Source of the DNA: Phalacrocorax aristotelis
Taxonomy: Eukaryota > Chordata > Aves > Suliformes > Phalacrocoracidae
Direction: 5' to 3'
DNA length: 64,000 nt
Assembly (NCBI RefSeq): GCF_949628215.1
Contig: NC_134282.1
Coordinates: 7,959,223-8,023,222 of the forward strand
Below are positions 1 through 64,000 of this stretch, piece after piece (the first letter of the stretch is position 1; each line of letters starts with the position of its first letter). Under the pieces are notes generated by a model. It saw only the letters and a list, made by a program, of their open reading frames with translations, was not told the DNA's origin and searched no databases. The position numbers and the translations under genes are program-made.

Positions 1-2
1 CA

Positions 3-840
3 TCATGGTTTAACCCCAGCCGGCAACTAAGCCCCACACAGCCGCTTGCGCTCCCCCGTGGGGGGAGGGGGGAGAGAATTGGAAGGATAAGAGTGAAAAA
101 ACTCATGGGTTGAGATAAACACAGTTCAGTAGGTAAAGCAAAAGCTGTGCACACAAGCAAAGCAAAACAGGAATTCATTCCCTGCTTCCCATGGGCAGGC
201 AGGTGTTCAGCCACCTCCAGGACAGCAGGGCTCCATCACATGTAATGATGACTTGGGAAGACAAACACCGTCACTCCCAGCATCTGCCCTTTCTTCTTCT
301 TCACCCAGCTTTACATGCTGAGCATGACGTCATATGGTGTGGGACATCCCTGGGGTCAGTTGGGGTCAGCTGTCCCAGCTGTGTCCCTTCCCAACTCCAT
401 GTGCCCCCCCCCAGCCCACTTGCTGGTGGAGTGGGGTAAGAGGCAGAAAAGACTTTGGCTCTGTGTAAGCCTTGCTCAGCGGAACAAAAAAACCCCTGTG
501 CTATCATAGAATGTCCTGAGCTGGAAGGGACCCACAAGGACCATTGAGTCCCACTCCTGTCCCTGCACAGGACACCCCAAATTCACACCATGTCTCTAAA
601 GACATTGTCCAAGTCCTTGTCGAATATCGCCAGGCTTGGCACTGTGACTGCCTCCCTGGGGCACTGGTTCCACGGCTCCACTGCCCTCTGGGTGAAGAGC
701 CTTTCCCTAATATCCAAGCTGCACATCTTCCTGCCATTCCCTCGGGTCCTGTCAACACTGTTTCCAGCACAAATCCAAAATAGAGCCCAATACTAGCTAC
801 TATGAAGAAAATTAAATCTCTCACAGCCAAAACCAGCACA
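3..840 (-). mobile_element. Endogenous retrovirus LTR, minus orientation, interrupted by CR1
   Basis: Read on the minus strand, this block begins TGTGCTGGTTTTGGCTG at 840 and ends near position 1-8 with the GGTTAAACCATGA-type terminus. It contains the TGACGTCATATGG block (325-345 on +) and a 3' part reading AACTGTGTTTATCTCAACCC and TTCCAATTCTCTCCCCC. The same blocks occur in the same order in the plus-strand LTR at 38210-39907, so both belong to one avian LTR family. The LTR reaches the window edge, so it cannot be told whether it is a solo LTR or the end of a longer provirus. No coding region belongs to it here. Confidence 0.75.
505..757 (-). mobile_element. CR1 LINE 3'-end fragment inside the LTR
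   Basis: The sequence starts with the typical reversed CR1 tail (TCATAGAATGTCCTGAGCTGG), followed by the standard AAGGGACCCACAAGGA / CATTGAGTCC block. It is a 5'-truncated CR1 copy in minus orientation. LTR sequence resumes at about 758 (TCAACACTGTTTCCAGCAC), so the CR1 jumped into an already resident LTR. Confidence 0.9.
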
Positions 841-2564
841 ACCCCAAGCTTATTTTCCAAAATACCTTAAACATTGTAGATTAATGAAAAGTTAACCCAT
901 TTTATTTGCCAGTTGGGTACAGTGGTTTTCTTTAAAACTCTCTTAATCTAACTTTCTAGAGCTAGTATTGTAGCAGTAAAATTGGCTTGTATAGCTCCAT
1001 CAAAATAAATTTCATGCAGGGAGCCATGCATAAAAGTGAGAAAAATACCACTTCTTATGAACAACTAGTTTTCTTTTGTATATTTAGCCAGCTGCCAGGA
1101 GCAACGTTTGTGTAAAACCCTTTCTTTTCCTCCTCTGCAAACTCAACCAATGCTTTGTGAACACCTGCTCTTACAGGTTTTGTTTTTTTTAATTCTGCCT
1201 GTATAACCATTGACCTCAAACCAACATCCTGTGTCCTAGCGAAAGAAATGCACAGCAGGATTAACATGTTAACATTGCCATCCTTTGGAATGAACGTGTA
1301 TGTTCATCTTATATTTTATACTTACAGGTAACATGTTGAAACTGCAGGTGGGATGTGTTACTGGACATCTGAAATGTTTCTGTCACATCTGTATTTTCCA
1401 TGAACTAACGTGGAATCATGTGCTTTAAATTATAGCTGGTGTTCCTCATAAACCTTTTCTCTAGGTTGGAATACCCTACCTACATCTGTCTGAATTTTGG
1501 TGTATATTCACAGACTATGTACGAAGTACGCATGAATAGTTTTTGAACACATATGGATGCATGTGCGTCACACACACACACGCATATAGAGAGAGGCAGA
1601 AAGAAGAACAAAAAGAAAGAGAAACTTTATTTTTAGGCAAGTTGCAAATTTGAGTCTTCACTGGATATCCCAGAAATACGGATGATGTAGGTGGGGGTTT
1701 TTTGGAGGTTTTTTTGGGGGTGGGGGTGGGTGAGTATTGTTTGGTTTTTTGAGGGTGTGACAGGGAGAGAGTGGAACAGAAGGACTTTTGGTAAAGATTG
1801 CAAGAATTATATATAAAATTCAAGTATATCTGGATAAAGCTGATACTTTTTGAGGAAGCCAGCTATTACTGTATTGTCATTAACCATGTCATCATGACAA
1901 GCAGAAACCCTAAACTGTCCTGGAAGAAAATATGCCTGGGGACCACTGTATTAAGAATTCAAAATAGAGCAGATTATTAACAAAATAGAGAATGCTTCTG
2001 AAGAATGTTTTACCCTATAGTTCAGAGGACAGCTTTCTATATATCTGATACTAATTCCTTTAGGAAAATACATCAGTCAATGGTATCACTTCCTAAACTT
2101 TCATATTTATCAAAATTGTGGGTTAAGATTGAGTAAATCTATCAGATAGCCTTGGTAACATTGATTCACAATGCAGGGTACAAACTTGCATCAGATAGAC
2201 CTCAGTGTAATTTCTGTAAATGACCATTTTAGCTGCAATAGGAAGTAAAACATTAGGTTTCTCAGTTCTGTATCAGTCCATAATATCATGTTTCAATGGC
2301 TATCAATGCTCTGAAAATAATGATAACTGAGAATTTTCACAGATCACTCTGATTCCTAAGCCCAGTGGACTATGATGGTTATATTTTCCCAACTTGAAGG
2401 ATTCTGTTTTTGACCAGAGCGTGAAAGTCACTGCTAAATCTAGCATACAGCAATAAATATCCATTTGCAGTAAATTGTACTCTGAAAATGAATGGAGCTG
2501 CTTGAAAAGTCTGTGAAGAACTGTTGCTTTTAACTAACAAACCATATAATTTTTTTTCCCTCAG
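841..2564 (+). other. IFT80 intron (upstream part)
   Basis: AT-rich intronic DNA with no IFT80 exon that I could recognise. It holds a short CA run (1571-1583) and a G/T-homopolymer-rich tract at 1690-1760. Confidence 0.6.
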
Positions 2565-2629
2565 TTATCTACATATTTGAAGCTTTATCTGGAAAGCCGT
2601 TGGGTGATGGAAAGCCTCTAACCCATAAG
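2565..2629 (+). CDS. IFT80: IFT80 exon (first in window)
   Basis: Acceptor CCCTCAG, donor AAG|GTAAGG. It encodes [21 protein letters not shown], a propeller strand segment. It enters in the middle of a codon (two bases), so the preceding exon is upstream of the window or was not recognised in 841-2564. Confidence 0.9.
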
Positions 2630-5600
2630 GTAAGGTGAAGGATATAATGTCTCTTTATTATACTTTGAAATTAAGGGTCAATAATGCATTTCCTCAATAA
2701 TGGGTCTAATAACATATTAAAGGTTTACAGTCTTAATAGAAAGGAGCTTGACAACTCTAGCTGACTCTTATAAAAAAATTTCGATTCTTTATGCAGTGTC
2801 GATGTACAAAGGGATATACTCTTAAGTTGTGTTCAGTTACTGGTATGTGTTTCTCATGCACTTAAGAGTTTGAAACTGCAGTTAAATAGTTTTGTTATGC
2901 AGTAAAACTGATCAACTGAGTTGTCTTTGCACATACTCCAAAGCAACTTCTATTAGTGCCAACCTGTTATTAACACTGAAGAAAAGTGAAAAGTTGTCTG
3001 TCTTCAGTGTGAGCTTTTACTGTTTTTACTTCAAAAACGATTTCCTGAACTGCATTTAACTTTTCTTCACTCTTCTGGTATGCAGCAAAAGCAAAATTAG
3101 GCAGCTTCTTTGGAGAGACCAATAAACATTCATCTTTTAGGCAGCTTTTGCTTTGAGACTGCCACTTGTATTTCTGTAGTTTTGTAGTAAATTCCTAAAC
3201 TGCTAACTCTTCTTTGTTGCGGTTTAATCTGCATGAAATTCAACTTACATAATGCTTCATTCAACAGAGAAGACATACATAAAGTGTCTCCACAATCCAG
3301 TTTTTCAGGAGTTTTGTGCCTTGTTTTTAGTAAAGCATCCATTTGTTTGGGTATCACATGCTTTCTGTGATATAGATCTCCAAAATAAAAATAAGATATT
3401 TTCTTTTCCCTTTTCAGACAGAAATTGTGGAGATTGCTTTGGACCAGAAAGGACTTACAAGTGAAAGAAAAATAGCTTTTATCGATAAGAACAGAGATCT
3501 TTACATTACCTCTGTTAAACGGTTTGGAAAAGAACAGAAGATTGTCAAAATCGGTAAGAAAATTGCAAAATAATGCTTAGCTACATGCTAGTAGGCAAAT
3601 AGACTTTATCTAGTACAAGAGAAAAAAATTGCTTTTTAATTAATAGTGAAATCGGACTTGAAAAAAACATAAGAAATAGTCCTGTGGCTTTAGTAAGATT
3701 GTGGTAGAAACAGTTTTAGTACATGTTACCTAACTCCTGATAATTTGTATACCAGATACATGTAAAGCAGTTATTACCACTTAAGCACTTGTTATTGCAT
3801 TCTGGAGCAAGCAGCTCAGAGGATATTGGGAAAGGATGCATTTCTCAGAATTACTCAATACAGAATCTTAGACAGTTTTCTTGCCAATGCAAGCTCTTTA
3901 AGTTCCTAATATTTTTAATTAAAAGTTTAAATGCTGTAGACAGATGCATTTTCCAGTAAGTACGAAGGTGCAGACTGACAGTTGTGTTAATTTTGACCTC
4001 CAGTCTCAAAACTAAGTTCAAAAACCATTATTCTGGAAAGAACTCTCCTTCAGAAAGAGAGAACTGAGTTTGGCTGAAAGTTTGTAAGATGTTAAGTTAC
4101 AAACTAGGGGGTTAAAACCAGTCCTTATAGACTAATAATCACCCCTTTACTACAGTTTGAGAAGTGTAACTTTATTTTGAAGTTTCTTGTGGAAATGCAT
4201 ATAATTCTGTTATCTTCAAATTCAGGGACAATGGTTCAAACTTTGGCTTGGAATGACGCATCTAACATTCTTTGTGGGATTCAGGATACCCGTTTTACAG
4301 TCTGGTACTACCCCAACACAGTCTATGTAGATAAAGATCTTTTGCCAAAAACTCTGTATGAAAAAGATGCAAGGTAATATATCCTTTTTGATCAAAAGAT
4401 TAGTATTATGTATTTTAACTAGTTTACTCATTCCTTAAATAATTATGTTCATTTTGGCAGTTGAAGTAGAAGCCAAGGTTGCAACTTTTAAAATTCTTTT
4501 CATGTTACTGCTTCTTGATTAGGAAATGAGGAAAAAGTGTTTTATAAGGTATATCATAAAGTTTGGAGCTGAAATGAGGATGCACAGTATAAAAGTAGTA
4601 TAGCATCTTGATGTAAAAGCAAAATTTTAATCATATCTTGTGAAATATTGCGTTAGGTGTTTGGAAAAAAAACAACCCCAAACTACCAAACAAACCCAAA
4701 CAAAAAAGAAGATCTGTTTAAAGTATCTGTTGGAAATTAAAAGTATCAAGATATTAGGTCACAGACAATATTATTTCTAGCTCAGCATGTTTACTTTACA
4801 TGTTTACTTCAGCCTGTACATTTTGTGATACAAAATTCTTTATAAAGAATACCTGAATTCATAATTTCATTCTAAGAATTATGGGAGCCCAAATACTTTT
4901 TACTGAAAAATGTATTTGAAAATTTTTGCATAAATACCCAGTTTGCATTTGCCTTACAGCCAGTGAATGTGCATAACTATAATTTTCTTTTTAGAGACCG
5001 TTACGACTACTTGTTGAATATAACTGTTGAGTAACTAGGTGCTTAGATTTTTATATGCTCTGAAAATGAAGTATAATCATGTTGTAATTTTGAAACAAAG
5101 ATTTCTTTAAATTCCTAATGTTCTTTGCAATAAGAAAGAAGTTAATACTAACTTACATTTCTTTCTCTACCCAGTGAATTTAGCAAAAATCCCCAGATTG
5201 TACGTTTTGTAGGAAATCAAGTAACAATTAGAAGAGCAGATGGTTCACTTATTCACCTTAATATTTCACCTTATCCTGCGATTCTTCATGAATATGTTAG
5301 CAGTTCTAAATGGGAAGATGCTGTCAGATTGTGTCGCTTTGTCAAGGTAAATGCCAATTATCAGGGATGTTCAGATATAATTTCACTGTAATATTTAAAT
5401 GTTCAAGTATTACTTTAATAATGATAATTACATACCAGATGTTACATCTGGTTTCCATTCTTCTGCTTTGTTGCTGATTATTTTTGGTCTGGTAGTGAAA
5501 AATCATAGATATTTAATAATTACATAATATACATGTATGTCATTTCATAATTTTCAGTATACATAATAAAACTTTTTTTTATTCACACCGAAGTCCTGAT

Positions 5601-8600
5601 GGATTGAACACAGGTACTCACAGAAATTAGTTAATAAGCTTACATTTTCAGGACTAGGCCTTAATATAACCAACTAAAAATTATCTTCATCTCCATGAAC
5701 AGTTGCCTTACTATTTTTTTCATATTTTATTTCACTTGTGTTTGTTGTTTTTTTTTTCCTTTGCTTGCTTTTGTGTGTATTTAGGCAACAGCAACAGATG
5801 AGGTGAGTCTGGCAGTCTTTAAAACAGACGAACAAAAATCCCCCCAAACCCTGCTTCCTTTGCCCTGTTTACTGCTAGAGAGGAGTTTGGCACTTCCATA
5901 TGATTATCATGACCTTAAATGTGTATTTAAAATATTTTTTATTTGCATTATTAATTCAACACACATCCAGATAACTTGGGTTGTATAATGATTTTTATTT
6001 TCAGTGTTACCCCTTTTACAGCAGGCATTTATTTCAGTATTTGGCAGTGGGAACTGGGATTTCAGATTTCAAATACAGTATTATGTTGACCTTTTTGAAT
6101 AATCTAAATGCATCATCTTTAAAAATAAAACATCTGTATCAGGTGGTAGTATTCATAATATTGTTTTTTTCTGATTATATGAAGGTTTTCTAATTCAAGG
6201 GGTGGTTTTTTTGTCAAACTTCTCATGCATTCCCTTCATTCTTATGGGTAGAGTCATCCAATGAGTTTAATCATACTTAAGAGGAAAGCTGTTTAAAATT
6301 TTCAGTGCTTTTTTATTAAATCCCACTATAGGTATCATGTTTTTTCACTGTCCTTTTTTTTGTGAGCTTTTCCTCATTAGTCCGTATCTGTCAACAAGTG
6401 AGGAAGGCTTTTCAAGAAAAACTGTAACATAATCTTTATTTTCAGTGTCAAGAGTATTCACATCATCTGGTTTTAAGCCTCCAAGTTAGGTACATAGGTC
6501 TCGGTCTTTGAAGACTTCTTTCATCGATTCATAAAAGAAAGTTTTTGTCTTTGATAGAAGGTAATCTAAACTGGCCTAAACTAGATGGAAAAGGTATTCA
6601 CACCATCTAGTTCAGGCCTGTTTAGATTGACAATGTGTTTGGGCTGAGGGGTGACCTGGCACCCTCACACCAAGGTAAACAGCCATCACAGCAGGTCTTG
6701 CCTTGAGTATTTTGTTTATCGTTCATGATTCATAAACTCTTAATGGAGATACAGGGCTATTTTGTTGATTTTTGGCAGCCCAGGTAGACAGTTAAAAGTA
6801 TTTCCAATCAGTATTAAGAAAATGGGCCATCCTTCTGAGGAAAGAGAGAACAGCAAAACCTATTGGTGGAAAAACTCCTAGAAACTTGGTCTCTTGAATA
6901 ATTTCAGTCTGAGCTTTCAGCATTTTACCACCTACTTTTCTAAATAATAGGGAAGTGGGAAGACAACATGACAAAGATTTTATGAGCTTTTGGTTCTCTG
7001 AACAATTTTAATTGTCCCAGATCATGGGCTACCAGCAGGAAGGTTTATCTTGTTGTGATAACAACAAGATAACAACAAGAGCAGGAACACATGGCCAGAG
7101 TAGGAACACGTAGGAACAAGAGCAGGGATGGTGATAGTGAAACCACAGCTTTAGGCTGAATTACTGTATTACTGTCATTGGCTTCAGTGGGTCTTACCAG
7201 TTTTGTTTCATACAAAAGCAGTTGTGAGACAGGGCATGGGAATATGTTTAGAGCACACTCAGTGTAGCTCCTAGAGTGCACGTTGACTAACAAGTGCATT
7301 CAAAATTATATTTTTCCTCTCTGAACTAGAGTTTTCAGATGTGGTAGCCTAAACTATACTAACTCATATCTGTGTCATAAAGTCGTCAGACTGGAAAAGG
7401 GAAGATATCAAAATGTCAGGATCTTCTTAAATGTTTTTCTGAGTTAGTGGGTTTTCCTTAAGGGGGGGGGGGGGTGGGGGGGTGGGGAAGCAAAAGTCAA
7501 GAAAATAGAAAACAAGGGTATAATATTATTGTTACCATTATGTTTTCCTAATTCTTAATTCTAAACATAAAATGTACTGAAAATATCACAAAGGAGACAG
7601 AACTTTTTAAGCTCTTATTTACTTTTCAGCAGGTTCATTGTTCTAGAGTCATTTTTTTTTACTCTCTCTTTCATTTGTAGTATGCGTATAAGTGTACAGT
7701 TATTGTTATTGCCAGCATCATGGTTCCAGTACAGATTTTTCAATCTGAAATAACTATTATTACAGTTATATCGACCTGCAGCCAGGTTGCAATTAGCCAG
7801 GTTAAAATAATTTTTTCTAACTACAACCAGTGCTTTGGTTTCCAGCATAGTTCCACAAGAAGTGACAGGGACACCGATGAGGAGGCCGTAAAGTGATACT
7901 ATGGCAAGAGTTCATTACTGGCTGAGATGCTGAAAACTAATGATTCATTCAGCCACACTGTCAGTCTCAGCTGATCACAACATCAATGTTTTTATAATGA
8001 AGGAGTTCTGAGAAATAATGAAGTAGTGACTTTCTAGTAAGAGACTTAGACCACAGTGCCATAAATTGCATACTGAGAAATGTTGCATTGTTACGTATTT
8101 TCAGGACTTGTATGCTTCCTTTGAGAAGTTGTTTTTAGCATAATAATAAATATTTTAAGTTTTAGGAGTTGCATTTTTTTTAAAATTTCAGGATCAAACT
8201 ATGTGGGCATGTTTAGCTGCTATGGCGGTTGCCAACAAAGACATGGCTACAGCAGAAATCGCCTATGCATCAATTGGTGAGGTAAGAAAATTAGGTTAGT
8301 TATTTCCAGTTAAATTGTTGGAAAACTGATTTTATTTATGAATTTCCATTACTAAACTATTGTACATCTCATTAACAGATTGACAAAGTTCAGTATATCA
8401 ATTCAATCAAAGATCTTCCATCAAAGGAGTCAAGGATGGCTCATATACTGCTCTTCAGTGGAAACACCCAAGAAGCTGAAACCCTGCTTCTTCAGACAGG
8501 CCTTATTTACCAAGCTATTCAAGTCAACATTAATCTTTACAATTGGGATAGGTAGTATTTCTTCAAACAAAATATGTATACAAGCCGTCTTAGTGAGGTA

Positions 8601-11600
8601 ACCTGTAAATTGTTTAGGTCAGTTGTTTTATTGCAGATACTTAGCTGACTAATTTCCTCTCTGTGATTGCCCTGAGCTGTAAAAAGATGAAGTAAATCAC
8701 ATCCTGACAATAACCAAAGAAGTAACTTCTTTTCTGCCATATTTAGAAGATACAAGTATTCTGCAATAAAAGTCCTGAACATGCTTGGAAGCATTCTTAG
8801 ATAATATTTTGCTTTTTCATTATTGTTAACACAGAGAAGTCCTCAGCGATACCTCAAACTGTTGTGTGACCCTCAAAGAATTAAAGCTGTTGTGAAATGT
8901 CTTGTTGCTAAAAATAGATATGTGGCTATTCAGACTCCCAGCGCTGTGTAGGTGGATGAAATATGAATTATGCTTGAGAAAACAAAGTAGGAATTTCTCC
9001 TTTAAACAAAACCCCACATTTTCTAACAGAAACTTCTGAGGACATTTACTACTAATTTCTCTGCTATTATATTCGTATCACTGTGGGCAAAAGGTTGTTT
9101 TTCCCCCCACATATCTGCACTTTTTTTATTCTGTTGTCTAATATGTATTATCTAAAAACTTTGTATATTAAATATAAGTATTCCTTGTGCCATTCAGAAG
9201 AAAACAGATGTGAGAGTAATCAGTTATACTAATCCAATGACTAGTCCTTCCTGCCTGTAGAATATTCATAAATGCTGTGTAGCATACACCATAAATGTGT
9301 ATTATGATGCTGTTCAGAAGCCATTCCTGACTGTAATAGTTACCAAAAAGTTATTACTTTTGCCCCTTTATATTGAGAGTGCTAAACTCCAACCATTCCA
9401 TTTTGTTTCCTTGAAATAAAAACACTCCTGTTGTCAAACTCCAATGATGTGATGAGGTTGTCAACAGAAAAAATTGCTGGATGATTTTCATAGCATGCAT
9501 CATAGAGTCTCCTTCACTGGCTACTTTTAACCTCCTGTGACTGATACTAATGTAAAACCGCTCGGCGCAGTAGATTAGGAATCTTTGCCTGCAGCCCAAA
9601 CGCTTTTCAGCGTATCGTTTTGCAAAACCATGGTGATTGTAGCTGTGCCAGAGCATTTATATAGCCTGACAAGCATATTTCTGTTTTATTCCAGGGCCCT
9701 AGAACTAGCAGTAAAGCACAAGACACATGTTGACACGGTCCTGGCTTATCGACAAAAGTTCCTGGAGGACTTTGGTAAAAAAGAAACAAACAAAAGATTT
9801 TTGCAATATGCAGAAGGTGTAAGTATTCCTCAGAATTATTCCTACAGCTTTAGGTCAGCCTGCTCTTTGTAGCCAGTTTGGGAGGGTAGGGGAGGAATTG
9901 CTCTTATATTTTCCTTCTTTGGTTCAAATATGGACACAAATCTTACGATTTTACATCTGAGTACAAGTTCATAGCTTGATGTGTGGCTACTTGGCTAGTA
10001 ATAGTTGTGAATGTGTTTTATTTGAAGGCACAGATACGGAATGTATATGTTTATTATCTGGCAAAGATTATACAAATGAAGGCACAGTTGTTTTCTGTAA
10101 ACAGGGAGCTAGACCTTAGTAGGGTTGAATGTGTACCTCTGAAATGTCTTCAACGTTTTTATGTAATTTTATGGATAGCAACAATAACAAACTTTGAAGG
10201 TATCTGAATACATATTAAGAGTGAACTACGAACTGTTCTGCCAAATGTGATAAGTAGCTAAGTATAAAGTTTCATCAAACCTCTGGAAAGCCTCTCCATC
10301 ATCAGTAGGTCATTTCAATTTATTAGCATTTCACAGATCTTAAAGACTGAGGACAACAGTTCATAGGCTAGAAGTATCTTAGATTCCACTGGAGTACTTC
10401 TGCACATTCCCCTTATGAGAGGCACCCACATGTGTGCCTTAGACAGCAATTCCACTGAGCAGCCCGTATGTCCTTCCTGTCCCACGCTGTTCCTAAGCAT
10501 TCTGAGGGTGAAACTATGAAAAGAGACGTGTACTTTGACTGTGTCAGATCCTTTCATCCACTGTAGCTGATGGATCAGGGAAATACATCCAAGCTGTTGG
10601 CTCAGATCCTTTAATTGGACAGTGCCCATTACACTTTCAACAAAGCTGGATTTCTAATGTAAGTCATTAGCTTTTAGCACTTCTAAAGATGTTTCATTTC
10701 CTAAACAAGAATAAAAGTCTGCACAATATCTAGCCCCCCAATGAACCATTCAGCAGTACTTTACCTAGAAAGTGTAGCAAAATAGCAGAACAGATTCCAA
10801 GCACTCTTACTGTGCAGCAATTTCAGCTGCTATGCTGGAAGTATATCTTCTACATACTTTAAATCCATTATTGAGCAAAAATTATGTTAATACCATGATG
10901 CTTCCGAAAGAGGCTTTTTAGATAATACTGTCTTGTCTTTAAATCATAAAGAAAGCCATAGTTTCTGGAAGGGTTCCTAAGCAATAAGACCTTGTCAATG
11001 ACAAGGTGTGAACAGTGTTAACATGAGTGGAGCCTATTTCACCTAATGCTCAGTCTTGAAACTTGGATCTCAGACTGTAGAAGGTTCCTGGAGTAAAGAA
11101 GTCCTTTTCCATACCCATGTTCTGGAGGTCTTGTCTGCTGGATCTGAAACTAGGAGGGAACCTACGTAATGAAGTGGATTTTAAGCTTTTGGCTACAGTG
11201 GTAACTAAATTCTTGATGCAGCCTGTCAGATTCATATAGCAAAGTTAGAAGGAAATGTTAAGGGCATTGAAGAGAAAAGCAAGATTTTGTGCTGCTGTTC
11301 CTTCTCAAGGGAAAAAAAGGGGTCTCGGTTTTCCTCTCACCACCTAAAGCTGGTTCAGGCTTAAGTAAGGATTTTTTTTTACCTCTTTTCTATACTGCAG
11401 CTGAGAGCACTGATCTGCAATCAGATATGGAATCTAAACAATGTGCTTAGTTGTTATATCTCACATCTTTATTTATAAGGTATTATAAACCTAATATGTA
11501 TACTGAGAATCCATATCTTGGCAGTTACTAGGTGTCACTGGCAAGGGTTGTTGGCTTCGCTGGCAAGTAGCTCTCTGGTCTAGATGGCAGAATTAGCCCT

Positions 11601-12746
11601 AGATGTGGTATGTTTAGCATCTGTGTGACATCTGTTAAAGCAAACACATTCTTTCTTGGAGCTCCATAAAGATTTCAGTCATCAGATCCAAAGCACCTGG
11701 ACCCAGTAAATGCATCCTGAATTGAGGGATTAACCTTTTCACGTGAGAATGTGGGTATTGCAGTTACATCTTCCCTCACAGAGAATCTTCCTTGTGATTT
11801 CATGACTTAGTTAACAGAATAACAGCTACTCTGAAAATTCCCTGTGCAGCAGTTGAGATTTTTTTCCCATCCCATCTTTGACAATCGTAATTCTCCAGCA
11901 GTGAAACTGAACTTCACAATTACATTTTTGCCCAGTTTTTTGATGTGTTTTTATAGTCATCAAATGTACCATGATCCATTCTTTTTGTCAAGCATTTTTG
12001 GAAAGAAAGACAACTGCTGTACCCCACTGTACCATGGGTATTGTACTATATCTCTTGTCTGAGGTTTCAGTGAAATAGAATAGAGCCAGAAGATGACGAT
12101 TCTCTACAGCTGGAGAAATGCCAAGGTAAAGCGAAAACATTTATTGATGTGGAAGACTAATTTCAAGCAGAAATCTGATTTCTGTTGTATCAGATAATGA
12201 GTGTTATATGCTATCAGTTTACTTGGTGGGCTTCAGGTGCAGTCAAATGACATCACTGCCTGTATTATTGGTAAAAGGCTATATTCTCAGTAATAGGACA
12301 CAGGTGTCATTACATTTAAATTAGATGCAAGGTGATCCAAGTTATTTTCGTGTTTTAATGGTTTTTTGCCAGACACAATGAGTTGTATAAGTATTTGTTA
12401 GAATTAATCAAGCTTGTTTTATTTTAAAGGTGGAAAGCTGAGTTTGTTAGAGCTCAGCTGTGCCTTCATACATTCCATTAGTATAAGTTATCACTTATAC
12501 ATGAAGACTAAATAATGATTGATATGGTCACTTTGTAATTGTAACTTCAAATTGTCCTGTTAGTGACTATCTTTTTGACCTCTTTATATGATGTTAATTG
12601 ACCTCTGTGTACTCACTTTTCTGTTCTTACAGCTGGAAGTTGATTGGAATAAAATCAAAGCCAAAATAGAGATGGAAATTGCTAAAGAAAGAGAACGAGC
12701 AGCAACCAGTCCCGCAGTAAGAGCTAGTGTAACTGTACAGCAATAA
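2565..12746 (+). CDS. IFT80: IFT80, intraflagellar transport protein 80, 3' part (C-terminal ~340 residues)
   Basis: IFT80 is a WD-repeat subunit of the IFT-B complex that moves cargo along the ciliary axoneme. Eight coding exons are seen: 2565-2629, 3418-3553, 4226-4373, 5175-5346, 8192-8281, 8379-8551, 9695-9818 and 12633-12746. All have AG/GT junctions and matching phases, giving 1022 nt, about 339 residues plus a TAA stop. The first exons carry the end of the second beta-propeller ([38 protein letters not shown]). Later exons carry the helical C-terminal part ([30 protein letters not shown]-type segment). The human protein is about 777 residues, so the first half lies upstream of this window. 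The last residues ([17 protein letters not shown]) differ from the Ser-rich human end, as expected for a disordered tail. Confidence 0.95.
3418..3553 (+). CDS. IFT80: IFT80 exon
   Basis: Acceptor TTTTCAG, donor ATCG|GTAAGA. It encodes [18 protein letters not shown] and continues through [17 protein letters not shown], a strongly conserved propeller segment. Confidence 0.95.
4226..4373 (+). CDS. IFT80: IFT80 exon
   Basis: Acceptor AAATTCAG, donor CAAG|GTAATA. It encodes [20 protein letters not shown] and [20 protein letters not shown], among the most conserved stretches of IFT80. Confidence 0.95.
5175..5346 (+). CDS. IFT80: IFT80 exon
   Basis: Acceptor CTACCCAG, donor GTCAAG|GTAAAT. It encodes [20 protein letters not shown] and ends [15 protein letters not shown], the transition from the propeller to the helical repeats. 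It ends in phase 0, which matters for the possible microexon that follows. Confidence 0.95.
5785..5802 (+). CDS. IFT80: Possible 18-nt in-frame IFT80 microexon (ATATDE)
   Basis: GCAACAGCAACAGATGAG is flanked by a long T-rich tract with TATTTAG and by a perfect donor GTGAGT. It has phase 0 on both sides, so inclusion would add six residues between FVK and DQTMW. The protein as I remember it from human runs directly from VK into EQTMW, so this would be an optional or lineage-specific insert, or a chance pair of sites. Confidence 0.3.
6563..6628. repeat. Imperfect hairpin, 26-bp arms, 14-nt loop
   Basis: Arm 6563-6588 pairs with arm 6603-6628 at 24 of 26 positions (one T-T and one A-C mismatch) around a 14-base loop. 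It lies inside an IFT80 intron. It could fold as a pre-miRNA-sized hairpin or be a remnant of a small palindromic element. No function can be assigned from sequence. Confidence 0.6.
7462..7488 (+). repeat. Poly-G tract, G-quadruplex prone
   Basis: Three G runs of at least four bases separated by single T residues, on the non-template strand of an IFT80 intron. It is a low-complexity tract. Confidence 0.7.
8192..8281 (+). CDS. IFT80: IFT80 exon
   Basis: Acceptor AATTTCAG, donor GGTGAG|GTAAGA. It is exactly 90 nt and encodes [18 protein letters not shown] and [10 protein letters not shown]. Confidence 0.95.
8379..8551 (+). CDS. IFT80: IFT80 exon
   Basis: Acceptor CATTAACAG, donor GATAG|GTAGTA. 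It encodes [20 protein letters not shown] and ends [12 protein letters not shown]. The segment is helical and TPR-like. Confidence 0.95.
9695..9818 (+). CDS. IFT80: IFT80 exon
   Basis: Acceptor TATTCCAG, donor GAAGGT|GTAAGT. It encodes [20 protein letters not shown] and [14 protein letters not shown]. Confidence 0.95.
9819..12632 (+). other. Last IFT80 intron
   Basis: About 2.8 kb of AT-rich intron. I see no coding exon or transposon. A 19-bp near-perfect palindrome (ACCTTGTCA A TGACAAGGT) sits at 10989-11007. Confidence 0.6.
12633..12746 (+). CDS. IFT80: IFT80 terminal coding exon with stop
   Basis: Acceptor TTCTTACAG. It encodes [20 protein letters not shown] and a short Ala/Ser/Val tail, then TAA at 12744-12746. 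The [10 protein letters not shown] segment matches the family's last helix. Confidence 0.93.
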   Translation: MEVDWNKIKAKIEMEIAKERERAATSPAVRASVTVQQ

Positions 12747-13930
12747 CTGTTCTTTTGGTCACAGTAATAAGTGCTTCTTGAATATTTTATACTTGCATAT
12801 TTTGAACAAACATATATAAAAAAACCCACAGCGAACATTTTGTGGGGAACAGGAGTGAGAATTGGTGTAGTTATTGTTGGTTGTTGGATAACAAGCAGAA
12901 TTCTTTATTTACTACAGTCTCATTTTGAGCTTCGTTTATGTTCTGATGCCCTAGCTCTAGTGAGTAGCTACACTGTACTCCATAATACCTGTATGAGTGA
13001 AAAAGGAAATTAACTGTCTTCCCGGTAGTGGCTTTTAAATTTTCATCGCCACTAAAATTATTTAACCTTGGTTGCCTCTAATTAAGTACTGATTTTCCTG
13101 TTTAAGCACCTAATTCAGTGCTTTGGTTACTTCTGCAACCTCAGAGGCCTCTGAAAAGATTCGTTTAAATTGCCTTAAATCAAATTTAACAAACTCTAAG
13201 TGATGAAAATTAAAAAAGGAGCTTGCACCTATAAAGTACAAAAGAATATTTCACTCACAGTTAGGGTAATACATATTTCTGCTAGTACGTAACGTATGTA
13301 CTAGCAAGTTCTTTAACAGATGATTTCAGATTACTTCAGCAGCTCCAGTTTGTCACTGTAGCAAACTGTTTGGCAATAAAGGGTATTTTCTGAGATAATG
13401 TAAATTGTTTAAAATACTATGGAATGTGCTTTGAATCTTGTTTGAAGTAACAGACAGCATTGTTGGTTGCTTTTGTAGCATCTAACACATATAATTGACA
13501 ACAATATTGAGAGCTTCCTTAAAGTATCATATTCATTTAAAATAAGAAAGAGCTTTCCACAAATATATTGTTTTTACATTTGTGTTATTTCATCAAGATA
13601 CAGTTTTCTTTGTTTCACGTATGGAAGTGGCTGCATATGTTAGATGGTCTTTGCAGAAGCCCTTTGTGTTACAAACACGTAAGCGGGTTATTCATAACTG
13701 ACATTGTATAATTTTATCTCTCAGATGTTGCATCCATCAAAATGTTAAATACCTGTACACTGGCAAACTACTTCTGTTTTGTAAACCATTATATGACGCT
13801 TTTTTGCATTGTTCATAAATTTCTTAATAAAAACAAAGAAAGGGGTTTTTTTGAAATGTATCTAATAGATGATGCATTAGATGGTCTCCATTTATTTACC
13901 TGACTGCTAAATAAAACAACAATTTTGATG
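12747..13930 (+). other. IFT80: IFT80 3'UTR with several poly(A) signals
   Basis: Downstream of the TAA there are AATAAA hexamers at 13375-13380, 13826-13831 and 13910-13915, which would give 3'UTRs of about 0.65 to 1.2 kb. A 9-bp stem (TGCTAGTAC / GTACTAGCA) lies at 13280-13306. Which signal is used cannot be seen from sequence. Confidence 0.6.
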
Positions 13931-16900
13931 TAGCTCATTTGAAGCTCCTCAGTATTCTGGTATACTGACATGTGGCAAAGAGAACACCTTCACCTTCCAT
14001 TGACTTGAAGAAAGCACTTACTAGTTCCAGAATTGAGCCCAAAATATCACTAATGGCAAGTGTTTAATGTGAAATTTATGAAGGCTGGCTCAGATTTGTA
14101 ATGCAGCGTAAGCAATTATTGAAGACCAGTCCAGTGGTGATACGAAGTTCAGGGTCTCAGCTCAGTCCTGCTCTTTTATTCTTGGGCCAGTTAGAAGTAC
14201 AGCAGAGGCAGCAAATTCACTCAGCTTGTTAAGAATGCGTGGTGCAACAACTGACCACTGCAAAGATGAGATAAAACAATGGAATGGACGCCACGCTTGT
14301 AAAGGTACCGTCACAGGCTGCCCTTCAGGGTGGTGTCGGTGTCATTCACAGAGAGTGGTACCGCAATACTTCAAGCTGGATCTCCAGGTCTGGGTATTAA
14401 TGAGAAGTGTTATATTTGTAAGTGATGGGAAAGGTTGTTTAGTTCCTACAAAGACCTTAAGGTATTTATCACTGATCAGACCTATTTTTTTCTCATGCAC
14501 ATCTGGTCCTGAGCTACGTGCTGTCCTGAGCACGTTTGTGTTAAATAGAATAGTTTCTCCGGGGGTTTTAAAGTTCTGCATTGCATTTGTCTGTACCTGT
14601 TTTCAGTCATTTTCAGTAATTCATGTAATGACATCTATTAAGTAAAAAGAAATACCAGAAAGATACAGATGTTTCAGGTATGTTTATAAGAAGCTGCAAC
14701 AAACCTTGCGTATCCGCTTCAATGGGCTGTTCCTGATGTATTTAGATAAGATTTGCATATTAGCAGGTGCGAAGAAAGATCAAAAGTACTTTCACCCTAC
14801 TTGTGTTTGTGTCTTATTACCTCCTTGTCCAAACCCTGACTTAAAACCTTCCAGAGCTGTAAATGAAATAGCTGATCAGTTACTGGTTGCATTATTGTCT
14901 AGTGCAACAATACCGATTCTTCAATGATGTAAGAATACCTATTTTTAAAATAGTGCCTTATTTAGTTATTGACTATCTAATTTAAAACACCATAAACCTA
15001 TTTAAGAAGTAGGGATTAACAGGATTGAAATTTTATTCTTGTTGCTGTTATAACAGATCTGTTACTCAAATGTGACCCCGCTTTTGCCGTAGCAGGACGG
15101 GTGTTGTAGTTCATGTGCTTCATTTGACCTTGACCACAGAAGATTCTCTCTGGTTGTAAGAAGGGAGATCCAAATGGACATGTGAAAAATGTCTCTCTGA
15201 GGTAAAAGTAAAAGCTAAGGCAAGTGTTTAAAAGCCATAATTGAATTAGGAAAGCAATATACTGAAAAAATGTTGTGTACGTTAGGTAGCACTTCTGCCT
15301 TTTAAACTTTCAAATATTACAAACATTGTACCTGCCTCTCCTTGCACGTGGGCTTGGAAATGATGTAAAAGTACACAGAGGTTTTTTTCCCCATTCTAGC
15401 AACGTAAACTGGGACAAACCTAAATAATCTCTTAATGTAAAGTCAGTACTCTGTCCTGCATGAGAGGACAACCATTTTCACATCCCAGTCGTCATGCATT
15501 GTCCGCCATCTGTTCGGTGATGGACAGAGGCTGCAGTCTGTTCCCAGGGGACAGTTTTCTGTTCATGGTACACAGCAGCCACCATGTTTCTAAGGGAACT
15601 TACTGATGGGGCCAGTGGCGGTTGCAATGAAGAGCAGCGAAAAGGGTGTTTTAGGAACATCCTCTTGGATCTGACAAAAACATCTGGAAGTACTGCTTTA
15701 ATCTTGCTTTACAGCACATTTTAACTATCATTTTGGATGCAATTATACCAGGCAATGCACATGGTTAAAGAACATCCTTAATTTTTACCTCTAGCTTAAT
15801 TTTTTTTATGGTTTGCATATTTTTAATAGTTCAGAGGAAAAAGGAAACATATTTTTTCTGTTCTGATGTCCAAGGCAGGCTTTGAGATCAATATTTGACT
15901 GTCAGATTTTATCCTTTGGAACTGGAACAGGATGAAGCTTTGGAGCATCCGACATGAAAACTTAACTTCACAGTTTACGTTGAGCCATTTCCTGTGGGAA
16001 AACAAATGTTCATCTCTAAAAGATTCTGTGCATGAGCTAAGTGTGGGTGTATCAGATTTGTACGAGAGGCCAGAAGCCGTGTCGTAGAAGCATCTTTGTC
16101 TGAGGCAGATGAGAGGTAATGGCAGGTAAGAGGTGGTGTTCGACTGTGTCTGGGAGTTATGAACTCTGGGCTTCAGCTCCGGTTGTGGCTTCGTTGTGGC
16201 CTCTCTGCCTCGCTTTTTCCATCCGCAGATGGGAGTCATGTATTTAGTGATGTTGCACAGCTGGTTCTTGGATCCTAAGGAGTTAATGTACATAATGCGG
16301 TCAGACAGCGGAAAGGCTGGTGAATTATAACTTTAAAGGTTTTCAAACCCCAAACCAATAAACATTAATAAATGTCATGGCACTTGATGAAGATGGCCGG
16401 TATTGTTATTCCCTTATTGACAGATGAAGTCACTTGCCCGTGGTCATCCAGCAGGCCCGCACAAGCTGGCAATAGGAACAAGCCGCCTCTTCGGCTGAGC
16501 CCCACCGGCTGATCCGGACAGCTGCAAGGAGACATCCTTATCCCTGCTAGAAGGTGGGAGTGCTGGTGAAGGCTATTGAAATGCCAAGGAATCTGTTCAC
16601 AAAGCAGACTCCAAGATTTAGCTGCGCAGCTGTCATTGAATTTAACAGAAACCGCCCAGATAGAATCTGACGGAGGTTTCACAGCCAGGAGTCCCGTGAG
16701 ATCTGTGCGAGTGGTTAGCACAGCTGGGGAGGAAGCTTCCGGGGTCTGCCTTCAGTGGCGGTGGGATTTCATCCAAACCTATCGACCTGCGTTCCGTTAA
16801 AAGGTAAAATTCACTGCTGAAGATAACAAAAAGTGTCCTGCAATCCTCTGAGACTTAGTCTTTTCTATTTCTTCAGAAAATACAAAGATTCTATTGAATA

Positions 16901-19900
16901 GTGAATGGAAATACTGATAGTAAAGGAAGGGGAAAAAAGAAGCACTATGCATTGAATTATGATGTGTTGGTACTTCTGATTCTGAAAGGAGCAAAATAGG
17001 AACCAAGAAGTTGGTGTTACACTGACAGAGTGAGCCTTAGAACTGGGAAATGCCTCAAAGCTGTGAAATACACTGCTTTTCAAGCAGTAAAGCAATTTGA
17101 GAGCTGTATCACGCTGGCCTGGTGCCAGACTTGACATGGTTTTTCGGGCATATGTGGCAAATCTGCCTGAAAAGTAATGTAAGCCCAGTGTGTTTGGTTT
17201 GGGCCCCTTGACTGAAATGATAAATTCCTTTACAGTTTAACTTTTAAGAAAAAAATTAACTGGGAATTTTCATCATTTATGAAATAGAAGTAATCATTTT
17301 GGCAAGATATTAATCTCATATTTTGCCAGAATGAAGCTCTTCCTGCAGCTACAAGCTTTTGAGGCCTACAGGATTAATCAGTCAGCTTAACCATGATATA
17401 AGCAACTCTCAAAAATTATGTTAAAGATCCTCCCACATGATCTGTGCTGTCTTTAGGGCTAAAAAGAGCTATTGAAGACTTAACACTCATCGGCAAGTGA
17501 CTGGTACCTGCTGCTTCTTTTCCTACATTAAACCTTTAATAAAATGTTGAGGTATGGAAAAATGGAAAAATTGCTTGGAAATGGAAGTCATCTGCCTGGT
17601 GATGGAGCTACCCTCAGCCTAGTAAGAAGAAAAGCATGCGTGTGATGATGGAGAATGCTGACACCGCTTCCTAAAAATGTAAATAAACTAGGAGACATCT
17701 TCTTTTTGAGCTTTCACTAAGTGATTGGAGCATGCAAGCCTCAGACAAATAAACCGTTGCAAATGATTAGTCTTCCAGGAATTATGTTTTTTTGGGTAGA
17801 CACGTCTGCAGTGAATGGTCAGTGAAGAACTTGGTTGTTCATCAGTTTTTCCAAAGCTCTTATGACTCATCCTACTTTCGTTCCAGATGTTAATTAATGG
17901 TTTTCCATTTAAATTACCCAATCTGCATATTCATTCCTGTTCATAAGAGAATGTGTAAAGTTCTGTGGAAGTGCAAAATAGATACATGGCATGATTTTAC
18001 TCTTTTGATTATTGGCTGGTTTATAATGATGACTATGGGGATTAGGTCAGCCAGTTGCACTTGTACCTTGCTTGTCCATAGAAATAAGAATTCACAATAA
18101 AAAACCCAAGGCCAACTGTCATTTAGTAACAACAGGAGAGTATAAACTCTGTTTTATTCTGTAAATTAATATCAATAAAATAAATTAAAAAGAAGAATCT
18201 AGGGTCGATTATGATGTATCTAGAAACAAAGGCAAGGTAGAAAATACTTTGGAAAGAGTGATAACAACCATGGAAGGCATAAATGGAGAAATTAGGCACT
18301 AATGGCTGGTAAATCCCTGACTGCAGTGGCCAAGACCTGGCAAAGGCGTGTGCGTGTGCTGCCCTTCATGGGCTGTGGATAATTCTGCTGGACTCACAGG
18401 GGTAACTCATTGTGCGGAGGAGACTAAATCTTTCCCTCCAGTTTTCCTGCTCTTTTCCTTTGGATTGTAAGCTTGTAGCATTCTGGATTCTGAAATTTCT
18501 GAGCTGGTACCAACCCTGCAGCTGACTGCACACAGTTGCACAACAAGAGCTGCGAGTGTGTCTGCAGGACCAGGTTTCCACTCAGTTTGCTTAGAAAACC
18601 TAATGCTGAGGGTATGTAGATGGTGAAAATCAGTGCAGAAACAGATGTGAAGTTCTGCCTGGTGAGCACAAGAGAGCCCAAGCAGGACTTAGCTGTTTGC
18701 TGCTGCTTTAAAAAGGGACAAATTTCATTTACATTACAGCATGCTGTCCTGGGAAGCCGACTAGGCTCTTTAAAGTTGTATTGTTTTCAGTTGCCTTATT
18801 CACTTCAGAATAGTCAAAGCTATAAATAACCAACAGTGGAAAAGCTAGAAGCTTTCTAGAACAAATGCAATTCTTTATGATATCACCTAGAAATGGGGCG
18901 AGAATTGGGGGAGAAAATGCAAATCATTGGTTTTTATATTTCAGGATTGGTATAAAACATAGATTTTGAGACTTCCATATCTTTATTTTTGTGAGAGCAG
19001 AGATAGCCCATGTCACATTTATTCAGCAGCTCCAAAATCAGCTGACATGGCTCCATAAATACAGTTGTGTTATAACTGTTGATCTGAATATATGTATAGA
19101 TGATTTGAATTGCAATGGCTATAGCATTACTTGTGGTTTTATTCAATCAGCGGAACATGCAGATGATTGTGCCCTGAGAGAGCAAAACAATTATCTATTC
19201 AGCGGTTATCACAATTGTCTGGCTGTCGTCTTCTCCTCGGATCATCTCTTTGCCTTCCCATAAAATCTGACATACTAAAGCACTCTCTGCACTAATATTT
19301 TATTCTGTAGGGTATGGGGAAAAGTTGAAGAGAAGAAAAGGTTTTGTGAGTTGATTGTATGTAAGAATCTATATTTCCAAAGTATATTTTTATTGATCCA
19401 ATTCAGTCAAATGTTGCCTTACGCTGTAACATTTCAAATACTGAAATGCAAACTTTTAATTCAGGTACCTTCACCCTACTGTAAATGTTTCTAATGAGAA
19501 CTAAGTGCTTCATAGAAAATACGATGGTCTGATATCTTCAGGGAAATAGAGGGATGTGTTCTTTCTCTGCACAGAGCCAGGAAATATGCCTGGAACAATT
19601 AGATGAAATGGATGTACAAAGAATACCATGTTTAATTACTTCTGTGTCCTTCTTGAAGGGACTCCAAGAGTTTTTTTCTTTATGTAAAGAAATAACTATA
19701 GTAATTGGGATCCTGCAGTTTGGAAATATTCTAATCTCTATTCTAAATAAGTATTCAGGGTTTTTTTGAGATTGAACAGATATGCCTTCAAAAAAGGTAA
19801 AAGAGAGGGATTCTATCTGCATCTCCATGCACTGTAAAAGATCCCCGGTTCCACCCCAGGTACTAACTTCAACCTAGAAAAAAAAAAAGATGTGTTATGA

Positions 19901-22300
19901 GGTCTTTGGGCACAAACCTGTTCCCATCATGGGCACGCAGCTTTGCCCTTCCTCTGGGTGACTCCAGCCTCAGGGGAAAGCTCAGGTGAAGCTTGAGGTA
20001 ATCATATATGGAGCAGTGATCAATTAGTAGTTTAGGACTAAGTTAGATACTCCCAGCTGGTGCAGCTGCCACATCAGTGAGGATGGAGGTGACTTCTGCA
20101 TGTCGGTGGTGGTGATTTGCCTTGTTGATGCTAGTGAAAAGCATCCAGCACCTTGGCAGGACACTTTCTGCACTCAGACACCAGCATAGGCCATTCAAAC
20201 CTCTCCATGAAATTGCTTCAAGCTTGGCCTTGAGTAATTTAATATAGAGGGAAGTCTCGCTCAGCCTTTGGTGTCCAGTCACTTGGGCACAACCGCAGAG
20301 ACTGATGTGCTGTAGGTCACCGATGATTATGCTTAATTTTTTTCTCTAAGAAATTCTTTATTAACAACTGGACTTCTCAGCAACTGTGTTAGCCTTCTCC
20401 CTGTATGGATGCAGCACCAAACTGGGCCGTATTTTAAACATAATATTTTCTTTGTAAGGGTATTCTGGCAAGGAAAAATGAGGTTGAGGAAAAGCTATTG
20501 ATTTATCTATTCAAAGTTAAGTTTCAGTCCTGAAAGTTGCTTTCTTAGGTGAATCTGCCCAGAGTATAGTCTGGCAGTGGATGTCCCACAGAAAATGCAC
20601 ATTTCTTCCAAGCTTTCCTTGTTCAGACCTGTTAAGCGTTGAACTCTCAGAGGTGAGCCATGGAGAGGTGGTCTCTCACAGCCCATGGGTCTTCCTTGTC
20701 CCTTCTGTGTGTAAATGAGCCTTCCGCTCTCCCTGGTCCCTGCACAAACACTCGCTTCTCGCTGGGGAAAGGAGGGAGGGCAGCTTTGCCCAAGGAGGGC
20801 AAATACAAAATACAGTAATAATGTAATATTAAAGGAGAAGGCTAAAAAATGCACTCTTGTTTCTTATTGGGAGGGTCATTTAAAAAGTTATATTAGTTGA
20901 TGTTAGCACTTGGACTGCACAAATTAATTACTACGTTAAACTATGGGTAAGAAAAATGTTTATCTTTTAGAAGTGATATAGTCTCCACAGGCTTTTGAAA
21001 TTTAAAATTGCATATTTTGAAATGGAATATTTTGTCTGCCTTGCTGGCACTTCCCAAAGTGATGCCTTGGATTTTGAGGTACTAAATAAATTGGGCTTAC
21101 TCAAAATAAACTGCTAGGGGCAGCGCCACCCTGCAGGGTGCCGTGGGAAGGAGCCCCAAACTTCCCCCGGAGGCGTGGGGTTGGCGACTGAGTTATACAG
21201 CATTAGGTTGAGTCCTTCACCTCTATGTTGCTATTAAGATACAGAATTACCCTGTTATGCAGCATATTGTATTCAAGGAAAGAGTCTTCCCATCAAACAC
21301 TGTTTTTTAAAAAGGTCCTGATATTGCACCCCTTGTTGCACACAAAACTGCTCGTGCCTCGGCACTGTGGATGCGGAAGGCAGGCAGTACCCAGCCACAA
21401 ATCCTGAAAAAGCTCCTTATCAATGGAGTTTGCACATAGTCTGTTGTGAGTCAGCAGTGGAAATCTGTATTTCAGTGTTTTAGCTGAAAAAGTTGAGCAA
21501 ATTCTAAAGAAATCAATCTTTCCCCTCCAATTCTGCTGTTCCTTCAGTGCTGGCACTGCGGGTACTTTGCAGGAGTGAAGGTTTTACAACTACTCCTCAC
21601 TGGGATGGAGAAACAAAAAAAGCAGGCTGGGTTCCTTAGGGTTTTCCCTGTTTGTTAGGAAGACTCAGCATTATTCCCGGTGCTGTAATCAGTCTTTGCA
21701 CCTGCACTCGTGTTAATGTAACCCAAGATCTCCAGGTGAGAAAGCATGGTTTCTCTGCATTACAACCGTATCAGGCCCTCCTCCTCCTCCTCTGGCCACC
21801 TCTGTCCCCTGCAGCATATAAAAAAGGCCTAATCTCAATTCCAGTAAAAACAGGATTGCCACTTAAACTGGATACGAGGATTTTATGCAGCATCTGGGAA
21901 CATCTTTCTGTCTTAGTATTTTTAGCTGTGATACAGAAATGTTTAGCAGCCCCAGCAAGAAATATTTCAAAATTCACATGCCTGTATCCATACCTCCATC
22001 CATATCTGATTTGATGTATATCCAAAGCCTGGGTTCTGCAGCATAAGGAACAGCTCTTTTGCACCTAAAATTATTTACTGACCTTGCTTGTGAGGGAAGG
22101 AGGGGTATCTCACACCCACTGTCATTGGGAGCCCTTTAGCTGGGACCCATAGAGCGAGGCAACTGGGTTGTTTGAGGGTTTGTGGGCAGGAGACCCGGCA
22201 GCAGTCGGCACTGAGGTCTGGTGGGGCCTGTGCTGGATTGAGCCATTGATTTCCCTTAAAGCGGATGTGACCCCAGGTCACTTCAGTGAAATAAAAAGCA
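13931..22300. other. Intergenic region, nothing recognised
   Basis: AT-rich DNA with only short open frames that look random on both strands. A perfect 14-bp palindrome CACCCTGCAGGGTG at 21128-21141 is the only local structure noted. No transposon ends were recognised. Confidence 0.5.
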
Positions 22301-22322
22301 CGGTACCAGAAGGTGCTGATAT

Positions 22323-22328
22323 TTTATT
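22323..22328 (-). promoter_or_regulatory. Candidate poly(A) signal for C3orf80
   Basis: AATAAA on the minus strand about 960 nt beyond the C3orf80 stop codon. It is the first such hexamer I noticed downstream, so it is a plausible but unproven 3' end. Confidence 0.3.
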
Positions 22329-22829
22329 AGCAAGCTTTGGAGGTGCTTCTCCTCTGTTTGCCTTGCTGACAAAGTAAGGCTATGTACAACCGTGGCATGA
22401 TGCTGAAGGGAGAGGCCTGCTTTCCTGCTTTCCTCTACGCTTGCACCTACCCCTGTCACCCGTGGGTGCGGGAGGTGAGAGGATTGCTCCGTCAGGCCAA
22501 CTTGTTGCAGCCGTGTCCGTGTAGACCCCATGTGGGGTCTCCTGCTTCTTCTGCTGACGAGCAAACCCACTGTTCCTGGCGCTCCTGAGCCCATGGCACA
22601 TGCCCAAGCGAGGGGAGCTGGGGATGCTGCACCGCACTGCAACCAGCTTTCTGTCACCCCATGAAGAGCACGTCATCGTCCTGGAGGTGATGTCCCCAGG
22701 TCAGCTTCCCCTTGGACAGTTTATCCCTCTTCTTAACCCGGGGCTCGGGGGCTGAGCAGCGGTCTCTGGCCATCACATTGCTCAGCCCACACTCCCGGGG
22801 AGGTGAGCAGGAGGTGCTCTGCAGGCTGC

Positions 22830-23220
22830 AGGTCCCTCCAGGACTGTGGTGTGTTCCTCTGGGGAGCCCTCGTCTCCTGCAAGCTGTCCTCCTGGGAACA
22901 CCAGCAGCTGCTTCCCAGGTGCAGTGGCACATCCCTCTGCGGGCCCTGGCATCCTGCAGGCCATCCCCCCAAGGAACGCTGCATGTCCCTTCTGCAGAGC
23001 CTGGTGTCGAACCCGCCGTGGACCCTGGCAGACCATCTTCCCAGGGGACAGTGTCTCCCCCGGGGGTGCACAACTTCCCTCCAGGGACCCCCAATGTGTC
23101 CCGCCCATAGACCTCCGTGTCTGGCGTCGCACCCCTCCTGGGGACTGCTGCCTGTCCCTCCGGGGACGCGCGGCATCCCGTCTCCCCGGGGCATCCCGTC
23201 TCCCCGGGGCATCCCGTCCG
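22830..23220. repeat. Degenerate GC-rich minisatellite
   Basis: Imperfect units built on a TCCC(T/C)CCGGGGAC / GCATCC core recur across this stretch. They are sharpest at 23170-23216, where GGCATCCCGTCTCCCC is repeated. It lies in the probable 3'UTR of the minus-strand C3orf80 gene and explains long open frames on both strands. Confidence 0.5.
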
Positions 23221-24060
23221 GCGGCGCCCGCTGTGTCCCTCCGGGGACCCCGCTGTCCGGCGGCGGGTCCGCAGCGCGGCGGGGGCTCAGCCGCAGACCC
23301 CCCCGTCCCCCTGCCCGTCCCCGCGGGGGCGGCGGGGACACCTCTGTGCCTCCTCGTAGCTGGGCAGGTGCTTCACCTTCTCGTAGCGGGGCAGCGGCGG
23401 CAGCTCTAGCCCCGGGCCCGGCGGGGCAGCGGGACCCCCGGCCTCCGGCAGCGCTCCCGGCGGGGCGGCGGGGCCGGGGCCGGGCGGGGGGCGGCGGCGG
23501 GCGGGCGGGGGGCGGCGGCGGGGCGCGGGGCAGGCGCGGCGGCGGAGGACGCAGCCGGCGGCCACCAGCGCCAGGAGGACGAGCAGCGCCGCCAGCCTCC
23601 GCGCCAGCCACCGCGCCCGCGGGAGCCAAGCGCGACCCGCCGCCCGCCCGGCCCCGGCCCCGGGCCCCGCCACGGCCCCGCCGCAGCCATCCCGGCCGCA
23701 CGGCGCCGGCCCCCGCCCGCCCGCCATCCTCCGCGCCCCGCGCAACCCGCCCCCGGTCCCCGTCCCGGTCCCGGTCCCCGTCCCGGTCCCGGCGCGCACC
23801 TTCCGCGGAGCCGGCGGCGCTCCCCGGGTACGGGCTGGCACCCCGCGCCCCCCTCCCGCCGGCAGCGCTGGGTTTTATCCATACCGGGTCGGGTTTTATC
23901 CCTGATGAAAAATTGATGGGGCCATTTGGCGGCGGTTCATGGGCTAATGGGGCGGCGGTGGTGCGGGATGGGGCAGCGGGCCAGGCTCGGCCTCCGCGCT
24001 GGGGCGGCGGGGGGTCCGGCAGCCCCACACCCCAACCCAGCCTCTCCCAGTGGGGTCACC
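23150..24060 (-). promoter_or_regulatory. CpG island over C3orf80
   Basis: Very GC- and CpG-dense DNA covering the C3orf80 coding region and about 330 bp upstream of its start. It includes a CCGTCCCGGT tandem stretch at 23755-23795. It is the likely promoter region, but no TATA box is evident. Confidence 0.6.
23287..23727 (-). CDS. C3orf80: C3orf80 counterpart, small single-pass membrane protein, 146 residues
   Basis: Single exon, start ATG at 23727, stop at 23287-23289. Residues 40-61 (WLARRLAALLVLLALVAAGC) form a membrane helix followed by LRRRACPAPRRR. Near the C-terminus it has LPRYEKVKHLPSYEEAQ, two tandem PxYE-type motifs. The human C3orf80 protein, as I remember it, has the same order: WFVRKL, a hydrophobic helix, ICPSPRR, then LPSYEEVKYLPTYEES. 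Position between IFT80 and IL12A and minus orientation toward IFT80 fit too. The bird version is shorter and Ala/Pro/Gly-rich, with only two cysteines before the helix where the human ectodomain has a Cys cluster. An upstream in-frame ATG at 23841 would add a GT-dipeptide repeat encoded by a minisatellite and is less likely. The function of this family is not established. Confidence 0.78.
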   Translation of the reverse strand: MAGGRGPAPCGRDGCGGAVAGPGAGAGRAAGRAWLPRARWLARRLAALLVLLALVAAGCVLRRRACPAPRRRPPPARRRPPPGPGPAAPPGALPEAGGPAAPPGPGLELPPLPRYEKVKHLPSYEEAQRCPRRPRGDGQGDGGVCG

Positions 24061-24164
24061 AACGGGGCCTCTCTGCCACCCGAGCTTCACGCTGAAAGTG
24101 CCCCAAAACACCCCTGAGCCGAAAGGTATCTTCCCCTGAGTGAGGACAGGATCCCTGCTAGGGG

Positions 24165-24345
24165 TAATCTGTGCTCCAGGATGCGGGGATGCGTGGTACC
24201 CAAGGGTGCGGGGGTGAGCAATACCCAGGGATGTGGGATGAACCCAAGGATGCAGGGATGAGTGGTACCCAAGAACACAGGGATGTGTGGTACCCAGGGG
24301 CGTGGCGATGAGCGGTACCCAAGGACATGAGGATAAAGTGACACC
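24165..24345. repeat. Minisatellite, ~27-bp units
   Basis: About seven diverged copies of a unit like AGGATGCGGGGATGAGTGGTACCCA. It lies 0.4 kb upstream of C3orf80 and produces the meaningless repetitive frames on the minus strand. Confidence 0.75.
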
Positions 24346-27300
24346 TGAGCCCTGATCGACCCGTGGAAGTGAAATGCAAGCTGCAGAGCCTACCACTGAT
24401 TTTGCCACTTAAAAAGGAAAACTGCAGTGCCAGAGCAGGCAGTGACAGGCTGGGTCCCTGATGCCTGTGCAAGGCACAGATGAGATTCATTCTTCCATTC
24501 TGTTGGTTTTTATTCCTACCATTCAGGTTTCACAGCTCTTCACCTGTTGGCAAGGCCAGGGGTCCCCATGTCACGCAGCAGTGACCATTGCCCACAAGTC
24601 TGGGGACCCAGTCCATCACTTTATTCAGCTGCCATAACTGCAGACTCTCAGCTACTTTGTTTGCTGATTACCCTCAGCTCAATTACAAAACTCCTCACGC
24701 AACTGGGAGAAGAGAGGGAGGTCTAATCTAGTAATGGAAAAACTTACTAATACAAGACACGCCAAAAAAATGACCAGTACTTTTCTGCTTGGTTTCCTTT
24801 TAGGTGATCACGCCAAGTCTGATATACAGCAGCTAACCGACCTACGTGACTATCACGTGTAACACATTCATTTCCTTTGTCCTGTTTACTCGACCTGAGA
24901 TGATTTCATTGCTGTATCTGTAACTGATACTCCTGCCATCATCCCCATATTTGGGTAATTCATGCCTATCATATCTATTACAGATTTTGAGGCGCTCAGG
25001 AACAAAGATGGGAAGAAAGGTTCTCAGCAGCGATACAGCATTGGGCAGAGTTTGCATAAAAATAATGTGAAAGGAAGGAGGGGTCAATGGTGCTGGGTTT
25101 CTGGCAAACAATGACAAACCACGGTTTCTTTCTGTATCTTCAGGGGTTTATTCTGCATACATTTCCTCACTTTGTGGGCTTTTCTCTTTGTAGAAGGGCA
25201 CTGAAGCTGGGAACTGCAGGAAAGGCATGCTTTGGGCACAGAGCTGAGGCAGGAGGGTGGCAGCAAGGGGGCACAGCCCTGGCCCCAGCTGCTTTAGGAC
25301 CGACCTGCCCAGGCAGTGCCGGCTCTGCCACCCCACACGAGGGGGTGGCTGTGGTGAGGCCTGCCCTCTGCCTTGGGAACATGTCCTGGCCTGTGGCCAG
25401 CAGGATCAGGGATGCTGAGCACCAGCAGCAGCTCCCTACCGTGCCTGGGGCTGCATTTACTTCAGACTCCTAGTAATAACCAATGTGATTTTTTCAAGGC
25501 AAATACAATGGTGAGTAAACAGCAGGGCGCCAGGCAAAGCCTACTTATCCATTAATAAAGTGCTGCATTTTAACAACATTTCTGATAAGCTGTAACTCCA
25601 CAATCAGAGTGCTATGAAATATTAAAACTGGTTGATAGCTCATTAAAGCTAACATTTTGGCTGGCCCTCCAGCATGTACCGCGGGCCAGGCTTCACTGCT
25701 CAGCCTGCAGAAGTGGCTGAGGATCGGCTCTGGGCCCCATCAGATGAGGAAAACAGTGGCTGGAGGGAACAGGGTGCTTGTGATAGCAAGAAGAAATAAG
25801 AATTAAAATCCTGGTATGCAACTACACTAGCTCCAGCAGCTCCAGCTCCCTCAGCTTGGCTTGAAAGAATGCAGAGATACAGGCTCTCAGTGAGGGGGTT
25901 AGGGCAAGCAGACTCATTCCTGCTGGCTTGGCGGCTGTGTGGGGATGCCTGCAGCCATCCTGGAGCAGCTACGGGTACAGATGCTGCATCCTCTGTGGGT
26001 TTGGGGGAATTCAGGATGGTGCGTCGGGGGACCTGGGTCGGCTGCTCGTTGGGTTTTGGTAAATGTATGGAGAGTGTCTGCTGCCTGGTTGAGGGTTCCT
26101 GTGTGGGTACGGTGGGCAGGCAGGGGTAACTGATTCCATCAGGAGTAATTGGTGTCACCAGTGGGAGTAATGAAGCCGTAGGCAGCTGCAGCTGCTAATG
26201 GGGATGAAGGATAGGTGATTTTTAGAAGTGTGGCTGCTCTGCTAAGGGCCAGCATAGTGTAGGGAATTCTTGCTAGCTCCTTACCTGGGATAGTAACTGG
26301 TGAGAGAGGGGGTGGGGGGGCTGCAGCCACCTTGGGACCCCAAGTAGCCCCGTTGCCAGGCAGGGAGCGGGACCAACAAGCTGGCCTGGCTGGAGAGGCA
26401 GCAGCACCAGTGCAGTGAAAACCTAGATGCCACAGCCCCCCACTCAGTACCTGGGGGAGGAGCCCTCACCTCTCCTCCTCTGCATGCAGGACCTTGAAAC
26501 AGGGCAGTAAACACCCACCTGCAGCCCAGCTCACTCAGAGGCGATGGCCCAGCTGCGGGGTGTGAAGAGTTCCCTGACTCACTCGAGGTGAGGGTGGAGA
26601 CGGCAGAGGCTCCCACGAGATGTGCTGAGCGTGGGGACCAGATGTGGTGATTCGCCACATCTGGGGGAAGAGATGCTGTAGGCCAGGCGGTGCTGGTGAT
26701 GGGAGGACATTCCAGGGTCCCCCAGGCGCAGCCCACGGCACAGGGGCAGCTCTCTGCCTGCTGACCAGGGGTGCATGTTTTGGAGATGATGCTCAGACTT
26801 GGCGCATCAAAGCTGCCAGGAGAGTCTGGGGTGCAAATGTCATAATTTGCCTTGTAATTCCCTTAAATGAGCCTACAACCAGTTAATTACAGCTATATTA
26901 AAGCTCGAATTCAACAGTTTGAACCTTCATACCGATCCATAGCACCGAAAGCTTCTGGCAAATCAATGCGATCAGCAGCTGAAGTGTGGCGAGTGACCAT
27001 GTGCCGGAGCAGTCCCAGCATCTGCTGCGAGGTTTCTTCTGGTTAGATCGAAACTTAGCTGCCTTTTTTTTCCAGACAACTGACTCTTTGAATGTGGGGC
27101 TTGTGCATCATCCTGCAAGTGTTTTTGGCAGGGATGGGAGTGCAATAATAAAGCAAAGCATTGTTTCTATTAGCAGCAGCATCACTCGTAGGCAGTTCAA
27201 GATGCTTTCCGTATCACCATGACCTTTCTCATTAATGAGAGAGAAATGAAATTAAGGGTGAGATGGCCCAAATATTTGTCAGATTTGGTCCTGAAAAATC

Positions 27301-29760
27301 ATCAGGATGTTGTAACATACATTCTTTTAAATGTTCCATCTACAAATGCCTCTAATGCTTAACCATTTGCAACCTTGGCCTCTTTAGATCTCAAAAAAAC
27401 AAAGTAAGACCCTGGTTAATGCGCTTGGGAGTGAGACCTACAAAGCAGATGCAGGCACTGTGGCATATCTCCGGCGCTCCTTGCCCCGCCATCCACATCA
27501 TGGTCATCCCATCACCGTCCCCCTGCCACCACTGTGCCGTGGCTGGGATGCGGCTGCTTGCACTCATCTGAGCTGGGAAGGGTCATGGCCAGGGGACAAA
27601 CCCCATGGGCAACGGCAGAAGAAAAGAAACAGTTTTCTGGGAAACTACCTGAAGGTGGGGAGCCAAAAATGCAGGGCACATTGTCACAAGTATTAATTTC
27701 CCAGCAAAAAGGATGGCATAAGTTTTGTTGTGAGAACTCCTGCATGATTTTTATTTTATTAACATATATATAAACAAATATAAATTTATTTATTTATATT
27801 TTTAAATGCTAAAGCAGAATATGAGGAAAGGGGAAGCATTTCTCCCCACGCAGCCAACCCAAATACAGGTGAATATGGAAGATCTTGCCCATCCAAACTG
27901 CTCTCCTGCTCATGCTTCCTTCTCCTCCTCCTCCTCCGGATGCTGCTGAGGACCTTTGTGGCAGCCTGGGGTGGTCCAGGCTCATGGGCAGTGCTGTCCT
28001 CAGGCCTGTGAGGAGCTTCTTTCTGCTCCCCAAGCATGACAGAGCACTGGGGCAGCACCAGGAGTCACTGAGCATGAATAAATAATTGTTAGCAGCCGCA
28101 TTGTGCCTCCCCCATCCCGAAATCTGCTCTTTTTACAAGCTGTGAGAAACCTGCTTTGCTGCTGCCTGGGCTTTTGGGCAAACTCTAGGGCTGCTGGAGC
28201 AGTTTCTGGGAAGGAGGTTTAGAAGTTCATTTTCTCCAGTTTTGCAGGGGATGCACAATTATTGATCCTGCAAATCACCCCTGCAGAAATACATCGATCC
28301 CTTTGGAGCAGTGGATCATTAAATACTTGACTTCTAGATCTTTCAAATGGTGCCAAAGAGCTGACCTGGCAAAATAATTATTTTATAGTGTACGTAATTG
28401 TCCCTGTGACCATTAGCGTTCGTGTAACTCTGACCTCGCCTTCATGGGAGCCTGCTACCTAAAATGCTCTTTGTACAATGATGCTTCACATCTGCGTTTC
28501 TTCTTCTCTTATGTGTTTTCCCTCAAATATGGGAAAACTAACTGCAAAAACATAACAAAGCTGGGGTTTCTCTTTTTGAGCAAGACTCTGAAAGCCTCAC
28601 ATGTGGTGAGCAGTATTTGGTAGCAGGAATAACCCCACGGATTGATGGAGGGAAGCACAGCTTTGGATGACCATCTAGACTGTAGATAGAAACAAGCTCA
28701 GCTCTCACAGCTTCAATGATATAATAAAACCTAATAGACCCAAACCTTGTGGTAGTTGAGGCTTTTATAGGAATTATGGAGCAAATTGACGCTGCTTTGG
28801 AGGATGTGCAGGCACTCCACATTGCATTTCATTCTGTTACAGCCCTTCTGCAAGTGTTCCTCTCCCTGGTCCCTGAATCAGTAAATGTGGTGCCATGAAG
28901 GTGGTGTTTTGGGGTGCTGGGTGGGTAAGGCTGTAGCTGCGGGGCGTTTGCTTTCAGTCCAAGTGGGGTAAAAGCTCCCCCTGGATCAGCAGCTGGCAGT
29001 GCGGGGACTGAGGGCTTCCCCGGCGGGCAGGGCGCTGCAGCGGTTGTTGCACCAGCAGCGGTCATGCTGTCCGTGTGGCCGTCTTCACAACGGTCTGCCA
29101 AAATAAAGAATACGTAGTTCTTAACATTTCTGGAAAAACTGCTAGAGAAGCTCTTAAGAAAGCCATCGGCAGCGAGCTTGGAGCAATGCTCAGGGAAAGG
29201 TCTATGTTGCTAGAATTAAACACACAAAGCTGAGATCTATTGCTTCACATATTTCAAGCACATCTGTAACTGCAATAAGGCTTAAGGAACAAGAAGATGA
29301 CTCTGCATATGTAAAAAAAAAGGGCCATTACCTCACAGCTCAGAAATCTCTACTGCCAGCAAATATTTGCTGTTAGACTACTAAAAAACAGAGAAAGTGA
29401 GTGAGAGAGGCCGAAACACTCCTGCATGACTTTGATTCCTTCCTGGGCTAGGTCGGTTCTTCTGTTAACAATTTTGGATGATGTCCAAAAAATGAATGTG
29501 TTTTTCTTCAACTAAATAAAAGGTGGAAATATCACAGGGCAATGATATCGATACCAAGTGTGTTGTCAGGCTTCCCAGACTCCATGTCACAGTTAATGTA
29601 TTCTGTTTTATTCCTTCTACTAAAAGTAAGCATTAGAAAGATTGGATCATACTAGTTCTCCCCTTGCAATAATTCCTTGCCATTCGGACTTGAATCCTTT
29701 GTCTCTGTGGAAAGGCTCCCATTCATGCAGTGAGTTTTGGCTGAGGCTTTTAGCATTGCA
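24346..29760. other. Intergenic region, nothing recognised
   Basis: Mixed GC and AT DNA with only short, unsupported open frames. A few TAATTA-rich, non-repetitive patches (for example 26850-26910) could be conserved non-coding DNA, but this cannot be judged from one sequence. Confidence 0.45.
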
Positions 29761-29761
29761 A

Positions 29762-30076
29762 GTATAGAATCATAGAATTATTAAGGTTGGAAAAGACCTC
29801 GAGGATCTTCGAGTCCAACTGTCAGCCCAACACCCCCAGGCCTCCTAAACCATGTCCCAAAGTGCCACGTCTACACATGTTTTGAACACCCCCAGGGATG
29901 GTGACTCCACCACCTCTCTGGGCAGCCTGTTCCAGTGCCTGACCACTCTTTCAATGAAGTGATATTTCCTAACATTCAATCTAAACCTCCCCTGACGCAG
30001 CTTGAGGCCATTTCCTCTCATCCTATCGCTTGTTACCTGGGAGAAGAGACCAACACCGACCTCACTACAGCCTCCT
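29762..30076 (-). mobile_element. CR1 LINE 3' fragment
   Basis: It begins with the reversed tail ATAGAATCATAGAATTATTAAGGTTGG. On the minus strand it reads the CR1 reverse-transcriptase C-terminal remnant ([19 protein letters not shown]). It is 5'-truncated and not functional. Confidence 0.9.
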
Positions 30077-33000
30077 AGTAATGAGCATCTCTTCATACAA
30101 TGCTCATATAATAAGGATGATTTCCTCCAATGGCTGTTTATCTCCTGAATCAAATTATATAAATTTATGGAAATGATTCCAGGGTTATAACCTTGATCAA
30201 CACCATCCCTAAGTACATGCTTAATTTGAAGGCTCCCGATGGTAGTGAGACCCATGGGAGACTGGTTGGTGGCTGCAGGCGGGAGGAGGCTGGATGGCCG
30301 GTGTGCTGTGGATGAAGGTATTAGCAGCTGAACGCATAAATGCTGAAATGTATTAAAATGTAGTAGCAACCGGAAAGCAATAAAGGACAATTTGTTGCAG
30401 TTGGAAGGATTGCTGCAGTGGTCTGCAAAAAACCTTTTTTTTTACAGGGGGCAACATTTTTCCAAGCTGCAGTCCTCGTTAGTCATGCCATTTCTCAAGA
30501 GGCTGCCATGATCCAGCCATGAATTTCTGAGATGATTTCATCTCACTGTTATTTACAACTTAGCCCAAAAGCTCAGCCTCTTCCTATTATTTGTGGTTAA
30601 ATATAGCAACAGATTCTTTCCCATTCCTTTTTCTCGCGGAGCAGTTTTTCTGCCACCCACACGAATCGCATGAGTCAGAAGGCACACGAAGAAGCAGTTC
30701 CCAGCTGGCCGGGCCCTCGCTGGCTGCCTTCGCCCATCCCGAGCTCACCCTGAGCATCGGAGGTGAAATAATGTCTGTCTGCTCACAACTGGGGTGCAGC
30801 CAGTGGCTCTCGCCCCATGCCCCGGGGATGCACTGGGATGTTCCTCCCCTCCGTCAGCTCCCGCATCCCAAGCAGGGTCACCCAGCTGCGTTTCTGCCAT
30901 CCCACACAGGGGTTTCAGTTGGCCCCAGATTTTGTGCCACCCACCCCAAGGATCAGGGGTCACTAAGAGCAAGGCAATGCGCCGGGCAAGGGGAGTGAGC
31001 ACGTTTCTGCTGAAAACCCTCTCCTCTATCCCTCTCACTCTTCCCTTCTGTCTGAAGATGCTTTATTTCTACTAAACTAAACATTTCCCACCCCAGGTTT
31101 GCCAGAACAAGCCCAAATTCCCCAAATCCCCGCCATGCACAGGCGACATGCTGTGGCTGGAGGGTTTTTGCTGTGGATAAATCCAACAGCCACCCCAAAC
31201 GAGGCCAGTCAGGGCATCACCTAAGCAGCAGGTCAGTAGCTTGTCAAAAAATAAAAAAGGGGAGAAAAACCTGCCAGCTGTTTTGCCGGGAGGGGGGTGA
31301 TAGCTGTGCCAGGGCAGACGAGGGGCTGCGTGCTCGGCAGGGAAGCACCCTGCCTGCGCTGCCAGCACGAAGCGGTGCAGCCCCGCGCACATCTCGCAGG
31401 AGAAGCGTAAGAGGGAGGGATAAGGATGCTGCGGTTGGGGGGGCAGCGTGGAGGCGGCAGCCGCAGGGAGAGGATGAAAGGACAGGGGAGGTTTGATCCT
31501 GCTATTTTTAACCGTGGCGTTTATACACCAGAACTAACCGTGGTGGCCTCGGAGGCGGCGCAGCAAACAGGAAAGGCTCTGGCATGGCTCCCCCCGGATC
31601 TGCGCCTTGGGCCTGGGGGGCCCTGCTGGCCACCGAGCAGCTGGGCTTTGGTGGGTCCCTTTTCAGCAGACCACATACTGGTGGGCCTAATGTAAATATT
31701 CTGTGTTGGGAAATTAGGTGCGTGGGTCCTGTGAAGTTGTAATAGCAGATTTGCTGTGTCCTCCCCACCAGTGAGCCAGCCCTGGCTTTCTGCACAGGCT
31801 GGATTTATTAGTTCAGTTGCATCTGAGGGAGCTGATATTTAAATACTGAAAGTCAGGATTAAAATACAGAAAATGTATGACAGTTTTGCTGTTGAGAGAA
31901 GAAAGCCCCGCCACGCTGTGTGCCGGGGTGGCTGCTGTGAAACCAGAGCCCCACCAAGGCTGGGAGGCACAGGGAAGGGAGCAGCATGAGGGATGCTGAG
32001 CTCAGGGATGGATGCGGAGCGGGGCTGCAGAGCTGGGCTGGGGGTGGAACATGGCCTCAGACCTCCATTTCCACAGAAATCAACCAAAACAAAAAAAGGC
32101 AAAATAAAGAAAATCTGAAGTGACTCTTGATGGAGCCCAGGGCTGTGGGTACCAGGGTCTCCGGGAAGAGACACCAGAGCTAACTGATACCAGTGAGGTT
32201 ACATTGCTGACTAATTCTCCAAGGACTTAATTAGTTAAATTGCTTTTTCTTCTTTCATCATTTCCAGAACAATAAATCAGCACAAACGTATTAGTCCCGC
32301 CAGCAGCTGGGTTGCTACAGGTAAAGGTCTTGGGTGATTTCTACCATCCCCAGTGCCAATCTACCCTCTACCTGCCTGGAGCCGTGGGTCTGGGTGCACC
32401 TTGTCAGCTCCTACGTAATGGGATTCACTAGTTGTACCCTCTGCTGTTGGTGGGGTTACCACTGTCTATTTGCTATATAATTATCTCATTGCCTTTTTAA
32501 AGCCATTATTTAATGAGACTGCTATCGATTTGCTGACTGGTGTGCCACCTTTTCAGCCCTGTCTTGCCTGGTGATGCTAATGGGTGCCTCACCCATTCGG
32601 ATGTGCTGAATGGCACTGGTGACCCCAGTTCCCATCTGTGCTAACATTTCCAAGGTGGCTCAAACTATCGGTGTGCCCAGCAGTCGGCAAGCTGAAGCCC
32701 TGTTAATGCGGAACCTGCTGAGAGCATCTCCAAGGGATTGTGGGCTGTTTCTTGTTTGACTTGTGGTTTATGAAAATATAGGCAGGTAACCTGGATCTCA
32801 GGTTTCCCTCCTGAGGGTTTGGGGTGGAAAACTGGCCCGGCACTGCCTCACATCCAGGTGGCACAACAGATTTATTTTTTCATAAATGGACACAAATAGA
32901 TGTAAGGAAAAAGGTTTGCAGCACATAATAGAGTTTAGTATAAAATGTGTTTGATGGTCTCAACATAGGCTGGGATTGCTTTTATTATTTTGGTGCAGAG

Positions 33001-34740
33001 GAAGGGGTTTTCTGGCCCTGTGTTACAGGTTTGGTCCTCGCTTGGCAAAGCAGCTCGTTTTGGATTCCTCCTGTGCCAACAGCTTTGCAGCATGGACAAC
33101 CCAACTGTCATCTGCTCAGGTGATGGCGCATGGAAAGCTCTTAATTCTGACCACACTGAGTAACTTTCCAAAATACCAGTGGTTTAAAGTGTTTTTGACA
33201 ATTAAATGGCATTGATTGAATTTTAACAGAATGAGCTGCAGGGTGATTTGATGGTAGAGGAGAACAGAGTACTCAGGAGTGCTGGGGTATCATTTGGGAT
33301 ATGAAGATTATCATGTGCCACCCCCAAATAGTTTTTTTCTAAGCAGATGGAAAGTTCAAAGCTTCCCGTTCTTGTGCAGCATGCGTCTGTCAGTGCAGGA
33401 CTTTTTGCAAATTAATATGATAAAAAAAAGAGATTCAAAATGTGAGATTCTGAGCCCAGAGCATCCTCCTCCCTCCCTGTGCCATGCTTTGTGTCTCAGC
33501 AAATGCTTCAGTGCAGATGCTATGAGGCCTCCTGCAACTTCTGTCATCTCTTGGGGTTCCAGGATGAGGACACGATGTGGTGCAGAATGCACTAAATACA
33601 GTGAATATTCAGTAAATACGCATGGCATAATTACGAGACACAGGTGTTCACCGATTCCTGTGTCGCAGGAACCCTAGCAACATATTTCTGGCCTTTTCAC
33701 CTCGAAGAAGATGGCTGTTTGTAATTACTTCTCTAAGTGACGACACCACATCACAAGTGGTGATACATATGTGATGCTTTCATTCGCAGCTTCCAGACAA
33801 AAGCCTGTCTGCAGAGAAGTCAGTTGAAATTAAAACCAGCTAATGCCCATATATTATACAAAGGCCTGTACACAATTATGAAATCAGAAATAAAGCAGGA
33901 TGCAGTGGAGGCGTTGGGATTCATCTCCCGGTGATTATGGTTCTATTTTTTGAGCTGAACTCCAGGAATATTTGTCATGGATGTGACGGGTCACCTCTCC
34001 TGGGGGTCTCTGGATATTATTTTGAGGAAAAACACTGATTTTCTGACCACCGCCTCCTCAAACCACGCGGTGCCCCTTTACACATATTTTACCGAACAGG
34101 CTAACGTGTGTCTGAGGCTAAAACTCCATTTTTCCCCTCTTCATTTTCGTTTCCCCCCATGCTCAGCTGACCTGCCTTTCCGCCGTGCTTCCCGTCTGCT
34201 GCCGGCCGCAGCCAGAGGTTTTGTCTGTCCTTTCCGCTGCAACCAGCAATTCCCTCTTGTTTCCTTCCTCTCCTTTCCTGGCTCAGAGTCTTCTTCTCTC
34301 CTTACTTGATCTTTTACTGCAAGGATCAGTCAGTCCCTGCCTTTTATTAAAAAAAACCCAACCCAAAACCTACACCAAAAGTAGCAAAAAGGCCTCTTAA
34401 TGCATCTGGGTTTATTTCCAGCTGAAACACCAGCTAGCATCTGCTGCACTGGGAGACGGTGTAGGGACCTGAGCCTGTGTTGGCAGTGTTGGAGTGACAC
34501 AGCACCATGGTGCTTTGAGAGCCAGGTCACTGGGAATTGTGGTTTTTATCTTAAATGTTTTTAAAGTAAAAAACCCTACCCCAACTTCCTGACTATCCAT
34601 CTGTCAAAAAAGTGAGTGTGAGATTGATTTATCAAATGCTAGGGCATATATGGGACTGTGTCTGTATGCTTTATGCACGCTGTAGCAGATCTGGCCAGAG
34701 AAATTACTAAATAGAAAAATTAAGTGTTGGGAATGGAATA
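30077..34740. other. Intergenic region, nothing recognised
   Basis: I see no exons with convincing splice sites and no transposon ends. The open frames in 30.6-31.7 kb lie in GC-rich DNA and show no family signature. Confidence 0.45.
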
Positions 34741-34832
34741 AAATCACAGAATCATTAAGGTTGGAAAAGACATCTAAGATTACCAAGTCCAACACCCCCG
34801 TGCCTCCTAAACCATGTCCCGAAGTGCCACGA
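34741..34832 (-). mobile_element. Short CR1 LINE 3' fragment
   Basis: AATCACAGAATCATTAAGGTTGG followed by the AAAAGACATCTAAGATTACC and CAAGTCCAAC blocks, about 90 bp of a CR1 tail in minus orientation. It closely resembles the start of the copy at 29762. Confidence 0.88.
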
Positions 34833-35120
34833 TACCTGCATCTGCAAAACCCACCTATTTCTGCTTTACAATATAACGCATTTGGGATCGCCTGAGCGAT
34901 GCAGTAGGTGCCCAGAGGGCTTTTCAACGAGCCCATTCGTACCTTTAGGATATGATTAAGCAGCCCCGCACCCCCAATCTAGAAGTAGCCGGGCACCGAC
35001 TTCACCCCAATGCTATCGCCCCCACAGCAAAAAGTTAATTTTTTTTTTTTTTTAGGAAGTGAGCCCTTTCCCCCCCAAAACGAGCTGTTAGTCTTGCAGA
35101 GGAGCCGGCGGCAGAGGCGG

Positions 35121-35200
35121 GCGGCGCTGCGCGGGTGCGGTGCGGCGCTGCGCGGGTGCGGTGCGGCGCTGCGCGGGTGCGGTGCGGCGCTGCGCGGGGA
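35121..35200. repeat. 21-bp GC minisatellite, nearly four copies
   Basis: GCGGCGCTGCGCGGGTGCGGT is repeated three times without change, followed by a partial fourth unit. It sits in a small CpG-rich patch (35095-35245) without a recognisable gene. Confidence 0.9.
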
Positions 35201-35796
35201 GCGGCGGCGCCGGGCCGGGCTGCCAGGGCCGAGGAGCGGTTGCCATCTGCAGGCTGCTTGGCGTTGGTGCTGGTGCTGGTCATTTTAAAGGCGGCCAGAA
35301 AGACGCTGGTGTGTGCTGGGGGGAAAGTCCGCCGTGAAGGGGTTTCGGGGGCCAGGGGCACCCAGCCCTGGGCAGCACCCATTTCAAGCCAGCTGCTCGC
35401 CAACCAAAGCACCTTCCCTAATTAATCCTGCTACCCTAATGACCAGACAAGGGGGGAGCCCCCTCCACTTCCTCCTCTTCATCAGCTCCCCCTTTCCCAG
35501 TGCTGCTCCTCACATCCCAGTCCCTCCAAGGCAGACACTGGGGGTTGGCCAGCGGCTTCTGGGATGGAAATAAGTTGGTGTAAGAGCCTGGGGTATGATA
35601 GTCTGGGGATCCTGCGAGCACAAATCATTTTATTTACTGTCTATCCCAGGCCCGGGACAGGGGCTACACGGGGCGCAGGTGCAGCTCCCCGTTTGGGGCA
35701 CGGGCTGGCAGCATGCCTGGCTCCGGCCGTGCTGGGCTCGCAGAGCTGCCGCAGGGAACGGCAGCACCACCGTGTTTCTCTAGAGGCAGGTCCAGG

Positions 35797-36325
35797 GGCG
35801 CGATGGTATCTTCCCCAACACCCCTTTTCTTTTAACCTAATTTATACTATTTTTTACCTCTCAGGTGGAGCTTGAGTGACTCTGGTCATACACACCTTTA
35901 TTATGATTGGTGTAAAATTTCCTTGCTTTGCCCAGTGAAGGGTGGTTGCACCTTAGAGGCAGGTAGCTTTTGGGATGGAGGTGTGTTTTGGTATTATGAC
36001 AGCATTTTGTCAAAAGCATGACAGACTGTTGGCTCAGGGTAGCAAATGTGCAGTGTACCAGCTCCATGGTCACAGAGCCTGGCCATGGTGTCTCCACACC
36101 GCTCCACCCTCCGCACAAATCCTCTTCAGTAGTCAGAGTCAGTACAGAGTCAGCACACCAAGTTCTCCTGGTGTTGCTGTCATCTAAGGTTACGAGCCTA
36201 GGGGACTTCCATGGAATGGATTTCTCACCTGTCAGCCGCACCCTACCCTGCAAGCTTCTTCCATGCTGTACTTTTTCTAAAAACATAAGTTTAATTTCTA
36301 AGTCACCCCCAGCGACTATTCCACA
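35797..36325 (-). mobile_element. Truncated LTR, same family as the inner LTR at 38.3-39.4 kb
   Basis: From CGCGATGGTATCTTCC to GACTATTCCACA this stretch matches 38811-39371 nearly base for base with small deletions. On the minus strand it starts TGTGGAATAGTCGCTGG at 36325, the LTR 5' end. The other end is lost or diverged near 35797. Confidence 0.75.
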
Positions 36326-37477
36326 TCCGGGCACTGGTGGGCTGTGTTCCCCTTCCTCACCCCCTACCAGCTGCTAGCTGCTGGAGCTGTACAAAAACCT
36401 GTGACCCTACCACCTGCGGAAGGGCGACTGTAGGTGCCAGGTAAGTAAATGTAATAGCGGCAAGCTACTGGAAAATATTTAGGGGATGGTTTTGCCTTGA
36501 ATCAAGATGTGTTGCTGCAATATATAATGGTACCAAGGAGGAAGCTGAAGCAATTGTAAACTTACAGTATTAAAATTGATCCCTTCCTTTCAGGGGGAGG
36601 ACTTAATTCTGCAGCTATCAATAAGTAATGGTCCTGCAGCTGCAGGAAGAGCTTGTTTAACTTAAGGACAGAGCAGGAGCTGGAGAGGAAAAATCTAATT
36701 TCATAACAATGAGTAACAACCTGGCCCGTGCTCAGGCGAAGCTGGCAATGGGATTCCAAGGCGAGCTGTTTAGCAGGGGCATGAGGGACACATATGAATA
36801 AGGAGAAGTGCCAGGCTTTGGAAGGCTGACCAGATGCTGCCTCTGCAATTTGAACACGGCCAATTCCATGCTTAAGCTAATTGCAAAGGGATCACATGCA
36901 AAGTATGTGACTCGTTTGTCATTTGAATGAAAACATCTCAATTTCCTGACAAAGGGGATTTAACTGTACAGTGTAACGTACTGTCCTAACCTAACAATTA
37001 CAGCCCACATTTTAAGTTTGGCACAGGGTACTCCCACAAATTCCTGTATGAATATGTGAATAGCTACTCTTTGAATACACTCAAACAAATTCTCTTGCTT
37101 TGCATACATTTTAATGATCCCATACATGGCTGGAACACATGCACTGTTGTACTGGGACCGTGTACGGCCAACTGAAAACAGCAAGTACAATTGATTGCTG
37201 ATTGAGCTTTCCTTAAAGCTCAGTGGACATGAGTCCACTGAGGAGGTAAACAATCAACTCAAGCACTGAAAATCCTGCAGCCTTGTGTCTTAGTGTAGTC
37301 ATGGCTGGCTTGGGCAGAAAAATATCTTGGACCACAATGTGGACTATTTGGGAGCGTTTACATCAGGTTTTTTTATGTCTCCTTGTTGTTTTCTGGAAGC
37401 ATTCTGGTAAATACATTAGTTACTCAAATAATACCCAAAAATCAAATGTGTAGACTGTTCTAAATAATAGTAGCAGT

Positions 37478-37523
<46 letters not shown>

Positions 37524-38204
37524 ATAATAATAATAATAGTCATTATTAACTCTGTGCTGCATAATCTGCTTCTGAAAACCCTTGTCAAATCTGCCGAGGG
37601 AGAAAGAAGAGTTGGCTCTTCTCCTCATCTCACTCCTTAGACAAACTACTACCCTCCATGTATTTGGTACAGGTACTGTGTTGATATGATTTCTCCCCAT
37701 TTGTAAAATTGGGTAGTTTCTTGTGGAGGTGGCATTGCTTATTCCCCGCCTGACGGTTGGGACAGATGTGGGGTTTGGGGGATGTATCTGCAATCGCGGG
37801 GGAGTCATAGGAGGGTGAAAATGCTCTGGATGGCTCTGGGTGGCTGCGTTCACGGTGCCCCACCTGACTGGCTCAAGCAGAGCCTGATTTTTAGGTGACA
37901 AGTGCCTGGCACCCTAGGAGAAATCTGAAGGCATCTTGGACTCTGCATCCTGAGTCCTCTGTGGAGGCTTGGATGGCTGCCCGCAGCGGTTTCCACCAGT
38001 GCACCTCAGCAATGGGGCACTCACGTATCTCCTCTCGGAGTGGAGAGGCAGGAAATCCCTGTGGTGCTGCCTGCAAGAATTTATCCCAGGGTTCAGTTAA
38101 GAGTTCAGCTTTCTCCTTCTGTGGCACGGACCAGCTTATTGAGTGCCATTAAAGCTACCTGTAAATTGCTATCAGTTCTGTCCCTCTCCTTGAAAGAAAG
38201 ATTA
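36326..38204. other. Intergenic region with one trinucleotide repeat
   Basis: No gene was recognised. The only clear feature is the composite trinucleotide repeat at 37465-37545. Confidence 0.45.
37465..37545. repeat. Composite trinucleotide repeat (TAG)n(CAG)11(TAG)n(TAA)n
   Basis: Eleven uninterrupted CAG units (37480-37512) are flanked by TAG and TAA triplets. The translated Cys/Tyr run on the minus strand is an artefact of it. Confidence 0.95.
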
Positions 38205-38209
38205 TTTAT

Positions 38210-39907
38210 TGTCATGGTTTTAGCTGGGCTGGAGTTAATTTTCTTCACTGTAGCTGGTTGTTGCATTAATGGTAGGAGTCTGAGGTTTGGCTAGGGAGAG
38301 ACCCTACCGTTGAGTCATGAGGTTCAGACAGGACCCCCTTGCTTTCTAAACTCCTCCTCTGAGAAGAGTCTAGGTGCGGCTAAGTCCAGTCTTAGTCTCA
38401 GACTTGGTCAACGGTTTATTTTCTAAGGGTTGTAGGAGCAACCACTCATCAGAGTATCTGTTGTAACTAATTTGGCAGCTGCCCAGGCTGGTTGCATTCA
38501 ATGAGAACGACCACGGCTGGGTTAATGAATAGTACAATTTATTAAAGCAACAGGTAACAGGTTCTTTGAATTACCGGTGATAAGATTGCTGGTTACAAGA
38601 CACATATAAATGCCAAAGATATGAGCACACTGCTAGGCTACAAGCATGCAAAACAAATATGAAGTGACTCTAATATGAAGCAAAGCAACTCTAATACATT
38701 AGGGTTTTAAAGTGACTCTATAGAGGTTTCCAGTCTTACCCAAAGGTGTCCCAGTGGGGGGGGAAGAGAGGCTCAGCCCGTCGACTGCTCCCAGAAGTTG
38801 GAGTGATACGCGATGGTATCTTCCCTAACACCCTCTTCACACCATTTTTTATCTTTCAGGTGGAGCTTGAGTGACTCTAGTCATACATACCTTTATTATG
38901 ATTGATGTAAAATTTCCTTGCTTTACTTTTAAAAGTAGACTAGAAATTCAAAGCGCATGCCCAGTGAGGGGTAGTTGCACCTTAGAGGTAGGTAACTTTT
39001 GGGATGGAGATCTGTTTTGGTATTATAATGAGCAAAGTTCACCAAAAGAACAGCGTTTTGTCAAAAGTATGATGGACTGTTGGCCCAGGGTAGCAAATAT
39101 GCAGCGTACCAGCTCCATGGTACCTCGAGGTCCCATTCATCATAGAGCCTGGCCACGATGCCTCCACACTGCTACGCCCTCCAGACAACACCTCTTAGAG
39201 TCAGGATGCCAAGTTCTCCTGGCATTGCCAACATCTGTGGTTACTAGGGAACTTCTGTGGAATGGATTCCTCTCATATGAGCTGCGCTTCACCCTGACAG
39301 CTTCTTCAATGCTGTACTTTTTCTAAGAACATAAGTTTAATTTCTAAGTCACCTCCAGTGACTATTCCACACTGGTACAGTGCTGTGCTTTGGATTTAGT
39401 ATGAAAATAATGTTGATAACACACTGATGTTTTGGTTGTTGCTAAGTAGTGCTGGTACTAGTCAAGGACTGCTCTGCCGGGTGCACAAGAAGCTGGGAGG
39501 GGGGGGCACGGCCAGGACAGCTGATCCAAACTGGCCAAAGGGATATGCCATACCATATGATGTCACGCCCAGTATGTTAGCTGGGGGGAGCTGGCTAGGG
39601 AGAAGCAGTGATTGCAGCTCAGGGGCTAGCTGCGTCAGTTGGCAGGTGGTGAGCGGCTGCATCACTTCTTTGGTTTTTTCCCCCCTCCCCAGGTTTCATA
39701 TCTCTCTCATTATTTTCCTTTTCTTTATATTATTATTGCTATCATTATTATTATTACTATTAATGATTTATTTTAATTATTAAACTGTTCTTATCTTAAC
39801 CCATGAGTTTTCTTACTTTTGCTTTTCCAATTCTCTCCCCATCCCACTAAGGGAGTGAGTGAGTGTCTGTGTGGGGCTCAGTTGCTGACGGCGGCTGAAG
39901 TACGGCA
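38210..39907 (+). mobile_element. Solo LTR (host of a nested LTR), 5-bp target duplication TTTAT
   Basis: It starts TGTCATGGTTTTAGCTGGG and ends GAAGTACGGCA. The flanks 38205-38209 and 39908-39912 are both TTTAT. Without the inner insertion (38259-39371) the LTR is about 585 bp. Its order of blocks (TGACA-type start, CATATGATGTCACGCCCAGT, ATTAAACTG poly(A) region, CAATTCTCTCCCCATCCCAC) matches the LTR at the left end of the window. No internal retroviral genes accompany it, so it is a solo LTR. Confidence 0.88.
38259..39371 (-). mobile_element. Solo LTR of a second family, inserted into the first
   Basis: 1113 bp that begin TGTTGCATTAATGG and end ACTATTCCACA on +, that is, TG...CA termini on either strand. 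They are flanked by a perfect 5-bp duplication CTGGT (38254-38258 and 39372-39376). Orientation is taken as minus because an AATAAA poly(A) hexamer is present on that strand near 38540. A partial second copy lies at 35797-36325. Confidence 0.85.
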
Positions 39908-39912
39908 TTTAT

Positions 39913-41765
39913 GCCTCAGGAAACTGAATTAAAGCCTTGCTTTACCCCTGCATGACTCCAGTTTACACTGGTAAAGGGTTGCTGATACAAAACTGGAACA
40001 GTATTTGCTGGTGGTGACCCAGGCCCTTGAAGGAAAAGACTTAATTTGAGTATTTTAGACCAAGTGATACAGCTGCTGTGAGACTCCACAATGTGTGCCG
40101 GGTTGGGCCTGCCTTGGGATAATTTATGAATACTTTGTGTGGGCAAAGTTATCAGGACGTTTATTGCATTAATATATTTCTTCACCTCAGTGTAAGGATG
40201 TCTGGAAAAAGTCAGGAACATAATGGTTCAAGACAGCCACCTTAGGAAGCTCTGAGTGGCTGTCAAGGGAAGGGGCGGGGAAAAGCAAAACCACCAGCTC
40301 AAACCCTCTGCATCACAGAGCCATCTTCCGTTTCTCATTTCATTTCTGCCTTGCTTTTTTTTTTTTTTTTCTTATTTACTCTCCATTGTGTCCTATTGTG
40401 GGCACTTATTTTCACTTTCAAACTCTTGTCATTGTTCCACGATCTTTTTCCACCTCCTTTATTTTATTCCAGGCTGGACTTCCCAGCGCCCGGCCTGCCA
40501 GCAGGGTATTGTTTACAAAGGGATTTCCTTCGGCGACTTTGCTGGCATTTTCACCTCTGCCTAAACTGACCCTACCTGTTGCTTTTCCAGGGTTTCACAT
40601 TAAATGTTTTTTTTTTTTTTTATTTGGTCAGGTTTTGATCACAGTTTTACAAACACCCTTTGCAGCCCGAGCATTATAGCTTGTTCCCAAGAGCTCTGAG
40701 CATATATTTTCCCTGGGGCTGTGGGTTTCCAGAATTGTTTGGCAGCACAGGGCTGGCAGGATGTGGCGGCAGCTGGGGGCTCTGGCTGGATGCAGGGGGG
40801 AGAGGGGAAGCGCTGAGGGGGCTCCTGATGCCACATCCAGCTCGTTAATACCCAGCACAGAAAGAGGTGGGAGCTAAGCACTTCAAAGGCACCTGGAACA
40901 GCATTTTGAGACTATGTTTACTTATATACTTACACTTGTTTATAGAACTTATCTTTTTTTTCTCATATGTGCCCTGGGCAGACACACAAAAGGTAACGCA
41001 AGGGGAGGAGGGTGATGCTGAGAGCTGTGCTGGGGCTGGATGGGCTTTTTGTGTAAGAGCTTTAAACAAGTAAGCTTTAAAACAAATATCTGATACATCC
41101 TCTTCCCAAAGGGCTTAGCTTGTCCTGGCACAAATCAAGAAGGCTTTGGGTATTTCCAGCCAGGTGCTCTTGGCTGGGAGGCAGAGGAGCAGTGAGGGGG
41201 GAAGTGAGGGTGTGGAAGGATGTGCAAGGGTTTCCTTGTCCAGAGCCCATCTGGAGGACTGGAAATCCCCGTTCCTGCAGGGCAGTTGGCCCTTGCCTGG
41301 GTGTGGGAGGCTCTCGCAGGGATGTTTTATTGCCCTGCAGAGGTGAGCGCTGTCCGCTGGCACTCACAGGGCAGAGGGCCTGCTGGCTCTGCAAGGTTTG
41401 CAGCAACTCTAGGGGCACCTTAGATGCTCCAGAAGCACTTTACTCCCAAAATGCTTCTGGTGGAGTAGCTTATATTCCCTTTTTCTTTTTTAAAAAAACA
41501 AACAAACAACCCATGTGCTGCTGCAGGTTTGGGCTGGCTTTTTTCTTTCTTTTATTTTTGTTTCTTTTTTTATAAGCAGTTCAGCCAGCATCTCAAAGGC
41601 AGATCCTGACAAGCCGCATGCGAGGGTGGCATGTGGCATTCTGCCGTCCCGAAGTCGCTGGTAGCGACTTTTCGGTGTTAAACCAAAAAGCAGGTTTGTT
41701 TGCCTGGTGTGCAAAATCCCAAACTACACACAGAGTGGAGGTATTTTATATAAGTAATTTTTGTG
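39913..41765. other. Intergenic region, nothing recognised
   Basis: Poly-T tracts at about 40355-40370 and 40607-40620 and short random frames only. Confidence 0.45.
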
Positions 41766-41769
41766 CAAA

Positions 41770-42300
41770 GATTGGTGCTAGGTGGTAACCCACAAAGCTA
41801 GCACTCCGCACCGAGAAACTACAAGGCATTTATATAGTTAAACGTGTCAATCACATCTAATATTCACATGTCTCAGCTAATAATTGGTTAATTTCTTTCT
41901 TGTTTGGATGTAACAGTACAGCTCACTTTTAATTTACCACGCATGGTCATGGATTAAGGGACGTACTAGAGGTGGTGCAGTTCCTGGCCTATGGGTCTGA
42001 TTTTTAGTATTATAATGAGGATATATCCCCTCCTGGGCACTTTGTTTTAGTTCTCATCTACATCCCAATTGTTCTGCTTGACTATATACTTTATCACCCC
42101 GTTCTCAGTGGCTTCTGAGGCAGGATGGTTGCTTTGATCAGTCTCTCAGCTCTCCTCAAGGATATAGTTGTAAAATAAGTGCTTCTCTGTCTCTCAGTTT
42201 CTCTCTCTGGCCCTCAACTTCTGCTTTGCCAGGCTCGCACAGTTCATTGTTATGTCTTTAGCGAACAGTTCCAAAAATTCCATTTTCTTAGGGATATCAA
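41770..42300 (-). mobile_element. Possible ERV LTR, minus orientation
   Basis: On the minus strand a TATA box (CTATATAAATGCC, near 41835) is followed by a short leader resembling retroviral R-U5 (TTTCTCGGTGCGGAGTGCTAGC, then GTTACCACCTAGCACC). Upstream sequence is LTR-like in composition. No clean TG/CA ends or target duplications were found, so the boundaries are approximate and the call is tentative. Confidence 0.35.
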
Positions 42301-42796
42301 TGGTGTTGCCGGCCAGCGGAGCAAGGTGGGTGATGCTGGGCACTGGCAGTCCTCGCGCCCTGCCTGCCCACAGGGCTAGCAAAGGGGAAACGCGAGCAGC
42401 ACAGGCAGCAGCGGCACAGGCAACACTTTCCTACCCCGTGTTTGGTGCCTGGGTTCCCATATGGCACCAGCCGGGAAACTGGTAGCGGTGCCAGCCTGTG
42501 TGCCAGTGTGGCTGTGTCGGGGCACAACCTGCCGTCCCCTGGCAGCGTGGACTCGGTCCCTGCTGCCTCCAGTATGTGAGCCGGCAGCCCTTGTGTCTGG
42601 GCTGGCAGCTTGGTGTATCCAGGCGCTGTGTGTGCACAGAGGTGAGGTATTTTACTGCGTAAAATCACATATAACTATAGACACCATATACCTAGTATGT
42701 ATACACACTATATATTTTTATATTTACACGCACGTATATATATAGTGTGTGTGTATATAATCATGTGTGTATATATATGAATACACACACAACTGA

Positions 42797-43412
42797 GCCA
42801 ACAATGTGCACTCACAGCCAAAAAGGCCAACCATGTCCTGGGCTGCATCAAAAGCAGCGTGACCAGCAGGTCGAGGGAGGGGATTCTGCCCCTCTGCTCT
42901 GCTCTGGTGAGACCCCCCCTGCAGTGCTGCGTCCAGCTCTGGAGCTCCCAACACAAGAAGGACATGGACCTGTTGGAGCGGGTCCAGAAGAGGCCACAAA
43001 AATGCTCCGAGGGCTGGAGCACCTCTGCTACAAGGACAGGCTGAGAGTTGGGGCTGTTCAGCCTGGAGAAGAGAAACCTGCAGGGACACCTTATCGCAGC
43101 CTTTCAGTACCTGAAGGGGGACTATAGGAAGGATGGGGGTAACATCTTTAGCAAGGGGTCATGGCTTTAAACTAAAGGAGGGTAGACTTAGACTGGATAT
43201 AAGGAAAACATATTTTACTATGAAGGTGATGAAACACCAGCCCAGGTTGCCTGGAGAGGTTGCGCCCCCTCCCTGGAAACACCCAAGGCCAGGCTGGACG
43301 GGGCTCTGAGCAGCCTGATCTAGTTGAAGACGTCCCTGCTCACGGCTGGGGGGTTGGGCTAGATGGGCTCTAAAGGTCCCTTCCAACCCACACCATTCCA
43401 TGATTCTATGAT
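42797..43412 (+). mobile_element. CR1 LINE 3' fragment, plus orientation
   Basis: Runs from GCACTCACAGCCAAAAAGG through CTGGAGCTCCCAACACAAGA and GTTGGGCTAGATGGGCTC to CCATTCCATGATTCTATGAT, the standard CR1 3' end. It is about 0.6 kb and its reading frames are broken by stops and frame changes. Confidence 0.93.
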
Positions 43413-43740
43413 ACCTCTATTCTATTCTACTCTATTCTTCTATTCTATTCTAATATATAATACCTAATATGTCCAGTATATCAGTAGTCTATATATATAT
43501 TTACGAAGGTATACCATATATACCTGTATCTATACTGAGAAAGCCCGTGTGTGACACCGACACGTACATGTGTATATATAGGTATGTATCTATATAGGAT
43601 ATATCTAGTACATGAGTATACTAGCGTATCTGGAACACATATATAGCATGCATACATACATATCTATATAGTATATACCCAATATACCAGTATATCTAGT
43701 ACGTGTAGGTACCTGGGGGTGTGTGTATATATAGACGCAT
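43413..43740. repeat. AT-rich TATATA/TCTAGTA simple repeat
   Basis: It begins as (TATTC)n directly at the CR1 tail and becomes a degenerate TATATATAGGTATCTA-type array. A second TG/TA array lies at 42700-42790 just before the CR1. Together they border the CpG island of the gene that follows. Confidence 0.8.
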
Positions 43741-43779
43741 AGCGAAGCGGACACAGCATACATCAGCACGTCGCTGCGC

Positions 43780-44780
43780 GCTGGCTCCGCGGCTGTGCGT
43801 GTCTCGGTAAGTCACGGACGTGCGTGGGCGGACCCTGTACCCCACGCAGCCGGGTTTTGGGGGGGACGACGGCAGCAGGGGCGTGGCCGAAGCCGCGGGG
43901 CGTGGCCGTGGCCAGGGCCGCCCCGGTGCTTGCCCGCGAGCTCCCGCCGCGCCGTTGCGGGCCGTCTCCCGCCGCGATGTCCCGCCGCGGGCAGGTGCCC
44001 GACAGGTGAGCGGGGACTGGGGGACCGGGGGTCTCGGCTGCCCCCCGCGATGCGTCTCCCGCCTCCCGGGGCCCTCCTCAGCGTCCCCGGGACCCCCCCG
44101 GGCCTGCCCCCGCCCCGCTAACCCCCGGTAACAGGCCTTCCCCCTCCCCGCATCCTCCCGATGCCCCCCTGCACCTCCGGACCCGCCCGATGATGCCACC
44201 CTGCGCCCGCAGCCCTTCCCGCCCTGCCTCCTCGCCCTCCCGCCCCCTCCCCATTCCCCCCCGCCCTCCCAGCCCCTCCCCATCCCCTCAGTATCCTTCC
44301 CGCACCGTCCCCATCCCCCAACATCCTCGTGTCTCCTCCATCCCTCGCCTCCCGCCCCCCGGCAGCACACACCCCCACCCCCACTCCCCCCCCGCCGTCC
44401 CGTATCCCCCACCTTGCCATACCCCAGCGTTGGCGCAGAGCCAAGGGGTTCCTTCCTACCCCCCCCCACCCCCCCCAAAAAAAAAAGCCACAGCGGTTTT
44501 GGGGCACAAGGCCCAGCCTTGCACCTGCAGCGGGGTCTCCCCGACACGCCCCCCTGCCCGCCGCCCGGCCCCGCTCATCATCCTCCGGCAGACAAAAGCT
44601 CTGGGAGAGCCGGCCCCGCACCGGCTTCGCACCGCCCCATCCCGCCCCGGGTCCCGCTCCACCGGCCCCGCACCATCCCCGGGCCCCGCTCCCCTCCGGC
44701 GCCCCGCACCGCTCCCGCCGCACCCCGGATGCCGCCATCAGAGGCGGCAGCTGGGGCCGTTTATCGTTTCCCTCTGAAGC
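43780..44780 (+). promoter_or_regulatory. CpG island, presumed promoter of the FIIND-death domain gene
   Basis: About 1 kb of CpG-dense DNA spanning the proposed start codon (43977) and first intron. There is no clear TATA box. Such TATA-less islands usually have spread-out start sites. The long open frames seen on both strands here are a product of base composition. Confidence 0.55.
43977..44005 (+). CDS. FIIND-DD exon 1 (start)
   Basis: ATG in a GCCGCGATGT context (G at -3), encoding MSRRGQVPD, donor ACAG|GTGAGC in phase 2. An in-frame upstream ATG at 43824 would add 51 residues. The shorter start is preferred for its context, but the choice is not certain. Confidence 0.55.
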
Positions 44781-47700
44781 TCTAACGGCCAGCGGGGTCA
44801 CCCCGCTTTGGTTTTGCTTCGGCGGGGGCTGGGAAACAACACCGCGGCCGTGCAGCGCTGGCAGGGCAGGGGATGGAGCTGGCAATGCCCGTCCTCCCCA
44901 TTGTAATTAACTGCGGGCGATAATTTCTTATACTGAGTAGGGCTGTTGGTTTTGTTTGGTTTTTTTTTTTTTTTTCCTCCCCGCTTCTGTCTTCCAGAGC
45001 ATGTTTTTTTAGCTTAGGAGGAGGGAAATATAACTGGGAGGCGGTATAAGCCTGCTGCAGGCAAACTGTATTTAGCAAGCCAGCACTTGGTGGAAAAGCG
45101 GCGCTTGGCTCAGGCGCTGTCTCTGGGGTATATCGAGGCTTTGTCCAAATCTTGCAGATTCTGTGTCATTACATTTTTTTGTTTGCTTGTTTTATACAAT
45201 TTGGAAGCGCAAACCCCATTGCATAATTTCCCATTCAGCCAGCTGTGGAACCCTTACCCAGTTTCTCCTGCATGTCTAACTGGCCACAGCACTGTCTTCT
45301 CTGCGCTTGGCTGACAAACTCTTACAGCTCCAGGTGGTATGGGACCATCCCCATACAGCCACCTACTCTGCTGTGCTTCGCCCAGGACCTGCCTTGCTTG
45401 CATCGCTTCACCTAGTGCCTGAAGCCATATGTTGGGGGATTTATTTTCCTGCCTCTACTGTTACCACCTATTCATTTTTTATTTTTTCATTTTATGTTTG
45501 AGCTGCCCCAGTGTGGCAATGGCCAAGGCTCCGACCCCCGTGGTGATGCCCACTCACCCTGGTAGCACTCCCCTGCTGCCAGGTGCGCCCCAGGGACCTG
45601 GGGCCCAGAGTGGATGGGCTGTGGATGCATGGCAGCGGCTTGGGTTGGTCACAATCGGCCTGCTGAGCAACTGCCGCAGCTTGGCTTCACCATTGCTAGC
45701 GTTCCTCGGTGTCACCCGGGCAGCACCGAAATCCCTCACCTACCTCCAAAGAGTGAGGCAATATTTGATTTTTCCCTGCCCGCATGGTATACAGCTGCTG
45801 GTCCAGCTGGGCGCTGGCAGGGCAGAGGGGCTGGAATATTTGCTCATGCCACCGAAATGATGGAGAGCTGGATGTCACCTGCTGGTTTATGGTAACTGCG
45901 CCCAGGGCAATTCCTTTCCGCAGCAGCAGCTTTTATGGTGGTTATTTGGTGGGGCTGCAAGTAGGATGTTGTAGAGCTCCATGGAAGGGTTTCCAGACCT
46001 GATCTTTATCTGTAAATGACAAAACCCCCACATTTCCCCTTTTCAAGAGCACACGGACACTGAAGGTTGGTCTGAATTTGGCACGGGCCACAAAATTGCC
46101 ACGGGCACAAATGGGAGTCACCTGCCACATCTGAGCCACTGTATTTATATGAGCTTCGAGACTTGCTGAAGAAGACCCTTTGGATTGCTACCAAAGCCAA
46201 CAGGCGCCTGGCATGCAAATTCTGGGTACTTTGCAAAAGGGGCCAGGGTCAAGGACTAGCGCCGGTGGGAGCCGTGCAGGGGAGCCAGGCATCCGCGGCA
46301 GGGCCAGGGCAAGAGCCAGGGCCATGGGTGGTGTTAGGGGAGATTAATTTCTAACCCCCAGCCTCCCATCCTAAGTTACATTATAACCTCTGGTTCCCTG
46401 GCCAAAGCCAGGGAGCAATGCCAGCGGGCAGGAAGGTGGGTAAATGCCTGCTTGTGTGTAGGTGTGGCGAAGGACTGGCAGATCTGCTCATGTGTTTCCC
46501 GTTTTGCCTTCCAGTGGAGCTGAATCCCTTTCTTCAGATGAACAAGGTACGATAAATGGGTTTGTTATGAGAAGTGCCCATCCTGTGGAATGGAAATGGC
46601 AATTTTATAACTGTCATTGTGTCATTGTGTAACTGGCATGGTGTAATGCCTTAGTTTAATGGAAAGGAGTTTTGATTTTTTTATACTGATTTCTAAAGTT
46701 CATATTCCTTTGCTATTTATCCCCTTCCTCTGACCTGCATAGTACAAAAACACCAAGAGAAGAGTTAAATCTTTTTCAAGCTGATATCCCTCAACTGTTT
46801 TTCTCTTGCAGAGGTGGCAGTCAGCGGTGTGGAGGGAGAGGGCTTGGCCGAGGAGCACCCCGCGGGTGAGCACACGTGTGGCTGAGGGCTTTCCCTATGC
46901 GTGGGATGGCATGGCTGGCCGTGCACCCACCATTTCCCTGTGCTGTGATAAAACCCACAGTGTAGGCACTGCTGCAACTCCTCAAGTCACTTGTTTTGCA
47001 ATATTGGTTTCTCTTCAACTTCTAAGAATAATTTATTAAAGCTCTGTAAGGCGCATCCCCATGAGTCATGTCGCTGGTGGGACATGCCAGCTCCCACCTT
47101 CTCCCACCTCACGTGTGTGTCACGGAAAACCATAATTTAGCTGGGTGAACTGGGATGTGCTATGGGTGAAGCTCCAAAATAGTCCCAGGTTGTATAAAAC
47201 ATTAAAATTCAACATCTTGAACATCACACGTACCTTTCAGAAGGGCCTGGGTGATGCCCAAGTCTCCTCTGATGCTGGTATTTGATGCTCCTCCCTGCCT
47301 AAGTATTTTTTCTGCCTTGTTATATTATCTAACTTGCTGACCAAGCTGATGCATTTAAACTTCTAGATGTCACCTTTTACTCACCTGTGGCATTGCTTTA
47401 TTTCATTCTGCCTGTGACTAATGGGGTGTCATTTTGTTAAGGAGAGGACAGTTCCGAAAACAGCTTGAGCAGCAGCTCGGAAGAGGAGTCAGGTGAGCAT
47501 CACGTTGCGATTTATCTATTTTCTCCCTTTTTAAAATGCATGTTCAGTTTAAACCAGCTGCTTTTCATGGGAATAGTCTCAGGGTTATTGTATGAGACTT
47601 TTAGTTCAGTGATTGTATGCTGAAAAGCAGAATGATATTTTGTGAGCCAATGATTTCCTAGCTGCTCTGTTTTGAGCTGAGCAATAACAGAGGAGCAGCA

Positions 47701-50700
47701 GCTAATGTTGCTTTAGCCTCATAGACACAATACATGCAGAGTTTTTTGCACCACAGTAGTTGTCCAAACACCAAGAGACTATAAATCAGCTTAGAATTTG
47801 GCAGCAAAAGTGGCAAAACAGGATGGACAGGAAAAAAATTAAAGGAAGCGTTTGCTGTTGATGAAAAGCCTGTGGGTTTGCGCTTACATGGGTTACACCA
47901 CCAGCAGTTTATTCTGGTTTCATGCAAGATTGATAGTCTTTAGTTAAGTAATTACAAAGCTTTTTCTCATTAGATGCGGAGTCGTCAGATGGAAGAAGGT
48001 CGGGTGAGTGTGCTTTTATTTTGTTCTTTATATCTGCCTTGCAAGGTATGAGGGCAGCATGGTTAAGGGATGCACGAGGGTAATGTCATGTGGTGGCAAG
48101 AGAGTGATTTAGTGCTAGCCCAGCCATCGCCTCCCATGTCTTTTGGTACAACTATTTGCTAGAGAGCGCACCCGAGAAAGCAGGGGGTGTGGGGGGTGTG
48201 TGTGCATGCACAGTGCACGCTTGCTGCTTCTGTTTGCAAATGGAGCTCAGCACAGAGCTGTGCATGCAGGGAGATGCCAGACAGAGCTGAGACACCCTTC
48301 CTCACCCGTGTGCTGCTGGTGGCCCCAGGTCACTGCAAACCCGCTGCAGCTCGGCGACTGAAATAGCATCGCTGCGGGAAGGGAGCCAACGCGCTGGCGG
48401 GTGTTTGCCTGATGCTTTCCAGGCTGTTCGCTGCAGCAATACGTTTTCCCACAGCTGCCTTTCCCAGGAGGGTGTTGATGTCCCAGGATGACTTTGGGAC
48501 AGCCTGGCTGGAGTCCCTGCTTGCCAGGAGGGCTGTTGGTGGGACGGGGAGCAGGAGCGAGCAGCACAGCGCCCGCGCCCCTGCACACTGGCAGCCAGCC
48601 TATCCTCACACCTTGTCACAATAGCTCTGCCGCTCAGCTTCTGCAAAATCCACCCTTCGGGCTAAAAGCTTTTGCCTGATGCGTCAGCTCTGCTTGCTTT
48701 CTGTTGTGTTAGGCACTAGCGAGGAGGATTCAGGCACTTCTAAATCACTTCAGGAACAAATACACTGCAAATAGTGTGGTTACCTGCTCACTGCGAAGCG
48801 CTGTTGCCAGCTTCTGTGCCGGGTGGTTAAACTTTGTACTTGACAGGATGAGACTCATCCTGGGGACGAGTCTGTTTTTAACCCCTGTGAAAATTTCCAG
48901 TAGTTTGAGCAAGTTACAAGCTCTTGACCAATGTTGTATCATGATATTCAGCTTCATCCCCACGGTGTGCCGAAGCCTGCACATGTGGGCGTGCAAGTGT
49001 GCCTGTAGGAACTTAGTTTTGGGAATATTCTCCCTGGGTATTTTTTAATGTAAGCAAATTAAACTAGTGGGTTGTCCTTGCTGAATATGGGAGCGGAAAC
49101 CTGCTGGAGGCTGAGGTATTTATTGCAAACTTCTTTTTTGTAGATGAAGAACAAGAGAAGAAGGAATCGCTATGGCACTGCAATGAATCAGGTAGTAACA
49201 GGTCTCTTGAGGGTTGGTGTTTTTTATCTAAGTATTACTTTGCTCTTAATGAGCTGGTCTTCCTGTTTTCTCACTAGGAGTGAACTGTCTGCCACCCTGT
49301 GAGCACTGCAGAAATGAAAATGTATGTTTATTAAAAAAAAAAACCCAACAACCCAAAAAACCCCAACACTTATTTTGCATGAGATAATCTGCAAATTGTA
49401 ATTCTGCTCTCTCATCACCTTTTTAAACATGTATTTTTCTTTTATCTATTTCCATAGGACCAGAGGGAGCAAGTGACCCCCAGGAGACTTTCTAGAGAAC
49501 AACTTGTGTATGGTTTTTTAATATAATGGGCATATGTTTATATTGTTCTCATCAAGATACTTCTGTCTTCAGTTTAAGTGGGGAAAAGATGAATTTGCTG
49601 CACAAATACATTTGGAGTTATAACGGATACCCCCAAATCCTTAAAAATAAACAATTTACAGTAGCTACCTGTGCTGCCTGCAGGTTGTGGTCCAAGAAAG
49701 CTCTTAGGGCGGCTTCCTGTCTGCCTCGTCTTGCTGCGGTCTTTAACATCAGGCGCATTTTTACATGCTGCTTTTTCAGTCTGGACGCACATGAGGGGTC
49801 TTGCCCTGCTTCACAGGAATACCTGTCCTTCCCGTTTGCACTGACCTTGCATTTTTTGTTGGACACCAGCCTTGTGCTTGCTCTCTCTGGCTTGGAAGTT
49901 GTCATCAGTGTGTGATGTTGGTGGTGTCCATGTATAATATTGGTCTTGTCAGTGTACAATGTTGGCTCTGACGTCGATGGGAGCTGGGCTGAGCCCTTCG
50001 TGTAAAAGCAGCTGCCTCATTTGCAGGAAACATGCAAAACGTTCATTGCAGCTATTTTGCATGCACTGGCTGGGTCCTCCCAGCCAGTTTTTAACACTCC
50101 AGTGACGGTTTAAACATAGAGACTGGAGGAAAAAAATTGTTGTGGCTTCTGTGCTGTTCACATAAAGTGCTCTGTGCTTCTTGGGATGGGAGTTTCTCTG
50201 TTATTCCTCACAAACCGCATTGTTACGGTATTTACTAGGCAGTGGAAACTAAACTAACTGGGTCACTCTTGCCCATGGCAGGGTGCAGCTGGACGCAGAG
50301 GGTACTTACCAGTGCAGCCTCACAGGCTTGATTTTTGAAGTAACGGGCGCTGTCAAAATCACGTATTCCCTCTTATCCTGGAGCAAATATGCCCACCTCG
50401 TGGAAAAGCCGTGGATCGTGGGTGGCCCCCTCTTCGACGTGCACTGTGATTCGCCTCTCGCTCTCACCTCCATCCAGTTTCCCCACTCTCTCTGCCTCAG
50501 TGGTGAGTGCTGGCTACTGGCCCAGCGGGCGCGGGGTGCTGCCGGCTCCTCGGCACAGGAGGCGCTGAGATGGCCTCGTGTCCCCACAGATCATGGTGCT
50601 GGCATGGCCTTCAAGGTTTTGCACATCAAAGACAAGGGTGTAGACATTGAGCCCTCCGCTGACTACTCAGCCTCGCACGTGAAGTGGCTGGTGAGCTCGC

Positions 50701-53700
50701 TCTCGCCGGTGGGACCAGTCATCCAGAGCCAGGAGCCAGTGCAGTACTACGGCGTTGTCATCCTCTACAAAGTTGTCGACAAGCATCCCTCTTTATCTTT
50801 TCGGGTCTACGTGGCTACAAACAATGACTCTGTTATAAAGGTATGGCTCGTGTTGGTGATGTAGGGTGGTGTGATGTAGAAATACTGGCAGGGTGGGTTA
50901 TGGGGATGCTGTGTTGAGGATGGGGTATGGTGAAGAGATGCTGTTCTCTTGCCCCAATGTTTGCATGCAAAAATAATATATGTGTTAAAAAAAAAAATAT
51001 ATATATAAAAAATAAGACTTTCATACTGAAAAGGTCTGCTAAGTTAGGATTTGATATTTAAGGAATTATACTGGCCCACACAGTCACTCACAAGCTGCTA
51101 TAGAAAAGAAATACATCAGAAACCTGTTTTCCACCAAAATCCATGGAGCTTAGGGTTTGTATCTGAAAGAGCTTCTTGTCCTCTCGCCCATTCCCCCCTA
51201 CAATATGTAGGCAAGCACTAGGAGACGACATCAACAAATAACCTTCCTTTTATTCAGGTAGCAAACTCTTCTATCTAATTTTGCCCACGTAGCATAATAG
51301 CTGAAGAAGTCTATCTGATGTTTTTTGAGCATGGTGTTTAGTGCACAGCTTTCTGTAAAGTTTGCTGTGTGGAACAGGTCGTGGCCATTTCATAGAGCTG
51401 GGGAGAGAAGAGCCCAAGGAGCCCCATGAGCACAGGTTTTAAATGTTAATTCCTTTACTGAGGTGAATAACCTTTACATTGTGTTTTTAAATTTTAGGAT
51501 ATCTCAAAAGCTGTAAAATCTTCAAAGCCGAAAGTCATTAAAATTGACAAGCCCCCTGCATGCCAGAAATTACTACAGAAAGGAAAGAGATACAGATTAG
51601 TTTGTGAGCCAGAAGCTGAAATAACTCCAGAGGTAAGTCCTTTACACAACCTTCATTTCGTGCATTGCAGCTGGATTAGAAATGTGGTACAAAATGGCTT
51701 TTCTTGCAAAATTAAGGGCATTTTTCACATTCATTTGCCATCGCTGCAGAAAACATTTGCCTCTTACAGCCCTAAAATTTTGGGATGAAATCCTGATGCC
51801 AAAGTCAACAGCAAAACTCTGGGGAGATTACAGTTGGGCTCAGATCTGTGCCAACAGCCAAATACACCTCTTTAGTTTATGTTTGGATAAATGTTTATTT
51901 TTAACATATTTACATTGTATAGGAAATTGAATTTTTTGATGAATCTCTCCTGAAACTAAAAAATTACATTGAAGTCTATTTGGAGAAACCTGATGACATC
52001 ACCCTGCGTTTGGTTGAGCTGGAGTCTGATGCAACTGTATGGACAGCAAAACTAAGAGAGTGTGAGTCTTTGGTCTTCCCACGACTAGTTTGTTCCTGTT
52101 GAAAAGATGCAGAGGTTGGGATATAATTCAGCCCTTAGATGCACCGAAATTTCTGCTGTTAATTGTGAGGTTTGGAGCTGGAAGTGATAAAACACAAAGC
52201 TCTGGGAGGTCATGTAGTGGATGTTGCAGTAACCTGCAGAATCCCTTGTGAGCAAACAGGCAAAGGCATCAGGGCTGTGGGGTGTGCAGGAGGACGCTCC
52301 ACTTTAGTTTTAGTTCTTAGGAGTAATATGCAATCTCTGGTGCATATTATAGATGGTGTGCTGCAGCACATTGGATAAAAGGGGAAAAATCATCTCATTG
52401 TATAAAGTTGTAGCTCAGCAGCCAGAATCCACCCAACAGCTTGGTTTTGTGCCTGAGAACTGTTGGATATAGGGCATACCAATGGGAAATCCTACCTCAC
52501 CTTTTGTTTCCTCTGAAAACTGTTTACCAGGTGACTGGATACATTATGATGAGAACAAAAATGAGCAGAAGAGAAGCACAGGCGGTAAGTCATTTTGAAG
52601 ATAAGTCGGGGTTGCTTGTTCTCTGCGTACCTCGCTTGCTGTTGTAGACTGGGTGGTGTGAAAGAAGTAACATCACCTCTCACTTGCTTCTTAGGTGTCA
52701 AAAAACGGACAGCCATCAATGTTTCAAAAGAAGATGATGAGCTCTCTAGCAAAAAGCAAAAGATTGGCAATGCTGCAGGTAGACCATTTCTGTGTCGTTT
52801 AAGATAACGGATTTGTGGGGTGTTTTTGTATCCCGTGAACTGAACCTGAGCTCACTTTTTTTAAAGACTTCCACGAATGTGAGCATGAAATATAGCAGGA
52901 GAAAGTACTGCTTTTGTAGATGCAGGATTTGTACCTACATTTGTATACCTCGGTACGCTTTGCCATTCATTCGGTAAATAAACAGGGAGAAGCAGCTTAG
53001 GAAATTTGCTTTATAAGGGTCAGCTAAAATGGTATTGTCTTCTAAGTCTGGGAAATAGTGGCTCCTTTTGAAAGGCGTTTCCACTACATGTCTCGGATTT
53101 TGTGTTTGGGATACCTCCTGAGCCATAATAGGCTGATTTTTATTGAAAAAGTTCCCTCCTGTTTATTGTTGACATGTGATGTTCTGATGGTCAGAAATGC
53201 CTGGTGTCTGGGAGCTCCCGCCCAGAAACTATGCATTTACTAATAGTTACTTGGAAAAAATACAGAAGCAATAATGTTAGTTCAATAAATAATGGAAAAA
53301 AAAATCAGCAAAAGTAGCCATGTAGGTGTTTATGGGTGCATGTAGCCACCAGAGGGAGAGCTTTCATCCAAGCCTCAGTTTTATGTGTGATTGGTGACAC
53401 CAAGAAGGGAAGCAGCTCAGTCCCTGTAACCCTGCGGGCTGAGACTTCTGAGCTGATGTAATTAAAGGAAAAAGAGACATCTGGAGCAGCTGTAGGTTTC
53501 AGAAAAACTGGCATCTGAACTTGCCAGGAGGTAGCAAGTGTTTAACATGGCCTTGATGTTACACGTCTCAAAATCTCTAGGTGCTTGGTGAACTAATGTA
53601 CAGTTTGTACTGTTATTCTACTAGATGAACAGCTGCTTCTAAATGGAAAAAAAGTCCTTTATGGCAGCCAGCATGCAGTCAGATGTTGTCATCTTCATGA

Positions 53701-54970
53701 GCCAGGCTTCTTAGTCCTTCAGGTGCTTTTCTCCAGCACTTGGCCCTGACCTTGCTGGGTAGTCTGATTAATAAGATCACCTTCATCGTATGTCCCCAGC
53801 CGCGCAGAGAACTAGTAGTGTCATTTAGTGACAAGTTTAATGAGAAAAGCAGTGTTAAATCTGATTTTTGTTCTATATCTTTTCAGATGAAATAGGAAAA
53901 AAAAGCTTAACTGATAAACAGCTGATGGTGATTGCAAAGTTGTTTGGGAAAGAGTGGAAAGAAATTGCCATTGAGTGTCTTCAGGTGGAAATGAAAGACA
54001 TTGAGCAGATTCAGGCAACAGAGGAAGGAGTTAATATGCAAAAATTTCGGGTGTTAAGCAAGTGGAGAGACAGAGAGCAAGGCAATGGAACTGCAGAAGC
54101 TTTGTACAGAAGTCTCCATGATAAAGTGTCCTATAACATACTGGAAACCCTAGAAGGTATCTCCTTCCCATTATATTTATTTAATTACATCAGCATGTTT
54201 CAGATGTATTTTAAGAATTTTCATCAGAGGTTTGCTGAATACCTAGTAAAAGTTTTACTACGTAGGTCAAAATTGTCTCCCTTCTCATATTAGTAATGAC
54301 TTTCTTGTGGCATTTTTTATACTTCCCTTCAGAAACTGATATAAAATGAATAATATTTTTGCATTGACTGTGTTGAGAGTACTCCAGCATGACCTAGCTG
54401 TCACGGCCAAACCAGTCAATGTTATATACCCAAACCAATTCTTGGTTTTCTCAGAAAGTCCAAAGAAGAGATGTTTGGGTCTTTTATGTATTTTAGGAAG
54501 GGTTAATTAACACTTTCCTCTGACGGGTGACTTAGCAGTTCGGTCCTGCAGATATATGTGTATATTTATTTCCTTACTGCCCATGGGTGCTCCCACTGAT
54601 TTGGTGGGGCTCCTTTATGTTCAGTTCATCCTGCGCATACCAGAGTTGTTCAGTGGGCTGAGAACTCAACCAGCCAAGGGGAATCTTTCTTAAAGATGAA
54701 ATAGATATATAATTTTTTTTTGAAACAAGCAAAGCTTTGCTCTTTCTTAACTCTCTCTAAAAGCAGCCTGGTTTCCAGGCATGGAGAGCTGCTCGTGCTC
54801 CCTCGCTCACCTGACCCTCACAAACCTGTCTGCGCCATAGCCTTGCGCTGTTTCATAGGCTTTTAATATGTTTATTTTTCAACTTGAATATTGCGGTAAC
54901 TTGTAGAAATCAGATAATCTGTGTGTGTTTGTGCGTGTTCCTCTCCTCAGATTTCTTGGCTCAGTGCTGA
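43977..54970 (+). CDS. FIIND (ZU5-UPA) plus death domain protein, ~510 residues, 17 exons
   Basis: Exons: 43977-44005, 46515-46546, 46812-46865, 47442-47492, 47974-48003, 48713-48733, 49144-49191, 49278-49321, 49458-49507, 50282-50502, 50590-50840, 51498-51632, 51923-52061, 52531-52584, 52695-52778, 53887-54156, 54951-54970. Phases agree at every junction. Domains: residues 10-88 acidic Ser/Glu-rich; 84-99 small Cys/His cluster; ~120-231 ZU5-like half of FIIND (EKPWIVGGPLFDV); ~232-368 UPA half; 387-411 basic linker; ~420-505 death domain (GKEWKEIAIECLQVEMKDIE, VLSKWRDRE). FIIND is known from CARD8 and NLRP1, where it cleaves itself and the C-terminal CARD fragment signals to caspase-1. Here H205 and S232 are in the right places, but the effector is a FADD-like death domain. 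PIDD1, UNC5 and ankyrins also combine ZU5-UPA with death domains, but the PLFDV region resembles FIIND more. Role in cell-death or inflammatory signalling is inferred. Confidence 0.82.
44006..46514 (+). other. Intron 1 of the FIIND-DD gene
   Basis: The first 0.8 kb is a continuation of the CpG island, with a C-run/A-run at 44458-44488. The rest has no recognised element. Confidence 0.5.
46515..46546 (+). CDS. FIIND-DD exon 2
   Basis: Acceptor CCTTCCAG, donor CAAG|GTACGA. It encodes (S)GAESLSSDEQ. Small and acidic, with a casein kinase 2-like SSDE site. Confidence 0.6.
46812..46865 (+). CDS. FIIND-DD exon 3
   Basis: Acceptor TCTTGCAG, donor GCGG|GTGAGC. It encodes EVAVSGVEGEGLAEEHPA. It has phase 1 on both sides. 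Confidence 0.6.
47442..47492 (+). CDS. FIIND-DD exon 4
   Basis: Acceptor TTGTTAAG, donor TCAG|GTGAGC. It encodes GEDSSENSLSSSSEEES. It has phase 1 on both sides. Confidence 0.65.
47974..48003 (+). CDS. FIIND-DD exon 5
   Basis: Acceptor CTCATTAG, donor TCGG|GTGAGT. It encodes DAESSDGRRS. It has phase 1 on both sides. Confidence 0.6.
48713..48733 (+). CDS. FIIND-DD exon 6 (tentative, GC donor)
   Basis: Acceptor TGTGTTAG. It encodes GTSEEDS and ends TCAG like exons 4 and 7, but is followed by GCACTT instead of GT. Reading on reaches a stop (TAG) at 48773. Either a GC-AG intron is used or the exon is dead and skipped. Skipping keeps the frame and gives 503 residues. Confidence 0.4.
49144..49191 (+). 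CDS. FIIND-DD exon 7
   Basis: Acceptor TTTTTGTAG, donor TCAG|GTAGTA. It encodes DEEQEKKESLWHCNES. It has phase 1 on both sides. Confidence 0.65.
49278..49321 (+). CDS. FIIND-DD exon 8
   Basis: Acceptor CTCACTAG, donor AAT|GTATGT. It encodes GVNCLPPCEHCRNEN. With C85 and H84 of the previous exon it forms a C-x6-C-x3-C-x2-C cluster that could bind a metal. Confidence 0.65.
49458..49507 (+). CDS. FIIND-DD exon 9
   Basis: Acceptor TTCCATAG, donor TTGT|GTATGG, phase 2. It encodes DQREQVTPRRLSREQL and leads into the FIIND domain. It fits the phase of the next exon exactly. Confidence 0.65.
50282..50502 (+). CDS. FIIND-DD exon 10: first half of ZU5-like domain
   Basis: Acceptor ATGGCAG, donor AGTG|GTGAGT. 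It encodes VQLDAEGTYQCSLTGLIFEV and HLVEKPWIVGGPLFDVHC, and ends IQFPHSLCLS. This is the most FIIND-like part by eye. Confidence 0.9.
50590..50840 (+). CDS. FIIND-DD exon 11: catalytic His/Ser and start of UPA
   Basis: Acceptor CCCCACAG, donor AAAG|GTATGG. It contains KVLHIKDKG with H205 and, 27 residues on, SSLSPVG with S232. The UPA half then begins (YYGVVILYKVVDKHPSLSFR, VYVATNNDSVIK). Confidence 0.9.
51498..51632 (+). CDS. FIIND-DD exon 12: UPA
   Basis: Acceptor AATTTTAG, donor CCAGAG|GTAAGT. It is exactly 45 codons and encodes DISKAVKSSKPKVIKIDKPP and GKRYRLVCEPEAEITPE, strands of the UPA sandwich. Confidence 0.9.
51923..52061 (+). CDS. FIIND-DD exon 13: end of UPA
   Basis: Acceptor TTGTATAG, donor GAGT|GTGAGT. 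It encodes EIEFFDESLLKLKNYIEVYL and LVELESDATVWTAKLRE. The TVW pattern matches the LVW of the CARD8/NLRP1 FIIND end. Confidence 0.9.
52531..52584 (+). CDS. FIIND-DD exon 14: linker
   Basis: Acceptor GTTTACCAG, donor GGCG|GTAAGT. It encodes CDWIHYDENKNEQKRSTG, a hydrophilic linker. Confidence 0.8.
52695..52778 (+). CDS. FIIND-DD exon 15: basic linker
   Basis: Acceptor GCTTCTTAG, donor GCAG|GTAGAC. It encodes GVKKRTAINVSKEDDELSSK followed by KQKIGNAA. Two basic clusters (KKR at 389-391, KKQK at 406-409) resemble a bipartite nuclear localisation signal. Confidence 0.8.
53887..54156 (+). CDS. FIIND-DD exon 16: death domain
   Basis: Acceptor CTTTTCAG, donor GAAG|GTATCT. It encodes a complete death domain: SLTDKQLMVIAKLFGKEWKE, then EMKDIEQIQ, VLSKWRDRE and GTAEALYRSLHD. 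The two Trp residues, the spacing of six helices and the GTAEAL segment resemble the FADD death domain. Confidence 0.9.
54951..54970 (+). CDS. FIIND-DD exon 17: C-terminal six residues and stop
   Basis: Acceptor CTCCTCAG. It encodes DFLAQC then TGA at 54968-54970, completing the last death-domain helix (NILETLEDFLAQC). An alternative would be read-through of exon 16 into the intron. Confidence 0.6.
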
Positions 54971-57393
54971 GCTGGTGAAGCCGCAGCTAGGAGGAGTGCG
55001 GCGGGAGCTTCCCCAGCCAGCCGTTACACTTCTCCGGCCGCTTCCCTGGGATCTTGCTGAGATTTGGGAAGGAAGATGCAAGGCATCATCACTCAGTGGA
55101 AAGCTTAGGTAGGATCTTCACAAGGAATGTGAATGAAATTTTGTGCAGATATAAGCTCACGTAAGACTTTACAGAGACTACCACTACTCATGGATCCCAG
55201 CACTGCAGCCGGGAGTGCTGGGCATCATGGACAGGGAATCCCAACACTGCCACCCAGCTTTGTCTCATTTGAGCCAGTCCTAAAAGACATGAACACTGGA
55301 AGAAATGAGTTTACTTTGTTCAGGTATATGATCGTTACCTAGAAACGTTTTTATTTACATCAGGTAAAGACGGACAAAATTTATGCAGAAACTTTTGTCC
55401 CCTGTAAAAAAAAAATTGAACTGCTGAAATCATGAGGTATGTTGTATTTCTCACAGAAGACCAAGATCAGGGAAGAATAACCCTAAACTTGCAGATAAAT
55501 TCTTTTGCATAATCACTATATGTATACATAATTACTGTGTATACTCATGTACATTCAGTCCTTGTTAAGCTGTTCTGTTTTCTGAAAAGCTGAAGACTAG
55601 TTTCGCGGGAATACCACTGTCAACTCCAGGCAGCTTTGAATTTTCTCTGGGAATTTCTTCTTCACTCTTTTCTGTATAGCCTTGTCTAAATTTTTATGAT
55701 TTTTTTAATGTTCTATACTTTTTTAAACTTTTAGAGACTTTTTGTACTTTTTTTTTTTACTTGATTAACTTGAATACAATTAGGTGCTCAAACAAAAATG
55801 GAGGAAGCCAAAATCTCTGCAAAGGCTTTTATTCTGTTGGTAATGCATATACTACAGAGTTGTGAATGATATGAAAATAATGTTATTTGTGGAAAAGAGG
55901 GGCAACCCCATATGGGAGATTGTCATGTTTTTAAAGACATGGGATTCTTTTGAGAATGTTCCTCTGTGTATGTTTATGAAAGAAAAAGCATACTTAAAAA
56001 AAAGAAAAATCATATGTAAATAGCATAAATGTTTCCTTTTTAATCCTTTTTTTACATTTTAGCTATTGGATGAAATGTTGCAAGGTTGTGTATGTTGTGG
56101 GCCATCTTTCCAACCCTTGGTGCTCTACCGCTACATACATCCCAGGGGGTGGCCGAGTAAAAGGGCTGTGCTGGTGCCCAGGACCTTGTGGGCTTTTCTG
56201 CCAGTGGGGCTTTTAGGGGAAAAAAGCTTGTGGGAGGCAGGGAGGCTCGTGTGGGGCTCTCCATCCCCAGGCAGAGCTGCCCTTGGCTCTTATCTCTGGG
56301 AAAGCAGGGGTAAGTTGCCAGCAGGGGGACCATGAAGATACCCAATGCAAACAAAGCGCTAATAGGACCCTCTGGTGAGAAGCAGAAATCAGTAAATCTA
56401 AGCTGGAAATAAGATGGTTGGTTGTAACAGTGAGCATAACTGGATTGCGTGGCCGATGGTCAAAAGAGATAAGGTCTTCAACCCTCAGGATCTTTAAATC
56501 AAAATCAAGAACCTTTTAAAAAAAATTATATTGCGTAGTCTTCCTTTTGGCTTTGTCCAGTTCTTGCAGGCAGAAGGAAGTAAAACATTACACTTGCACG
56601 AGGTTGCTCTTCCCTCACACGTTGGTCTGAGTGGCGGGTGGTCTGTGGGAGCAGGGACCACGGCTCTGGTTCCGTTAGAAAGCTCTGGGAATGTATAAGA
56701 TTACATTTTAAGAGCTGGTGTGGTGTGCAGGTGACGTCAACGCGTGGGGAAGAGGGGAGAGGGTGAGGACAGCAACTGTCCCCTCGGCATTTGGAAGAGC
56801 AGGGGTCCCACTGGCCCCTCAGCATCAAAGGGAGCTGCTTGGGGGCTCCCCGAAGAGAGGGGAGGGCCGAGCTTGGAGAAACCAAGCAAGGGGAAGAGCG
56901 CTAAAGAGCAAGGCCCTGTTGCTGAGGAGCAGCGGAGGCAGCAGGGGAGCTGGCTGGGACATACATGGTCAAAGTCATGGCCAAGGACAGACCCGCCAAA
57001 GAGGGACACCTTCGTCTGGGCTGGCTTACCTGCCACAGGGAGGAATGGGGAGGATAATCATCCCAGCATCCCTCCTGGCCTTCAAAGCTATGCATAAATC
57101 CTTGCCTCACCAAAACAGACAATTTAGCCATTGATTTCAGAGGGGCCAGGATTGCACCACAGAAACTATGTAACTGGCTGGAAAATCACTGTAAATAAGG
57201 ATGAAATAGAGTGGGTTGCTTTGAGTGTTCACTCTGAGAAAAAAATCCACAAGAAACACAGCTAATGTAAGTAAAAAGACAGAAAGAGGATTTTAAAATA
57301 TGATACCAGTGCTGAATGTTACTATGGTATACTATGCCAGCAATATTTAAAGTATTTCAAAAGTATTAATGCTATAGGTCAAGGAAGGAAAAA
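54971..57393. other. FIIND-DD 3'UTR and convergent intergenic space
   Basis: The 3'UTR of the plus-strand gene must start here, but I see no standard AATAAA on the plus strand before the AT-rich end of IL12A. AT-rich stretches with A- and T-runs lie at 55400-56060. From 56.1 to 57.1 kb the DNA is GC-richer with chance open frames on both strands. Confidence 0.45.
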
Positions 57394-57425
57394 AACCCAC
57401 ACCACTTTTTAATGCAAACTTTAGT

Positions 57426-57523
57426 TTTATTAGGCAATAAATAGAATAAATAAGGAATATAATCATAAATAAGTTGATTATTATAAATATGTTTCAATTT
57501 CTGAAAATTACAGCTGAATAAAT
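57426..57523 (-). promoter_or_regulatory. IL12A: IL12A 3'UTR: AU-rich elements and poly(A) signal
   Basis: Read on the minus strand, five ATTTA pentamers (57523-57519, 57488-57484, 57470-57466, 57451-57447, 57442-57438) lie in 86 nt. Two sit in TTATTTATT nonamers. They are followed by AATAAA at 57431-57426 and a GT-rich stretch just downstream. This is the usual arrangement for an unstable cytokine mRNA. Confidence 0.75.
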
Positions 57524-57793
57524 AAGACAAATCACAGTTGAGTGTTTGGTGGTTTGAGAACATTTTGGTACTACGATGTAGCTTATTTTCTAGAAATCCA
57601 GAAGTTTACCATGATGGCTTATAAGGCACTGACAACAGCTTGCTAAAACATGATATATAAGAAATTCTGTGAAATTTTATGTGCTTGGTTCCTAGAAAGC
57701 CCCCAGCCACCTTGCAGGATATTGACCCTACTATTTTTTCTCCAAAACTTCCTTAAGTCAAATTTATACCCAACGTGCTGGAGGGCTGGGCGC

Positions 57794-57961
57794 TTACAGC
57801 AAGCTCTCTGGAGAGGTCAGGTAGTTCATCATCCTGTTGATGGTGACTGTGCGGATTCGGAAGGCGTGAAGGATGCTGCAGAGCCTCATCCTTTCCTTGA
57901 AGGAGGTCAGCCCTGTGCCTGCTGGTGGCTGCGGCACACTCCTGCTGCTGGTCTTCAGGGC
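57794..57961 (-). CDS. IL12A: IL12A exon 5: helix D and stop
   Basis: Acceptor CTCCCCAG. 55 codons then TAA. It encodes [20 protein letters not shown], then [20 protein letters not shown] and [15 protein letters not shown]. Helix D is the p40-facing and most conserved part. Confidence 0.95.
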
Positions 57962-60757
57962 CTGGGGAGAGGTAGGGGCATTAAAAACTGGCACCAGAAA
58001 GTGGCTGAAACAGGAAGCTCTAAGTTTTTTCACCCCCTGAGAGATAATTGACAAAACTTAGGAGTAAGAATGTCTTCTCATAAATGAAAAATTTCAAGTA
58101 TTTCATGATATACTTAATAGACTTAGGATGCGCAGCTGTACTTTCCTTGAGACAAAAGCGTCCATTTGTGCGCAAAGGCTCTTTCTGCCCAAGAATAAAG
58201 ACGCTTATTTAATAATGCCTTGCCTAGCCACCCCTTAGACTAGGCTCATCTGCCCGTGGCTAGGATCTCCAGGCTGTTGGGAGATGCTGTGTCAATACAA
58301 AGGCAATTAACTTTTGTTTTTTTAAAGTAGCTTTCGTTAAGCAAACAAACAAGCAAGCTTTTAATATCTATTCCCTGTACTCACTAATAATATTTATCAA
58401 AATTCATACTCCTTATTTCATATCCAGTATACCAGGTGTATCATATTTCAGTATTTGGAAGAGAAATAGAGCGATGTCCCTGTATCCTTTTACCCTATTT
58501 TTGAGTTCTCTGAGGAACTGGCAGAAAATCCTGTACCCTGTCTCCTTGCAAGAGCAGAGCTGTGTGAAAGAAGGGGGGCCGCTAAGGAGCCATTCCTCTG
58601 AGTCCTGATGTGTTGACCATAGACCCAAGGCAAAAACACAAAGTGAGACATGTAATTCATAAGAATCAAGTCCCTTCCAGGAAAAAAGGTAACAGACGAC
58701 TCTTTAAATTACCAGATTAAAGGAAGGTCACTATTTGACTGACTACAGAATGGAGCACACTGGATCAAAAACTCTGGTTTAAGGCAGAAATACCTACTTT
58801 CATCAGTTCATCAATAGCTGCCAGCACCTTTTGATCATTGAAGTTCTTCAGCTCTGCCTTGTAGGCATTCAGATCCTCATAGATGCCCTGCAGGCATTTA
58901 CTCTGAAAAGTCAGAATTATTAGGAAATGCAGGAATCTTTTGTTAAATGCTTTAAACATACAACAAGCAAAAGAAGGGGTTCTTTCGGGAAACTTGCAAT
59001 TTACCGTATCAAAAGCAGATCTTTCCAGTGCTGGACAGTTTCCAGTCTGCAAATTGAAGAAGTGAGACATGGTGATTTTGTGGAATTGTGAATTATACAG
59101 CTGTTCCATGAAAATACGATGCTGAAACTTGACATATTTTTTTTTACCCCTGGATCCTCAGATGTGCAAGCTTTTATCGTGTTGATTTGATCCTTAGTGA
59201 TATCTTCAAGATCAACCTCTTCAAGGGTACATTCAAATCCCAGTGTGCCAAGCTCCTGTATTAAAAAGAGAATAAAAAAGGGTCATTGACTCAGCTTCAC
59301 AGTACTGTTTGTGTATATATATATGTAAATACACACAATTATAAGCGATGCATTACAGCTGTCTGCACTTGGCTGAATCCTAGGAATGAGGCTGTGTGAG
59401 GGCAATGGTTAAATATGAAAGCTAGCAAATAGACTGAGACTGAAATGCATGCATGTTTAATGGGAATACACTCAGGCTTTGTACTGATTTGTTCTATATG
59501 TTGTTGCAAATTACACTACCTCCATCACTTTAAATTATTTTATCAGACATTGAATCTATTGAGAACTTTATGCCACTAGAGTCTCAAATGTAAAGTGTCT
59601 CTTCGAAAGTGAAAAAGAATTAATAAATACCATCTGCAGACTTTTAACAGTGCTCACTGACCCACCGCAGGTGTGGGAACAGTGGCCCTATTTAGTGGTG
59701 GGGGATTTTGCGGTTGTCCGAGATGAAGCTTGCAACAATAGCAGGGAATTTTAGAAAAAAAAAAAATCCTCTTGGCACTATTGCCAGGAGGCTTTAGTGT
59801 GGTAAGTTGCTATAGCACCAAACCAACGACACCAGCAACAACATGCAAATGTAACGACAAAATCAGAAGCAAATATTTCCTGAGCCAACTCTGCAAGGCC
59901 CTTAGAGAAAAAGCATGTTCAAAACTGAGAGCACTCAAATCAGCTGTCAATGCACCACTGGCACCGCTAACGCTGTGTGTGTTTCTGTGGGGCTGCAGTG
60001 AATAAGGGCTGAGAAAGACACCTGAGCAAATCCCCATTTGCTGGTCAGGGGAGGCGTGAAAGCAAAGACCAGATACAGACTCTTAAAGGGAGTCTATAGA
60101 GACCTTCCGCCTGCCTGGGTGCCCTCACCCACCCATCACCACCCTCCTGGGTGCCATCCTCTCCTGTCTGGGTACCATCACCCACCCATCCTCTCCTGTC
60201 TGGGTACCCTCGCCCACCCATCACCACCCTCCTGGGTACCCTCACCCAGCCATCACCACCCTCCTGGGTGCCATCCTCTCCTGTCTGGGTACCGTCACCC
60301 ACCCATCCTCTCCTGGGTACCCTCACCCACCCATCGCCACCCTCCTGGGTGCCATCTCCTCCTGTCTGGGTACCCTCACCCACCCATCCGCTCCTGCTTG
60401 GGTACCCTCACCCACCCACCGCTGCCCTCCTGGGTGCCACCCCTTCCTGCCCAGGTCCCCTCCCCGACCCCCGCATACCTTCAGCCGGTGGAGGGAGGCG
60501 TTGGCGGCCTCCAGCAGCTCCCGGGAGCGGCTCAGCCTCTCGGCCAGGCCGTGCTGGGGGGACGTCGGCAGCGCCCGGGCGGGGGGCAGCAGGGCCAGCG
60601 CCAGGCAGAGCGCGGGCAGCAGCACCCGGGGCCCTGCCCGCTGCCTGCAGCGCCGGAGCGCGGCGCTACGCGGCGCTGCCCGCCCGCCGCTGCCCGCCCC
60701 GCCGGTGCCGCTGCCCGCCCCGCCGGTGCCGCTGCCCGCCCCGCCGCGCTGCTCCAT
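57794..60757 (-). CDS. IL12A: IL12A, interleukin-12 alpha subunit (p35), ~233 residues
   Basis: Secreted four-helix cytokine subunit that pairs with p40 (IL12B) to form IL-12, which drives Th1 and NK responses. Five coding exons on the minus strand: 60757-60479, 59255-59148, 59046-59005, 58902-58798, 57961-57794, all with matching phase 0 junctions. Residues 45-62 are a hydrophobic signal sequence ([18 protein letters not shown]) preceded by a Gly/Ala-rich stretch. Recognition motifs are [41 protein letters not shown] and [20 protein letters not shown], which line up with human p35 in order. One N-glycosylation site (NAS) is at residue 86. The only Met in exon 1 is the chosen start. It is convergent to the FIIND-DD gene. 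Confidence 0.95.
58798..58902 (-). CDS. IL12A: IL12A exon 4
   Basis: Acceptor CTTTTCAG, donor ATGAAA|GTAGGT. 35 codons encoding [20 protein letters not shown] and [15 protein letters not shown]. It is shorter than the human exon, with about 13 residues missing between the two helices. Confidence 0.93.
59005..59046 (-). CDS. IL12A: IL12A exon 3 (14 codons)
   Basis: Acceptor AATTTGCAG, donor GATACG|GTAAAT. It encodes [14 protein letters not shown]. In human p35 there are two consecutive 14-codon exons of this kind, as I remember it; only one is seen here. Confidence 0.88.
59148..59255 (-). CDS. IL12A: IL12A exon 2
   Basis: Acceptor TAATACAG, donor CCAGGG|GTAAAA. 36 codons encoding [20 protein letters not shown] and [16 protein letters not shown]. 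The (V/I)DxEDITKD motif is diagnostic for p35. Confidence 0.95.
60110..60440. repeat. Minisatellite in IL12A intron 1, ~30-bp units
   Basis: About ten diverged copies of units such as CACCCACCCATCCTCTCCTG and TCTGGGTACCCTC, beginning only about 40 bp after the exon 1 donor. It reads through as repetitive frames on both strands that are not genes. Confidence 0.88.
60479..60757 (-). CDS. IL12A: IL12A exon 1: signal peptide and helix A start
   Basis: 93 codons, donor AAG|GTATGC. The N-terminus has a tandem GTGGAGS repeat from a 21-bp DNA repeat, then [19 protein letters not shown], then helix A ([20 protein letters not shown]). Confidence 0.9.
60687..60745 (-). repeat. IL12A: 21-bp tandem repeat inside IL12A exon 1
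   Basis: CCGCTGCCCGCCCCGCCGGTG (+ strand) occurs twice in full and once in part. In the minus-strand frame it adds GTGGAGS units to the N-terminal extension before the signal sequence. Confidence 0.85.
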
Positions 60758-60803
60758 GCTGCTGCCGGAGGAGCCGTACCGGTGCTGGCGGAGCCGCGCC
60801 GGC

Positions 60804-60810
60804 TCTTATA
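60804..60810 (-). promoter_or_regulatory. IL12A: IL12A TATA box
   Basis: TATAAGA on the minus strand, 47 nt upstream of the start codon. That would place transcription start about 20 nt before the ATG. Confidence 0.6.
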
Positions 60811-60823
60811 GAGCGGCGGGAGC

Positions 60824-60833
60824 GGGAGTTCCC
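60824..60833. promoter_or_regulatory. IL12A: NF-kappaB site upstream of IL12A
   Basis: GGGAGTTCCC fits the GGGRNNYYCC consensus in full and lies 14 bp upstream of the TATA box. A half-matching GGGAATCCC is at 60932-60940. NF-kappaB control is well known for mammalian IL12A. Confidence 0.6.
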
Positions 60834-61030
60834 CCTCTTCTCCTTTCCGTCCCAGCAGCGGCTCGGTGAGCGCCGGCGGGCGCGGGGCCGGGCCGGGGGC
60901 AGCCATCACTCATCCCGAGAGCGGCGGGGCCGGGAATCCCGGCACGGCGGGGCGGGGGCGGCGGGGGCTCGGCCTCCCGGGGTCGCTGCTGGCGCCTGAG
61001 CCGGGCCGAGGATGCTGCGGGGCAGCTCTG

Positions 61031-64000
61031 GGCACTCGTGGAGGCTGGAAGTCCTTCGTTCAGGGCTGTTCCCTTTGCACGCAGCGTGCAGCGGGCTTAT
61101 AGAAAAATAAGAATTACTTCAAGGCTGCGTATGACACATAGAAAAGCTTTTCCATCTTCATTCTTCATTACGAAGAACTACAATGATGAGATGTCATTAA
61201 TGAGCAGTCATGAAAACCTGCTTGGAAGCTTGCTTTTTGCTGATACGCTTGGTATAATCGCCAGCTATTCCAATATTAGTTCATATTGCAAGTGGCCATT
61301 CTTAGCCTGGGCAAAAGGCTGTAGAAAACTTTTCTAGCTGTCGGGTCTGCCTTGAAGTCAGCGGGATTTTCGCTATTGGTTTGGGAGGGAGCAGGATGAA
61401 TCAACTGTTTTATATTGCATTTTCAGATTCTCTTTATTTTAATTGACATCTTGTTTCCCATAAGAAGGTTCTGGTGTGTCTAGAGACTTACTTTGCTAGA
61501 ATATCAGCACTGCATAATTTTCCAATTTCAGTGTGTGTTTTCCATTGCTGCAGTAGTCATTAGCCTGTGGGCTGTGGTTTTAATCTTGTGTAGGAGACTT
61601 TTTTTTTCCCTGACACAGAAGTGAAAGAGACCTTTGGCATATGCTTGCATTCATGTTCTTGAAAAGGCATCAGTTTGGCTTTCCAGGTTTCTTTGCCCAA
61701 CGCTCAGTCACAGCATTACCCTTGGCAGCAGGGCAATAGGTTTCTCTTCAGGTGGGCACTGACACACAATTTGGACAGTACCTTCCTGTTCATGGCATTC
61801 CTGTGCTGTGCTTAGGCATGTACTGGCATATTAGTTAGACTCTTGGTCTGAAAGGGGGGATATTTATCTGAGATACCTTCAGGGGTCTCTGAAGGCAGCT
61901 GCTGTTGAATGGGCATTGTGCACAGAACAGTTATCCCAGGGGAAGCTGTGTGTGGAGGTGCCTCTTCTCAGTGGTCTCATGGGCCAGGAAAGAGGACTTT
62001 CCTTCCTCTTGCTGAGTCCCAGCTCCTAGAGGGATTTCTTTGTGACCCAAGGGGGGGTGTGTGTGTGTGTGTGTGAACTGGGGCTAGAAGGTGTCCAATA
62101 CGTTCTGCTGAAAGCTGGCTGGGGTGGTAAAAGCATCTCCCCAGATGACTTCACCTGCAAAGAGCCCCCCGGCAGCTCCCAGCCGAGGGGGACTGAAAAA
62201 TGCAGGCTACACAAGTAGGACAGCCACGCAAGTAGGACACTTCAGATTCCCTTTTACGCAAAAGCTTGAGCTGTAGTTTGCTTTCTTCATGTAATCTCTC
62301 ATGATATATGGTTCACAAATAATTTGCAAGGAATGTCCCGTTGTTGCACAGGTGTTTCCAAAGCAGAAATACTTTCTTGGTCGGTGCTCCCTCAGCCCAA
62401 TAGTTAGGTAATGTATTACTGAAACACGAGATGGGTTTAGTTTGCTGATAAAAATTGAATATATCCTAATACTGGTGAGTGAATTTTTTCCTGGATAGAA
62501 GAAGAAATAATTGAATGTCGCTACATTTGCTGTTTTACAAATAGGAAGGTTTCTCCTCGATTATCTATAAAGAGCCATGCCTGAATGATACCATTGTCGC
62601 CACTCATTTATTTTCCTGATAGCATCTGAAAATTAAGTCCTTGCCATGGCGGGCTGCTGGAGATCCTTGTACACCTGTTGCAGGATCAGAGGTGATAAAT
62701 CCAGAGACCCACCAAAGCTCTAGTGCTTGTAATCACACTCTGCAGACCCAAATCCCCCCGGCGCAGCAATCCCACAGGTATTGTGGTGACAGTCCCCAGG
62801 CAGATGCTGAACACGATGTTAACATGGTGGCTGTGCTAGTTCGGATAGGTGGTGAGTTGAGCCTGGCCAGTTTCTGCTCCTTTTGCCCAATTTGTACCAT
62901 ATCTGTATTCTCTGCCTGACTGCAGCTGCATTTTGGTCCCAGACTGAATGCAAGTGCACTTTTTACTGAGATTTGTCTCAACGATATTAACTGCTGGGTC
63001 CTAGCAATAAGGTAATAAAGTCTTAATGATATGTTTATTTTGGGCAGATGTTATGTCTGTTTTTCATTCCTAGCCTCATCCATCTGTCTGCCTCCATCAT
63101 CTCAAAGGATCCTGTATTTGACCAGCCTTGAGTCTGAATGAAGCATCTCAATAATTACTGTGCATGATCTGCTCTTTGAGCATCTCTGTGTCTGCCTCCT
63201 TTGATCAGGGCAAGCATGGGCTCATGGCCAGCCTGGAGGAAGGGGAAGCAACAAACCTCAGCATCAAGGCTGGTGCTGCGGTCCCCAGGCTGGTCTGGTC
63301 GCAGGCTGTAATGGTCTTTCTCCCTTAGCTGCAAAATGGGAATAACTGTAGATCTATGGGCTGGGTTTTGATGTTCCTTAGTGATTACGTACAGCCTAAC
63401 ATTTAACATTAATATTATTTTGGGGAGTTAGACAAAAATACTTTCTATGTCAGCACCATCCAAAAGTGAAAAGCAAGTTCTTTTGAAATGGAGAAATCCA
63501 TGTCCTTTTTATTGCATATTGTGTCTTGATCTGAGGTACCCATCTCATCAGTCAAATGAAGGATGATGAAGGGGGAGCGATGCATTTCTTATTAAAGCAA
63601 CAAAGATAGGGATATATCACGTACGCATTTAGAGATACAGTGCAGTAATTGCATACCATAGCCTACTAAAACTGTTAGAAGACGTGTGATTTTACATGAG
63701 GAAATGTAATTCCACTGGCTTTATTTCAACCATAAATTGCTCTTGCTGAAATTAACCTCCAGAGAAAAATAAGAACCATTCTGGGTCTAGCTATAAAACT
63801 GTAACATTGTTGTAGTCAAAACTGGATGAAACTATGTTCTTGCCTACGCTGCACTCAACCAAAACATTACTTAAAAATCCTATTTGAAAAAGAAAGGAAA
63901 AAACAATAATAATAAAGAAACCCAATTAGAAAAAAACAAAACCCCCAAACCCCTCAGTTCAGTTCAGTTTTGAGGACCGTATAGGCGAGTGATGAGAAAT
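61031..64000. other. Intergenic region upstream of IL12A, nothing recognised
   Basis: No exons or transposons were recognised. A short GT run lies at 62055-62075 and A-rich tracts near 63890-63945. Confidence 0.45.

Follow-up and report, generated by a model that had tools for sequence, protein, structure and literature searches.

Among mammalian proteins, the FIIND has been described in NLRP1 and CARD8 only, both of which end in a CARD (PMC11760013, in excerpt). In CARD8, the FIIND is preceded by an unstructured region (PMC12945228, in excerpt), and mutants have defined the residues on which its self-cleavage depends: S297A abolishes cleavage, H252 and H270 are crucial, E279A reduces cleavage, and F296H is severely defective (PMC3210808, in excerpt). 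In the same source, E285 of CARD8 is modelled as touching the CARD. The UPA reduces the threshold for the formation of CARD filaments (PMC7794386, in excerpt).

The order ZU5-UPA-death domain, which is also that of the gene described here, occurs in PIDD1, in the UNC5 receptors and in the ankyrins. Within this set, UNC5B is not known to be cut. The UNC5B counterpart of CARD8 F296 is a Leu (Leu-677), while PIDD1, an LRR protein, cuts itself and has HF/S sites after each of its ZU5 domains (PMC3210808). In sauropsids, the anole gene LOC100556846 joins a FIIND to a death-fold domain other than a CARD, namely a PYD, and is situated in the PYCARD region (PMC13076529, in excerpt). A FIIND followed by a death domain was not described in the literature searched, as far as the excerpts of that literature go.

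Gene model

The window analysed here is the whole stretch of 64,000 nucleotides, in which a first-pass annotation had proposed a gene with a FIIND followed by a death domain. Its gene order and repeats, together with a genome of 1.28 Gb, point to a bird as the source. Re-assembly from the window sequence yields a predicted gene adjoining IL12A, in the C3orf80-IL12A interval, at 43977-54970 on the + strand, with 16 exons, GT-AG introns throughout, a single frame and a product of 500 residues, which runs from an ATG inside a CpG island to a TGA stop (Table 1). The start, the end and the single frame are as first annotated. The 17th exon of that annotation was not found, the stretch 49440-50281 being devoid of any donor scoring above 1. 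Beyond the island, CpG observed/expected amounts to 0.31-0.35 (500-base windows, 45000-46749) and 0.17-0.45 (1000-base windows, 46500-58499), and AATAAA sites are located downstream of exon 16 at 57436, 57445 and 57517.

Table 1. Features of the predicted FIIND-death-domain gene (positions in the window).
Feature	Position	Strand	Basis
CpG island, 5' end (promoter and exon 1)	43500..45249		500-base windows: CpG observed/expected 0.67-1.19, GC 0.50-0.77
Exon 1, start codon ATG at 43977	43977..44005	+	donor CAG/gtgagc; splice sites and frame, without homology support
Exon 2	46515..46546	+	splice sites and frame, without homology support
Exon 3, 54 nt	46812..46865	+	splice sites and frame, without homology support
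Exon 4, 51 nt, rich in acidic residues and serine	47442..47492	+	splice sites and frame, without homology support
Exon 5, 30 nt	47974..48003	+	splice sites and frame, without homology support
Exon 6, 48 nt	49144..49191	+	splice sites and frame, without homology support
Exon 7, 44 nt	49278..49321	+	splice sites and frame, without homology support
Exon 8, 48 nt, least certain exon	49458..49505	+	weak donor; dispensable for frame; without homology support
Exon 9, first part of FIIND (ZU5 half)	50289..50502	+	Pfam match; junction shared with FIIND-CARD gene
His = CARD8 H252	50484-50486, exon 9	+	alignment with CARD8
Exon 10, remaining ZU5, cleavage site, UPA start	50590..50840	+	Pfam match; shared junction
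His = CARD8 H270	50622-50624, exon 10	+	alignment with CARD8
Glu = CARD8 E279	50649-50651, exon 10	+	alignment with CARD8
Leu in place of CARD8 F296	50700-50702, exon 10	+	alignment with CARD8
Ser = CARD8 S297	50703-50705, exon 10	+	alignment with CARD8
Exon 11, UPA half	51498..51632	+	Pfam match; shared junction
Exon 12, UPA end	51923..52061	+	Pfam match; shared junction
Exon 13, linker, multiple of 3	52531..52584	+	splice sites and frame
Exon 14, linker, basic clusters KKR...KKQK (52700-52762)	52695..52778	+	splice sites and frame
Exon 15, whole death domain in single 270-nt exon, phase 1 in / 1 out	53887..54156	+	Pfam Death match
Exon 16, last residues and TGA (54968-54970)	54951..54970	+	splice sites and frame

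The junctions 9/10, 10/11 and 11/12 are spanned by the FIIND and UPA matches in Pfam. For the join from exon 12 to the death-domain exon 15, the grounds are the common strand, the splice sites and the phase, which is 1 both at the end of exon 12 and at the start of exon 15. Each of exons 13 and 14 has a length divisible by three, so that the frame is kept if one or both are skipped; skipping of exon 15 keeps it as well, so that a form lacking the death domain is possible. The basic clusters in exon 14 are what we take to be a possible nuclear signal. The donor of exon 8, CTT/gtgtat, stands at the 60th percentile among 722 GT sites, and the frame is likewise preserved if exon 7 is joined directly to exon 9. 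An alternative acceptor of exon 9 at 50282 would require a different upstream phase. When the bases of exons 9-16 were shuffled exon by exon, dinucleotides not being preserved, 0 of 5000 sets stayed open. At the level of sequence, the existence of the observed gene is confirmed, and it is apparently intact.

Domains and putative cleavage site of the predicted protein

The predicted protein starts with a region of some 112 residues that is rich in acidic residues and serine (29 D/E, 20 S and 11 K/R). A FIIND made up of ZU5 and UPA follows, and a short linker of basic character leads to the death domain at the C-terminus. A Pfam search with all 500 residues places three families above their curated cut-offs, namely FIIND PF13553 (E 9.4e-36, 122.8 bits against 25.8), UPA-FIIND PF23679 (E 2.5e-25, 89.7 bits against 27) and Death PF00531 (E 7.9e-6, 26.4 bits against 22.6), and the open frame of exon 15 alone matches Death with 9.9e-7 and 29.3 bits. 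This profile search, which the first-pass annotation had suggested, thus bears out the FIIND and death domain that it had read. Nothing else was found in the protein at E<=1, that is, no CARD, PYD, NACHT or LRR; a CARD is also absent from the 35 open frames of at least 45 codons listed for the + strand at 52.6-58.8 kb. Upstream, the longest + strand open frame at 24.1-43.7 kb has 164 residues (41081-41575), and was judged, by length alone, too short for a NACHT exon.

The matches among PDB sequences agree with Pfam in pointing to an NLRP1/CARD8-type FIIND, as had been annotated. Rat NLRP1 is the best-scoring solved FIIND (9.4e-20), and the FIIND alone matches rat NLRP1 with 3.5e-19, human NLRP1 with 8.7e-14 and CARD8 with 2.1e-11, whereas no UNC5, PIDD or ankyrin chain occurs among its 15 rows at E<=10. 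The identity to human and rat NLRP1 is 27-29%, and a Pro follows the cleavage serine as in NLRP1, although the predicted protein is without the PYD, NACHT, LRR and CARD of the latter. The low-complexity N-terminal region directly before the FIIND is reminiscent of CARD8, but the identity to the CARD8 FIIND is 24.5% (23.1% in a five-sequence alignment) and a death domain takes the place of the CARD. In addition, viral contigs were scanned with 312 residues, and the five pattern matches obtained include no relative.

For the death domain, 14 PDB sequences were obtained at E<=10, i.e., THOC1 (3), RIPK1 (4), ankyrin (3), CRADD (2) and PIDD (2), the best with 1.2e-6. Ankyrin death domains are thus among the nearest, while CRADD (0.028, 0.037) and PIDD (0.17, 0.33) score below THOC1, RIPK1 and most ankyrin rows. 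The earlier description of the domain as FADD-like is not supported: FADD accounts for 0 of the 14 sequences in this single-sequence comparison, while 11 of the 37 rows obtained for the THOC1 death domain, which served as a control, are FADD. A special kinship with THOC1, the top match, was rejected, since these 37 rows of the THOC1 domain also include chains of ankyrin, FADD, RIPK1, PIDD, TRADD, CRADD and MyD88. The best 50 of 119 Foldseek matches and the best 50 of 215 VIA matches of a single-sequence structure model of exon 15 (mean pLDDT 57.7) comprise bromodomains, serine acetyltransferases, ribosomal S15 and other helical proteins, without a death domain. The ZU5 piece, modelled as contiguous exon 9, intron 9 and exon 10, reached a pLDDT of 32.4, and both models were too poor to be informative about the fold.

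In the alignment with CARD8, H178, H195, E204 and S222 of the predicted protein correspond to H252, H270, E279 and S297; S295 is also kept, and the stretch from E279 to S297 is aligned without a gap. The SF/S cleavage motif reads SL/S here, and the position of E285 is occupied by Ser. Because these residues are kept but F296 is replaced by Leu, self-cleavage between L221 and S222 is plausible, not assured.

A second FIIND gene in the same genome

A FIIND profile search of the genome revealed a second locus on contig C15 (5897095-5903414), whose open frames contain FIIND, UPA-FIIND and CARD (1.5e-15) with the SF/S motif kept. It is an ordinary FIIND-CARD gene, and a ubiquitin-family open frame is located about 2 kb before its FIIND. 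The first-pass annotation had suggested that the death-domain gene could be the FIIND sensor of birds in place of a missing NLRP1; with a FIIND-CARD gene present in the same genome, this fails as put.

The exon layouts of the two genes were compared with each other. The junctions after exons 9, 10, 11 and 12 (phases 1, 0, 0 and 1) all match the FIIND-CARD gene in alignment column and phase (4/4), which supports both the gene model and the kinship of the two genes. However, their FIINDs are 24.6% identical, while the FIIND of the FIIND-CARD gene shares 39-44% identity with mammalian NLRP1/CARD8. Therefore, the predicted death-domain gene is a separate, diverged FIIND gene. An unrooted tree of five sequences groups it with the other FIIND gene of this genome (support 0.956), its own branch having a length of 1.59. 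A branching outside NLRP1 and CARD8 was consequently dropped, and the placing in the tree is itself unsafe due to the long branches. The gene could represent an old lineage or else a duplicate that has evolved rapidly.

Proposed function and rival readings

This is probably a working FIIND gene of a separate kind, whose FIIND would cut itself and whose freed UPA-death-domain fragment would cluster a death-domain partner. By analogy with CARD8 and NLRP1, the two parts would remain associated after the cut between L221 and S222, and destruction of the N-terminal part, whether following a cut by a foreign protease or via ubiquitin and the proteasome, would release the UPA-death-domain fragment. 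The UPA would then cluster the death domains, to which not ASC or caspase-1 but an adaptor or kinase with a death domain may be recruited (RIPK1, CRADD/RAIDD, FADD or similar, the partner being a guess). The output could be cell death or NF-kB signalling, alongside the ordinary FIIND-CARD route. Several points speak against this reading: Leu stands at the F296 position, where the genome's FIIND-CARD gene has retained SF/S; Ser takes the place of E285; and the frame stays intact without exon 15.

The Leu before the bond could also mean that the protein stays uncut, and serves as a scaffold or as an inhibitor binding freed UPA-CARD fragments of the animal's own FIIND-CARD protein. Such a role would suit the fact that the FIIND-CARD copy retains Phe where this gene has the residue found in UNC5B (PMC3210808), and uncut NLRP1 and CARD8 are reported to bind and restrain C-terminal fragments (PMC11760013, in excerpt). 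It is nevertheless unlikely: the serine nucleophile, the two important histidines and the glutamate have all been retained, although a dead switch would have no need of them. Distinctly more doubtful is a PIDD-like switch, in which the freed UPA-death-domain piece would enter the nucleus via the basic linker and drive caspase-2 through CRADD/RAIDD. The basic clusters do sit between UPA and death domain, PIDD has the same domain order and cuts itself (PMC3210808), and CRADD and PIDD are both among the PDB sequences matched by the death domain; but they stand low in that list, and the FIIND has no PIDD match in the PDB at E<=10.

It is very improbable that the exons for FIIND and death domain are parts of separate transcripts, with no protein being made that combines the two. 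Junctions 12 to 15 are not bridged by any homology, and AATAAA occurs at 52977 and 53284 within intron 14, but the exons share one strand and their phases fit with or without exons 13 and 14. Moreover, between 46.5 and 58.5 kb CpG observed/expected does not exceed 0.45, so that no second island is seen, and the other 34 of the 35 + strand frames of at least 45 codons at 52.6-58.8 kb match no death-fold family (E<=1). We give least credence to a decayed gene whose exons look intact. The weak donor of exon 8, the replaced F296 and the branch of 1.59 might be read as decay, against which stand 500 codons without a stop, the failure of all 5000 shuffled sets over exons 9-16, the start in a CpG island and the kept catalytic residues.

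PYCARD was not found in chicken according to the excerpt of PMC13076529, and RIPK3 and ZBP1 are reported as lost in birds (PMC12119088, in excerpt). As a tentative proposal, some sauropsids may possess a pair of FIIND switches, of which one carries a CARD and the other drives death-domain partners instead of ASC/caspase-1, the latter possibly acting as a protease or degradation sensor with ASC-independent output or as a cross-regulator of the FIIND-CARD protein. A FIIND joined to a death domain, with junctions common to a FIIND-CARD gene of the same genome, would reveal the switch as a module for more than one death-fold output, and another pathway of cell death or signalling may be under the control of the same kind of self-cleaving switch. 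Cell-death signalling in birds also gains a concrete candidate in the predicted FIIND-death-domain gene.

Structure and domains of the FIIND–death-domain gene

The gene on the IL12A side of the window (hereafter the IL12A-side gene) was assembled by locating splice sites and testing frames exon by exon, which gave 16 exons with GT-AG introns and a predicted protein of 500 residues in one frame. The first-pass annotation had placed 17 exons at 43977-54970 on the plus strand; the span and the strand stand, while a 17th exon was not found. In a Pfam profile (HMM) search of the protein, listed at E ≤ 1 with curated cut-offs applied, FIIND, UPA-FIIND and Death all passed, no other family appeared at E ≤ 1, and the claimed union of a FIIND with a death domain is thereby borne out. 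The FIIND match spans junction 9/10, and the UPA match junctions 10/11 and 11/12; exons 1-8 are without homology support, and the exon 8 donor is a weak splice site. None of 5000 base-shuffled sets of exons 9-16 was open. The lengths of exons 13 (54 nt), 14 (84 nt) and 15 (270 nt) are divisible by three, and in skip tests the same stop was reached in frame without exon 8, 13, 14, 13 plus 14, or 15. Intron 9 (50503-50589) is 87 nt long, a multiple of three without in-frame stop; together with exons 9 and 10 it forms a single open frame (50253-50864), and its retention would add 29 residues to the ZU5 half.

The death domain (53887-54156) is confined to one exon with phase 1 on both sides, the form that would be expected of a shufflable exon. 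Against solved structures, NLRP1 or CARD8 made up 6 of the 19 sequences listed for the whole protein (best 9.4e-20), the remaining rows being THOC1 (3), RIPK1 (4), ankyrin (2), CRADD (2) and NvfI (2). For the FIIND alone, 15 rows were listed at E ≤ 10, of which 6 are NLRP1 or CARD8 and the others weak and unrelated; no UNC5, PIDD or ankyrin chain is among them. The death domain alone gave 14 rows at E ≤ 10, namely THOC1 (3), RIPK1 (4), ankyrin (3), CRADD (2) and PIDD (2); FADD is missing from them, and the earlier description of this domain as FADD-like is not supported. The top single-sequence match was THOC1. A special kinship to THOC1 was rejected, since the THOC1 death domain, used as a control query, itself matches many death domains (37 sequences, 11 of them FADD).

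Features of the window, the predicted protein and the contig C15 region
Feature	Location	Strand	E-value or score	Remark
IFT80-type TPR	9.6-9.9 kb	+		profile match
DUF4719	23.3-23.9 kb	-		profile match; taken by us to be C3orf80
Open frame, 198 aa	29845-30441	-
Tandem array	35117-35210			21-base GC-rich unit, 4 copies, 98% matches; between C3orf80 and IL12A-side gene
Open frames	36000-36377; 38871-39326	+		similar stretch in both, FVKSM.DCW.RVAN.Q.TSSMV
CR1-like stretch	~43000-43410			immediately ahead of promoter
Start codon ATG	43977	+		assembled from window sequence
Stop codon TGA	54968-54970	+		assembled from window sequence
IL12	58.8-59.3 kb	-	29.8 bits; 22.5	first above cut-off, second below (cut-off 25)
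Tandem array	60114-60470		scores 336-380	units 81-117 bases; 5' side of IL12A matches
GC-rich array	60686-60746			21-base unit
FIIND (PF13553)	residues 113-233		9.4e-36	profile 12-130 of 131; above curated cut-off
UPA-FIIND (PF23679)	residues 238-355		2.5e-25	above curated cut-off
Death (PF00531)	residues 415-494		7.9e-6	above curated cut-off
Ubiquitin-family frame	C15 region		1.2e-12	profile match
FIIND frames	C15 region		6.3e-30; 2.4e-11	profile matches
UPA-FIIND frames	C15 region		1.5e-7; 8.4e-9; 5.8e-5	5.8e-5 match under cut-off
CARD frame	C15 region		1.5e-15	profile match
C15 gene	L006:6375-7097 and 9095 onward; L007:614-5414			coordinates local to two stretches of contig C15

Gene order, CR1-like repeats and genome size point to a bird as the source of the window. 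The end of the 198-aa frame resembles what we take to be a frequent segment of CR1-type repeats in birds, and C15 carries a comparable stretch at ~5902317. The two plus-strand frames with a similar stretch suggest a repeat that occurs twice.

Another FIIND gene elsewhere in the genome

A FIIND profile search over the contigs of the genome that holds the window (1,278,995,914 bases) gave four matches, each exceeding the cut-off. Exons 9 and 10 of the IL12A-side gene account for two of them, and the other two lie on contig C15 (5897087-5898762). Open frames were scanned in the 40 kb surrounding the latter, and a continuous frame could be assembled from five exons, beginning with the FIIND and reaching a stop past the CARD. 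The cleavage motif is SF/S. Since FIIND, UPA-FIIND and CARD frames join here and carry this motif, the animal has an ordinary FIIND-CARD gene (the C15 gene), which weakens the suggestion that the IL12A-side gene replaces a missing NLRP1. The ubiquitin-family open frame ~2 kb upstream likely belongs to the C15 gene, whose product is possibly a ubiquitin-like-FIIND-CARD protein.

The four FIIND/UPA junctions occupy identical alignment columns with phases 1, 0, 0, 1 in both genes. Because the second gene shares them, exons 9-12 of the IL12A-side gene can be trusted more, and the comparison lends them strong independent support. The genes part at the phase-1 intron past the UPA, where a CARD follows in the C15 gene and the death domain in the IL12A-side gene. 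It could be argued that the FIIND exons and the death-domain exon come from separate transcripts. AATAAA sites are present within intron 14. A CpG island marks the gene start, and no further one was seen over 46.5-58.5 kb; among all 35 plus-strand frames of at least 45 codons at 52.6-58.8 kb, the exon 15 frame alone matched Death, with no other death-fold family. We consider separate transcripts very improbable, and the discovery of the C15 gene makes them slightly less likely still.

The FIIND of the IL12A-side gene is 29.0% identical to rat NLRP1, 27.1% to human NLRP1 and 24.5% to CARD8 (28.5, 26.6 and 23.1% in a larger alignment, with 24.6% to the C15 gene). In the larger alignment the C15 FIIND reaches 44.0, 43.9 and 39.4%, respectively. 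Species distance therefore does not explain the divergence of the IL12A-side gene, which is consequently a separate FIIND gene. In a five-sequence tree the IL12A-side gene groups with the C15 gene (0.956) and has a long branch (1.59), a placement that fits an old lineage as well as a fast duplicate.

In the available parts of the open literature searched, no FIIND-death-domain protein was found; public gene predictions may hold one, for example as NLRP1-like. An anole gene combining PYD and FIIND (PMC13076529) and TRADD-N domains fused with FIIND (PMC8195603) are mentioned.

The probable cleavage switch and possible signalling

In the alignment with CARD8, H252, H270, E279, S295 and S297 correspond to H178, H195, E204, S220 and S222, and F296, E285 and H333 are replaced by L221, S210 and R255. 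In CARD8, S297A abolishes cleavage, E279A reduces it, H252 and H270 (unlike H333) are crucial, and F296H is severely defective, with Leu as the UNC5B counterpart of F296 (D'Osualdo et al., PMC3210808). The IL12A-side protein retains four of the five positions named as important in the sections of that paper covered (H252, H270, E279, F296, S297); an F296-to-Leu substitution does not appear in those sections. Judged by these residues, the IL12A-side protein likely, though not certainly, cuts itself.

In NLRP1 and CARD8, the UPA-CARD part is restrained by the N-terminal part until the latter is degraded (PMC7794386, PMC11760013, PMC12945228). The first 112 residues of the IL12A-side protein are acidic and serine-rich (29 D/E, 20 S, 11 K/R), similar to CARD8 in that an unstructured region precedes the FIIND there (PMC12945228). 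FADD is reported to be conserved throughout the vertebrates, and birds to have lost RIPK3 and ZBP1 (PMC12119088); PYCARD was found in every species examined but chicken (PMC13076529). By analogy, the freed UPA-death-domain part would cluster by way of the UPA, and the cluster may then recruit some death-domain partner.
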